Assembly: GCA_025617375.2 (NCBI GenBank)
Contig: JAMYGW020000005.1
Coordinates: 124,001 to 188,000 of the forward strand
Reading direction: 5' to 3'
DNA: 64,000 nucleotides
Source of the DNA: Acarospora socialis
Taxonomy: Eukaryota > Ascomycota > Lecanoromycetes > Acarosporales > Acarosporaceae
The stretch's first letter is position 1. Every line of letters starts with the position of its first letter. Made by a program: the position numbers and the translations under genes. The notes under the pieces are model-generated. The model saw only the letters and a list, made by a program, of their open reading frames with translations, made no database searches and was not told the origin of the DNA. Below, one piece after another: positions 1 to 64,000 of the stretch.

Positions 1-3000
1 CTCAGTCTGATATGACTGATCTATTTAAGTCTGAGCAACAATTTCAAACATTTCTTCAAGCATTATCTGAAAACTACACAGTGATCTGTGATGCAATCAA
101 TACTCAAAACATCTTAAACATTAAGAAAAGTCTGCAGAAGCTTCAAGAGAAAAAAATACAATTAAAGACTGTTGAGACTGTTTTGTAAGCAGATTGATGC
201 AAAGAGAAAGACTCAACACATTCATATTAACATGATGTGAAATATCATTATTGAAGATTGTCAAGCTTCAACAATGATTGTTCTTTTCAGTATAAATCAA
301 TCAAATATTTTCTCTGCTGTAATTCTCATTATATTTAAGACTGTGAATATCTTTCTGCTGCTTGCAAGAACATTAAGTTAAGAAAGTTATCTGTTTTAAT
401 TGCAGTTAAGTCAGTTAAAAAGTCAGACAAATTGTCTGCAAATAACTCACATCATAAAAATAAAATAAAGTTCAAGTACAGAAACAGAAAGTATAGAGTT
501 TTTGATGCTGAAACTGAGAAAAATAATGACTCATTTTCATCTGAGTCTGATGCAGAAAAAGATGATGAGATTGTCACTCTGTTTAAGAAAACTGTCAGTA
601 AGATATTTAGTTTTAAATGAGTTGCAGATTCTGAATATTTCACATACATAACTGATCAACATTAACTTTTCAGTGATTCTTTAATATGTATATGATGTTA
701 AAGAATTAAAGTTGAGAGAGAATACTTATACTCTCACTACTGTGAAGTAACTGTAATGTAAGATGAATTCAGAAACTTTATAAATCTAAGTTCAACACTT
801 TATGTGTCTGAACTAGAAGTTAATCTCTTATTGAGAAAGCAAATGTGCAAAATGAAATTGCAGAAAAGCTTTGATCAGCACAGTCTTTATATGTGAAATA
901 AACATAACAATATCATGATAGAAGTGTCTGAATGAGACAGTGTTTATATAGTCAAACACATTGTAAAAGAACTGAATGAGTTCATTCTGTTATCTGTCAT
1001 ACACATGTTATTCAATTCAGAGATAACTCTTTCAGTCACAGTACTGAATATGAACTTTCAGATGCAGATTTATTCATTAAGCTCTGTTGACACTTTATTT
1101 TCTGTTGACACTTCATTTTTAAGTGAGAAGATTAAGATCTACAAACTGTGACATTAATGATTTGTTCATCTTGATTCTACAAAACTTCATGATCTTTACA
1201 AAGTTATAATTTTTAAGAAGTCAATTCTCATTACTGAAGACAAGAAGAATATCTGTGAAGTTTGTGTTCTCATTAAGTTTGTCAATCAGTGAAAACACAA
1301 TATGAACAAGAAAAAGATCAACATTCTTGTTCTAATTTTCATTGATATATATAATTTCTTATTTCTGTCATTTATCAAACATCAGTACTTTCTGAAGATT
1401 GTAAACAATTATTCTTGAAAGACATAAACAATATTGCTGAAGTAACACAATAATGTCTTACAGAAACTACAAAAGTAATGATTAAAGATTGAGCTTCAAA
1501 TTGAAGTGAAAATACTTGCTGTATAAAGTGACAATGTTACAGAGTTAAAATCAATTCTGAATAACTGATGCAGATTTTTTGACATTATACTGCAGTATAC
1601 TATGTTCTACATGTTTATTCAGAATAATGTTGTTAAAAGAGTCATTTATATCACTGAGAATTCAGTGCATGTCATGATCAAGAAGACAAAATTTTCAATA
1701 AAATTCTGAATAAAAACAGCACAAATAAATGTTTATTTTTGCAACTGAACAGTAACTGATCTCTTGATCAATAATAAACAAATAATTTTGAAGAAAATCT
1801 TCACTGATGTGCAGCTGTTCATTAATTACATTTGTGTCTGAAATTGCAAGTGCTACTTCTATGTTGATTTCAAATTGTTGTTAAAGAACAGACAGAACAA
1901 GTTTATGAATTGAGAATGAGTGAAAGTTTTCATAAATTATGCAAATAAAATCACAAAACAGTATCTGCTTTGAGTTTCAGATCTTAAGTAAATCATTAAG
2001 AGTTATGTTGTGAAGTTTGTTGAGAATGAGAAGAAAAACAGTGTTGATCTCAAACTACAAAGACAAATACTGAACATTCTGTCTGAACAGAAGTCAGTTG
2101 AATAATTATGAAAAAATGTAGTCATTATAAATTCTGCAGCATCTACAACTCTGTTTACTGTATTTAAGTAAATTCACAAATTTAGATTCATGAGTTCAGA
2201 TGACAAAGAAGAGTTTAAGTTAACTGTAAATAATTTTGACACATTCTCATCAAACATTCATATAATGAATAGATCAATTGTAATCAACTTAATCAGATTA
2301 CTGATAAATAAACAGAGTGAGATCAAACAGTTTTCATATATTGAAGTTTTTGTCAGTAAAGTATCAAACATTTTAACTGAGAAAGTTAAGACATTCTTGT
2401 GTATCAAGATTTCAAAGAGAAAACAGAACAATAACAATGAAAATTTTGATGAATTCATGACTAAAATATCATGAACTATGCTGACACTCACAACATTCAC
2501 TGCAGATAATAAGAAAAACACTGAGAACATTAGATCTGACATTTTCACATTTGTTATCTATGTTGAAGCAGTGAGAGACTCAATTTGAGAAAAAATGTAA
2601 AAAAATGCTATTTATGCAGAATTAACAGCTCTAACAGTCAACAGAACATGAGAAGAGATTGTGTTATTAAAGAATGTAAATATAATGATTAATAAATGAA
2701 TATTTAAACTCAAACTAAACACTGATGAATCTCTGAACAAGTTTAAAATAAGAGTTATAATGAGAAATTTCTCACAGATATATAACATTGACTATAAGAA
2801 TATCTTCACATTTACAGTTAAGTTCAACACTCTTTGAGTTTTTCTTATCATTATTATTCTTAAGAATTTTGAATGTCATCAGATAAATATCAACAATATT
2901 TTCATGAAATTCTTTCTTAAAAAAATCATCTACATAGCAGTTTCTTCTGAAATTTAAGTTGCATCTGACTGTGCACTGTGTATACTGTGTAGTCTTTATG

Positions 3001-4157
3001 ATTTAAAGTAAGTTACACAAAACTAACATAAATGATGTATCACTAATCTGTGCAAACTAAATTTTCATCAAAATAATGCTGACTCATGTCTTCTCATCAA
3101 TAGTGTCAAAAGAATCATGCTGCTTCTCTATGTAAATAATATGATTGTAGTTTCAGTAAGTTTGACACATGTTCTCTGATTCAAGAAAGTTCTTGTGAAG
3201 ATGTTCAAAATTAAGAACTTGAAAGAGACACAGAAAATTTTTAACATATAAGTCACACACAATCACAAGAGAAGAACTCTACATCTAAATCAGACTCATT
3301 ATGTAAACAAGATGCTGAAAGATCTTCACATGTAATCTGATAAGCACAAGATCATGACAATTTTACTTAATAAATATGATACTTTTTGTCTCATCAACTC
3401 AGCTGATCAAAGAATAGATTAAAGACAGTATCAACATGTAATTGAATTTTTAATATATGCAGTAATTCATACTTAATTGAACATCATCTTTATTCTAAAT
3501 CAACTAAATCAGTATTTTAGTGATTTTGCAGAACATCATGAACATGTATTTAAAAAACTGCTGCAATATGTGAGATTAATTATCAATTTTGACATTGTGT
3601 ATGAACTCAGTGAGAGTCAAATCATATTTAAATATTTTGACTCTAATTATGCATCAAACAAACAAGATTGAAAGTCAATTCTGAAACATATATACATGCT
3701 TAAAAATAAATCAGTGTCATGAGCAAATTGAAAACAGAAGTCTGTTGTTATCTTAATTACAGAGATTGAATACATGATTATGTTAATATGTGCAAAAACT
3801 GAAGTCTGACTTACACAGATGCTGTAAAACATGAATATAAATAAATATCTTGAAGACAATTCATACTGTGTGAACATCAAGAAGAATAAAGTTCATCAAG
3901 CAATCTTATCTCTTCAGCTCAAGAAAGACAATCAAACTGTCTTGATTCTGATTAAAAATGCACATGTGTATGAGTGATCAAAATACATCAACATTATTTA
4001 TCATTATATCTGTGATCTGCACAAACAAAATCAAATTGATGTGAATTTTGTGTTCAGTCAAAACATAATGACTGATGAACTAATTAAGTTTTTATCTAGA
4101 TGAATCTTTAAGTGCTTTGTTGAACAACTGAGACTTACTGTTAATGAAAGTCAATAG
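1..4157 (+). pseudogene. Ty1/copia gag-pol remnant, 5' end outside the window
   Basis: This is a decayed copia polyprotein read on the plus strand through many TGA/TAA stops. Bases 3-185 give a UBN2-type gag segment (SDMTDLFKSEQQF...). A CCHC-like knuckle follows at about 320-375. Integrase-core motifs lie at about 1310-1900. Reverse transcriptase lies at about 2650-3480, with the active-site YVDD now reading YVNN near 3128. RNase H follows at about 3570-4080 (DSNYASNKQD). The C-terminal block around 3970-4110 (YINIIYHYICDLHKQ, then FVFSQNIMTDELIKFLSR) is diagnostic of fungal copia elements. The frame closes at TAG 4155-4157. The lost Asp residues and the stops make it inactive. Confidence 0.9.
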
Positions 4158-4179
4158 ATGCAGTGTCATCAAGTGAGAA

Positions 4180-4396
4180 TGTTAAGAAGTGTGATATTCT
4201 AACTGCTTTCATAGTCTTAGTTGAGATTAACATTAAAGATTGCTCATTACTCATATAGTCTGCATGACAGAGTATGTGAATAGATAATCTTTACAATTTA
4301 TGTTAATCACAGTCAAATTGACAGTGTATGTTTCACTAAATAAACAGTTAGTTAGCAGTATAGCATGAGTATTCTTTTTATCTTTCAATAAATTCA
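4180..4396 (+). repeat. 3' LTR of the copia element
   Basis: It begins TGTTAAGAAG right after a purine-rich tract (AAGTGAGAA, 4171-4179) and ends TTCA. The boundary is placed by comparison with copy 2 of the giant transposon: sequence from 4397 (ATACTTTAATATAATAC) matches 27056 onward (ATGCTTTAATATAATAC), so the LTR ends where the transposon intron resumes. The left LTR and left target duplication lie outside the window. A second copy for direct LTR comparison is therefore missing. Confidence 0.7.
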
Positions 4397-4427
4397 ATAC
4401 TTTAATATAATACTCACATCTGTGCAG

Positions 4428-6764
4428 ATAGCTCAAAAAATCATTATCAAATCATTTAACTTTACTTCTGAAATCTTCAATCAGCAGATTCTTCAGTTCA
4501 TTATAATGCTCAATTTGCTCTTTTGTGCTGTTAAGTATTTAGAGTTTTGAAAGTTCATCTGAATATGTTGTGCTGAAATTAAGATTTCAGATTGAACAAA
4601 AGTTGCATAACTTCTTAAATGTTGTGCTGTGAACATTCAAAAAGATATTCTTGTGAAACTTAAGTTGCAGATTAAAGTCTCTATTGTACTTGATAAATAA
4701 ATTAGTTTTAATCATCTTGCATTTTTAAACATCACTGCATACTTCATTGACACTGAGTGAAAGTACATAAAGATACTTCTAGTGTTTAAAGAACTAAAGA
4801 ATCAACATAGTGATGAAAATTTAGCTGAGTATGTTCTTGAGATATTGAAGAAGTGAAATTTAACACATTAATTGTTAGTGATCACAGTAGACAATGCTTT
4901 CAACAATCATATTTTAAGATGTCATCTCAATTAACTTTTAAGTGCAAAGAATATAATCTGAAGTGATGAAACTGAAATCATGAATTGTATAATATATGTT
5001 ATTCAGCTTGCAGTTAATCAGCTATTTACATATTTGAAAATCAATGTTAAAAATGATCACTCTATAACTACATTTGATGACAGTGAGCTACAAAAGCTCA
5101 TCTTTGAAAAGAACTACTTCTTTAATATCATACTGAAAAAGATCAGTAAATCTTTTGTAATGTTTCATTATAATGCTTCATTATAATGCTTCATTTCAGT
5201 TAATCATTATGTTAACAAAATATTGATGAAGATTTATATACTTGCTATTGCAATCATAACATCATCACAGTGACTTAAGCTGTTCAAAGAATTGCAGAAG
5301 AAAAATTCACAAGATATAATTAAGAATGTAAAAACTCAGTGAAACTCATTCTATGATATGCTGAATCAAACATATAAACTATAAACTGAACTTTCTCAAT
5401 AAATAAAGCATCTGACTAGAACAACAAGCAGAATGAAGTTTCTCAAGTATAATACAAGAGAGTGACAGCATATTAAGTACATACTGCATCTTCTAAAACA
5501 CTTTAAGAATTAAACAGAGATTATAAGTGTTATTAGTGAGTTAACAATTCACAAGCTGTGATTTACATACAATAATCTGTTTGATCATCTCAAAAATGAG
5601 AACAAAACAATTGAGAAATTTAAATTATTCTTCAATTCTGAGTTGCTGAATATCATTGATGCATGTAAAAAAAAACTGACTTAATATTATGAAAAGACAG
5701 AAATCAATCATGAATTGTTCTGTAATCTTGAGACAATATTAAATTTATGCAACAAGCTTGATATGTACAATATAGACATTCTTCAATCTTCAGTTCAAAC
5801 AATATATCAAAATTGACATGTTTTTGAACAGAAAGATGACTGAGAAAATTTATGTGTAATTTACAAACTTGAGTTTCAAAAATATTACAGTATCAACTAT
5901 CAGCATCTGAAAAATGAGTCATCAGATTAAGATTTGATCATATTTAATTTCAAAGAGAAGAAGACAATAGTTATGATGAGTTGCATAAAGAATATAAAAA
6001 GACATCAAGATACATTCATGAAGAAAGAACTTGCAGATTATTTGCAAAAGTCTTCAGTATTTAATGTGAATATTTCAATTCTTAAGTACTGAAAGCTGAT
6101 GAAGAAGTCAAAATCAGTGATGATTAAATTTGCAAAGAATGTACTTGTGATTTCTGCAGCAGATATTGATGTTGAATGTTTATTCAACATAATTTAAGAT
6201 GTCATCACATATCATCAAAATCAACTATATTCAGAAATCATCAAGAAAATCATGCTAATCAAATATCATAACATGTTCACATTTGCAGCAGAATTGATAA
6301 AGAGTGTTGAAGAGAAATCTACATTGATAATAATTGTTAACAGTGATGAAGAAGATTCTTCAGCAGATAAACTAAATTAAAAAGCAACTGAGTCTTGTAC
6401 AGAGCTTCTATTGAATCAACTTTTCATTAATGATGATTTTTATGATGACAGTGATCAAGAGAACAACAATAACTTCAGACTTTTCAACAGTGATTGAAAT
6501 AAAAACATTGATTTTAAACTTTATGACAGTGATTAAGATCAAAATCTGAACACTGAAGTGATACATTTAAGCATTATAAATATTACAAATCATGCAACAT
6601 CAAGACATACAATCTTCAACAATAACTATAGTCATGAGTCAATAAACATCAGTTCAGAAAAAGAGCACAGAGCTTCTTCACTGAATATATTATCTACAGC
6701 AATTGATGTCTCAATCATTAACTTTATCTTCAATGACTTTACTATTATCAGTTTCATTATTTAA
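4428..6764 (+). pseudogene. hAT transposase, copy 1
   Basis: This is the hAT superfamily transposase that would cut and join the element ends. Visible landmarks are a TVDNAFNN block near 4888, a Cys-x-x-x-Val-x-Gln-Leu block near 4985 (CIIYVIQLAVNQL), and the C-terminal dimerisation region at about 6140-6270 (ISAADIDVECLF, then DVITYHQNQL and IIKKIMLIKY). The exon starts after an intron 3' end (TGTGCAG at 4427); the copia element sits in that intron. An acidic, Asn/Asp-rich tail follows to about 6764. A 13-bp tandem duplication at 5161-5195 shifts the frame relative to copy 2. Numerous TGA/TAA stops show it is dead. Confidence 0.9.
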
Positions 6765-7039
6765 AACATCAGCTCAAACAACTCTGTTTAGAACATTTTT
6801 ACTGTCATTATATATACAATTTCAAATACAATATTATGTCAGTCAAGAAACAGAAGTCTTCTTTATAAATAAAGCAAACAACTGTCAAAGACATCATTTT
6901 TACAGACAAAAGCACAAACACTGTACTTTAAGATCATCACTGCTTCAATATTAAGATTATACAAGACACTTGATCTTTCACATATCAGTCACATTAGTGA
7001 TTCTTCAAAGTCAAAAGAAATACATTTCTTTTCATCTGA

Positions 7040-7497
7040 AAATAATATTGATGTTTATAGATTTAAGCAACATCAATCTCAGTAAACTCTTGTCTTACAT
7101 TTTTCTAAAACATGAGACAACATCATAAACAGAGAGTCTTGTTGTTGAGTACATCATGAAATTGTTGTGAACTTTAAACAGAATACATGCACAGTGTTTT
7201 CATAGAATTACAGTGATTTCATTTCTATATTTACTATTTTAATAATTTTATCTCTTTATCACAGTCTGATCACAACTCTCATTGTTGCTGCATTCTTTAG
7301 ATTAATTCATGACTTCATACTTTTTATACTCAACAGACTAAGTCATACACATATATATAGATATATTTTCATATTCTGCAATTCTTAAAAGTTTATTGTT
7401 GTTGAGTTGTTTATAGTGAACAACAATTACATTTCAAATCAACACTATTGTACATACAAAGAGAAAAAATACACTTATGAAACTGACTTTGAGTAAA
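7040..7497 (+). pseudogene. Gene Z of the giant transposon, copy 1 (unknown)
   Basis: A plus-strand coding-like stretch is conserved with copy 2 (29690-30143) in amino-acid terms. The matching C-terminal parts read AAFFRLIHDFILF here and AAFFRLVHDFILF in copy 2. It ends in a Lys/Tyr-rich segment (KEKKYTYETDFE) and a stop at 7495-7497. I do not recognise a family. It may be a separate small gene or a distal exon of the hAT gene, since both lie on the same strand. Stops inside are Trp/Arg-type TGA or TAG changes. Confidence 0.45.
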
Positions 7498-8142
7498 ATA
7501 TCAGACTTATACTTGCTTACACATCAACAACAATGATCTTCAAAGTTTTTAATCTTCACTCAGAACATCATAATTCAGTTTAGTTCTGCATCTTCATTAC
7601 TTTTATTTTTATCATCATTATAATGATCTTTCTTCTTCTTTTTCTCATCATCATTCTGTATGTTTTCTTTCATTTCTGAAATTTGTATCTTTTCATCAGC
7701 ATCATTTGCAGCAGATAGAGTCTGCTTTGTTGATGATTGAATTTTAGATTCTGTCTTAATCTATAGATATATTGAATTAACAAGAACTTGATAAATGATT
7801 GTAAGAGCATTATAATTGAGCAATATAAACATATCTGATCATTATGTACATGAATCTTTTCATTCTTTGACTTTAAAAATGTAATCTGTGAATTCATTTA
7901 TTTAGTGAAAGTTCTGATACTAAAACAGCACAGAATTAATATATCTTGTTTTCTTTTAAGATAGTCTTCTTGATGTTTGCTAATGCAATTTTGCTGAACT
8001 TGAGAAAGATGCATTTATCATTGATATTTTCATTTGACACAATTCACTCAGAAACAGCTACTGTAATTATTTTTTCATTCTCATTTAACACTACTTTCAC
8101 TTTTGCATTCTCATCTGCAAAAACATTGAAAATCACTGATAG

Positions 8143-8453
8143 TGTTAGAAATATAACTCATGATTAGCATGACTAAAGTGTGGTGCCCACTTTTGACAGA
8201 TTATGAGCTCAAGTTAGTGCAGTAAAAAAATTTCACAAAAAATGTGATTAATTCTGTACATCTATTGACCACTTAAAGTGTGAAGAGTAAGTTCAAAGAT
8301 TGCAGATTTGACACATGTTGTGCACATAAATTCTGTCTGCACAGAGCTGAATCTCAGTGATATAAGTGCATTGTTGATGATTGTGAGTTAGAAAAAGTGT
8401 TAGAAATATAACTTACAATTAGCATGACTAAAGTGTAGTGCTCACTTTTGACA
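8143..8453. mobile_element. TRIM/SMART-type miniature LTR element, copy 1
   Basis: A 311-bp element with 56-bp terminal direct repeats (8143-8198 and 8398-8453) beginning TGTTAGAAAT and ending TTTTGACA. It is flanked by a perfect 5-bp duplication GATAG (8138-8142 and 8454-8458). Right after the first repeat comes GATTATGAGCTCAAG, which resembles the complement of the anticodon arm of initiator tRNA-Met (GGTTATGAGC with one G to A). This suits half-tRNA priming. A purine run GAAAAAG precedes the second repeat. It has no coding capacity. Copy 2 of the host transposon lacks it. Confidence 0.9.
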
Positions 8454-9096
8454 GATAGCTGATATCTAGAAAGTGAAACAGCATTAATAGCTGTTTTAAG
8501 AAACATTATAAATGAGTATTAGAAGTAAAATACATATTGATGATCTTCATTATCAACTATGTGTTTCAAATCAAGTACAATATTATTGAAAACTTGCATG
8601 ACAAGATCTGAGTTCTCATCTTTCACAACTGTAAACTCTTCATAGTCACAGAACTGAATGATCTGCTCTTGATGCTTAATTACTGTATGTAAAGATTTTG
8701 TTCAGTAGTCTTGAATATTCTAATGAACTTTGACAATTTAATTACATTAACACAGTTTAAAACTCAAACAAATAAAACATATTTCTTCATCAGAAACTGC
8801 AAAAGAACTCTTTGTTTTAAGAAGCTTACATAGAGTTTGAGTTTCTTCAGTTTATATAATAAAGTTATTGTGCTTAACAGTGTTATTTTTCTTTTTTTGT
8901 TGAGCTATTGCATTCTGATTCATGAGAAAGATCATTACATATGAAGTTAAAGACTGTGTAAAACTAAAACAGTATGTTAATACTTATCATGTTCACTCTC
9001 TGTATATCTTTGAGTCACAATTTTCTTTTTAATTTTGACTGCATACTTTGTTTTTTAAACATCATCTTTGAGCTTCTTATAGTCTGAATCATGCTT

Positions 9097-9568
9097 AAAG
9101 TGATTGTCAGATCAAATTAGTCTGAACTGACTCAGATTGAGCTTTCAGGCAGAATCAGACTGAACTTAAAAATTAAGTTTGAAGATTCAGTCTGAGCTTG
9201 CTTTGAGAGCTCAGCTCAGTTCAGAATTTTAGTTCAAGTTTTATATAACTGCATAAATTACACATAGGTATGCATATAGACATGGTAGGTCTAAATTTAG
9301 GCTATGCAGCTATGTAATTTATAAAATTATAAATTATCAAATGTGAAATTTATACTTTGCAACACCTAAAAATGGTAATTTAGATGTAATAAACTGTATT
9401 TTTGATAATTTATTCTAAAATGATCTTAAATCAGACTGTCAAGCAAAACCCAGTCTGACTCTGTTTAAAACTCAACTCTGAGCAGAATCAGATCAGATTT
9501 CAAAGTTAGACTTGATGAGCTAATCTGAGTTTCAAAAACTGAGCTCAGCTCAACTCAATGATCACTTT
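9097..9568. mobile_element. MITE derived from the giant transposon
   Basis: A 472-bp non-coding element starting AAAGTGATTG and ending CAATGATCACTTT. It is flanked by a perfect 10-bp duplication AATCATGCTT (9087-9096 and 9569-9578). Its left part resembles the left end of giant-transposon copy 2 (22268 onward). Its right part (about 9420-9568) closely resembles both right ends (17758-17896 and 33470-33608). The empty site is preserved in copy 2 near 31415 (AATCATGCTTGAG). The ends are rich in CTGAGCT-type subterminal repeats. The central part keeps more GG/CC than its surroundings, suggesting later arrival. Confidence 0.85.
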
Positions 9569-10307
9569 AATCATGCTTGAGATTCTGATTCACTCTATTC
9601 AATACTTTATTATCTTTGTTGTAAGTCTCTTCAATTTCATCATCTCTGAAGACATTAACTACTGAAAATTGTGATGAAGTAACTCTCTGAGTTGTATTAG
9701 AAGATGAAAAACTTGATTTGAAAAGTGATGAAAAGTTTCTCAGTTCATGAATACATTTTAGTCTCTGAGTTAATATACTTTTTGTGTGTTATAATTGAGC
9801 ATTATATTAATTGAAGTTACTTACAAGATTTTACAGTTAAAGAACTGCTGAGTACATCTGAAGTATTTTTAAGAAGAACAGCATTGAAAGTTGATTTAGA
9901 ATAGTTAATTGATACTTTTTGTCATTCTTATGAATCAATAAAGTTTTTTTTCTTCAGATGTGCAGTAATATCTGAGATAAATATGTTGATTTTATCAGTT
10001 TATTGTTTCTTCTTCTTCTTGTTAGACTGAGATGATGAGTTTAGTGTATTGATAAAGTGAGTTCTCTTAAGAATAAATGCATTCAACATTGTGTTAAATG
10101 AATTTAATACTTATAATTTTACTACATTTACAGAAATAATCTTGTCATTCTTTCTGTGCTATTCTGATGATGTATTTCTGAAATGAAAGTCAGCATTTTA
10201 TCTCTTCATGATTAACTTCACTTATATGATAACTGATTGAGTTTTTTTAAATATATCTCAGCAATTTCTGATGACTTTTTTCAATTTCTTGATCTAATAA
10301 TATTATA

Positions 10308-10668
10308 TGTAATGTTCTAACCTGAGATTTCTTGAATATGTAGAACTAAGAGTTTGTGCTTATTGATATAACAGTTGGTCTGAAATGGTTCTGAACTTTA
10401 ACTCTTAGATAGTTACTTAAGTTGAACATGATTGTTTTCATAAGAAAAATGATTCTACTATATAGTGTGTGCTCAATAATTCTGCATTGAGCACTCTTGA
10501 TGTCTTGATGTCTCAATGTTGAGAGATTGAGCTCTCAGCTCACCTGCTCACCATTGAGCTGTTGTGCTGTCATGTAACTGCTGTTCAGCAGTTTCTTCTT
10601 TATGCACTACAGATGAATTTCTGATCACAGACTCATGAATTTCTTTCTTTTCTGATATGATTGTAACA
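10308..10668 (-). repeat. Left LTR of gypsy 1
   Basis: 361 bp, TGTAATGTTC... to ...TTGTAACA. It is the same length as the partner at 16140-16500, and the differences I saw are mostly transitions. As pol is on the minus strand, this is the 3' LTR of the element. Confidence 0.95.
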
Positions 10669-10705
10669 TCATTTTTTTCTTCTCAGATGCTAGTTTTCTA
10701 AAGTC

Positions 10706-10713
10706 TATATAAG
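10706..10713 (+). promoter_or_regulatory. TATA-like box of the antisense gene in gypsy 1
   Basis: TATATAAG lies 35-42 bp before the ATG at 10748 and just outside the LTR. The same box occurs in gypsy 2 (20347-20354) and, as TATTTAAG, in gypsy 3 (52976-52983). This conservation suggests the antisense gene has its own promoter. Confidence 0.45.
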
Positions 10714-10747
10714 TAAGAGTATTCACATTGCTCTGCCATCAGCAATG

Positions 10748-11170
10748 ATGCTTTTTAAAAATTTCAATTGTCTAAGAATTGCAAAGAAAATTCAGCTTAG
10801 TGGTAGTCTCACTATGTTTTTCTGTGAATTCTGTACTGCCTGTGATCTTGATTGCTTTGTCATGACTGGTGAAAGATCAAAATGTAATAAGTATACTTGT
10901 CACAGTCATCTGTGCATTGCAGTTTCATGAAAGTCTCTCAACAGAACTTGTCTTTTTCTTCAAAAGAAAATAAGTGATGCAAATGTGATTCTTGGTGCTC
11001 TTGTCACCAAGATGATGCATCTTCAAAAAACTTTGAATCAGATGAATCATTGTGTCACACAGAAAACTGACTGTCTTGCTGCTGAACTTAATAGTGATAA
11101 TGATGAAACTGAGAATGAGAATTCTCAAACAATGTTGCAACTTGTTGACTTGATGTTGTCATTCTTCTGA
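10748..11170 (+). pseudogene. Zn2Cys6-like antisense gene of gypsy 1
   Basis: A single plus-strand frame of 140 codons with one internal TGA (10928). Its position after VS suggests a former Trp or Arg codon. The cysteines follow C-x2-C-x6-C (FFCEFCTACDLDC). The second half is KCNKYTCHSHLC, where Tyr replaces an expected Cys by a G to A change. A helical, Leu-rich stretch and an acidic block (NDETENENSQ) follow. The spacing is that of the fungal binuclear zinc cluster C-x2-C-x6-C...C-x2-C-x6-C. The gene runs opposite to pol and sits between the pol 3' end and the LTR, as in gypsy 2 and 3. Function is unknown; DNA or RNA binding is inference. Confidence 0.7.
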
Positions 11171-11199
11171 GCTAATATTGACTTCTTTTCTCAAAATGT

Positions 11200-14100
11200 T
11201 GAAGTGTTCTTGCACAGTTCTTGAGATTTTTTCTTGATTTTCAGGTATTTTCTGAGATGTCATAACCTTTTCACTTGATGAGATAGTGAACTTTCTCACT
11301 AATCATTTTCTTTTCTAGAATGTTCTCAACTTCATATTCTTTGTTGAGTTTGACAGACATTTTGATGATTTGAAGTGGTATGAACTGGTTGCAGTGCTGC
11401 AGCATGAATGCATGAAATACTGAGTGTATTCTCATTTTCTTGAGTAAGTCTAGCTCATAGCTCAACCCTTTAATGTTTCATATGATCTTGAATAATTCAA
11501 TGCTCTTGTTTTCTAGCTTCTTGCTTCTTCTCTTTGTTCATATGTTGTTCATTCTTAGATATATCTTTTCTTCTTCTTCAAATGATTTTGTCTCTGTTGT
11601 TTGTTCTGTCTGCTGTCTGATTTGCTTTGTCAGATCTTGATGCAGTTTTTTTATCTGTGTGATGTCTAAAATTGTTTTTTGACTCTGTGATCTGTGTTCT
11701 CTGAAATCTTGTCATATCTTTGAGTTGTAGTTATAGTTCACATAGAAAGACATTTCTCTCATGATTTCATTCTTTGTGTTGTTGTATACAAACTGTGCTG
11801 TTGACAACAGTTGTACTTAGTTATCTTGACTTTTGTTGACATAGTGTCTCAAGTACATTTCTATCATCTGATTCATTCATTCACTTTGTTCATCTGTCTG
11901 TGAATAATATGCTGTTAACATCTTATGCTTTATTCTGAGTTCTGCTGTGAGCATTTTTCAAAACTTGCTTGTGAACAGCTTATCTCTGTTGGTGATAAAT
12001 TCTTTTAATAGCTCATGATTGCTAATCAATTCTTGCAGTATGGTGTATGTCAATACTGATGCTGTTGTGATTTCTTTGAATGAAATAAACATTGTGTACT
12101 TGATTAATCTGTTTACTATGATTAATATGCTATTGAATTTTACTTTTCATGTTAAATTCTTTGATGATGATAGCTTCATAATGAAGTTCATGATAACTGA
12201 CTTTCATGGTGCATCTGGTGCATCTAGTTGTGTTACTTTGTCATATCACTTATTTTGATTGATCTTGTTTCTTCAGCATGAATCACACACAGCAATCATT
12301 CTGGTGATTCAGTTTCTAAAATTGTTAACATTGTGTCTTCTTTGCACTAGGTCTTCAGTGCATTTAACTTCTAGGTGTTTCTCAATTCTGTTGTAATGAC
12401 ACATTTTAATGAGTTCTTTGTCTGTTAAGAAAGTTTACTTCATCTTGTGTATTGCTGCTAAGTCTTTTGTGAGAACTTCTTTATCATCTTTGCTCAGAAT
12501 TTCAACATGTACTATCTGTATGTCTTTGTGATCAGATTATCTGCTCAGAGCATCTGCTTTATCATTTTCATTATTCTTTTTGTAATAAATCTGAAATTCA
12601 TAGTCTGCTAACTGCTCTGCTCAATGAATCTGTTGCTGATTGAGTTGCTTTGTCATTGTGAAGTTTTTCAGATTCTTGTAATTCATATAGATCTGAATTG
12701 ACTTGCTTATCTCTGTGAAATAAGATCTTCAATCTTGCAGTGCTTCTACTATTGCAAGAAGTTTCTTATCATGAATTTTATATCTTTTCTTGAGTTCTGA
12801 TAACTTTCTAAATTGATATGCTATGAGTCTCTGTTGCTTCTTTTCAATCTGGTATAGACATGCATCTACTGTGAAATTTAAAGCATTGATTTTCAGTGTT
12901 TTTTCACATGCTGAGTTGAGTATTCTCAGATGTGTCATTTCACTAAGACTTTTCTTTAATATGTGAAACACATTCTTCTGCTCTTTATCTCAATGTTATT
13001 TTTTGCTTTTGTGTGTCAAATGTGTTAGTGATTTCACAATTCTTGCATAGTTTGATACAAACTTTCAATTATAGTTTGTCAACTCTAGAAAGACCTGTAC
13101 TTCCTTGATTCTCTTTGGTGTTGATCAGTTTCTGACTGCTTTTGTTTTTTTTGAATTCTTCTTGATCTGTTCAGGTCAAATCACATAGTCTAGAAACTCA
13201 ACTTTCTTGATCTCAAACCTACTTTTCAATTTTTTCATGTACAGAGCTCTCTTGTTGAGTCTTGCTAGTATCTTGTGCACATACTCTCAGTACTTCTCAA
13301 GATCTTCTGAATATATCAGAATATCATTGAGATATGTGATCACAAAATTGTTGAGATATTCTCTCAACATATCATTAATTAATCTCTGAAAGATAACTGA
13401 AGCATTCTTCAGTTCAAATGGCATAATGATGTATTTATAGTGTTCATATCTTGTTTGAAACACTGTTTTTCATTCTTTGTCTTCTTTCATTCTGACTCAG
13501 TAGTAAGCTTCTTTGAGGTCTAAACTCATGAATCATTTAGTCTTTTCTAGTCAGTCTTGCAACTCTTTTATCAGTGATAAAAGATAACTATTTCAGTGAG
13601 TTATCTCATTGAGTTGTCTGTAGTCAACACACAGTCATTTCTTGTCATTTTTCTTTGATACAAACAGAATTGAGTATTCTGCTGATGACTTTGATGATTT
13701 TATGAATTCTCTCTTGAGATTCTCATCAAGATAAGTTCTAACTTTCTTGAGTTGATTTTTACTCATTGAGTATAGTGATATTCACTTAGGTTGCTTTCTG
13801 TTCAATAGTGATATCTTATGATCTCATGACTTATGCTCTAATAAGCTCATCTCTGATTGTTTTGAGATCTTGTATGTGTTTTTAACTGTGCATATTTCTT
13901 TCATAACTCAATTGATTCTAGAATTCTTTTCACACAATCAAGACATCTTTAGCATTGCATCATATTCAATTAATTTCATAACATCAAAGATTATCTCTTG
14001 TGAATTTTCAAGAATTGAGACTTTCACACAGGTTTTCTCATCAATTCTTTCAATGACTTCATTTGTCATTCATATGTTGAATGAACAGCACACTCACTGT

Positions 14101-16108
14101 GTCTTCAATTTCAACAATTCAACTATTCATCAACTCATGATATTATCATTCACTTCAAAATTCACCAATGTGTTGATCTGATGTTCATTGATCACAATTT
14201 TGATTTATATTTGATGATCATTGTCTTGTCTTTGAGACACCACTAGCTTCTTATTCTCTAGTCTTGTTGAGAAAGCTTTTCATTTTTTGACTCACTTGAT
14301 CATTCAGCTCATCTTCAAAGCTCTTAAAATCATCTAGGTTTTCTTCTGATCATAAGGTTTGCATACTTTAGGTTGTGCTGCTCAATGTATCTTTTCAAAT
14401 GTAGTTGAGATTCATACTAATTGTATTTCATCTGCAACTGACTCTCAAAGACTCTTACTCTTTGCAGAAATTCAAGTGGTATATATTCTTCACTGAAGAT
14501 TCACTTGTCTTCATTCTGCATGATATACTCTTCAGATAAGTGTATCTCAATCTTGTGACTCTTTGTTTTTTATACAAGAGATTTCAATATCAGTTCTTGC
14601 ATGATCATTCAGACATCTCTTATTAGTTCATCAAACTCTTCACATATCTTTACTTTCTGACTTTGAGTCTTTCACTCTTTCTTCTGCATTGTCTTGCAGT
14701 CTAGTGTCTTTTCTTTTTGAGCACTTAGATCTCTTTTAATCTTTGCTCAGTACTTTCTTGAAAGTTCTGTCTCAGCATTGTCTGAACTTTCTTTCACAAG
14801 TGTATTGTTGTTGAAAAATATTCAAGATTCATCAATCTGAAATTCATGATCATCAGTCTCTTTGATGTCATCTTCAAGAGTATTATCTTCTTTCTCAGCA
14901 TCAAGAACTCTTTTCTTGATAAGAATAGCTAATTCTTTCTTGTAATTGAATTGACTTGTTGTGTTGTATTCATTCTTTACATTCTTGTGCAGTTTCTGTG
15001 AGTACTATCTGACTCTATCTTTGCTGCTTATATATGCTCAGCACATGTCATCATAACAGACTGTTCAACTCAGAGCATCATGCACTATGCTTGGTTTCTT
15101 TGTCTTTGTTTTGATCATTATTGCTGCAACATTTTTTCTATTCATTCAAGACCTGTTGCATTCTCAAGCAAGGTGTTCAGGTTTTCTGCAGTTATAATAC
15201 ATTCATGTTTTGTTTTGTGATGTTGTCTGAGACTTAGTGAATCACTCTGTCTGACATTCAGACTCTGTTCATTTAGTTTTTTATGATTTCTGATGACACT
15301 TCTTGATTGCATTGAGATTCATAGAGTTTGTCTCTCTATATTTTATTGATAAAACATATCACTTCACTCACAGTCAGAAGCTTTCTTCTTGATCTTCTAT
15401 CATAGATGACATTCAATATTCTTTTTGTTTTATCTGTTGTTCTCACTGATGACTATCAATGTTGATATTCAGATCAATCATTTTCTGAAGATTGTTTGAT
15501 TGTTCTGCTTAAACTATCTTGTCTTTGATGAACTTTCTTAACTCACAATAGTACTGATAGATGAGTGCTTCATTATTTCATCTGATAAGTGCTGCTAACT
15601 GCTGAAACTCTGTGGTGTATACTGTTGTTGATTCACTCTGTTACAAGATGTAAACTTATTTCTCTGCTGTTCTTTCTTCATTGATCACTCTGAAAGCTTT
15701 TTTAAGTTTTTCTTTGAACTTGTTGAAGTTGTTGAACATAAACTTCATGTTGATGTTGCATTTGTTATAATTCTTCTCTAGAAATTCATGTAGCTTAAAG
15801 TCAACTCAGTCAAAGACTGCATTCACTAAATAGATTGTTACAAACAATGTTTTCTCCTGATCAGTTTGAAACTTTGATTGGTTGAATTCAATGTATAGAT
15901 TGAGCTTAATCACAAAGACTCACAGCTTTTCTCATTCTTCATCAAAGATATTGAGTACCTAAATCTTTGATGCATTCACAGATAGTTGTATCACCTGAGC
16001 TGACATCACTGATTGTGCTGTCATTCTATCTGAAGTAAATGATAAAGATAAGTTCATCTGAATCTGTCTCAAAAACAAGATTAAGACATTCTTCTGTGTG
16101 TCAGACAT
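11200..16108 (-). pseudogene. gypsy 1 gag-pol with C-terminal chromodomain
   Basis: Read on the minus strand from ATG 16108. Order: gag (about 16108-15000), zinc-knuckle region near 15200-15140, coiled segment, protease near 14150-13900, reverse transcriptase 13650-13050, RNase H 12970-12600 and integrase 12260-11750. A chromodomain lies at about 11340-11200 (YEVENILEKKMISEKVHYLI followed by a Lys-Trp-Lys-Gly-Tyr type block). The RT active site reads YLND where gypsy 3 has YLDD, a G to A loss of an Asp. Stops are mostly TGA at expected Trp/Arg positions. The order RT-RNase H-integrase-chromodomain identifies a chromovirus. Confidence 0.9.
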
Positions 16109-16139
16109 TGTACTTGTTATATTGTAAGAGTGTTCAAAG

Positions 16140-16500
16140 TGTAACATTCTAACCTGAGATTTCTCAGGTATGTAGAGCTAAGAATTTGTGCTTATTGATA
16201 TAATAACTGGTCTGAAACAGTTCTGAACTTTAACTCTTAAATAGTTACTTAAGTTGAACATGATTGTTTTCATAAGAAAAATGACTCTACTATATAGTGT
16301 GTGCTTAATAATTCTGCATTGAGCACTCTTGATGTCTCAACATCTCAATGTTGAGAAATTAAGTTCTCAGCTCACCTGCTCACTGTTGAGCTGTTATACT
16401 GTTACATGACTGTTGCTCAGCAGTCTCTTCTTTATGCACTACAGATGAATTTTTGATCACAGACTCATGAGTTTCTTTCTCTTCTGATATGGTCATAACA
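16140..16500 (-). repeat. Right LTR of gypsy 1
   Basis: 361 bp beginning TGTAACATTC and ending GGTCATAACA. It is the 5' LTR with respect to pol. It is followed directly by the target duplication TTATA. Confidence 0.95.
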
Positions 16501-16900
16501 TTATATTGTTGTGTTATAAAAGAGACACAAGTACAGTGATGACTATGTAATAGTTGAGAAAAAAAATTTGTTGAGAACTGAAGATTCAGAAAGAAAAGAT
16601 TAAAAGTTTTGTGAAAGAAAAAAAGTAAACTTGATTAAGCACTCATAGTACAGTTTGTTTACATGAATGTTGTTGTTTGTTGTGAGTAAATGTGTAGATA
16701 ACTTCAAAACAAACTATACAATTATTTAGAAATTTATCTAATAATTATTCTATCTCAGACAACTACATACTTGATTTTATGACACATTATGTACTGTTTG
16801 TAAAGTGTAATAAAAGAAATAAAGTTAGTATCAATTTTTTTTTTTAACATAGACATCACAACAGTAGTGAAACTGACATTCAAGTTATGTATTTAGCATT

Positions 16901-17700
16901 ATGACATCAAAACAAAAACTAAAGTCAAGAAAGAAAGTCAAGCTGACAACAGAGATGACTGAAGAAATGAAGAAAAAATCTTCAATGAAAATTGTCTTTG
17001 AAAAAAAAATGAAAATGTATAATGTAAAGATGACATCATAACTAGAGAGCAAAGAAGCTACAGTCAAACATAGCATCTTCTAAGAAGACAACTGAATTCT
17101 TAATAATTCTTCTCTATTCAAATCAATTGCTATAAGAAAAGAGTTTAGTGAGTTACATAGTTTTTGTAAGCATATTATATTATAATACTCAATTCTAACA
17201 CTCTCTGACAAACTTCTGCTATGTAGCAACAACAATGTTGATAAGAGCTGCATTTATTTAAGATTAATTAAACAGCATTCTTTCTTCTGATCAAAGAAAT
17301 AATCACTCAGTATAATTAGAATTTAAAGTGACATCAATCAGCAATCACAAGTCTGCAGAAGACAAGTGAAGTATATTTTTGTACTTATTTTGAAAGTATA
17401 AAATCTCACATATCAAAATCTCTCTTCTATGACTTATATGTTATATAGTTGTGAAGTTACATAAGAAAGAAAATCTGATTATGACAGTGAAATTGCAAAA
17501 GACAAAAACAGTGTTTGATATTTTTCAGCTTTACTAAGAAAATGAACTGTTTACTAGTTAATGTACTTTAGCTCTGTATTAAATATGTAATGTAATGAAC
17601 AGATTATAATATTCACATATAATGTTCATAAAATATGCTGCAAACACATAGTCAAATAAAACAAGCTTTGCAGAACTATCATTAAATAGTTTTGTGTTAA
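16901..17700 (+). pseudogene. Gene Y of the giant transposon, copy 1 (unknown)
   Basis: Plus-strand gene starting MTSKQKLKSRKKVKL, with a very basic N-terminus. Intron 1 (17166-17226, 61 nt, GTAAGC...TAG) and intron 2 (17587-17651, 65 nt, GTAATG...TAG) both contain two copies of the 13-bp module (ATAATACTC, TCTAACACTC; ATAATATTC, ATAATGTTC) in sense orientation. The frame runs through intron 1 at phase 1 into a stretch conserved with copy 2. I do not recognise a domain, and comparison by eye with H2A, H2B and H4 found no match. Trp/Arg-type TGA and Gln-type TAA stops interrupt it. Confidence 0.55.
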
Positions 17701-17757
17701 TAACTTTTATCAATCAAATTCTGCTTAGTTATCATGTGCTAATTGATTTTAATCTAG

Positions 17758-17896
17758 TTCAGACTGTCAAGAAAAATCTGACTTAACTTTGTTTGAAACT
17801 TAACTCTGTTCAGAGTTGAGCTGAGTTGCAAAGTTGAGCTTGGTGAATCAGACTGAATTCTAAAATCTGAGCTCAACTTAGCTCAGTGATCACTCT
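17758..17896. repeat. Right terminal region of giant transposon copy 1
   Basis: It resembles 33470-33608 and the right part of the MITE, ending CAGTGATCACTCT. It carries CTGAGCT/AGCTCAG subterminal repeats. The next 10 bases (ATTCACAGTC) would be the target duplication, but the left partner is outside the window. Confidence 0.75.
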
Positions 17897-18518
17897 ATTC
17901 ACAGTCATTCAGTCTTTATGTCTAGCAAGCATAATTAGCAATATATCATCTGAGACACTGCATTGAAACATGTTAAAATTATAAAGATTATAAATCTTAC
18001 TGCATCTGATCAGCAAAGAAAGCATATTATAAAATAACAGTCTGATAGCAATAACTCTGATAAAGTTCAAGATCTATATTTAAAGTATTGAAGTTCTAAG
18101 AGAGTTGATATTTGATATTATATAGAAGATTATACATCAAAAATCTTGAAAGACAATCACTTCAAGAATGACAGCAACAACAATGACAGCAACAACAACA
18201 ATCTTTTACTTTTTCAGAATATTCTCTCTGAAATAAAATTAAAGAAAGTTGTAAAGAATAACACTCTAAGTCTGAAGCAGTATATACTCACTCAACAGCT
18301 AATTGCTACAAGTGATCTAAGAGATGATTCTGCAATTAAAACTAATGCTAATACTAATACTTTCACTCTGAAACTCAGCAACAGTGAAGATGAGTATTTT
18401 GTCTTTTAAAATTTTCTTTCACAGTTCTTCTTAACTGATTAACTAACAATTTTTATTTAATCACTGCAGAAAACTCAATTGAGCTAAATTATAACAACTC
18501 AGACAACACTATGTTCAG
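17897..18518 (+). other. Unassigned segment with a short conserved-looking ORF
   Basis: This lies between the giant transposon and gypsy 2 and should join 40258 onward if gypsy 2 is removed. An 87-codon plus-strand ORF (18146-18409) has a short Asn/Asp/Ser repeat (NDSNNNDSNNN) and a Lys-rich stretch. I recognise no family. The ORF may be an exon of an older element or gene split by the gypsy 2 insertion. Confidence 0.35.
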
Positions 18519-19050
18519 TATAATGTTCTCATGAAAGATTTCTCTCATATAAGAGCTAAAAGTTTATACTTATAAATATAAAAGCTGATCTGAAACAATT
18601 CTGATCTTTAATTCTTAGATTGTTATTTAAGTTGAATACAATTCTTTTCATAAGAAAAATAATCATAACTATATACTGAGTTCACTCATCAGTCTTGTCA
18701 TCAAGCTCATTGAGTTGACTTATTCATGCAATTTATCAAGCTTGCTCATCTGTTATGAAACATGATCACTTTACATGAGATCATGCTGACTAAGCATGCT
18801 TACTAAGCATCTTCATCACATATATAGTGATCACACTTCTTTACTCACTTAAACCCTCAATTATTACTTATATATTATATCTTGAATCACATAGCTTAGA
18901 TTTACACTCTAACAATTGATAACATCAACTGCACAAATTCTTATGCTTGATTTTTTAATTAGATTGATCAAGTTTCTACATTTAGTTTTCATTTACTAGT
19001 AATTTCTCATACAAAAGATGACACTCAGTACTCATTGAATCACTCAAGCA

Positions 19051-19536
19051 ATGAACTTTGTCACATGCAAAAAAGTGAAGATTATTATTAAGAAAGTTGT
19101 CAAAAAAATAGTTATGCAAGTTCTTCATCAATTAGATCTTATTTCTATCAAAATTTCTATCAAGATCTTTATCAAGTTCTTCACTGAGATTTTTATCAAG
19201 ATCATCAATAAGTTTGTTACTGAGACTTCTGTCATTGAATTCTTTAATGAAATCTTCAATAAAATCTTCATCAAGATTCTCATCAAGATCTTTATCAAAT
19301 CTGTTGCTCAAAATCTAACAACAATGTCATGCTCTGTCATGACAATGATGTCATGCTCTGTTATAACAATGATGTCATGCTCTGTCATGACAATGATGTC
19401 ATACTTAGACATAATCACAAAGAGTTTATTACAGACTAAACATCTAGTAAAAACAACTTCTTTCTTCTGTCTGAGATTACACACTTATGTGACTGTCTTT
19501 GTGTTTGATTCAGGTGACATAAACATCTTGATTTGA
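19051..19536 (+). other. 161-codon ORF inside the 1.4-kb LTR element
   Basis: The longest uninterrupted ORF of the window. It is made of low-complexity repeats: Ile/Lys/Phe-rich runs from an ATCAAGATCTT-type tandem, then about four copies of a 27-bp unit (about 19317-19400) giving MTMMSCSV. Other frames of the same stretch are also largely open. I think the length reflects repeats lacking stops rather than selection. I recognise no domain. A gag-like origin is possible but unsupported. Confidence 0.3.
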
Positions 19537-19559
19537 AATTAACATGTGATGATATTTCA

Positions 19560-19885
19560 TTTCTTTTGATGTCAAAAACACATACAAATTGATGTCTTTT
19601 TGACATGACTTGTTACTAGTCTTTATTCATTTGTTTCATCAATTTCAAACTCAATTTCACACTCATTTTCACACTCATTTCTATGACTACAACACATTTC
19701 AATTTACATCAAAAACACATACAAATTGATGTCTTTTCAACACAGCTAATTACCAGTCTTTACTCTTTTGTTTCAACAATTTTGCACTCAATTTACACTT
19801 GTTTTTACAACTATGACATGTGTCAATTTACATCAAATTCACATTCAAATTCAGTCTTTTCAAGCACATCACATTTTCACTCACA
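19560..19885. repeat. Tandem repeat of about 135 bp
   Basis: The phrase CAAAAACACATACAAATTG followed by ATGTCTTTT occurs at about 19572-19600 and 19709-19738. A diverged third unit lies near 19830-19862. It sits in the interior of the 1.4-kb LTR element. Confidence 0.7.
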
Positions 19886-20021
19886 TTCACAACAACAACA
19901 AAATCATAAGAATGAATTATAATGAGTTATAGAGCAGATGAGACATCAGATGAATATAGAGCATAATTATAGATAGTTGTCACAGTGAGAATGCTGTCTT
20001 TCAGTTTCAAGAAAGAAGACT

Positions 20022-20185
20022 TGTTACAGAATATGATCACTTCACATGAGATCATGCTGACTAAGCATGCTCACTAAGCATTCTCACTGCATATATAGTG
20101 ATCACACTTCTTTACTCACTTAGATCCTCAATTATTACTTATATATTATATCTTAAATCACATAGTTTAGATTTACACTCTAACA
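20022..20185 (+). repeat. Right LTR of the 1.4-kb element
   Basis: 164 bp, TGTTACAGAA... to ...CTCTAACA, the same length as the left LTR at 18751-18914. Confidence 0.85.
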
Positions 20186-20346
20186 TCATTAAGCTCATCA
20201 TCAAACATGTTAAGATATCACATGACTTCTGTCTTGACAGACAATCTGTTAAACATTTTTTTTACATATAAATCAGTTTGCATCTTATCTCTTCAAATAT
20301 GATCATAACATCATTCTTTCTTTTTTAGACACTAATTCTCTAGATC

Positions 20347-20354
20347 TATATAAG
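20347..20354 (+). promoter_or_regulatory. TATA-like box of the antisense gene in gypsy 2
   Basis: TATATAAG 34-41 bp before the ATG at 20388, the same position relative to the LTR end as in gypsy 1. Confidence 0.45.
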
Positions 20355-20387
20355 TGAGAGTATTTACACTGTTCATCATCAGCAACA

Positions 20388-20806
20388 ATGCTTTCTAAAA
20401 ATTTCAATCATCTAAAAATTACAAAGAAAATTCAGATCAGTGATGTATCTACTTTGTTTTTTTGTGATTATTGTGTCAGTTGTGACATCAATTGTTTTGT
20501 AATGAAATCTTGATCAAATATAATAAATATACTTGCTGTAATCATCTGTGTGTCAATATATTGTAAAAGTTTCTCAATAGAACTTATCTGTCACTTCAAA
20601 AGAAAATAAGTAAAGCAAACAGTGAATTAGCAGTCAAACATGTCAAACTTATTATATTGTCTTTGAAAGTTATGCATCTTCAGAAAATTCTGAATCAAAT
20701 GAATCATTATGTTTTGCAGAAAACTGACTGTCTTGTTGCTGAACTTGATAGTGATAATGATGAAATTGAGAATGAAGATTCTCAAACAATGTTATAACTT
20801 ATAAAT
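20388..20806 (+). pseudogene. Zn2Cys6-like antisense gene of gypsy 2
   Basis: Collinear with 10748-11170. The start MLSKNFNHLKITKKIQ and first cysteine group FFCDYCVSCDINC (C-x2-C-x6-C) are readable. The second cysteine group and the tail are broken by stops and an apparent frame change near 20510. The acidic tail region is still recognisable by DNA comparison near 20750-20790. It lies on the strand opposite to pol. Confidence 0.65.
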
Positions 20807-20849
20807 TTGATGTCTTCATTCTTCTGAACTAATATTGATTTTTTTTTCA

Positions 20850-21938
20850 AAATGTTAAAGTGTTTTCACATAGTTCTTAAGATTTTTCTTGAGTTCTCAG
20901 ATACTTTCTGAGATATTATATTCTCTTTATTTTATGAGATAGTAAACTTTCTCTTTAATCATTCTCTTTTTTAAAATGTTCTTAACTTTGTATTCTTTAT
21001 TGAATTTGACAGACACTTCAATAACTTAAAATGATATGAACTGATTACAGTGCTGTAGCATGAATGCATGAAATACTGAGTGTATTTTCATTTTCTTGAG
21101 TAAGTCTAACTTATAGCTTAATTTCTTAATATTTCATATAATCTTGAATGATTCAATGCTTTTATTTTTCAGCTTCTTGCTTCTTTCTTTAATTTTCATT
21201 TTGTCTGTTCTCAGATATATTTTTTCTTCTTTTTTGAATGATTTTGTCTTTATTGTTCATTCTGTCTGCTGTTCAATTCATTTTGTTAGATCTTGATGCA
21301 GTTTTTTTAATTGAGCAATGTTTAAAATCACTTTTTAACTTTGTGATTCATGTCTCTGTGAATCTTGTTATATCTTTGAGTTGTAGTTATAATTCATATA
21401 GAAAGACATTTTTCTTGTGATTTCATTCTTCATGTTGTTGTACACAAACTATATCATTAACAACAGCTGTACTCAGTTATTCTGATTCTTGTTGATATAG
21501 TGTTTTAAGTATGTTTTCACTGTTTAATTCATTCATTTGCTTTGTTCATCTATCTGTAAATGATATGTCATCAACATCTTATGTTTTATTTTAAGTTCTG
21601 CTGTGAGCATTTTTCAAAACTTGCTCATAAACAGTTTGTCTCTGTTGATAATAAAATCTTTTGATATTTTATAATTGTTAATCAATTCTTACAGTATAAT
21701 GTACATCAATACTGATGCTGTTGCAGTCTCTTTGAATGAAATGAACATTGTGTACTTGATTAATCTGTTCACTATAATCAATATATTATTGAATTTCATT
21801 TTTCATGCTGAGTCTTTTGATAATAATAATTTCATAATGAAATTTATAATAACTGACTTTCACAGCACATTTGATGCATTCAGTCATGTTACTTCATCAT
21901 ATTGCTTGTCTTAATTAATCTTATTTCTTCAACATGAG
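20850..21938 (-). pseudogene. gypsy 2 pol, 3' part (integrase and chromodomain)
   Basis: Minus-strand sequence collinear with 11200-12290 of gypsy 1. It covers the chromodomain side near 20900-21000 and integrase up to the insertion of the next LTR element at 21939. It is broken by many stops. The reading resumes at 36275 on the far side of the 14.3-kb insertion. Confidence 0.8.
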
Positions 21939-22124
21939 TGTTATGAATTTATAGAGCTCAGCAAAATTGAAACTCTATAATAAGATGAGACTCTACAGAA
22001 GTACTCAGCATTAGTTTTTAAGAAGTCTGCATCTGAGTAAAACATTACTTTCTAGATAGTTTTCTCAATCAATCAACACTTTATCATAGACTTAGAAATC
22101 AATCATATAAATTAATTCTAACAA
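21939..22124 (+). repeat. Left LTR of the gag-protease element
   Basis: 186 bp, matching 36085-36269 with differences that are mostly transitions. It is followed by AATGATAGCATCAACTG, a probable primer-binding region. Confidence 0.85.
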
Positions 22125-22257
22125 ATGATAGCATCAACTGATTAAAGCATTCAGTTTAAATCTTCATATCTAGATGTCAGTGAGCTCAAAAATGCTGCAT
22201 TAAAATTGTTCTCTGTGATAGTCTATGAAATGCACACAAAATTAAACAAAAAATGAG

Positions 22258-22267
22258 ATATTTGCTT
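22258..22267. repeat. Left target duplication of giant transposon copy 2
   Basis: ATATTTGCTT. Its partner at 33609-33618 is ACATTTGCTT, one C/T difference. The last 8 bases are identical. Confidence 0.8.
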
Positions 22268-22412
22268 AAAGTAATCATCAGACTGAGTTAACCCTGACTG
22301 ATCTGAACTGAGCTTTTGAGTCAGGTTGAACTGAGTCAAGTTTTTGAGCTTGAAGATTCAAGTTGAGTTTGATTTGAAAGTCTGATCTGACTCAGACATT
22401 TAGTCTGAATTT
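22268..22412. repeat. Left terminal region of giant transposon copy 2
   Basis: Starts AAAGTAATCATCAGACTGAG and is rich in CTGAGT/GACTCAG subterminal repeats. It resembles the left end of the MITE at 9097. Confidence 0.75.
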
Positions 22413-22599
22413 TAATGATTATGATTATGATTAATAAGTGAACTTATGAACTAGAGTTCAAGAATTTAGGTTGAAAGAGTGTGATACATGAGTGTTATAA
22501 GTAAGCATTATATTGTGAACAAAGATATTGCTTTCATTCTAAGATTACTATCTATCACATCAAGAAGACAGTATTTCTGAAGTAACTCTAATCACTTTT

Positions 22600-23842
22600 A
22601 CTTCAATCTACATCTTTTGATGCAATATTTCAGTTATGCATATATCTCTTAATGAGAATCATGTTCTTTTGCTGAATAATAATCTGCTTTGTGTGAATTG
22701 CAGTAAGATTAACATTTGAACAAGTTAGTTTATAGTTTCTTAACAGTGTGTTCAACATACTTTCAAAAAAGACAACAACATATACTTCTGCAGCTTCTTG
22801 CAGACTTTTTATGACTGAGATTTGAAATTAAAAGTTCTTGTTGTAATGTCAAATCTTTATTGAATAGTTCTGAGTGATTTCTTGACACAGTTGCTGAAAG
22901 AAAAGTTTTTTCATTAAGAAATTGATTGATCTCTGATAGCAACATATTTCATGAAGAGTGACAGCTATAGAGTAGAATTGAGTGTTAGAATTGAGTGTTA
23001 AAATTGAGCATTGAAATTGAGAGTTAGAATTGAGCAATAAAATTGAGCAATATCATGAGCATCATCACTAAGCACTAAAACAAAGCATCAAGATAAAGCA
23101 CTGAAACTGAGCATCAAAACTGAGCAATAAAATTGAGTGATAAAATTAATTGATATCATGAGCACCAAAACAAAGCACAAAACTGAGCTTCAAAATTGAG
23201 CATCAAAATATAGCATCAAAACTGAGCACCAAAACTGAGCACCAAAATATAGCATCAAAACTGAGCACTGAAACTGAGCATCAAAATTGAGCATCAAAAT
23301 TGAGCATTAAATCTAAGCACTGAAACTGAGCATTAAAATAAAGCATCATCACAAAGTACTGAAACAAAGCATCAAAACTGAGCATCAAAACTGAGCAATA
23401 AAATGAAGCACTGAAACTGAGCATCAAGATTGAGCACTGAAATGAAGTATCAAAATAAAGCATCAAAATGAAGCACTAAAACAAAGCATCAAAACTGAGC
23501 ATCAAAATTGAGCAATAAAATTGAGCAATAAAATTGAGCAATAAAATTGAACTTACTGTTTGACTTTCAGCAGTGAGCTGATCTAACTTTTGCAGTAACT
23601 GTCTAACTTTCTTCATCTTCATCTGTATTTGTAGCAGTATTTGTTTCAATCTTTACTCATATCTCAGCAGTATTCTCTTTCATGTTTTCTTCACTCTTTT
23701 CTTTTTTCTTTTCTTCATCATGAGTTTTTTCACTCTCACACATCTTTTCAGCAGTCAATGTCTTTTCTTTGCTCAGTACTGTCTTCATAGCATCACATTT
23801 TGTTGAAGATTTCTTGCTACATGTCATGATGTGAAATAACAA
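22600..23842 (-). pseudogene. Histone H3-fold gene carried by the giant transposon
   Basis: Minus strand, three exons. Exon 1 (23842-23557; second Met at 23827) gives a charged tail of about 95 residues starting MTCSKKSS. Intron 1 (23556-22965, 592 nt, GTAAGT...CTATAG) is a 13-bp repeat array. Exon 2 (22964-22761) gives in order TVTLHEICCYQRS, KLFFQQLCQEIT, then FQISVIKSLQEAAEVYVVVFF. This follows histone H3 from TVALREIRRYQ through alpha-1 into alpha-2. Intron 2 is 22760-22716 (CTAAC branch site; 3' AG now AA). Exon 3 gives NLTAIHTK and a block matching KDIQLARR. Loop 1 is several residues longer than in canonical H3, as in CenH3 variants. Arg to Cys/His changes and stops show it is dead. 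Family assignment is strong; a CenH3-like identity is only a possibility. Confidence 0.85.
22965..23556 (-). repeat. 13-bp minisatellite forming intron 1 of the H3-like gene
   Basis: About 44 tandem units of a 13-mer (plus strand TGAGCATCAAAAC and variants; sense TTTTGATGCTCAG) occupy almost the whole interval. On the sense strand it opens with GTAAGTTC and closes with TTCTAACAC...CTATAG. The CTAAC is a good fungal branch-point match. Exon 1 ends in phase 1 and exon 2 resumes in frame (codon ACT) directly in the conserved H3 block. Units run in perfect 13-bp register over long stretches, for example 23280-23550. Confidence 0.85.
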
Positions 23843-24114
23843 TTTGATGAAGTTCTAAGATCAAGTTAATAGAAGTATTATAAGAGATCAATATAAAGAT
23901 AAAGATATCTTTGAGTGACTGTGAATTATAATGTATGTGAAAAACTGAGTTGATGAGAAAGTTGTAGTTTGAAGTTCATTGTTGAGAGATGTTATTAAGA
24001 TGTTAGAGAGACTGAGATGTTATGCTAGTAAATATCACATTCACTTATGATATGTGCATCAATGTTATTATGCTAGTAAACATCATATTCACTCATGATA
24101 TGTACATCAATATT
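23843..24114. promoter_or_regulatory. Divergent intergenic region of the H3-like and X1 genes
   Basis: 272 bp separate the two divergent start codons (23842 and 24115). It contains AT-rich sequence and a duplicated phrase at about 24026-24054 and 24071-24099 (ATGCTAGTAAA, ATTCACTYATGATATGT). A shared bidirectional promoter is inferred from position only. Confidence 0.4.
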
Positions 24115-26091
24115 ATGAGTAAATATATCAATACATCTATCTCTAACACTCAGTTCTTATCTTCACTTTCACTGCTCAGTCTCTATGTTCAATCTCTATG
24201 CTCAGTATCTACATTCAGTAAGTTTATTATTTCACTTTGATGCTTCATTTCATTGCTTCATTTTGATACTTTATTTCAGTGCTTCATTCTGATGCTTAGT
24301 TTCAGTGCTTTGTTTCAGTACTTAATCTATTGCTCATTTTTATCACTCAGTTTTGATGTTTCATCTCAATACTCTGTTTTGATGTTGTGTTTTAGTGCTT
24401 GATTTTGATGCTTTGTTCTGATTCTTAGTTTTGATGCTTTGTTTCAGCACTCAATATATTGCTCATTTTTATTACTTTGTTTTGATGTTTTGTTTTGTTG
24501 CTCAGTTTTAATGCTCAGTTTTGATGCTTTGTTTCAGTGCTTTGTGATAATGCTTTGTTTTGATGCTCAGTTTCAGTGCTTTATGATGATGCTCAAATTC
24601 AGTACTTTGTTTTATTGCTCAATTTTGATACTCAATTTTAATACTTTGCTCTGATGTTTTGTTCTGATGCTTTGTCTTGATGCTTTGTCTTGATGCTTTG
24701 TTTCAATGCTCAATTTTGATGCTTTGTTTTGATGTTTTATTCTGATGCTTTGTCTTGATGCTTTGTCTTGATACTTTATTTTGATGCTTCATTTTAATGC
24801 TCAATTTTAATGCTTCATTTTGATGTTTCATGATGATGTTCAGTTTTGATGCTTGATTTTGTTGCTCATTCTATCACTCAATAATAATACTCATTTATAG
24901 TTCTCAAAGTTAACTTTACATTCTAGACTCTTACAATGACAAAATTCTCAAACACTAAGCTTTCACTTCTCTCTGTCAAACAACTTGTCTTTATTTTGTC
25001 AACAAACTTAAAAATATTTCAAATGTTGACTCTGATTATTGTGATCATTCTTACAAGTCATTATATGATTTAAAGAAGACATTTAATGAGTACTTAAACA
25101 ACTTAAAGACTGTATAAGTACAGAAGAAATATCAGAAATTTATGAAGAATGAAGATTTCAGATAAATTAAACATACAAAGATGACAGATTACAGAGCTGT
25201 GAAATGAAAGAGAGACATCATGAAAAAATTGAAAAAATATAAAACTGTGAATTCTGCTGTACAGAAAATCATGAAAGAGAAAATGAAGAAAGAAGTCTTA
25301 AAGAAGTAATACAATTGTGAAATATCTGATAGATTTCAAGAATTATAATGCTCTATTATAATACTTTTAACTATCTGCAGCTGTCTACTATGAAGATAAG
25401 TTTAAAGCTTGTTTGATGAAGCAGAAGAATCAAGCTTGAATTGATGAGAAAATTGAGAAGAAAAGATTATTTACTGATACTTTAACTCTGAAAGAGAAGC
25501 ATGAGTCTAAGAAATTACAGTAAGAGATATACTCTATATTGAAGTTTTATAGTTTCTCTGACTTTCTCTAAAATATTGACAAAGATGTCATTATCAATGA
25601 GAAGTACAGCAATATCAATCAGCAGATTGACAAGTATCTTGTTGTTGTGATGAAACATCAAAAGAAAATCATTAATTTTACAGAAAAGCAGAAGCTACAT
25701 GATGCTGAAGACTCTGATTCTGCAAAGACAATGTGTCTTTTCTATAATGATGTTCTTGATTCTGAGCATATTGTTGATTATGATTATTCATGAGTATTAT
25801 ATCACTCAGTTATAACACTTTGTACTTTTAACAATGACTAAATACATTTAAAAGTTCATAGTTGATCAAGAAGAAAAGAAGAAAAAAAGTGTTGTTGAGA
25901 ATACTGATAAAGCTTATGTGATAAAGTCTGAAGATGAGAAGTTCTTGAATGATGATTTAATTAATGAGTTTATTATTGATGCAGCAATTACTGATGTGAA
26001 AAATGATGAGAAGAAGAAAGATAAAGCTGAAAATGATGAAGATGATGAAAGTATCACAGATAAGAACAGTGATAAGAAGAAAAGTAAGTAG
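24115..26091 (+). pseudogene. Gene X1 of the giant transposon (unknown family)
   Basis: Exon 1 (24115-24217) gives a short Ser/Leu-rich start (MSKYINTSISNTQ). Intron 1 (24218-24926, 709 nt, GTAAGT...TTCTAG) is a 13-mer array, and exon 2 resumes in phase. Exon 2 is Lys-rich and helical (KIMKEKMKKEVLKK). A further intron is likely near 25336-25380. The next exon contains VVVMKHQKKIINFTEKQK, then CLFYNDVLDSEHIVDYDYS, and ends at an intron (25794-25854, 61 nt, GTATTA...AAAAG, in phase). The last exon is acidic/basic (NDEKKKDKAENDEDDES) and stops at TAG 26089-26091. It shares the HQ..I..F...SEHI.D pattern and the following intron position with X2, so the two are probably paralogues. Function is unknown. 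Confidence 0.65.
24218..24926 (+). repeat. 13-bp minisatellite forming intron 1 of gene X1
   Basis: From about 24225 to 24890, roughly 50 units of TTTTGATGCTYWG run in the sense direction, so this array is inverted with respect to the one at 22965-23556. It opens GTAAGTTTATT and closes with TTAAC...ACATTCTAG. Exon 1 leaves one base, and joining at 24927 restores the X1 frame. The two arrays could pair into a very long hairpin around the shared promoter. Confidence 0.85.
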
Positions 26092-26750
26092 TAAAGTAAT
26101 ACACAGTTTTGTGATGACTAAAGCTGTAAAATAGTAAGAGAATAATCAGAGATATCTGACAAATTATTTATTTTTATATTCTTGATGATCAATTATCTGA
26201 TTATGAATATGAATTATTAATAATAAGTTACTTCTCTTTAAAATATTGTGTCTGATATTATCACATGACATAGTATGAAGTTGTAGTATAGAATTTTACA
26301 TTAAATTATTTATTTCAATAATTAAATATTGTTAACTCAATAACATGTTATGCAGAGTAGCTTTCTCATTGATTAAATATATATAAATCATATAAGTTCT
26401 GTCTTTTACTTGTGTAAATTTTATGATCACATAACTACATTCATATAAAGAAAAACTTACTAAGTTTCACAACACTCTTCATATCTTACTATTGTTATAC
26501 TACAACAAAGCATCATCTACTCAATCAGCTTACTCTGAGAAATCATTATCATGTCTTTATACAGTTTTTTCTTCAGTCAGCTGACAAGTAACTCAGAAAA
26601 TTCTTTTATGAGTGTTTTCACTGATAGAGTTTGATCATCTCAATGAGTACTATCATTCTCTTTGACTTTAACAAATGCACTCAACTCAGAGTATGTTCTT
26701 TGAATCTTTGTGATGAAGCAAGAATTTTAAGAGTGATGAGAGACAATTAT
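26092..26750. other. Spacer between X1 and the hAT gene
   Basis: AT-rich sequence without recognisable coding similarity. It probably holds the X1 terminator and the hAT promoter. A 71-codon ORF at 26631-26846 overlaps the start of the hAT coding frame in another frame and is not supported. Confidence 0.4.
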
Positions 26751-26759
26751 ATGAAGTTA

Positions 26760-29220
26760 AAACACAGTTGTGAAAGTCAAAAAACATACTTCAATACTGT
26801 AAAACAGTTCAAGTTGTTCAGCAGAAGTCTGAAAGTCTTTTGCTGAAGTAGTCAATAAATGTGATGAAAGATTTAATGTGATGTGTGTTAAGTGTCACAA
26901 TATTATGAATCATTCAGCATTAAATAATGATGAAACAACAATCATAAGATGTTATCTGAAGAGCAACAGTTGTCAGAATGCAAGAAAATCATTAGAAAGA
27001 CAGATTTCAATCTTTACAGCACTGAATATTACTGTATATTATGTTTTTCAATTATAATGCTTTAATATAATACTCACATCTGTGCAGACAGTTCAAAAAA
27101 TCATTATCAAATCACTTAACTTTACTTTTGAAGTCTTTGATCAACAGATTCTTTAGTTCATCATAGCACTCAATCTGTTTTTTTGTGCTGTTGAGCATCT
27201 AAAGTTTTGAAAGTTCATCTGAATATGTTGTGCTGAAATTAAGATTTCAGATTGAACAAAAGTTGCATAACTTCTTAAACATCATGCTGTGAAAGTTCAA
27301 AAAAAAATTCTTACAGTATTTGAGCTGCAGACTAGAGTCTCTATTGTATTTGATGAATGAATCAGTTTTAATCATCTTACATTTTTAAACATCACTGCAT
27401 ACTTTATCAACACTGAGTGAAAGTACAGAGAGATTCTTTTAGCATTCAGAGAATTAAAGAATCAATATAGTGATGAAAATTTAACTGAGTATGGTCTTAA
27501 GATGTTGAAGAAGTGAAATCTGACACATTAATTGTTAGTGATCACAGCAGACAATGCTTTCAACAATTATACTTTAAGATGTCATCTCAATCAACTTTTA
27601 AGTGCAAAAAATATAATCTGAAGTGATGAAACTAAAATCATGAATTGCATAACACATATTATTCAGTTTGCAGTCAATCAGCTACTCACATATTTAAAAG
27701 CTGATGTCAAAAATAATCATTCTACAACTATATTTGATGACAGTAAGCTATAAAAGTTTATATTTGAAAAGAACTACTTTTTTAATATCATACTGAAAAA
27801 GATCAGTAAATCTTTTGTAATGCTTCATTATAATGCTCTATTTCAGTTCATTGTTATGTTAACAACATATTGATGAAGATTTATATGCTTGTTATTACAA
27901 TCATGACATCATCACAGCAACTTAAGCTGTTCAAAGAATTGCAGAAGACAAATTCTTGAAGTATGATTGAGAATATGAAAACTTAATGAAACTCATTCTA
28001 TGATATGCTGAACAGAGCATATAAACTATGAACTGAATTCTCTCAGTAAATAAAGTGTCTAACTAGAACAATAAACAGAATGAAGTTTCTCAAATATAAT
28101 ACAAGAGAGTGACAGCATGTCAAATACATACTGCATCTTCTAAAACACTTTAAGAACTGAACAGAGATCATGAGAGTTATCAGTGAGTCAATAATTCACA
28201 AGCTGTAATTCACATATAACAATCTGTTTAATTATCTTGAAAATCAGAACAAAGTAATTGAGAAGTTTGAATTATTCTTCAATTCTAAGTTGCTGAATGC
28301 TATTGATACATGTAAAAAAAAACTGACTCAATATTATAAAAAGACAGAAGTCAATCATGAATTGTTCTGTAATCTTGAGACAATATTGAATTTATGCAAC
28401 AAGTTTGACATGTACAATGTAGACATTCTTCAATCTTCAATTCAAACAATATATTAAGACTGACATGATTTAATACAGAAAGATGACTAAGAAAATTTAT
28501 GTGTAATCTACAAACTTAAGTTTCAAAAATACTACAGCATCAACTACCAGCATCTGAAAAATGAGTCATCAGATTAAGATTTGATCATATTTGATCTTAA
28601 AGAGAAGAAGACAATAACTATAATGAGTTACATAAAGAACATAAAAAAGCATTAAGATATATCTGTGAAGAAAGAACTTGCAGATTATTTGTAAAAGTCT
28701 TCAGTATTTGATGTGAATATTTCAATTCTTGAGTACTAAAAGTTGATGAAGAAGTCAAAATCAGTAATGACTCAATTTGTAAAGAATATACTTGCAATTT
28801 CTGCAGCAGATGTTGATGTTGAATATTTATTCAATATGACTCAAGATGTTATCACATATCATTAAAATTGATTAAATTCAGAAATCATCAAGAAAATCAT
28901 GCTGATCAAATATCATAATATGTTCACATTTATAACAGAATTAATAAAAGATCTTGAGAAGAGATCTGCATTGACAATAATTGTTAACAATGATGAAGAA
29001 AAATCTTCAGCAGATAAACTAAATTGAAAAGTAACTGAATTTTGTACAGAGCTTCTATTGAATCAACTCTTCATTGATGATGATTTTTATGATGACAGTG
29101 ATCAAGAGAACAACAACAACTTTAAACTTTTCAACAGCAATCAAGATAAAAACATTGATTCTAGACTTTACAACAGTGATTAAGATTAAAATCTGAACAC
29201 TGAAGCAATACATTTAAGCA
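26760..29220 (+). pseudogene. hAT transposase, copy 2, with BED-type zinc finger
   Basis: The N-terminal exon holds a BED-like finger: MCVKCHNIMNHSAL, then IIRCYLKSNSC (C-x2-C with a His to Tyr change before the last Cys), at about 26881-26981. It is followed by an intron (27034-27087, 54 nt, GTATAT...GTGCAG, phase 0) that contains two 13-mer modules. The next exon shows the hAT core landmarks RVSIVFDEWISFNHL followed by NITAYFI (near 27330), TADNAFNN (27547) and CITHIIQFAVNQL. The C-terminal dimerisation block is near 28800-28920. An acidic tail follows. In copy 1 the copia element sits in the same intron. Stops are of the Trp/Arg to TGA and Gln to TAA/TAG types. Confidence 0.9.
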
Positions 29221-29689
29221 TTATAAATATTTTAAATCATGCAACATCAAGACACACAATCTTCAACAACAACTATAGTCATAAATCAATAAACATCAGT
29301 TCAGAAGAAAAGCACAGAGCTTTTTCACTGAATATGTTATCTGCAGCAATTGATGTTTTAATTATTAGTTTTATCTTCAATGACTTTACTATTATCAGTC
29401 TCATTGTTCAAAACATCAGCTTCAACAACTCTGTTTAGAGCATCTTTACTGTTATTACATATACAGTTTTAAATATAACATTACATCAGTCAAGAGACAG
29501 AAATCTTCTTCATAAATGAAGCAAACAACTGTTAAAGACATCACTCTCACAAATAAAAATACAGACACTGCACTTTAAGATCATCACTGCTTCAATATTA
29601 AGATTATATGAGACTTTTAATCTTTCATATATCAGTCACATCAATGATTTTTCAAAATCAAGAAAAATACATTCATTTTTATCTGAAGA

Positions 29690-30143
29690 TAATGTTGATG
29701 TTTATAGATGTAAGCAATATTGATCTCAGTAAACTTTTGTCTCACATTTTTTTAAAACATAGAGTAACATCACAAACAGAGAGTCTTGTTGTTGAGCACA
29801 TCATGAAATTGTTATGAATTTGAGACAGAATACATGCACAATATTTTTATAAATTCACAGTGATCTCATTCTTATATTTACTATCTTAATAATTTTGTCT
29901 CTTTATCACAATCTGATCACAACTCTCATTGTTGCTGCATTCTTTAGATTAGTTCATGACTTCATACTTTTCATGCTCAATAGACTAAGTCATACACATA
30001 TATGTAGATATACTTTCATACTCTGCAATTCTGAGAAGTTCATTGTTGTTGAGTTATTTATAATAAACAACAATTACATTCTGAATCAACAGTATTGTAC
30101 ATACAAAAAGAAAAAATACACTTATAAAAGTGACTTTGAGTAG
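29690..30143 (+). pseudogene. Gene Z of the giant transposon, copy 2 (unknown)
   Basis: The last 82 codons (29895-30143) are open: AAFFRLVHDFILFMLNRLSH, then a Tyr/Lys-rich end KKKKYTYKSDFE. The same frame can be followed upstream through stops to about 29690 (DNVDVYRCKQ). It is conserved with 7040-7497, with many synonymous-type differences. No family is recognised. It could be the last exon of the hAT gene. Confidence 0.45.
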
Positions 30144-30221
30144 AGTATCAGACTTAAACTTGCTTACACATTAACAACAATGATATTAAAGATCTTTGAT
30201 CTTCACTCAGAACATTGTAGT

Positions 30222-32114
30222 TCAGTTTAGTTTTACATCTTCATTATTCTCATCATTATTATCATCATCATGATCTTTCTTCTTCTTCTTCTCATCATTC
30301 TGTACATTTTCTTTCATTTCTGAGACTTTTATCTTTTCATCAGTATCATCTGTAACAAACAGAGTCTGTTCTGTTGATGATTGAATTTTAAATTCTGTCT
30401 TAGTCTACAGATATATTGAATTAACAAGAACTTTATAGATGATTGTAAAAGCATTATAATTGAGCAATATAAACATATTTGATCATTGTGTACATCAATC
30501 TTCTGACTCTTTGACTTCAAAGATGCAGTCTGTGAAAAATATTATTTAGTGAGAGTTCTGATACTAAAACAGCACAAAATTAATATATTTTGTTCTCTTC
30601 TAAGATTGTCTTCTTAATGTTTGTTAATGCAACTTTGCTGAACTTAAAAAAGATATGTTCATCATCAGTATTTTCATTTGACACAATTCACTCAGAAATA
30701 ACTACTGTAGCTATATTTTCATTTTCACTCAACACTACTTTCACTTCTGCATTTTCATCTACAGATGCATTGAAAATCATCAGTAACTGATATCTAGAAA
30801 CAAAACAGCATCAGTTGCTGTCTTGAGAAGTGTTATAAATGAGTGTTAAAAATAAAATACATACTGATGAGCTTCATTATCTGCTATGTGTTCTGAATTA
30901 AGTACAATATTATTGAAAACTTGCATAACAAAATCTGAGTTCTCATCTTCTGCAGCAGTAAACTCTTCATAGTTGCAGAACTGAATGATTTGCTCTTGAT
31001 GCTTAACTACTGTACATAAAGATTCTGTTCAGCAGTCTTGAATATTTTAATGAATTTTTGTAATTTAATCACATCAGCACAGTCTAGAATTCAAATAAAT
31101 AAGACATACTTTTTTATTAAAGACTGCAGAAGAACTCTTTGTTTCAAGAAGCTCATGTAAAGTTTGAGTTTCTTTAGCTTGTATAATGAAATTATTGTAC
31201 TTGACAATATCATTTTTCTTCTTCTGCTGAGCTATTGCATTCTGATTTATGAGAAAAATTGTTACATATTAAATTAAAAACTGTGTAAAACTAAAACAGT
31301 AGATTAATACTCATCATGTTCACTCTCTGCATATCTTTGAGTCACAATTTTCTCTTTAATCTTAACTGCATACTTTGTCTTTTGAATAGCATCTTTGAAC
31401 TTTTTATAGTCTGAATCATGCTTGAGATTCTGATTCACTTTATTCAGTGCTTTGTTGTCTTTGTTGTGAGTTTCTTCAATTTCATCATCTCTGAAGACAT
31501 TAACTACTGAAAATTGTGATAGTGTGATTCTCTGAGTTGTATTAAATAGTGAAGAATTTAATTTAAAAAGAAATGAAAAGCTTCTCAATTCATGAATACA
31601 ATCTAGTTTCTGATTTAGTACACTCTTTGTGCATTATAATTGAGTGTTATAATCATAGAAGTTATTTACAAGATTTCACAGTAAAAAAACTGCTGAGTAC
31701 ATCTGAAGTATTTTTGAGAAGTACAGCATTGAATGTTGATTCAGAATAATTGATAAATACTTTTATTTTTTCTTATCAATCAGCAAAGTTTTCTTTCTTC
31801 AGACATGCAGCAATGTCTGAGATAAGTATATTGATTTTGTTGATCTGTTTCTTCTTTTTCTTCTTGTTAAGTTAAGATGATATGAATATATCAGTTTTGT
31901 CAATCTGTTTCTTCTTCTTCTTCTTGACAGATTGAGATGATAAGTTTAATATATTGATAAAGTGAGTTCTCTTATGAATAGATGTGTTTAACATTGTGTT
32001 AAATGAGTTTAATGCTTGCAATTTTGCTACATTTACAGAAATAATCTTAACATTCTTTCTGCACTGTTCTGATAATGTATTTTTAAAATGAAAGTCAGCA
32101 TCTTATTTCTTCAT
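30222..32114 (-). pseudogene. Gene X2 of the giant transposon, copy 2 (unknown family)
   Basis: Minus strand, ATG 32114 (start MKK, then a Gln-type stop), stop 30224-30222. Candidate introns: 31669-31610 (60 nt), 31310-31242 (69 nt), 30860-30794 (67 nt) and 30474-30415 (60 nt), all GT...AG. Three of the four carry the 13-mer module in sense orientation. The 94-codon block 31588-31304 is acidic/basic (FRDDEIEETHNKDNKAL). The next exon carries TVVKHQEQIIQFCNYEEF and NNIVLNSEHIADNEAH just before an intron, as in X1. The C-terminus is highly acidic (KKKKDHDDDNNDENNED). Highly charged tails occur in histone chaperones and many other nuclear proteins. A link to the H3-like gene is speculation. Confidence 0.65.
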
Positions 32115-32612
32115 AATTAATTTCACTTACATGACAACTAATTGAGCTCTTTAAAATATATTTAAGCAATATCTGATGACTTTCTTCAATCTCTTGATCT
32201 GATAATATTATATTGTTGCATTATAAAAGAAACACAAGTATGTTGATGACTGTATGATAGTTTGAAAAAAAAATTTATAAAAAACTGAAGATTCAGAAAG
32301 AAAAGATCAGAGATTTTGTGAAAGTGAAAAAGTAAACTTGACTAAGCACTCATAGTACAGTTTGTTTATGTGAATGTTGTTGTTTGTTGTGAGTGAATCT
32401 GTAGATAACTTCAAAACAAACTACACAATTATTCAGAAATTTTATCTCATGATCATTCTATCTCAGACAACTACAAATATACTTGATTTTAAGACACATT
32501 ACATACTATTTGTAAAATGTAGTAGAAGAAATCACATTAGTATCAATTACATTTTCTAATATAGACATTATAAGAGTAGAGAAACTGACATTCAAGTTAT
32601 GTATTTAGCATC
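32115..32612. other. Divergent spacer between X2 and Y
   Basis: 498 bp between the divergent X2 and Y starts in copy 2. In copy 1 the gypsy 1 element lies here (target TTATA). It holds AT-rich sequence and a purine run near 32290-32310. No gene is recognised; it is probably a shared promoter. Confidence 0.4.
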
Positions 32613-33440
32613 ATGACATCAAAACAAAAACTAAAGTCAAGAAAGAAAGTTAAGCTGACAACAGAGATGACTGAAGAAATTAAGAAGAAATCTTCAATGA
32701 AAACTGTTTTTGAAAAAAAAATGAAGATATATAATGCAGAAATAACATCATAACTAGAGAGCAAAGAAGCTGCAGTTAAATGTAGCATCTTTTAAGAAGA
32801 TGACTGAATTCTTAATAATTCTTCTTCATTTAAATCAATTGCTACAAGAAAAGAGTCTAGTGAGTTACATAATTTTTACAATCATATTATATTATAATGC
32901 TCAATTCTAACACTCTCTGACAAGATTTTGCTATGTAGCAGCAACAATATTGACAAGAACTGCATTTTTTCAAGATTAATCAAGCAGCATTCTCTCTTCT
33001 AATCAGAGAAATAATCACTTAGTATAATTAGAACTTAAAGTAACATTAATCAGCAATCACAAGTCTACAGAAGACAAGTGAAGCATTTCTTCATACTTAT
33101 TTTGAAAGTATAAATTCTCACATATCAAAATCTCTCTTCTATAACTTATATGTTATATAATTGCAAAGCTACATAAGAAAAAGAATCTAGTTACAGCAGC
33201 AGAGTTGTGAAAGACAAAGATGATGTTTGATACTTTTCAGCTCTACTAAGAAAATGAAATTCTTATTAATTAATGTACTTTAGCTTTGTATTAAATATGT
33301 GATGTAATGAACAGCTTATAATGCTCATATATAATGTTCACAAAGCATGCTGCAAACACATAGTCAAACAAAAAGTGCTTTGTGAAACTATCATCAAATA
33401 GTTTTGCATTAGTAACATCTATCAATCAAACTCTGCTTAG
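32613..33440 (+). pseudogene. Gene Y of the giant transposon, copy 2 (unknown)
   Basis: Starts MTSKQKLKSRKKVKL like copy 1. The 13-mer-containing introns are recognisable near 32878-32940 (ATAATGCTC, TCTAACACTC; the 5' GT is now AC) and 33300-33365. Coding conservation with copy 1 continues between them (for example ISNHKS.EDK). Function is unknown. Confidence 0.55.
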
Positions 33441-33469
33441 TTATTATGTGCTAACTAATTTTAATTTAA

Positions 33470-33608
33470 TTTGAACTGTCAAGAAAAATCTGACTTAACT
33501 CTGTCTGAAACTCAACTCTGTTCAGAGTCAGATCAGGTTGCAAAGTTGAGTCTGATGAACTGAGTCAAGTTTTAAAATCTGAGTTCAACTTAACTCAGTG
33601 ATCACTCT
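33470..33608. repeat. Right terminal region of giant transposon copy 2
   Basis: Matches 17758-17896 and the right part of the MITE. It ends CAGTGATCACTCT immediately before the duplication ACATTTGCTT (33609-33618). Confidence 0.8.
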
Positions 33609-33618
33609 ACATTTGCTT

Positions 33619-36080
33619 CATCAAATCAGTCTAATCTCAGCATCATGATCAGTATTAATTTAATTAAAACACACAAAAAAACAGCAGCAACAGCACAGTC
33701 TGATGAAACATCTGAATCTTGTCATCATTTTGCATAAAACTTCATAAATGTTTTAACTAGTCAAATAAAAATCACTCATCTTACAGATGCTGCACAGAAT
33801 CATCTTGTTCTGACTGACATTGATGAGATGCATGACATCATTGAAAAGTCACATGCAAACTTGAATGTTAAAATGAATACTTAATGCAATGAAGTTCTTC
33901 AAGCACTATATTGTTGATTCACATCACAATGATCACATCATTTCATCAGTTCACTGATCTCATCAAAAAGCACAATAAGATAGTCTTTGAAAGATAAAAA
34001 ATGAGTTAATAATGACTATAATTTAAAGAATTTAAGCAAGAATCACATTGCTGATGCATGAAAGAGTGAAGAGCTTGAATTTTAAACTCACATCAACAAA
34101 TCTCATACAATGATGTTCTGTGCAGAAGAAATTGATCTTTTTGATCTGCATCTATCTATTAAGTATGATGATGATGATATTGTCAGTGTGAGCAAAACAG
34201 TGTACTACTGTGATATTCATCTATTTGTGTTACAATGTCAGATCATAGTCAAGATTTAAGATAATAAGATGATTCAAATGAATCTTTATGCATGTTTTTG
34301 CAGCATCACACTCACCTGATTTACAGTTAAATCATCACTTAAATGAGTGAATCTTTTCAGTGAGCTTGATGAATGAGTGCAAGAACTGATGACTCAATTT
34401 AAGATCTCACTGTCACAGACTATGAACATCTTACTAAAGAAAAAATATACAGTAAAGAATGTCTGCAATGATCAAGATCTCATAATCTATGTACAGACTG
34501 TTGTTCAATACAGAAAATTGAAAGAATTATCATTATATAATTATGTGCTTTTTGTCTGACAGAATCTCAATTCAATGCTGCAATTACACATTCTGCAGCT
34601 CACAATTGAAATTTTTAAGACTTAATTCATTGATCTTCTACTGAAAAAGAAAGAGATGTGAATATGATACTTTATGAGATTCTTGTCATCACATGACTTT
34701 TGTTGATATGAATCTCTGAATTATGACTATTTTACAAATTCATTCTATTCTGCAAATTTATGTTCTTATAAATCTTCAAATTACAGCAGTTGCACTATGA
34801 CATACTCATCTCATTCTTACAAAAACTGTAACTATAATTCACATCAAGACAACAGATCACAATCTCTGCAATCTCAGTAGCTTCTTTGTTCACAATGAGT
34901 ATTCTGCAAGCATGAATCTCATGAGTATGAGTTTTGTGTACACAAAAATCAAGCACATTCTCAGTCAGTCTATCATGTAGATCTCAACAACAACATTGAA
35001 GCACACTTCACAGTTTACTATGTGAATCAACAAAACAGTGAATATCTTGATCAAGATTCTAATCAAGATGATGCAGCAAATCACAACTATGTAAATCAAG
35101 TAATTGCACAGCATATTTACTCATGTCTGACATGCAAAAAGATTTTTTCTTTAACTGCACATTTCAAATATTATATTATGAATATTCACTACAACTATCT
35201 TGTCTCATTGTATCACATCAATGTTATTATCTCTATTAACTACATCATCATGAAGATCAGTATCAATAGTTTTACTGTTAAATCTCAGTTTATTTGTCTA
35301 AATATTGACATCACTTACATGTTCATCAACTGCAGACTAACTGTCAAAAATCTTTCACAATTTAGTGAAACAATTCTATAAATCAACAATATTATTGACA
35401 AATTTATCTTCTCTGAACACATCAACTTACATTTATATATTTATGACAACAATGACAAGAGCAAGATCTACATGAAATGTAAGACATATATGATGAATAA
35501 ACTTAACACAGACATTCTTATCAATATGAATGTTATGCAGACTGAAGACATGATTTTGAACTGCAGAAATAACAAGTTAATCATGAATAGTCATCATGAA
35601 TTTACAACTTTCTTTACTAGATTCTCAAAGACAATGAGTAACTCAAAGACATGAGTCATTGCATTTCACTATGAAATTATCATCAAAATGTCTACACAAC
35701 ATTATCACAAATTCATGAAAACAACATACAAAATGATCTTGAAAAACACACAAAATTCAGTGATTTCAAATAACAATTCAATGATCTCAAAATCACATTC
35801 TCAGACATGTTACACATGTCATTAAGTCTTTTTATCATTGAATAATCTTCATGAGCATCTTTACATCTCTGATCACACTACATCTTGTTGTTTTTGTTCT
35901 TGTTATTGTTGACTCAACAAATCATGAAGAAAAGAAGTTGATGAAGAAACTACATAATGAGCAAGACTACAAGAGACATTTTGATGCAGAAAATTAGCAG
36001 AAAATATTGCTGTCATCTTACTTCATATTAATATGACTAACATGTGTGATATGAACATCATCTTTCAATGTTTTCATGAG
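33619..36080 (+). pseudogene. gag-protease of the LTR element, with C2H2 fingers
   Basis: The gag continues from 22125-22257 on the far side of the giant transposon. Readable segments include TDIDEMHDIIEKSHANLN (about 33818) and LDEWVQELMTQFKISLSQ (about 34360, with W as TGA). There is a C2H2-like finger (CLTCKKIFSLTAHFKYYIMN, then IH) near 35124-35190, and a retropepsin-like block DILINMNVMQTEDMIL (35511-35560; the Gly of the usual GMD is Asn). A second finger-like block CYTCHWVFLSLNNLHEHLY lies near 35810. No reverse transcriptase follows before the LTR. The arrangement of C2H2 fingers around the protease resembles known ascomycete retroelement gag genes. Confidence 0.75.
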
Positions 36081-36084
36081 CAGT

Positions 36085-36269
36085 TATTATGAATTCATAG
36101 AGCTCAGCAAGATTGAAACTCTGTAATAAGATGAGACTATGCAAAAGTATTCAGTACTAATTTTTAAGAGATCTGCATCTGAGTAAAACACTACTTTCTA
36201 GATAGTTTTCTCAATCAATTAACACTTTATCATAGACTTAGAAATCAACCATATAAATTGATTCTAACA
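36085..36269 (+). repeat. Right LTR of the gag-protease element
   Basis: 185 bp. It starts TATTATGAATTC (first G mutated) and ends ATTCTAACA. It keeps a CC pair (CAACCATA) lost in the left LTR. Confidence 0.85.
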
Positions 36270-36274
36270 AAAAG

Positions 36275-39200
36275 TCACACACAGTGATCATTCTGATGAT
36301 TCAGTTTCTAAAATTACTAATGTTGTGTTTTCTTCACATTAAATTCTCAGTGTGCTTAATTTTTAAATGTTCTCTGACTCTGCTGTAGTGATATATTTTA
36401 ATGAGTTTTTCATTTATTAAGAAACTTTGCTCTATCTTATGTGTTGCTGTCAAATTCTTTGTGAAAATTTCATTGTTGTCTTTGCTAAGAATTTCAACAT
36501 ATATTCTCTGTACATCTTCATGATCAAGTTGTTTACTTAAGACATCTGCTTCATTATTTTTATTTTTTTTCTTGTAATGAATTTAAAATTCATAGTCTGT
36601 CAACTGTTCTGTTCAACAAATCTGTTATTGATTGAGTTGTTTTGTTGTTGCAAAATTTCTTAGATTTTTATGATCTATATAGATCTGAATTGACTTACTT
36701 GTTTTTATGAAATAAGATCTTCAATCTTGCAGTGCTTTCACTATTGCAAGATGTTTCTTATTATGAATCTCATATCTTTTCTTGAGTTCTGATAGTTTTT
36801 TTTAGATTGATATGCTATGAATTTTTGTTATTCATCTTTGATCTGATATAAATATGTCTTTATTGCAAAGTTTGAAGTGTTGATCTTCAGTATCTTTTTA
36901 CATGTTGAATTGAGTATTCTCAAATGCACTGTTTCACTAAGACTTCTCTTTAATGTGTGAAATGCATTTTCTTAATTTCTTTCTCAATGTTATTCTTTGC
37001 TCTTATGTGTTAAACACATTAGCAGTTCTGCAATCTTTGCATATTCAGATACAAATTTTCAATAATAGTTCATTAATTTTAAAAACACTTGCACTTTCTT
37101 AATCTGTCTTGATGTTGATCAGTCTCTGACTACTTTTATTTTTTTTGAATTTTTCTTGATCTGTTCAGATTAAATCACATAGTTTAGAAATTTAATTTTC
37201 TTGATTTTAAATCTGCTTTTTGATTTCTTCATGTACAAGACTTTCTTGCTGAGTTTTGTCAATACTTTGCACATATACTTTTGATGTTTCTCAAGATTCT
37301 CTGAATATATCAGAATATCATTAAGATATTCTTTTAATATATCATTAATCAATCTCTGAAAGATGATGAAGATATTTTTCAGCTTAAATAACATGATAAT
37401 ATATTCATAATGTTTATATTGTGTTTAGAATGCTGTTTTTCATTCTTTGTCTTCTTTCATTCTGACTCAGTAATAGATCTTCTTGAGATTCAAGCTCATG
37501 AATTACTTTTTCTTTTCTAATTAATCTTGTAACTCTTTTATCAATGATAAGAAATAACTATCTCAATAAATTATCTCATTGAGTTGTCTATAATCAACAC
37601 ATAGTTATTTCTTGTCATTCTTCTTTGATACAAACAGAATTAAATATTCTGTTGATGACTTTAATGATTTTATAAATTCTTTTTTGAGATTTTCATCAAG
37701 ATAAGCTTTAACTTTCTTGAGTTGATTCTCACTCATTGAATATAATGACATTCACTTAGATTGCTTTTCATTCAATAACAGTATTTCATGATTTCATAAC
37801 TTATATTCTGATAAGCTCATCTCTGATTGTTTAGAAATCTTATATGTGTTTTTCACTGTGCATATTTCTTTTGTAATTCAGTCAATTCTTGAGTTTCTTT
37901 CATGTAATCAAGACATTTTTAGTATCACATTGTATTCAATTGACTCTATAATGTTGAACATTATCTCTTGTGAATTTTCAAAAATTGAGACTTTCACACA
38001 GATTTTCTCTTCAATTCTCTTCATTACTTCATTGATTATTTGTATGTTGAATGATTGATACATTCATCTTGTTATCAATTTTAATATCTTAATGATTCTG
38101 CAGCTCATAACATTACTATCTACTCTGATATTTATTAATGCATTGATTTAATGTTTATCAATCTTGATTTAAGTTCATATTTAATGATCACTGTTGTTTC
38201 TTTGAGACACTGTTAGCTTCTTGTTCTTTAGTTTTGTTAAGAAAGTTCTTTGCATTTTGACTCACTTAATTGTTCAACTCATCTTCAAAGTTCTTAAAAT
38301 CATCTGAGTTCTCTTCTGATCATAAGATTTGTATATTTTAAATTGTGTTACTCAATGCATCTTTTTAAATGTAGTTAAAATTCATACTGATTGTACTTTA
38401 TCTGCAACTGACTCTCAAAGACTCTTACTCTTTACAGAAATTCAAATGATATATATTCTTCACTGAAAATTCATTTGTCTTTATTCTGCATGATATATTC
38501 TTCAAGTAAACATATTTTAATTTTGTAACTCTTTGTTTTTCACACAAGAGATCTGAACAATATTACATTATTGTTGCTGAAACATTCATCTTTAACAGTT
38601 ATCATTAGCTTTTTTAGCTGATCATATATTTTTTTTTCTTTTGCATACTTGTGTTGCACTTTCTGTTTCTTAACTTGTATCTTTTGTTTAAGTTCTCACT
38701 TTTCAAACTGAAGCTTTTTTTCTTTTAATGCTGATTTTCTGAGTGCTGATATATTGTCTTCAGTTTTATATTGACTTCTTATTTGTTGATTTCTTTTTGA
38801 TTCACATTTAAATTCAGTACTTGTCAAATGCTATCACTGTAGTGTTCTTCTATCTGAATTTCTCAAGTATTGATTTTTTTAATCTTAATATTAAGATCTT
38901 TTTTCTTGATAAGAATAGCTAATTCTTTCTTGTAGATTAATCTGTTACATTTATCTTTGTTTTTTCTTTTAAACTTCTGTGAATATCATTTAACTTTATC
39001 TTTGTTATTCATATGCACTCAGCACAAATCATCATAACAGATTGTTCAGTTCAGAGCATTATGCATTATGTGTGATTTCTTCACTTTTGTTTTGATCATT
39101 ATTGCTGCAATACTTTTTCTATTCATCTAAGATCTGTTGCATTTTCAGACAAGATGTCTGAGTTTCTTGCAGTTATAACATATTCACATCTCATTTTATA

Positions 39201-40092
39201 GTATTGTCTGAGACTTATTGAATCACTCTGTTCAACATTCAGACTCTGTTTATTTAGTTCTTTATGATTTTTGATGATGTTTCTTGATCATATTGAGATT
39301 CATAGAATTTGTTTCTCTATGTTGTATTAATGAAGTGTATCTCTTTGTTCACTGTTAAGAACTTTCTTCTTAATCTTCTATCATAAATAACATTCAATAT
39401 CTTTTGTGCTTTATCTGATGCTCTTATTGACAACTGTTAATGTTAATACTTAGATTAATTATTTTCTAAAGATTGTCTGATTGTTCTGCTTGAACTATTT
39501 TGTCTTTGATAAACTTTTTCAGCTCACAATAATACTAATAGATAAGTACTTCATCATTTTATCTGATGAGTGTCACTAATCACTGAAATTCTGTGACATA
39601 TATTCTTGCTGATTCACTCTGTCACAAGATATAAATCTGTTTCTTTGCTACTCTTTTTTCATCAATTACTCTGAAAACTTTCTTTAGCTCTTTCTTGAAC
39701 TGATTGTAGTTGTTAAACATGAATTCTGTATTGTTGTTGCATTCTTTATATTTTTTTTTTAGAAACTTATGTAGTTTAAAGTCAACTCAATTGAAGACTG
39801 CATTCACTAAATAGATTATTGCAAACAACATTTTCTCTTGATTGATCTGAAACTTCAGTTGATTGAATTCAATGTATAAGTTGAGCTTAGTCACAAAAAC
39901 TCACAGTTTTTCTTATTCTTCATCAAAAATATCTGATATCTGTATCTTAGATGCACTTAGAAATAGTTGTATAGTTTGAATCAATATTATCATTAATTGT
40001 GTAATCATTCTATCTGAAGTAAATAATAAAGATGAGTTCATCTGAACTTGTTTCAAGAACAAGATTGAGACATTCTTCTGTGTGTCAGACAT
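36275..40092 (-). pseudogene. gypsy 2 gag-pol, 5' part
   Basis: Minus strand from ATG 40092 (MSDTQKNVSILFLKQ) through gag, a Gln/Lys-rich coiled region (about 38900-38570), protease, reverse transcriptase (about 37700-37050), RNase H and the start of integrase at 36275. The RT active site carries an in-frame deletion of 24 bp: EYLNDILIYS stands where gypsy 3 has EYLDDFVITYLDDILIYS. The two YLDD-coding repeats have recombined near 37330. This part joins 21938 across the 14.3-kb insertion. Confidence 0.85.
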
Positions 40093-40123
40093 TGTACTTT
40101 TTATATTGTAAGAGTGTTTAAAG

Positions 40124-40252
40124 TGTAATGTTCTCACAGAAGATTTCTCTCATATAAGAACTAAGAGTTAAACACAATTCTTTTTATAAGAGAAATAACT
40201 GTGACAAACTCTTAATTCTTAAATGAGAGAAATCTTCTGTGAGAACATTACA
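40124..40252. repeat. Hairpin-like right LTR remnant of gypsy 2
   Basis: 46-bp inverted arms (40124-40169 and 40207-40252) starting TGTAATGTTC and ending GAACATTACA, with only two mismatches seen, around a 37-base loop. The left arm and loop are LTR sequence with its middle deleted. The right arm is the LTR start in reverse. The unit ends exactly at TTTAG, matching TTCAG left of gypsy 2. Confidence 0.85.
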
Positions 40253-40257
40253 TTTAG

Positions 40258-41236
40258 TTTAAATCATAAAAGTCTTAATTTCACTTCTGTAAGTGATCAG
40301 TTAAGTATTTACTCTTTTTTTGAGAATTTCTCAAGTGAAATTGCAGTGAGCTATCAGCATATCAACTTAGCACTCACTGAATTCATCAATAACAATTGAA
40401 TGATCAACAATCTCAATCATAAAATCATCAACAAAGAAAATATTAACAATAATCAGCAATCATAGTCTGCAGTACATTAGAGATCTGATTAATCTGACAC
40501 AGATAATTCATCTGTAATGAAAATATTTAAGTGTAACAACTTAAGTTGAGTGTCATCAGCTTCTGTCAACATTATTTAGAATATTTTTGTAGAACTTAAA
40601 AGAAATCTTCACAGAAATCAATCAAGACATAAGCATCAGAGACAGCTACATCATCTGTTATCTTTAGATTTTAATGACTCAGTCTTAAAATATTCTGTGA
40701 TCTTTATCAATACTGTTGAGACATTTTACAGCATTGTTAGTAAATTAAGCATCACTGAGAATTATATTACTCTAAATTACAGCAAACACTATAATTATTG
40801 AAACTTCAACAGAAACAATGATGAGAACAGTGATGCTAAATCACTGAAAATCTTAATTTTACTTAACAAAGATTTAAGAAAAATTCTTCATCTCACATCT
40901 GTGATTCAGTCACCTAATGCATTATCTATTAACTGTAGTGAAATTTTTCAACAGCTTGCAAAAATAACTTCATCAATAAGCAGCTTCTTTTCAGTGATTG
41001 TTGCAGAAGAAATTTGCAGCAATAATTTTCTTGATTTTCTTATCAGAAAACTCACTGAAACTGATGATCAGAAAATCTATGTTGATTATGATAACTGTAA
41101 AAAACTGAACAACAAACTTTATATAAAATACACATTATTTTTTCTTCTCAAACAGTCTCAATTTTATGTTACTTACTTTTCTCTGTGAGTGACTCTGCAA
41201 GAATTGATAGCACTAAAATAAATTAAATATTTTTTT
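40258..41236 (+). pseudogene. Unrecognised coding-like remnant
   Basis: A plus-strand frame can be followed through stops from about 40320 to 41188. The last 95 codons (40901-41188) are open and contain KLTETDDQKIYVDYDNC. A related-looking phrase (KKIYVKNYVFVKCNND) recurs at about 41992-42040 beyond the TRIM insertion, so the two parts may be one gene or element. I recognise no family. Confidence 0.35.
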
Positions 41237-41547
41237 TGTTAGAAATATAATTCATGATTAGCATGACTAAAGTGTGGTGCCCACTTTTGACAGATTATGA
41301 GCTCAGATTAGTGCAGTGAAAAAATTTTACAAAAAATGCAGTTAATTCTGTACATTTATTGATCACTCAGAGTGTGAAAAGTAAGTTTAAAGATTGCAAA
41401 TTTGACACACATTGTGTACACAAATTCTGTCTGTGCAGAGCTGAATCTCAGTGATGTAAGCACATTGTTGATGATTGTGAATTAGAAGAAGTGTTAGAAA
41501 TATAACTCACAATTAGCATGACTAAAGTGTGGTGCCCACTTTTGACA
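41237..41547. mobile_element. TRIM/SMART-type miniature LTR element, copy 2
   Basis: 311 bp, identical in length to 8143-8453, with 56-bp terminal repeats (41237-41292 and 41492-41547). Flanked by a perfect duplication TTTTT (41232-41236 and 41548-41552). The internal start is GATTATGAGCTCAGA and the purine run before the right repeat is GAAGAAG. It keeps GTGGTGCCCAC in both repeats, unlike its GG/CC-poor surroundings. Confidence 0.9.
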
Positions 41548-41552
41548 TTTTT

Positions 41553-43250
41553 AAACAAATAATCAAGATAAATTCAACAGTTTATCTTAAATTATCTCTG
41601 AATTCATTTTAAGATATATTTTTCTCAATAAATATTACTTGCAATAAAATGACAAGAATAAATCATTACAACAATGAATATCTTGCAAGTTCTTTACTGA
41701 AAGAGTGATAAAATCTGAACACTTTATTTAGTAATGATGCTTTGTTACTTAATGTTGATGCTTTATCTCAGTGAACTCAATGATCTTTAATGCACTTAAA
41801 AAGATTTAAGTAATCAATTACACATAGTGATAATACTGTCAATCTAAAGTTCACATTAATATTATAAGCAGCAATCAGTTCAAGAACAAATTAAAAAAGT
41901 TGTAAGATCAATCTTTGTTCTATTTATAAGTATTATTTTTATTATATTAATCTCTTCTTCTCACTTCAACTAACAGACTCAGTTGATGATAAGAAGATCT
42001 ATGTGAAAAACTATGTTTTTGTAAAATGCAATAATGATAACAATGATGAAAAAAATGATGCAAACTTGTCAAAAATAACACAAATCAAAAAAGTCTATTT
42101 TAACAGTCAATTATAAGTTCTGTAAACACATCATTCTGTTTATCTGAATATATTACAGAAATTTCAGTTTAACTTTTACAAAATACTTCTCTCTGATTAC
42201 AAAGATACAGTTTAGATTAAATGTTTAATAAAATTTGTTGAAGTGAAGAAAAACTATAAAAGCTGCAAATATACTTCACATTAATGTTAAAACAAGTAAT
42301 ACAAGATCAGATAGAAAAAAATTGTTGTTGATGATAGATTGATGAAGAGATGAAAACTGAAAGTATAATGAGATAAGAAACAAGAATGCAGTTGTGATTA
42401 ACTGATATAAAGTGTTGTCACTTTCTCTTCACTGTGATCATAAAAAGATTAAAGTTGATTTATTAATTACTTAACTGCAAGATTTTTTTCAACTGTGCAT
42501 CATGATTTCAAAGTACCATTTACACAATTATGTGTGTAAGTGATGACTGTTTTAAAGTTATTTTCTTTTTTATTCAGCACTACTGATAAAAATGACACAG
42601 TTTGACATGAAAAACTACATTATTTAAAAATAAGCTGATAGTCTTCTGAGTCTTCTCTTTCAATATATATATTGTGTAATTTTTTATTTATTGTGCACAA
42701 CATATCACTTTAATTTGTCACAGCTTAGTTCTTTTTCTCAAAGTTCAGTGACAGTTAAATTAATAAATTTTTTAAATCATTCTTGAGTCTCTATTTACTC
42801 ATTACTTGTGAAAAACTTCTGTGAGAATGTTATTTATATATAATCATTGAGATTTGCTATGCTTTAATCAGTCTGACTTAGATATAAAGTTAGTGTTATT
42901 TAAAGTTGTCATTAAATACTCTGTAATTATAGATTGCAAGACTTTTTCAATAAGATTTAATGTTTTTGTAACTTCTTTGACAAAAATCTTGTTTCTTTTA
43001 TGTCACAATAATGATATAGTTAAAATTCTGACAACTTTGACAATGTTGATGAATGTTTTTCATATTTTTAAATAATTAATGAGCTTTAAGTTGAATTTCA
43101 AGAAGTCTGAAGAAAGATGATTGAGATTGATGATTAATAATTGATGATCAATATTTTATGATAGCATTTTCTGCTTTGATCTCTTGTCAATAATTAACTT
43201 TCAAGAGTCTTTAAACAAGTTTTTACTTTCTTATTACACAAATAATTAAC
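41553..43250 (+). other. Unassigned decayed sequence
   Basis: Short plus-strand coding-like pieces (about 41990-42300; 42854-43075, 73 codons) occur between stops. I recognise no family. They could be the continuation of the remnant at 40258 and the 5' region of the LINE. Confidence 0.3.
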
Positions 43251-43259
43251 AGCAATTTG

Positions 43260-44560
43260 TACAAACTCACAAAAGAAATCATACAATGATGAAAGATGAT
43301 GAAGAATCAGAAGAAATGCATTGCAGTGAAATCTTACTTAAGTAAAAGGTTCACTTTTCTCATCACTCTCAAAGTCTCTCAAAGACAATCAGCACTTTAA
43401 ATAATTTTGTATGAATCAGTAACTATTTAACTAAGATGCAAGAGATCTAAAAAGTGATCAGAATTGTAATGCAGAAAGAAAAAAATAACACTTTGAACAC
43501 TGATCTTCAGAAGATCAAGAAGCAAATTAAGAATTTTATAAGTATTATATAAGATCTCATCAAAGTCTTCATATTTTCACAAACATACTCAGCAGCAGCA
43601 GTCAGTTTCAAGAGTCTTGAAACAAGAGTTCTATCAGTATTTCAAAAAAAATATCAAGAAATAATGATTAAATCAGAAGCAGAGACAGAAATATAAAGAA
43701 TAAAAATAGAACAGAATATTGTATAAAAAATACAAAAAGAGATAGAAACTTCAGAAATAATGATGACTGCAAGATGTCTGCTCAGTGATAATGTAATTTT
43801 CATCTTTGAGAAGAAAAAGAACAAGATGATGTGAGAAAAGAGAGAGAAAGTCATATAAGTCTTTGAATTCAACATCAGAATTAAGCAGTGAAAACACATC
43901 ATCATGATTCATAAAATTCAAATTATCTTTATAAACAACAAAAATCAAGCTAAGACAATAGAGACTCTTTACATGCAAAATTCACAACTTAAAAAACAAG
44001 TGAAAATTCTATGAGTAAAATAATTTAAGAAGACAATTGTACAAGAACATCTCTTTAAATCACTTTACATCAAAATAACAAAAACTGAGTAAACAAACTA
44101 TTTTCTGCAAAATGATCTTCTTCTTAACTTCAAGCTTCATGATTGTAAGATCTTCTCTGAAAACTGCATTGTCATTTAATGTTTTAAATATCAGCAGTAC
44201 AAGAATTATACAGTTAAGCACTGCAAGAAAATTGTAGAATGTGATTTCTGTGCAGCATCAAGTCACTTAACTGAAAATTACATCAAAAAAAAAATTCTCT
44301 GAAGATCTAATGTGCATCATGTGAAAAGAAGAGCAAAAATCATTCTGTATGAGTCAAACATTGTTTAAAAAGAGTGAAGAAAGTGAAGAAAATAAGACAA
44401 ATTTATCTTATACAATTTACACACTTTCAGATTTCAATCAAAGATCTTTTTCTCAGAATTTCACTGAACATTTCATTCAAAACATTCTTTCATACAGATG
44501 TCAGTCTTACTTTTTAGTTCTTAAGCTCAGTCACAATAATTAGTGACAATGACTTTCTTT
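43260..44560 (+). pseudogene. LINE ORF1 (gag-like)
   Basis: Charged, helical sequence in the first part (about 43440-43760). It is followed near 44170-44290 by knuckle-like Cys/His groups (KHCKKIVECDFCAASSHLTE), the pair of CCHC-type motifs usual in Tad-like ORF1. Decayed by TGA/TAA stops. Confidence 0.65.
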
Positions 44561-44599
44561 CAGTTCTGAAAAGAAAAAAAAAATTATTTAAGATATTGA

Positions 44600-47500
44600 C
44601 AGTTGATCATATGAATTTCACAATTACAGAAATACTCTCTCAGTCACAAGTTAATGAATAAGTTATTCATTCTGCAATATAATGTGCAGAAAAGTAAGAA
44701 CAAGATGATAATCTTTTTTCTGATTGACAAGATAATCTGATTATATGATATTTTAATAATTCAGAAACTTTGACAAAATTCTTTTACATCAATATTTTAC
44801 AGCTTCAAGATTACTTCTTTTATCTTACAACATGATTTAATTTTACAATGAAGTTACTTTCTGATTAACAAAAGACTTGATTTCAATATTAATTAATGAA
44901 TGTTTTTATTTTCAACTTATACATACTCTGTCTTTGTATGAACAGCAAAACTCTCTGAATATATAATATTTATTTGCAGTCTTTAAAAAGTTACACAAAC
45001 ACTGATTATTTCTTTTTTATTTCTCTTCTGTCAACATTTATATGAAGAAAGAATGAATACATAGTTTTAGAGAACTTTAATTTACATTATTCACTGTGAA
45101 GTGAATTCTTCAATTTAAGCATTTACAACATGAATGAAGTTCTTGCTGAGACAGTCACATTATATAATTTTTCTCTATTGATTATATCAGAAATTTCTAT
45201 TTAACATATTCAGAAAATCTTCAGCACAATAGATCTGATCTTTGTCAGTTAAATTTTTGCAGATTAGTTAAAAGAATGCTTTATTAAAAAGAACATGAAT
45301 TATGACTCAGATTATCTTTCAATCTCAGTGATTTTTAATTTTAAGATTGTACAAATCACTCAAAGCAAGATGAGATGTTGAAAAAAGATAAATCAAAAAA
45401 TCATACTGACTGAAACTCAATATCTTCAGACAAATTAAGATCTGTTAATAAGAACTGAGATTGTACAATACATGAAGTATTTTGTTAACTTCATTGAAAC
45501 ATTAATCAGCAACTCAGTTTCTATGCACAAGTTCTTGAATCAAGAAAAAGTCTGATGAACAAACACAATTGATGAGACAGTCAGACAAGAAAGAAGAAAA
45601 AGATAATAAGTAAGAATAATTTGTATAAAAGAAGTCTGAAAGTTAATCAAGATAAAAGACAAGATTAAGAGAGATTTAATTGCAAAAGCAAAAATTATAT
45701 ACTTTCACAATGTAATCAGTGAGATGACAGAGAAAAATGAGCTTTGAATCTTGATCAAGATAAAAAAAGAAGATTTAAATTTTACAGCAATGATTCTTTC
45801 AATTCATACAACACATGAAGAAATTTACACTCTGAATAAAAAAGTTGAGATCTTCAAGAAAAGATTTTATCTCAAGATGACAGTTAATCTTCAGAATATT
45901 TTGAATGTCAAAGAACTTTGATTTTCACAAAAAAACAAATTCATTGACTTAAAAATCTTTATTCAATCTATATTCATCTTTGACTCAACTAATACTGAGA
46001 AGATTTCTGTAATTCTTTATACAAAAATATTTCACAATGCTTCAGAATCAGACAGCATTTCATACTGCTTTCTTAAAGTAATGAAATTTAAATTTATTCA
46101 AACAATAATCAATCTCATCAATATAATCTAAAAGCTAGACTTTCTTTCTGAGAAATACAAGAGAACTTTTATAATAGTGTTATGCAAGTCAGAAAAGCAA
46201 TTCTACAAAGAAGTTAAATTATAAAGATCAATTGTTTTACTGAACATGATGAAAAAAATTATGAAAACTCTGTTAACTGTACAAATCAAGCAGATTACAG
46301 AAGACAACAATTTTCTTTTTGAAAGTCAGATAAAATGCAGAACAGAATGATTTATAAAAACTGTATTGAATTTGCTGATAAGTTAGATTCATATGATTTA
46401 AAACAGTAAAAAGCATGTTGTCATTCTTCTGTCAATGAACATAGTGAAAATCTTTGACACAATGAATTTAACTCAGCTTCTGAACAACTTGTGAAATAAA
46501 TAAATATCTTATTGAGTTATATAATGAATTCAGAGCTTTTTTCACAATCAAACTATCTTATTGATTATACAAGAATAAAAGACAAACTGCTTCTCTATAA
46601 AGACTGAAGTTTCATAGAGTTTTTCTTTATCATTTATTTTCTTTTTATTTTACAATGCAGATCTGCTGAAGTGATGTAATTGATTAAAAAAGAGAATTAT
46701 GACAATTAACTTCACTAATGATATCAACATTCTTTTGTACAGACTGTTCACTGAGATTAACTGCATCAAACTGAAAAAAATTCATAGAGAATGTAAAAGC
46801 TGAATTACACAACATAAAACTAAATTTACTTCTCATAAATACAAGATGATTCACTTCTTCAGAGTCAGAATCAAATTCAATATACAGATAGTTGTATAAA
46901 TTCAGAGCAATGAATTGATTTCTTTTTTAAGTGTGAGAATCTTAGAAATTTAATTTGACTCTAAACTCAAATAAATCACTCATATCAAAATTCTTCAGAA
47001 CAAGATAATCAAATAGACAGAAGTACTAATCAGAATAACAGTATTTATTTAAGAAACTTCTTTCATACAATCTTGACAGATCTATACAACAGTCATTTGA
47101 TTAGCAATGACTTATAAAGTATATGTTTGACACATATCTGTCAAGAATCATCACATAAAGAAAATTGTCAGTGCAATCAAGATTACTCAGTTCAAATGTC
47201 TTTGTATGATTGTCAGTACTTATCAAGTTACTTTAATCAGTACTTTGAAAATTAAAATCTACATTTTTTCTCTTAATTTATATTTAGATGATAGAATGCA
47301 AATCTATGCTGTTCATACAAAGAATACAGTCTTTACAGAAATAAAAAACAAAATCTACAGTCTTATCAGAAAAAGAATTAAGCAGAAAGTCTGTCAATTC
47401 ATAATGATTATAATAGTCACTCACTTCTTAATGAAACAGATGAAGAGAATCAACTTAAAGAAGATTATACAAAATGCATAAACTTAAAGATAATATGACA

Positions 47501-47870
47501 CTGATCAGAAAGAGAAGATTAGAAAATAAAATTAAATCATTGAATCTTTCTTCAAAAAAGTTTTTCAACTTTATCAGAAATTAAGAAAGACTGAAAGTTC
47601 AGAATTAATTTAGTTTTATACAGAATGCATTAATTACAATTACTTTTTTCACAAGATCAAGATTTCTGAAATTTTCTCTGTTAATTACTTGTATAACAAG
47701 AAAGTAGAAACTTCACAACATATATTGCTGATATGTGAAATCAGAAAGAACTCATAGCTGTTTATTTTTTAAAAAGAAAGAAAAAAAGACTTTGTATAAC
47801 TTCTATTTATCAAAGAACTGATTTATGAAATTGTTAAATGAATTGTGTGTGACAGTCATTTAAGTCAGTT
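44600..47870 (+). pseudogene. LINE ORF2 (endonuclease and reverse transcriptase)
   Basis: Endonuclease start near 44670-44780 (YNVQKSKNKM, with an IQKLW block in the place of the usual QEPW). RT: MNIVKIFDTMNLTQLL near 46435. The catalytic box reads FTNDINIL near 46711, where F-x-D-D is expected, so an Asp has become Asn. The RT thumb region gives VRILEI and DSKLKWITHIK near 46940-46990, then TTVIWLAMTYK near 47090. A 91-codon open stretch (47206-47481) includes LNLYLDDRMQ. The C-terminal Cys/His motif (HILLICE) is near 47718-47740. Confidence 0.8.
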
Positions 47871-48057
47871 TCAATTTATGATTAATATTCTCTATGACTA
47901 AAAGTAAAGTTGTTCATCTTATGTCTTATTCACTCAACTTTTGCATTTAATCTACTTTCATACAAAGAACATTATGAACTTAAATTTTCATTCTTGTAAA
48001 ATTTTCTAAGATATGAACTGAAGAGAAGTTCTGCTTAGCATAGCTAGTTCAGTGTAA

Positions 48058-48084
48058 GAATAATAATAATAATAATAAATTAAG
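48058..48084 (+). repeat. (TAA)n run at the LINE 3' end
   Basis: AATAATAATAATAATAATAA, the expected tail of a Tad/I-type LINE. Confidence 0.8.
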
Positions 48085-49840
48085 TACTGCTGTGATGTCT
48101 TTCTGAATAATTCTGCAATAAATATTATGAATATGTAGATATTTGTGTTCATTATTTTTTATATAATGTAAATTCAAAATAATTAAATTCTTAAAGTGTT
48201 TCTTGAAAGTTCACTGAGCTTTATTTAAATATATATTCATAAAAGAGTAAGTTTTTATAGATCTAAGTTTCAGATCTTGACTAATAAAATAAATTAAATA
48301 AAAGTGATTTTTACAGAAATAATAAGTGCTAATACTGAAAAGATTTCTTTAAAGTTTTTAAATTAACAAAATGTTGTATTCTCATATCTGTAAATCTCAA
48401 AGTATAAAAATCATGATTTTATCACATAATTTTATAATATTGTGCTGTAAAATCATCAAAATTTGATGTTTTAATATTAAATGCTGATGAAGATGATAAT
48501 GTTTTTAATTATGAAGATTTTAAACTTTTAAATTATACTGTTCTCAAACTTCATAAAATAAACTTCAAAAACAATAAAAACAGAGATGATGACAGCAGAA
48601 CTTGTTAAAGTAAAAGTAAATGCAAACTTTATTATGCTGAATATTTCTCATATATTTGCTGATCTTACTACTTTCTCTTTTATTTTTATGCTGTATTGTT
48701 TCAGAGACTTTATAATGATGTGTTTGTTTTTTTATTGTTAATAGTGAGATTTAAAGATGTATGATTGATGATTGATTTTATAAAAAATGTAAAATATTTT
48801 TCATTAACATTCAGAATTAATTTTAACTTCAGTGTAAATAAAATAAAAATGCACTTTAAAACTCTGATCACTGAGATCTTGAAGAGAGTACTTGTATATT
48901 TATTTATTTTGTTTTGAGAAAAAAGAAAATCAATTACATTTTCACTTACTCTTATCTGACTTTAAACAAAGAAAGTATTATTTATACTTACTCAATTCTG
49001 AGCAAAAAAAGTATTATTTATATACACACTTATCTGACTTTGAACAAAACAGCAGTCATTGAGAATGAATTCAGATTGTGAAACAGTTAATATTGCAGTA
49101 AAAACTGATGAAGTTGATACTGTCTAAGCTTTAATGTTTGAAACTCTTTAATAAATTTATTTAACACTATATATTATCTATATCTGTGTAATTTCTTTCT
49201 GATTGTTAAAATACTTACTATTATAAACTTTATTGAGAGATAAAAGAATACTCATACTATACTGTCTATCTAGTGAAATATACACTGTTGAAGATAACTG
49301 CAGATAATATATATATATTAACTATAATCAACATAAATATAAAGATTATTCATTTCATATACTTTGTTTTACAAACAGAATCTATTTTCTGATGTTGAGA
49401 TAGTTTAAAAGAGATAGATTAACAGCTGCTTTAAGCTATCTAAATACTGTGAAGAATCAGTCTGAATTAAATAAACTATGTGTCAGCAGTTCACAGAGTA
49501 AAAGAAGATGACATATCTGAGAACTCTTGTTGAACTAAGAATCATACTCATGTTGTGTGATCTCTGAAACTTCAGTTTTGATCTTTTCTTTTTTTACTTT
49601 TTTCATGAAGTTGAAGTTGCAGTGAGACTGTGTATATAAATAGAACATGAAGTTTACTTATTTGCTCTTTATTTATACTTCTACTCTCTTTGCAGATGAA
49701 GCTGAACTTCATTTTTATCATTTTACATCATTGAAGTTGCTTCTGAAGACTCTCTTAATCTGTATTTCTTTCTTTTGAGTTCTTGTTCATTTGTTACAGT
49801 TAATGACAAGATAATTAATGAACACTGCAAAACTGACAGA
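48085..49840. other. Unassigned decayed sequence
   Basis: I see no family. A short local repeat (TTATCTGACTTT and GTATTATTTATA, each more than once) lies at about 48950-49045. An Asp-rich coding-like phrase lies near 48490-48600. This is the region immediately upstream of the DUF3435 gene, where a mobile-element boundary would be expected. Confidence 0.4.
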
Positions 49841-52440
49841 CTACTGCTGAACTATTACTTTTAGCAGCATCAAAAGCTTGTAGTACAAGATCAAACTCAG
49901 TTAAAGACTGCAGACAATACAAGAAAGAGTTTAATATCAATATTGAGAAAATGAAAAAGATAAGATATCTTTCATCACAATTTACTGCTGTCACTAATTC
50001 ATTAACTAGATTCTGCAACAAGCTCAGTCATAATTCTGAAATCTTCTTCAAGAAAGCATAAGTGTCAGATTTCAAAATCTTCTGAAGATAAACATTAAAT
50101 TATTACAAGAGAATTAAGACTGTCTTCAGTCTCAAGAATTACTGACAAATTCTACATATATACATTTTTAACAAGACTGATTGAGACTTCAATCAACAGA
50201 AAAGAAGAGATATACACAATGTAAACTGTGTTGATTACTTTGAATTTTGAAATGTTCTCTGCTGACATTTTGACTATGTATAGTATCTCAACTTACTCAT
50301 TGATGAGTATCATCTTTGCACTGTGCTCAAAAAGAAGTCAATCATCAATCTCAATGATCTGTATCTTCTTCTTTACACACACTGAATTCTTAATGATTAA
50401 ATATACAATGATGAGTGTCAATGAATTCAGATGATCACAGAACTTCTTGTAGCTGTCTTTTTTAATTGTTAATCTTGCTCATTGTTTGATATCTGAGTCA
50501 AACTTAATGAGAAGTTGAACAAGTTGATCAACAATGATCAGAGTAATGCAAAATATAAGTTAAACTACATTGATATGAACACAGACAGAGATATGCAGCA
50601 TAAGTATATTGATGATATTGTGATGACTGTCAATTTCAATTGCAAGTTTGACAGCAATTTCAACACAGCTTGTGAGAATGATAGTGACAGTGATTTCAGC
50701 TCAGTATATCATACTGACAACAATGATTGTGACACTGATAATGACTGTAATGCTGAATTTAAGAAGACTTGAACATTTCTGTATTGACATTTCATCATCA
50801 TTATTGCTTTCAATGAAATTTCTGAGAAATCTAACATGATCTTTATGAAGATCACACTTCTTCATATTAAAGATGAAGATAATAATTCACAAATGTAAGT
50901 GATGCTGACTTGCTGCTGAATCATATATTGTTATTAATCTGTGTACATCTAGAAAAATGTTGATTATTAATAAAGAAGATAATGATTCTATATTTTCTTT
51001 TCTTAATTATCTCATTTCTTTTGCAGTGAACAACAACATCTTCAAAGCTGAGTTGATGAAAGAGATTCAGAATATATTTTGAGTGAAGATGACATGAGAC
51101 AAAAAAAGTCTGACACTAAAATGAAAGCATTGCATCTTGAATTGTTCAGTCTTTTGTGAATCTTTGTACAATGTAACTGAGTTTAAAACATTATCAACTG
51201 AGTTTCTGTGTGTCATCACATAAATTTACTATCTTAAATGACTTGAACAGACAGTGAACTTTCAACATTCTTTTGCTCAGTATAAACTTCAATGTGATCT
51301 TCTGAATGTTGTCAACAGTATGTTTATTTTTTTGTTCTTGAGTTTTCATGAAGACTATACAGTCACTGACTTCATTCATTAACATTAAACAAAGCTTCTG
51401 CTTCAGTTCAAGATTAAATTTTTGATTATAAAATTGACTCAATTTGATCTTATCTGAATAAAGAGATTTGATTTGACATCAAGATGTGCTATTTAAAACA
51501 TTCATTCAATGATGTTATTCAGAAAATGACTTGACTGATCAGTCTGACAGTCAATATAAGCACATTAATTGAGCTGTCATCTGAGCAGAAGACAAAGTTG
51601 AGTCAACATTCTTAAGTAATTTGACTCTATTAAAAAAACAAAGCTCTCACTGCTCAAATTCATGCAGCAGAATACTGACTCATCAGAGTGATCAATAAGA
51701 CATGTTTCTTTGAGAAGAAGAAAAAAGTCAAAGTTTATTTAAATTGTTTCAAAAATAAATTGCAAATCAACATGATCAAGAAAGTTCAAAAACAACACTT
51801 CTGAAAAGCTGATACTGTTGTTTTTGACTTTTAATTTTTTGCTGTAAGTGTTGTTCAGACATTCTCATGAGAGATACATTATACAAAGTTAATCAAATAT
51901 CATCTTTCTGAGTAAGCTACAGTGATTCATTTAACATATTCACTCATCAATGATCTGACAGAGCAGAAAAAGCTTTCTCAGCAAATTAAAGTAATTGAAG
52001 TCAGAATTGCACTCTGTTGTCAACAAGAAAGCTGTTATCATCATTATGAATTTCAGTCTCACATTAAACAAGATAAATCAAACACATCTTCAAAGAACTT
52101 CACAGAGAATAGAAAAGATCATTTTTTTCTGATGTGCAAGTTTATTCAATGCATCTTCTGTCTTGAGAACAAACACAGATCATATGAGAAGCAAGTTTAT
52201 GAGTATGTCAAATTCAACAAGATGATGAATGAAATGAAGAAGCATTTGACAAATTTCTCATTCAAGAATCAAATTTCATGTTCACATTCTCAATGTAAGA
52301 CAGCAGTCTTGATTCTATTGAATGTGATAACATTTAAGATTCATATTGCAAAGATGCATCAAATATATCTTTGAGATTCAGCTAAGTGTTGAATAAATAG
52401 AGATTGCATTTTGAGACTTGATCAAATCAATTTAGTCAAA
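49840..52440 (+). pseudogene. DUF3435 (FluG-domain type) tyrosine-recombinase-like gene
   Basis: Plus-strand coding remnant of about 850 codons, the full length of large DUF3435 proteins. The N-terminal part is near 50090-50220 (LKNYWQILHIYTFLTRL). An Asp/Ser-rich insert lies at 50620-50760 (DNNDCDTDNDCNAEF). The core is near 51140-51310: NVTEFKTLSTEF, then LEQTVNFQHSFAQYKLQCD. The catalytic Arg pair of the usual ...QYxLRRG... reads Gln-Cys, from CG to CA/TG changes at 51290-51295. A 150-codon open stretch (51922-52374) covers NDLTEQKKL and a C-terminal C-x2-C / C-x4-C...H-x4-H finger (CIFCLENKH, CSHSQC, then HIAKMH). DUF3435 proteins include the captains of fungal Starship elements. Whether this was a captain or one of the finger-bearing relatives is open. 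Confidence 0.85.
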
Positions 52441-52623
52441 TGTAAACAAAGCTCAGCTAATGTCTAAACTCTTTTCAATTAGAATGTTATCTGCAAATCA
52501 TGAATTATTTGAGACAGCATCAGGTGCAAGATTAGTGAAGTGATTTTTTTACATGTCATTGTGCTCAAAATTCACACAGTGAAGATACACAAGATCATAT
52601 TGTGTATGAAGACATGTCACACA

Positions 52624-52939
52624 TGTTATGTCCCAACTGAGATTTCTTGATTATAGAGCTAGGGTTTATGCTTCTTGATATAAAGGTTCAAAGGTTCTAG
52701 GTAAACAGTAGCTTTGTATTGTGTAACTAGATGAGTTGAACATGATCAATTTCATAAGAGAATTGACCCTACTATATAGAAACAGACACACTGACACACC
52801 TGGTGTTTCAATGTTCTGATGTGTTCTCAGCACATGCTCATGAGAAAATGCCTGACATTTCATCATTTCATGCTCAGAACTACACCTGCTTCAGGTGTAT
52901 CTCTTATCATGTTACTTTTCTTGAGATATGATCATAACA
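52624..52939 (-). repeat. Left LTR of gypsy 3
   Basis: 316 bp, same length as its partner. It is the 3' LTR with respect to pol. Ends GATCATAACA. Confidence 0.95.
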
Positions 52940-52975
52940 TCATTTTTTCTCTTCAGGCACTAGTTCTCTAGGGTT

Positions 52976-52983
52976 TATTTAAG
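52976..52983 (+). promoter_or_regulatory. TATA-like box of the antisense gene in gypsy 3
   Basis: TATTTAAG, 38-45 bp before the ATG at 53021. It sits at the position of the TATATAAG boxes in gypsy 1 and 2. Confidence 0.4.
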
Positions 52984-53020
52984 TGAGAGTATATATCAGC
53001 ATTTGTTCACCAACTTTTTG

Positions 53021-53476
53021 ATGATGCATCTGAAATCCAAAAATCACCTTTGTCTTGCTGATACCATCTTCTGTAAAGAAGATTCTGCTCTTGTTTTCTG
53101 TGATTGTTGTTTCAACATCAGTCTCTCTTGTATTGTGATGTCTTCTGATTCTTTGGTGTTGTCTAACTTCTTGAAGTCTGTGAAGTGTGCTGAGTGTATT
53201 TGTCAAGATCATTTCTGCATTGATCTCTCTCTTGATTTCTTGAAGTCTGTTTGTTTAAAGACTGAAAATGAGCTCTTCTTGACTCTTGATGAACAGCTCC
53301 CCACACTTTTAGCAAAAATTGTCAGATTGTAAAAAACCTTGAAACAGTCTGAAGCTTGAATAGACACAAAAATGAGGTGTCTTGCTGAAGAGCTTGCAGA
53401 TGATAATGATGAGACTGAGAATGAAAATTCCCAAACAATGTCACAACTTGTTGACTCAATATCACCATCCTTCTGA
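53021..53476 (+). pseudogene. Zn2Cys6-like antisense gene of gypsy 3 (all six Cys kept)
   Basis: About 150 codons in one frame. The first 103 are open, then TAA at 53330-53332 and TGA near 53360 (likely former Gln and Trp/Arg codons) interrupt before the conserved acidic tail (DNDETENENSQ, 53411-53443). Both cysteine groups are intact: CDCCFNISLSC and CAECICQDHFC, each C-x2-C-x6-C, separated by 18 residues. That is the spacing of the Zn(II)2Cys6 binuclear cluster, apart from a longer linker. It lies opposite to pol between the chromodomain end and the LTR. Two other elements in this window carry the same gene. No homology search was possible; a role in the element's life cycle is inference. 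Confidence 0.75.
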
Positions 53477-53529
53477 GCTAATGTTGACTTCTTTTCTCAA
53501 AATATTGAAGTGTTCTTGTGCAGTTCTTG

Positions 53530-56500
53530 AGGTTTTCTCTTGACTTTCAAGTGTTTTCTGAGATGTCATAGCCTTTTCATTTGATGAGGTAGTGAGCTTC
53601 TCCACTAATCATTCTTTTCTCTAGAATGTTCTCAACTTCATATTCTTTGTTGAGTTTGACAGGCATTTCAGTGGTTTGAAGTGGTATGGACTGGTTGCAA
53701 TGCTGTAGCATCAATGCATGAAATATTGAATGTATCTTCATTCTCTTGAGTAAGTCTAGCTCATAGCTTAATTTCTTGATGTTTCATATGATTCTAAATG
53801 ATTCAATGCTCTTGTTCTTCAGCTTCTTGCTTCTTCTTTTAGTCTGTATGTTATTCATTCTTAGATATATCTTTTCTTCTTCTTTGAATGATTTTGCCTT
53901 TGTTGTTCATTCCATCTGCTGTCTGATTCATTTTGTTAGATCTTGGTGCAGTTTTTTCATTTGAGCAATATTCAAAATCACTTTTTGACTTCATGATCTG
54001 TGTTCTTTGAGATTCTGTCATATCTCTGAATTGTAGTTATAGTTCATATAGAAAGGTGTCTCTTTCATGATCTTGTTCTTCACATTGTTGTATGCAAATT
54101 GTGCTGTTGACAACAATCATACTCAGTCATCTTGATTCTTGTCAACATAGTGTCTCAAGTATGTTTCTACCATTTGGTTCATTCATTTGCTCTGCTCATC
54201 TGTCTGTGAATGGTATGCTGTTGACATCTTGTGTTTTATTCTGAGTTCTGCTATGAGTGTTTCTTAAAACTTGCTTGTAAACAGCTTGTCTCTGTTGATG
54301 ATAAACTTCTTTGATAGCTCATGATTGCTAATCAATTCTCTTAGTATCATGTATGTCAATATTGGTGCTGTTGCAGTTTTCTTGAATGAAATGAACATCA
54401 TGTACTTGATCAATCTATTCACTATGGTCAATATACTATTGAATCTTACTCCCCATGCTGAATCCTTTGATGATGATAGCTTCATGATGAAGTTCATGAT
54501 AACTGACTTTCATGATGTATCTGATGTGTTCAGTTGTGTTACTCTGTCATATCATCTATCTTGGTTGATTCTGTTCTTTTGGCATGAATTGCACACAGTG
54601 ATCATCTTGATGATTCAATTTTGAAGATTGCTAATGTTGCATCTTCTTCACACTAAATTCTCAGTGCATTTAACTTCTAGATGCCCTTCAGCTCTGCTGT
54701 AGTGACATATCTTGATGAGTTCTTTGTCTGTCAAGAGAGCTTGCTTCATCTTGTACATTGCTGCTAAGTTCTTTGTGAGAATTTTGTTGTTGTCTTTGCT
54801 CAGAATTTCAGCATGTACCCTTTGTATGTCTTCATGGTCAGATCATCTACTCAAGACATCTGCTCTGCTGTTTTCATTACTCTTTTTGTAATGAATTTGA
54901 AATTCATAGTCTGTCAACTGCTTTATTCAACAAACTTGTTGTTGATTGAGTTGCTTTGTCATTGTGAAGTTCCTCAGATTCTTGTGATCTGTGTAGATCT
55001 GAATTGGTTTGCTTGTTCTTGTGAGATAAGGTCTTCAATCTTGTAGTGCTTTCACTATTGCAAGAAGTTTCTTGTTGTGAACTTCATATCTTTTCTTGGG
55101 TTCTGATAGTTTTCTAAATTGATATGCTATGAATCTTTGTTGTTCTTCTTCAATCTGATATAAGCACATGTTTACTGTGAAATCTGAAGCATCAGTTTTC
55201 AGTATCTTCTCACATGCTGAATTGAGTATTCTCAGGTGTGCTGTTCCACTAAGACTTTTCTTTAATGTGTGAAATGCATTCTTCTGTTTCTTATTCCAAT
55301 GCTATTTTTTGTTCTTATGTGTTAGATGCATTAGTGGTTTCACAATTCTTGCATAATCTGGTACAAACTTTCAATAGTAGTTTGTCAATTTCAGGAAGAC
55401 TTGCACTTCCTTGATTTGTTTTGGTGTTGACCAGTTTCTGACTGCTTTCATCTTCTTAAAATTCTTCTCAATTTGTTCAGATTGAATCACATAGTCTAGA
55501 AACTCAACTTTCTTGATCTCAAATCTGCTTTTTGACTTTTTCACATACAAGACTCTCTTCTTGAGCTTTGTCAATATCTTTTGCACATGTTTGTGGTGCT
55601 CTTTAAGGTCTTCTGAGTATATTAGGATATCATCAAGGTATGTGATCACAAAATCATCAAGATATTCTCTCAATATGTCATTGATCAATCTCTGAAAGGT
55701 GGCTGGGGCATTTTTCAACTCAAATGACATGATGGTGTATTCATAATGTTCATATCTTGTTCAAAATGTTGTCTTTCATTCTTCATCTTCTTTCATTCTA
55801 ACTCAGTAATAGGTGTCTTTAAGGTCTAAGCTTGTGAACTACTTAGTCTTTCTCAACTGGTCTTGCAACTCTTCTATCAACAGTAGAGAATAACTATCTC
55901 AGTGAGTTATCTTGTTGAGTTGTCTGTAATCAACACATAGTCATTTCTTGTCATTCTTCTTCAATACAAACAGAATCAGATATTCTGCTGGTGACTTTGA
56001 TGATTTTATGAATTCTCTCTTCAGATTCTCATCAAGGTAAGTTTTAACTTTCTTGAGCTGATTCTTGCTCATTGAGTATAATAGCATTCACTTTGATTGC
56101 TTTCTGTTCAATAGTGGTATTTTATGATCTCATGACTTATGCTTCAGTAAGTTCATCTTTGGTTGCTCAGAAATCTTGTATGTGTTCTCAATTGTGCATA
56201 TCTCTTTTGTAACTCAATTGATTCTTGAATTTCTTCTGTGTAACCAAGGCATTCCTAGTACTGCATTGTATTTGATTGATTTCATAACATCAAATGTTAT
56301 CTCTTGTGGGTTTTCAAGAATTGAGACTTCCACACAGATTTTCTCATCAATTCTTTCTATGACTTCATTTGTCATTCATATGTTGAATGAACAGCACACT
56401 CACCTCATTCTCAATTCTAACATATTGACCAATCATCAACTCATGATATTACTGTTCACTCCAAAGTTCAATAATGCATTAATCTGATGTCCATTGATCA

Positions 56501-58351
56501 TGATCTTGATTCATATTCTATGATCATTGTTTTGTCTTTGAGACACCACTAGCTTCTTTTTCTCTAGTCTTGTTGAGGAAGCTCTTCATTTTTTGACTCA
56601 CTTGATCATTCAGCTTGTCTTCAAAGTTCTTGAAACCATCTGGGTTTTCTTTTGACCATAAGGTTTGCATACTTCAGGCTATACTGCTCAATGTGTCTTT
56701 CTGAATGTAGTTGAAGTTTGTATTGATTGTACTTCATCTGCAACTGACTCTCTAAGACTTTTATTCTTTGCAGAAATTTGAGTGGTATATATTCTTCACT
56801 GAAGGTTCATCTGTCTTCATTTTGCATGATATACTCTTCAGGTAAGTGTATCTCAACCTTGTGGCTTTTTGTTCTTCAAACAAGAGATCTTGACAGTACT
56901 GTGTCATTGCTGCTGAGACATTCATCTTTAACAGCTATCATCAGCTTCTCTAGCTGATCATATGTCTTTTGTTCTTCTGCACTCTTGTGTTGCACTTTCT
57001 GTTTCTGAGCTTGCATCTTTTGCTCAAGCTCTTGCTTCTCAAATTGAAGCTTTTCTTCTTTCAACACTTGGTGTTGATTCTCAAAGTGCTGATATGTCAT
57101 TTTCAGCTTCATATTGACTTATCATTTGTCAATTTCTTTCTGATCTGTGTTCAGATTCAGTGCTTGTCAGATGCTATCACTGTAGTCTTCTTCTATCTAA
57201 GTTTCTTGAGTATTGATCTCTTCAATCTCAGCATCAAGGACATCTTTCTTGGTAAGAATAGCTAATTCTCTCTCATAGATTGATCAACTCATCATGTCAT
57301 ATTGTTTTCTCATGCCTTTGCACAGTTTCTGAGGGTACCATCTGACTTCATCTTTTGTGCTCATATGTGCTCAGCACATATCATCATAACAGGCTGTTCA
57401 ACTCAGAACATCATGCACTATGCTTGGTTTCTTCATCTTTGCTTCAGTTGTTACTGCTGCAACATTCTTTCTCTTCATTTAAGGTCTGTTGCATTCTTGA
57501 GCAAGGTGTCTGAGTTTCTCACAGTTATAATACATTTGCATCTCATTTCACAGTGTTGTCTGAGACTTAGTGAATCACTCTATCTGACATTCAGACTTCA
57601 CTCATCTAGTCTTTTATGACTTCTGACAGTGCTTCTTGATTGTGTTGAGATTCATAAAGTTCAGGTATGATTGTCTCTGATTATCTTTTAAGAGTCTATC
57701 TGTTCATTCTTGATGTCAGTAGCTCTTTCTCTTCATCTGGTGTTTTCATTGATGGTCATTTATCATAATTGTTTGGTTAATTAGTCTCTGCAAGTTGTCA
57801 GATCTCTTGTCTTGTGTGATTTTGTCTTTGATAGACTCTTTCAACTCTCAATAGTATGTTGATGTTAACTGATTCATGTTCTATTGCATGAGTGCTGCAA
57901 GTTGTTGAAACTCTGCCACATACTTGACTGCAGATTTTTCTTGTCATAGTGTGTGAATCTTCTGTTTTGTCACATGTTTCTTATTCACTATCTCAAAGGT
58001 TATTCTAAGCTTCTTCTTGAACCATTCTCAGTGACTGATATATGAGATGTTTGCTTCTTTCTTTCTCAGACTCATGGTCAGAAACTTTTTAAGCTTGAGC
58101 TTGACTCAGTCAAATGCTGTGTTCTTCAGGTAGAATATTGTGAACAAGATTCTGTCAGTATTGCTTGAAAACTTCTTCACATTGAATTCAACATACAGAT
58201 CTAGTTGAACAAGGAATTGTCTCAGGTTTCAACAATTGCCCATAAAGTTCTCTGATGTCTTGACTTTGAGTACTTCTGAGTTGACATTGACTGTCTTTGT
58301 TGATTCAGTACTCTGTGACACACCATCTGAGGTTGATTCTTTGAATGACAT
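53530..58351 (-). pseudogene. gypsy 3 gag-pol with C-terminal chromodomain
   Basis: From ATG 58351 (MSFKESTSDG). gag follows, with a zinc-knuckle-like block near 57535-57490 (EKLRHLAQECNRP). A Gln-rich coiled coil lies at 57112-56876 and protease near 56480-56230 (VLGMPWL). RT spans 55980-55371 with an intact YLDD near 55635, inside a 119-codon open stretch (NAPATFQRLINDILREYLDD). RNase H lies near 55210-54900, and the integrase zinc region (HYSRAEGHLEVK, then CNSCQKN) near 54720-54560. Integrase core lies near 54520-54060 (NRDKLFTSKF, STAYHSQTDEQSE), and the chromodomain near 53660-53530. Order and chromodomain identify a chromovirus. Scattered TGA/TAG stops inactivate it. Confidence 0.92.
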
Positions 58352-58377
58352 TCTTTATATTGTGAGAGTGTTCAAAG

Positions 58378-58693
58378 TGTTACATCTCAACTGAGATTCC
58401 TCAGTTATAGGGCTAGGGTTTATGCTTCTTGATATAAAGATTCAAAGGTTCTAGATAAACAGTAGCTTTGTATTGCATAACTAGATGAGTTGAACATGGT
58501 TGATTTCATAAGAAAATTGACTCTACTATATAGAAACAGACACACTGACACACTCAGTATTTCAGTGTTCTGATGTGTTCTCAACACATGCTCACAAGAA
58601 AATGCCTGACATTTCATTGTTTCATGCTCAGAACTATGCCTGCTTCAGGTGTATCTCTTATCATGTTACTTTTCTTGAGATATGATTGTAACA
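58378..58693 (-). repeat. Right LTR of gypsy 3
   Basis: 316 bp, TGTTACATCTCAACTGAG to TTGTAACA, followed by ACACA. It is the 5' LTR with respect to pol. Confidence 0.95.
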
Positions 58694-58698
58694 ACACA

Positions 58699-61018
58699 CT
58701 TCTTGTGATCTGTTTATGATCTCTTTATTTGTTCATTCTGTGTGTAAAGCATGAACAATATGAGAGCTGACTATTTGAACTAAGTCTTGTCTTTACTTTG
58801 AAATACTCAAGTTCTTTACACATCATGCTCTTTGTCATCATTCTATTCTATAGTATAGCATAAAGTATTTTGAAAAGACATTCAACATATTTATTAACAG
58901 ATCTATCTGATATATAGATGAGACAAAGTCTCTTTGACTGACAGTTTTTTGTTGTGATCAAGAATCAAGAGATGCTCAATGAAATTCATATATTCTCATG
59001 AAATAATATTGCATGACAACTGCTTCAGCTTCTCTTACAATGATTTTATCTTTATAAATTGTGTTTGCTCAGATGATTCAGATAATGTGAATGTTGTGAC
59101 TTTGAGAAAGTTGACAGTGACAAATTCTTTTAAGTAACTTGAATTCACTGATTGCTCAGACAGACCTATTAATTGTATTATCTTCACAATACATCATGTC
59201 TTCATCATTTCATCAATGATCTTGTCATCTGACTCAAAAATCAGTTTTGAGATCAATCAATGTAACAACTATTCTATGATTAGCAGTATGTTAAATTAAC
59301 ATGACTGAAAACTTACACTTACAGTCATCTTGAGTGATCACACATCAAAAGTATATCAACAACTCAGATCATGTCATACTTCAAAAGCACATGTTGACAA
59401 ACTTTGAACATACATCTTGTTGTAACTCTTCTCAATCACTACTCTACAGTCAGTGAAGTGAAACAAAAGTGAGTGCATTAGTCTCATTAGTTAACTTACA
59501 GTTTCTCAGATCAGTCAGTTTGATCTTTGAAGAAGATTCAGTGAGATTTGACAATAGAATATTGTTGAGATTGATGTCTGCAAATCAGCTTTGCTGTCAA
59601 TCAAAATACATTGATTTATTATCACTTATTGATGTGAACACCTTAAGCATCTTGAAAGACAGTCAGAGTCTTGAGAGTTGATTTTGCAATAATCTGTGAA
59701 AAACTGAGAATTGATCAAATTCTGCTAAAAGACATCATACAAAGTTTGCTCTTCATTCACTCAAACATCATACATCTTTGCTGCAGCTTGAGTGCAATTT
59801 GATTTTCAGAACTGTGATCAATGAGATTATACAGTTTTTGAATATAGTGTGATGAACTAATTTTGTGATCTTGATAGTTATGATGCTTACACTCATAGAT
59901 TATCTTTCTGTGATCAATTGACTCTGACTTTATGACAGCACTATATATATCAGATTAGCTGAACTTTCTACTAGAAATATTGCAGTAAAGAAGACATACA
60001 AATGTAAAGAATATCTGAACAAAGCAGTTTCTGAACTGTTGATTACAATTGCTGCTTTGAAGACAGAGATATCTTTCAAGATCTCAATGATCTAATATGT
60101 GACTTTGCATTTTCTGAGCTCTTGATCAACAATGAGTGACATTTTTTCATATATGCATCATTGTTTATAAGTGTGAGTGAACAAATAGATTTGTCATAAG
60201 TGACTTTTAGATAAATTGATTACATCAGCAATACTGACTCTAACTGTGTGAACTTATTATGATGTTCTCAAGAAGCAAAGTTTCAAACATGAGAAAACAA
60301 TTCACACTACTTGATAAAGATATTTAAAGTTTAAAAGCAGAAAGACAAAGTGAACTCTTGTCTGCACTCACTATTTTTTCTGCTTACACTACTTAGCAAA
60401 CTTGATTTCATCAGCACAACAGACTAACAACAAGTGATACAGCTGAACTCATCTTCTGTTGAGCAGAATTTTTTGTTATGTGAGCAGTTTTGATCTTGAT
60501 CTCATTGCTGTTCAAGATTTCAATGATTGCATGTTCAGCTTTGTTCATATCACTTAAATGATTCATGAAACTGTCATGACATAAGTAAGTGTTCATGATC
60601 TGAACTTAGATTTACAATTATTCTCATACAATTCTAAAAGTGATGACTGTGATCTTTATATTGTTCAATAGCATGATGAACTCAATAAAGACATTCTTGA
60701 TTCTCTCTGCTATTGTCTCTTTGATAGTTGCAGAAATTATATTGATGATGTGATCATAGTTTCTTTTCTTGACAACATCACTTAGAATAATCTGAATAGT
60801 TTGATTGTCAGAGACAAACTGTTTGAGTAGTTGATCAAACATATTAAGAATTCAAGATATGATTTTTCAAGAGTAGAAGTGTGCTTAATAACTGTTACTG
60901 ACTATGAGTACAAGATCATTAAATATTCTTTTTTTTTTCTTTCATAATTTATCAAGAGTGTGCAGAATCTTTTCAGATTTCAAATGTCTATAAAAGAAGT
61001 GAATCATAGCTACAGTTC
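58699..61018. other. Unassigned decayed sequence with coding-like pieces
   Basis: This continues the locus interrupted by gypsy 3. Open pieces occur on the plus strand (59469-59681, 70 codons, RFDNRILLRLMSANQLCC) and the minus strand (60842-60624, 72 codons, IILSDVVKKRNYDHIINII; 60596-60411, 61 codons). I recognise none of them. If the DUF3435 gene headed a larger mobile element, this would be part of its body. Confidence 0.35.
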
Positions 61019-61353
61019 TGCATAAAGACATGAATTTCTGACTGAGTTCTTGATGAATAAGAGTTAGAGTTTATGATTATAGATAAAAAGATTACAATGA
61101 GACAAAGTATTCAATTGTTAGTTCTAGAATGATAATCAAAGTTAAACACAACTGATTTCACAGAAAACTCAGTTCTACTATATACTACTGAATTGCAGTG
61201 CTCATCATGCTCACTGTAGAGTATGTAAAGCTGATAGATTCACTATAAATCTATTGTCTTGTTCTTGAGCACATGTTCTCATATACATCTTATGTGCATA
61301 TTTTCTGACAGATCATCTGTCAATTTTATGTCTATTTGAACATGATCATAATA
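61019..61353 (-). repeat. Probable solo LTR of the gypsy family
   Basis: The internal order of short blocks matches the gypsy 3 LTR: GAGTTAGAGTTTATG, TGATTTCA.AGAAAA, CTACTATATA, then GATCATAATA in place of GATCATAACA. No antisense gene or pol follows, so it looks like a solo LTR. Ends are approximate. Confidence 0.55.
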
Positions 61354-63299
61354 CAATTCACACAGTGCTGATCATAGTTTTCTCACTTTGAAAGTTCTTA
61401 GCAAGCAGATTGACAGTCAGAGAATATGCTGCTTTCTGAAAATTTTTAACTTTTTTCAAAAATACAGCTCAGAACATACAATATCTTTCATAGATGAAGA
61501 TCAGAATTCTTTATTAGTCAATTAATAAATGTAGTATCTGCTGTTCTTGCATATAATCAGTGCAAGATCAGCATTGCATAGTTGTGCAAGCTCATCAGTC
61601 TTTTTAACTAGATTTTTTTTTCTTCATATGAACTGTTGTGTTTTTGCTGCATAAGACATACTGTAAAGTTTCTGACACAGACTCAAATAAAAGTACAAGT
61701 GATTAAATAATATATCTTGTACTGAAGATATTTATATTAGAGATTAAGTCACTATCTTCATAAATGAAGATCTTTCTCTTCAAAGTTTGATTTTGCAAAT
61801 AATAGATAATGAAGTTGTGATTAAATGACTGCAAGATAGTCTTTCTGACAAAGTTTCTCACAATATAACTGTGCAATATTAACAGACTCAGAAATCAGAA
61901 ATAGAGACAGAGATTAGAAAGAGATGCTGAAGCAAAAAATAGATGCTTAAGTCAAAAGTGAATGCTTAAGACAGAAGTGAATGCTAAAGTCAGAAGTGAA
62001 TACTGAGCAAGAGCAAGAATTGAAAATTGAATCACTGATGAAGACAAATAAAAAATAAATTGATCTGAACATATTGTTGAGAAAAGATGCAATGAGAGTC
62101 AAATCTGCATAAATTTACTTTGCAATTTACTTTTACAAGTTCAACATGACAGAACTCATCAGCACATCAAAATCACATTTAATATGTTTAGATTGCTCAT
62201 TTCACTCAAATCTTGAATTCAACACAAGTAAAGAACTAAGATTCATGACAAAACACAGAAAGTTGAACTGTCTCTGAAGAGAATAACTGAGTTAAGATGA
62301 AGAAACTTAAAAAAAGAAGAAGCTTTGTCATCAAAATTGAGTGAAGTGACACAAACTGCTCAACAAACTATTCACTGTAAATTTAGATCTCTTGAAAGCA
62401 CTAAACATGAAGAAATGCATGTTGAAGATGCAGAGAATATTGTTGAAAGAACTTGCTTTCAAAGAAAATTATTTAAAGAAACTAGCAGAGATCTCAAGCT
62501 ATCTGATTGCAGACTTTGATGAATGAGTTAAAGAGATAAAAGAGATAATACAATTGATGCAGTATTGAGAGAGTTAGTTGAGCTTTGAACTTGAAAATGA
62601 GAAGCAAGAGAAGTAAGAGTGAAGATCAAGATCAAGAACACACATCTCAAGAGCAATCAAACACAGATGAAAGACAAAATAATTAAGATCATGAGTAAGC
62701 AGAGATTGTTGAAGAGTGAAAAGACAAAATCTCAGAGATTATGAGCAAATGATTAAATTATGTAAAGTAATTGAGAAACATAAGTTATCTGTTGAACAGT
62801 TCACTTCATTCACAGAGCATTTAGAGAAATCAGAAAACTCAATTGATTAATGATGTTGAAGAGTCAGTAACATATAACAGCAAGAAAGAATAGAGTTCTG
62901 TGACATCTTCTATAATATTAAAAATTTGAGTCATTTATTCAGAAATTTACAGCTACTTGTGTGAGATCTTGATCTTGCTTTTGATATTGAACTTTAGAAC
63001 TGTATCTGCAACACATTGTTCTTAATTATTGATCTGCAAGAAAGAAATGAGAAAGTATAATATATGAATGAACTTGATAAATTAATTTTCATCTTAAAAT
63101 CTAAAGAGACATCAGCACTCTTTAAAATGTTGAGATTATGAAGAGAACTCTTACATAAAAGAAACAGTGATTCAATGAACAAAGACATCATCATGATAAA
63201 TAGTTAATTTGTGAAGTCTGTTAACTATGAATTGCTTAAGTTTTATTTCAGATGTGTGAAAAAATAGAAAGACTGTTCAGTCTTAATTGAATCTTCAAC
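61354..63299 (+). other. Unassigned sequence with charged coiled-coil-like frames
   Basis: From about 61900 to 62850 the plus strand reads as Glu/Lys-rich helical sequence through TGA stops (for example KLSEVTQTAQQTIHC, open at 62325-62519; a near repeat AATGCTTAAGNCAGAAGTG at about 61950-62000). It may be the 5' part of the gag-like remnant at the window edge. No family can be assigned. Confidence 0.35.
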
Positions 63300-64000
63300 A
63301 ATAATGATGATCACAATGTTATAGATTGCTCATCACTACACTATAAACATTCATCTCATACAACTATCTAGCAACAAATACAAGCATCATTAAATAATCT
63401 TCATAAAGATACTCTTAAGCATTAATCTTTATCAGAGTATTAATTATAGTTACTATCATAACTTTTATCATTAAATAAATATTAATATAAAGAATATGCT
63501 TAAGAAAGCTCAGTACTCAGAGATGCTTTATTATTTACAGTATACTGTCATAAATAAATGAAAAATGTATTGTATAAAGAAAGAACTTGTAAAGAAATAA
63601 GAAATCTTAAAAGAATTTATAAATGACTTGCTAAAAGACAGAGCAAATCATATTCACAATATTTAAATGAAGTGATTGCAGACAAGCAAGAAAGATAAAG
63701 AGTTAGATAAGAAATAACTTCATTATTACAATGAATTTCAGTTTTAAATAGAATCTAAAGTCAATAAAATGAATAAGATTCAGATTATGCTCTTTTACTG
63801 TAAACTAAACAAATTAGTTTACAAAAAAATTTGTAAACAGTTAAAGCTGTCAACTATAAAAAAAGATATGATAACTTTTATAAAGAAATTAAGATTTAAT
63901 CTGTCTCATTACAAACTAAAAATCAAATTAAGCTATTAGAAAAGATCTAAGTCTTTTAATAAGATACAGAATAAGTTTGTAGCAAAGTTAGAAGAAAAAT
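63300..64000 (+). pseudogene. Retrotransposon gag-like remnant, running off the window
   Basis: A plus-strand frame through Trp-type TGA stops gives a helical segment. It includes EFINDLLKDRANHIHN (63611-63658), then a phrase QIMLFYCKLNKLVYKKICKQ (63782-63841), and a basic end (KRSKSFNKIQNKFVAKLEEK) at the window edge. The pattern recalls the C-terminal half of LTR-retrotransposon gag proteins before the zinc knuckle, but the knuckle would be outside the window. Assignment is tentative. Confidence 0.4.

Follow-up and report, generated by a model that had tools for sequence, protein, structure and literature searches.

The window analysed here, by which we mean the whole stretch of 64,000 bases, contains a transposable element designated element B, which carries one histone H3-like gene (H3-B) towards its left end, a transposase in its middle and another H3-like gene (H3-F) towards its right end. 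The features of the locus are as follows.

22259-22266: left target-site duplication TATTTGCT; the right copy differs by one transition
22267-33609: hAT element B, 11,343 bp
22267-22282, plus strand: left terminal inverted repeat of element B; the same kind of end is found in the C9 copy and in family A
22630-22715, minus strand: H3-B exon 3, loop 2 and the end of the fold
22716-22760, minus strand: H3-B intron 2, 45 bp, with a GTATG donor and a CTAAC branch-like motif before the acceptor
22761-22964, minus strand: H3-B exon 2, alpha-N to alpha-2
22965-23556, minus strand: H3-B intron 1, 592 bp, filled by 13-bp tandem repeats at 22976-23550
23557-23827, minus strand: H3-B exon 1, the lysine- and glutamate-rich tail, with three in-frame stops in the window copy
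25572-26088, plus strand: fragments of gene X, a charged protein with an acidic end and weak relatives in family A
26686-29021, plus strand: hAT transposase region, with protein similarity to family A
28674-28910, plus strand: hAT C-terminal dimerisation domain PF05699 (31.1 bits, E 5.1e-6 for the genome)
30804-31064, minus strand: gene X', an inverted relative of X (sharing 36% of 87 residues with X in the C3 copy, E 2e-5)
32613-33187, plus strand: H3-F, the second H3-like gene of element B, directed towards the right end; its fold exon is 32927-33106 and its last exon is tentative
33594-33609, minus strand: right terminal inverted repeat of element B, an inverted match to the left end
33610-33617: right target-site duplication CATTTGCT, 8 bp, one transition from TATTTGCT

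The gene at 22630-23827 on the minus strand is an H3-fold gene of three exons inside a hAT element, and it is now broken by stops, three in the tail and two in the fold. The peptides that the first-pass annotation had named as lying in the order of histone H3 are present on the minus strand in that order, and the profile search that it had proposed gave a clear match. A six-frame scan of the genome with the Pfam histone domain PF00125 returned 22 rows, in which H3-B scored 26.7 bits at a curated cut-off of 26.4 bits. When the 45-bp intron was read through, the fold scored 28.2 bits, and when it was spliced out, the score was 45.3 bits (E 1.3e-11). Because the score rises on splicing, the gene model is supported. 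PF00125 was absent from the six-frame Pfam scan of the whole element, which returned the hAT domain only, and the histone was found when the exons were given by themselves. The best 60 solved relatives listed were H3-type histones. The exon coordinates were worked out from offsets in the copy comparisons, and the exon ends of the transposon H3 genes were located with search strings set by the analyst.

The first exon of H3-B has 271 nt, that is, 90 codons and one split codon, so the earlier figure of about 95 residues for the tail was about right. H3-B lacks the conserved ARTKQTARKS-type H3 tail; in it, this part is a 90-codon sequence rich in lysine and glutamate. Loop 1, rightly described before as lengthened, exceeds that of H3 by 7 residues and retains the H3-type F. 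The fold of the C3 copy is 43% identical to that of the host H3 and 39% identical to that of the host CenH3; the histone fold is what H3-B has in common with these host proteins, whereas its tail, loop 1 and introns are different. Of the five B copies in which intron 2 was compared, four retain the acceptor AG; the window copy has lost it. Two arrays of 13-bp tandem repeats, inverted to each other, lie at 22976-23550 inside intron 1 and at 24231-24866 between H3-B and gene X, which agrees with the earlier remark that the histone gene shares an intron module with the element.

The position of the gene within hAT ends and a target duplication was also borne out. The inverted ends of element B are of the TAGAGTGATCAC type, and its similarity to other copies starts sharply at 22267. 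In the sequence L018 (at about 8021-8030), the flanks on either side of the element (21939-22267 and 33609-35069) are joined to each other, which is how an unoccupied site should look. Element B is 88.5% identical to the C9 copy over its full length and 89.6% identical to the C3 copy over 9.35 kb. Target-site duplications were searched in seven copies of both families, and six of them had 8 bp equal up to one transition, with exact identity in three; for the C3 copy, the right end could not be placed in this search. PF05699 was also found at six other places in the genome, and the transposase is broken in the copies read. By its 8-bp target-site duplication, short terminal inverted repeats and PF05699, element B belongs to the hAT superfamily.

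H3-F was recognised with a profile built without it, by which it scored 34.0 bits (E 1.7e-9) in the window and 30.7-34.0 bits in all three B copies, whereas the highest score among 100 random sequences with matched dinucleotide composition was 9.1 bits. With PF00125, it stayed below the cut-off (20.4 bits in the window and 23.6 in the C3 copy), whereas the genes designated A, B, C, D and E were above it. Genes X and X' have a KHQ..II motif and acidic ends in common. An inverted X pair flanks the transposase in both families, that of family A being read from weak matches (E 1e-5 to 4e-4).

Other repeats were observed around the element. Element B is present once more, interrupted by nested insertions, in 1-17897 of the window and in L027; the start of this copy is placed by extrapolation at about C5:118.4 kb, and it ends at 17897 of the window. 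Another repeat family occupies 10308-16500, 20283-21937, 36278-40171 and 52624-58696, with 77-90% identity among these places, and is present at several other loci.

A census by DNA probes, the counts of which are lower bounds, gave at least 15 full-length transposase segments in family B and at least 8 in family A. A left H3 gene (H3-B or H3-A), counted when it was on the opposite strand, upstream of the transposase and within 25 kb, was found beside 14 of the 15 in B and 8 of the 8 in A, together 22 of 23, always on the same side and strand. Eleven of the 14 H3-B genes were 4.7-6.1 kb away; the other three, at 10.2, 17.4 and 23.5 kb, are taken to be separated by nested insertions, and nesting was seen directly for C5 and, in part, for C1. 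The one B copy without H3-B (C2:2206379) is truncated and begins only at element position 2204. H3-F followed downstream, on the same strand and within 15 kb, in 13 of the 15 B transposase copies, and was missing from the C8 copy, in which similarity ends at about 7190, and from C2:1004918. In family A, H3-A accompanied all eight transposase copies (one at 10.6 kb), and H3-D and H3-E accompanied seven of eight each (one at 11.3 kb and one at 19.8 kb, respectively), C12 being the copy without both. Five of 19 H3-B rows and three of 12 H3-A rows had no full-length transposase partner, and some of these lay near transposase fragments.

These counts decide against the view that elements had inserted into an ordinary H3 gene of the host or next to it. 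Nothing beyond the histone fold itself speaks for such a gene, whereas 22 of the 23 full-length transposase copies have the gene on one and the same side and strand, and the host H3 and CenH3 lie elsewhere in the genome, in DNA of 52-56% GC with normal CpG. We give this explanation practically no probability, and an ordinary host gene beside a transposon is ruled out by the census. The first-pass annotation had taken the gene for cargo of the element rather than a passing host gene, and this holds. It had also reasoned that elements consistently lacking the gene would point to a chance insertion; such elements were looked for among the copies of this genome, and this is not what is seen.

Family A, 12.07 kb long, is a second, diverged hAT family whose ends and duplications are like those of family B, and seven of the PF00125 hits in the genome belong to it. 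Between the two families, the transposases are 34-57% identical in the protein segments compared and the left H3 genes 40-45%, about the same divergence. In the four A copies compared, H3-A lies at the left end (minus strand), H3-D at about 9.0 kb (plus strand) and H3-E at about 11.4 kb (plus strand). Family A thus has three H3-like genes and family B two, and in both families H3 genes face outward at both ends with the transposase in the centre. The end of the left H3 fold is 366-367 bases from the left element end in B and 358-359 in A, the value for A_C2 reading 367 before its start is corrected by 8. A single-copy H3-like gene, H3-C, was also found in CpG-free DNA on C13 (L018 4525-4838). 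In the 20.5 kb around it, neither a transposase match at E 1e-3 nor two ends that fit together turned up. No element could be defined there, and H3-C may or may not belong to a third hAT family.

Since the tail and loop 1 of H3-B had been said to recall CenH3 variants, the kinship of the genes was considered. By purine/pyrimidine distance, H3-B is nearer to the host H3 (0.10) than to the host CenH3 (0.19), as are H3-D (0.16 vs 0.20) and H3-E (0.13 vs 0.19), and the same is true of all six transposon H3-like genes. A protein tree joined the 11 transposon rows (bootstrap 99, SH-aLRT 98) with warnings of long branches and of letter make-up. When codon positions 1 and 2 were recoded as purine/pyrimidine, the transposon clade was not recovered and most branches were weak; a single origin was therefore not taken from the protein tree alone. 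The proposed phylogeny of H3 and CenH3 thus gave a divided answer: H3-B stood outside the CenH3 rows in the recoded tree, whereas H3-D and H3-E fell among them in this weak tree (SH-aLRT/bootstrap 97.8/64 and 94.3/56).

CenH3 proteins have a longer loop 1 with a W. From the REI-type motif to LQ, this loop has 26 residues in H3-D, H3-E and the host CenH3 and 22 in H3; it is of H3 length in A, C and F and longer still in B. The codon of the loop-1 aromatic residue is a stop in every copy compared of A, D, E and F; in B and C the residue is the H3-type F. It could be argued that the cargo is a CenH3 variant that steers the element to centromeres or disturbs them. The loop length of D and E fits this, as do their places in the recoded tree, the FSR that H3-D has like the host CenH3, and the loop-1 stops, which the codon of an H3-type F could not yield by C:G to T:A changes alone. 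However, all six genes are nearer to the host H3, B and C have the H3-type F, and the loop of A, C and F is of H3 length. We consider a CenH3 cargo improbable. For the gene of the window, which is nearer to the host H3, keeps the H3-type F and stands outside the CenH3 rows, CenH3 identity was set aside as a main reading, and as judged from these letters, the label is not justified; H3-D and H3-E may or may not be CenH3 variants.

The host histones also bear on the setting of the locus, which had been thought to be Eurotiomycete. The 104-residue fold of the host CenH3 is 94% identical to that of Acarospora, and its 17 best matches (88-94%) bear names of lichen-forming fungi, which we take to be Lecanoromycetes, so the Eurotiomycete setting is not upheld. 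No identical protein was among the best 120 matches listed. The H3 query of the protein collection gave 36 proteins at E 1e-5 among 911 candidates; two H3.2-like proteins of Mycena olivaceomarginata in which loop 1 is enlarged (P0001 and P0003) ranked among the best H3 matches. The transposase query gave none at E 1e-10 among 5350 candidates, which is perhaps due to RIP damage.

The transposon genes have an interruption in common. In all six H3-like genes, the fold breaks after the same F/L-E or K codon and resumes near an NL motif; the gap measures 36-65 bases, except in a single copy that has an insertion, where it is 422. A GT stands at the break in every copy compared of A, B, C and F (4, 3, 1 and 3 copies) and in none of the four copies each of D and E. 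An AG stands at the far side in 4/4 copies of A, 2/3 of B, 3/4 of D and 4/4 of E and not in C, the last exon of F being uncertain. These losses of GT and AG could be explained by RIP, and in C, D and E the common intron is read from its position alone or from one splice side. Neither the host H3 nor the host CenH3, both of which were checked in this genome, has an intron at that site of the fold. The host H3 has an intron one codon from intron 1 of H3-B, which may or may not be the same intron.

No intact transposon H3 was found among the copies compared, all of which have at least one stop in the fold (B 5/5; A 7/7, two of these rows being exon 2 only; D 4/4; E 4/4; F 3/3; C 1/1). Within families, the H3 exons compared differed, when all copy pairs were added up, by 616 transitions and 3 transversions; the corresponding figures for a single pair of whole family A elements were 1342 and 31. 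The decay within families is of RIP type, C:G to T:A. The whole window of 64,000 bases is without CpG, CpC is at 0.07 of expectation, and CpA and CpT remain. Between two copies of element A, the surviving differences were 543 at CpA and 522 at CpT. The pattern of the window is unlike that of RIP as usually described, which prefers CpA.

Because RIP makes transitions only, the six genes were compared with each other in purine/pyrimidine classes (15 pairs). The differences were highest, or tied for highest, at codon position 3 in all 15 pairs, and the excess reached an uncorrected p<0.05 in six of them. The best pair was A-B, with 14, 17 and 33 differences by codon position in 86 codons (p=0.002), followed by C-D (p=0.006) and D-E (p=0.009). 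The pairs are not independent, and nine of the 15 were not significant, including all five with H3-F, for which there was no sign of selection. The results suggest that purifying selection probably kept the H3 protein while the families diverged, before RIP destroyed it.

The same data can be read as repeated accidental transduplication, in which a host H3 was picked up several times, was of no use to the element, was amplified with it and was then mutated by RIP. For Pseudocercospora, the published interpretation, in the passages seen of PMC6710886, is that a host transcript was captured, and the reading as transduplication also agrees with the nearness of all six genes to the host H3, with the recoded tree, which has no single transposon clade, and with the nine pairs that were not significant. 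Independent captures, however, leave it unexplained that the same site is interrupted in six of six genes and in neither the host H3 nor the host CenH3, that the left H3 is placed alike in both families (fold ends 358-367 bp from the left end), that H3 genes stand at both ends in both, and that the third-position lean is found in 15 of 15 pairs. On balance, we regard repeated capture as unlikely, with appreciably more in its favour than a CenH3 cargo.

We therefore favour, as the probable history, that the H3 variants have long belonged to the gene set of a large fungal hAT lineage. An ancestral hAT element would have taken up an H3 gene, and the lineage would then have borne outward-facing H3 genes at both ends around a central transposase; an inverted pair of gene X may have belonged to this ancestral layout, for which the evidence is weaker. 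At least two families would have arisen from it, with three H3-like genes in A and two in B; selection would have kept the H3 proteins during the divergence of the families, and the copies would later have been inactivated by RIP-type C:G to T:A mutation. In this history, we infer the single origin, the selection and any function of the proteins.

What the proteins did for the element is a matter of speculation. In the part of PMC12543289 consulted, one RIP pathway of Neurospora is described as dependent on the H3K9 methyltransferase DIM-5. We tentatively suggest, while giving it less than an even chance, that the tail-remodelled H3 variants of an active element entered nucleosomes on element or excised DNA and weakened H3K9-dependent silencing. 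A variant made by the element, with its remodelled tail, would replace the host H3 on element DNA and so lead to less K9 methylation, and the acid-tailed X might assist it. Alternatively, the variants may have packaged a transposition intermediate or may have had no function. If the H3 variants are core transposon genes, the nucleosome itself may be a level at which transposons act on silencing, and a single cause could underlie the "captured" H3 genes reported from fungal hATs. When the histones of a fungal genome are counted by Pfam domain, genes of transposons can be among them.

Elements of this kind have been described before, and the earlier statement that no such case was known has to be withdrawn, since the literature contains two cases from Dothideomycetes and probably a third (PMC6710886, PMC3538342, PMC3017866). 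These three were recognised from titles, the starts of abstracts and passages, and among the papers that the literature search listed there was no lichen case of an H3-carrying hAT. In the passages seen, Dhillon et al. 2019 (PMC6710886) reported hAT elements with one or two H3-like copies in six Mycosphaerellaceae, including Pseudocercospora fijiensis, the copies being all inactivated by RIP with the exception of the original gene; the case was read as capture of an intronless host transcript, and other domains were not found. Manning et al. 2013 (PMC3538342), as far as the text was available, described a 5.6-kb hAT with an H3-like gene (H3L) in Pyrenophora tritici-repentis, which is represented by ESTs and fits neither H3 nor CenH3. 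Repeat R25 of Parastagonospora nodorum was reclassified by Hane and Oliver 2010 as derived from an endogenous gene region, in the excerpt of PMC3017866. It is possible, but rather doubtful, that all of these belong to one old hAT lineage reaching from lichen-forming fungi to Dothideomycetes, with a chromatin kit as core genes, namely outward-facing H3 variants at both ends and the acid-tailed X pair as possible chaperones. Such a lineage would supply nucleosome components of its own and thereby evade RIP and H3K9-dependent silencing, and what was published as "accidental captures" would belong to it. New in the present case are the placing of H3 genes at either end in two families that have diverged, the introns absent from the host H3, the selection signal and the further fungal group.

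The Acarospora elements have in common with the Dothideomycete H3-hATs, likened by their published description, an H3-like gene between hAT ends that is amplified with the element. They are similar to the Pseudocercospora hATs, for which the passages of PMC6710886 give an 8-bp target-site duplication, a length of about 9.5 kb, one or two H3-like copies, confinement to AT-rich blocks and inactivation by RIP. They differ from these in having two families, two or three H3-like genes, introns absent from the host H3 and a gene X pair, and in the complete loss of CpG, in contrast to the CpA-biased RIP stated there. A 16-residue insertion separates the two Pseudocercospora H3 copies in the same account (PMC6710886), which is close to the 15 residues of the in-frame 45-bp intron of H3-B, the two being compared by length only. 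The P. tritici-repentis element, in the portion of PMC3538342 consulted, is unlike those of Acarospora in its 5.6 kb, its single H3L per element, its near-identical copies and its ESTs. In the excerpt of PMC3017866, R25 is likewise a RIP-degraded repeat, similar to histone H3 and weakly to DNA transposons, and differs in that an element structure is not described there.
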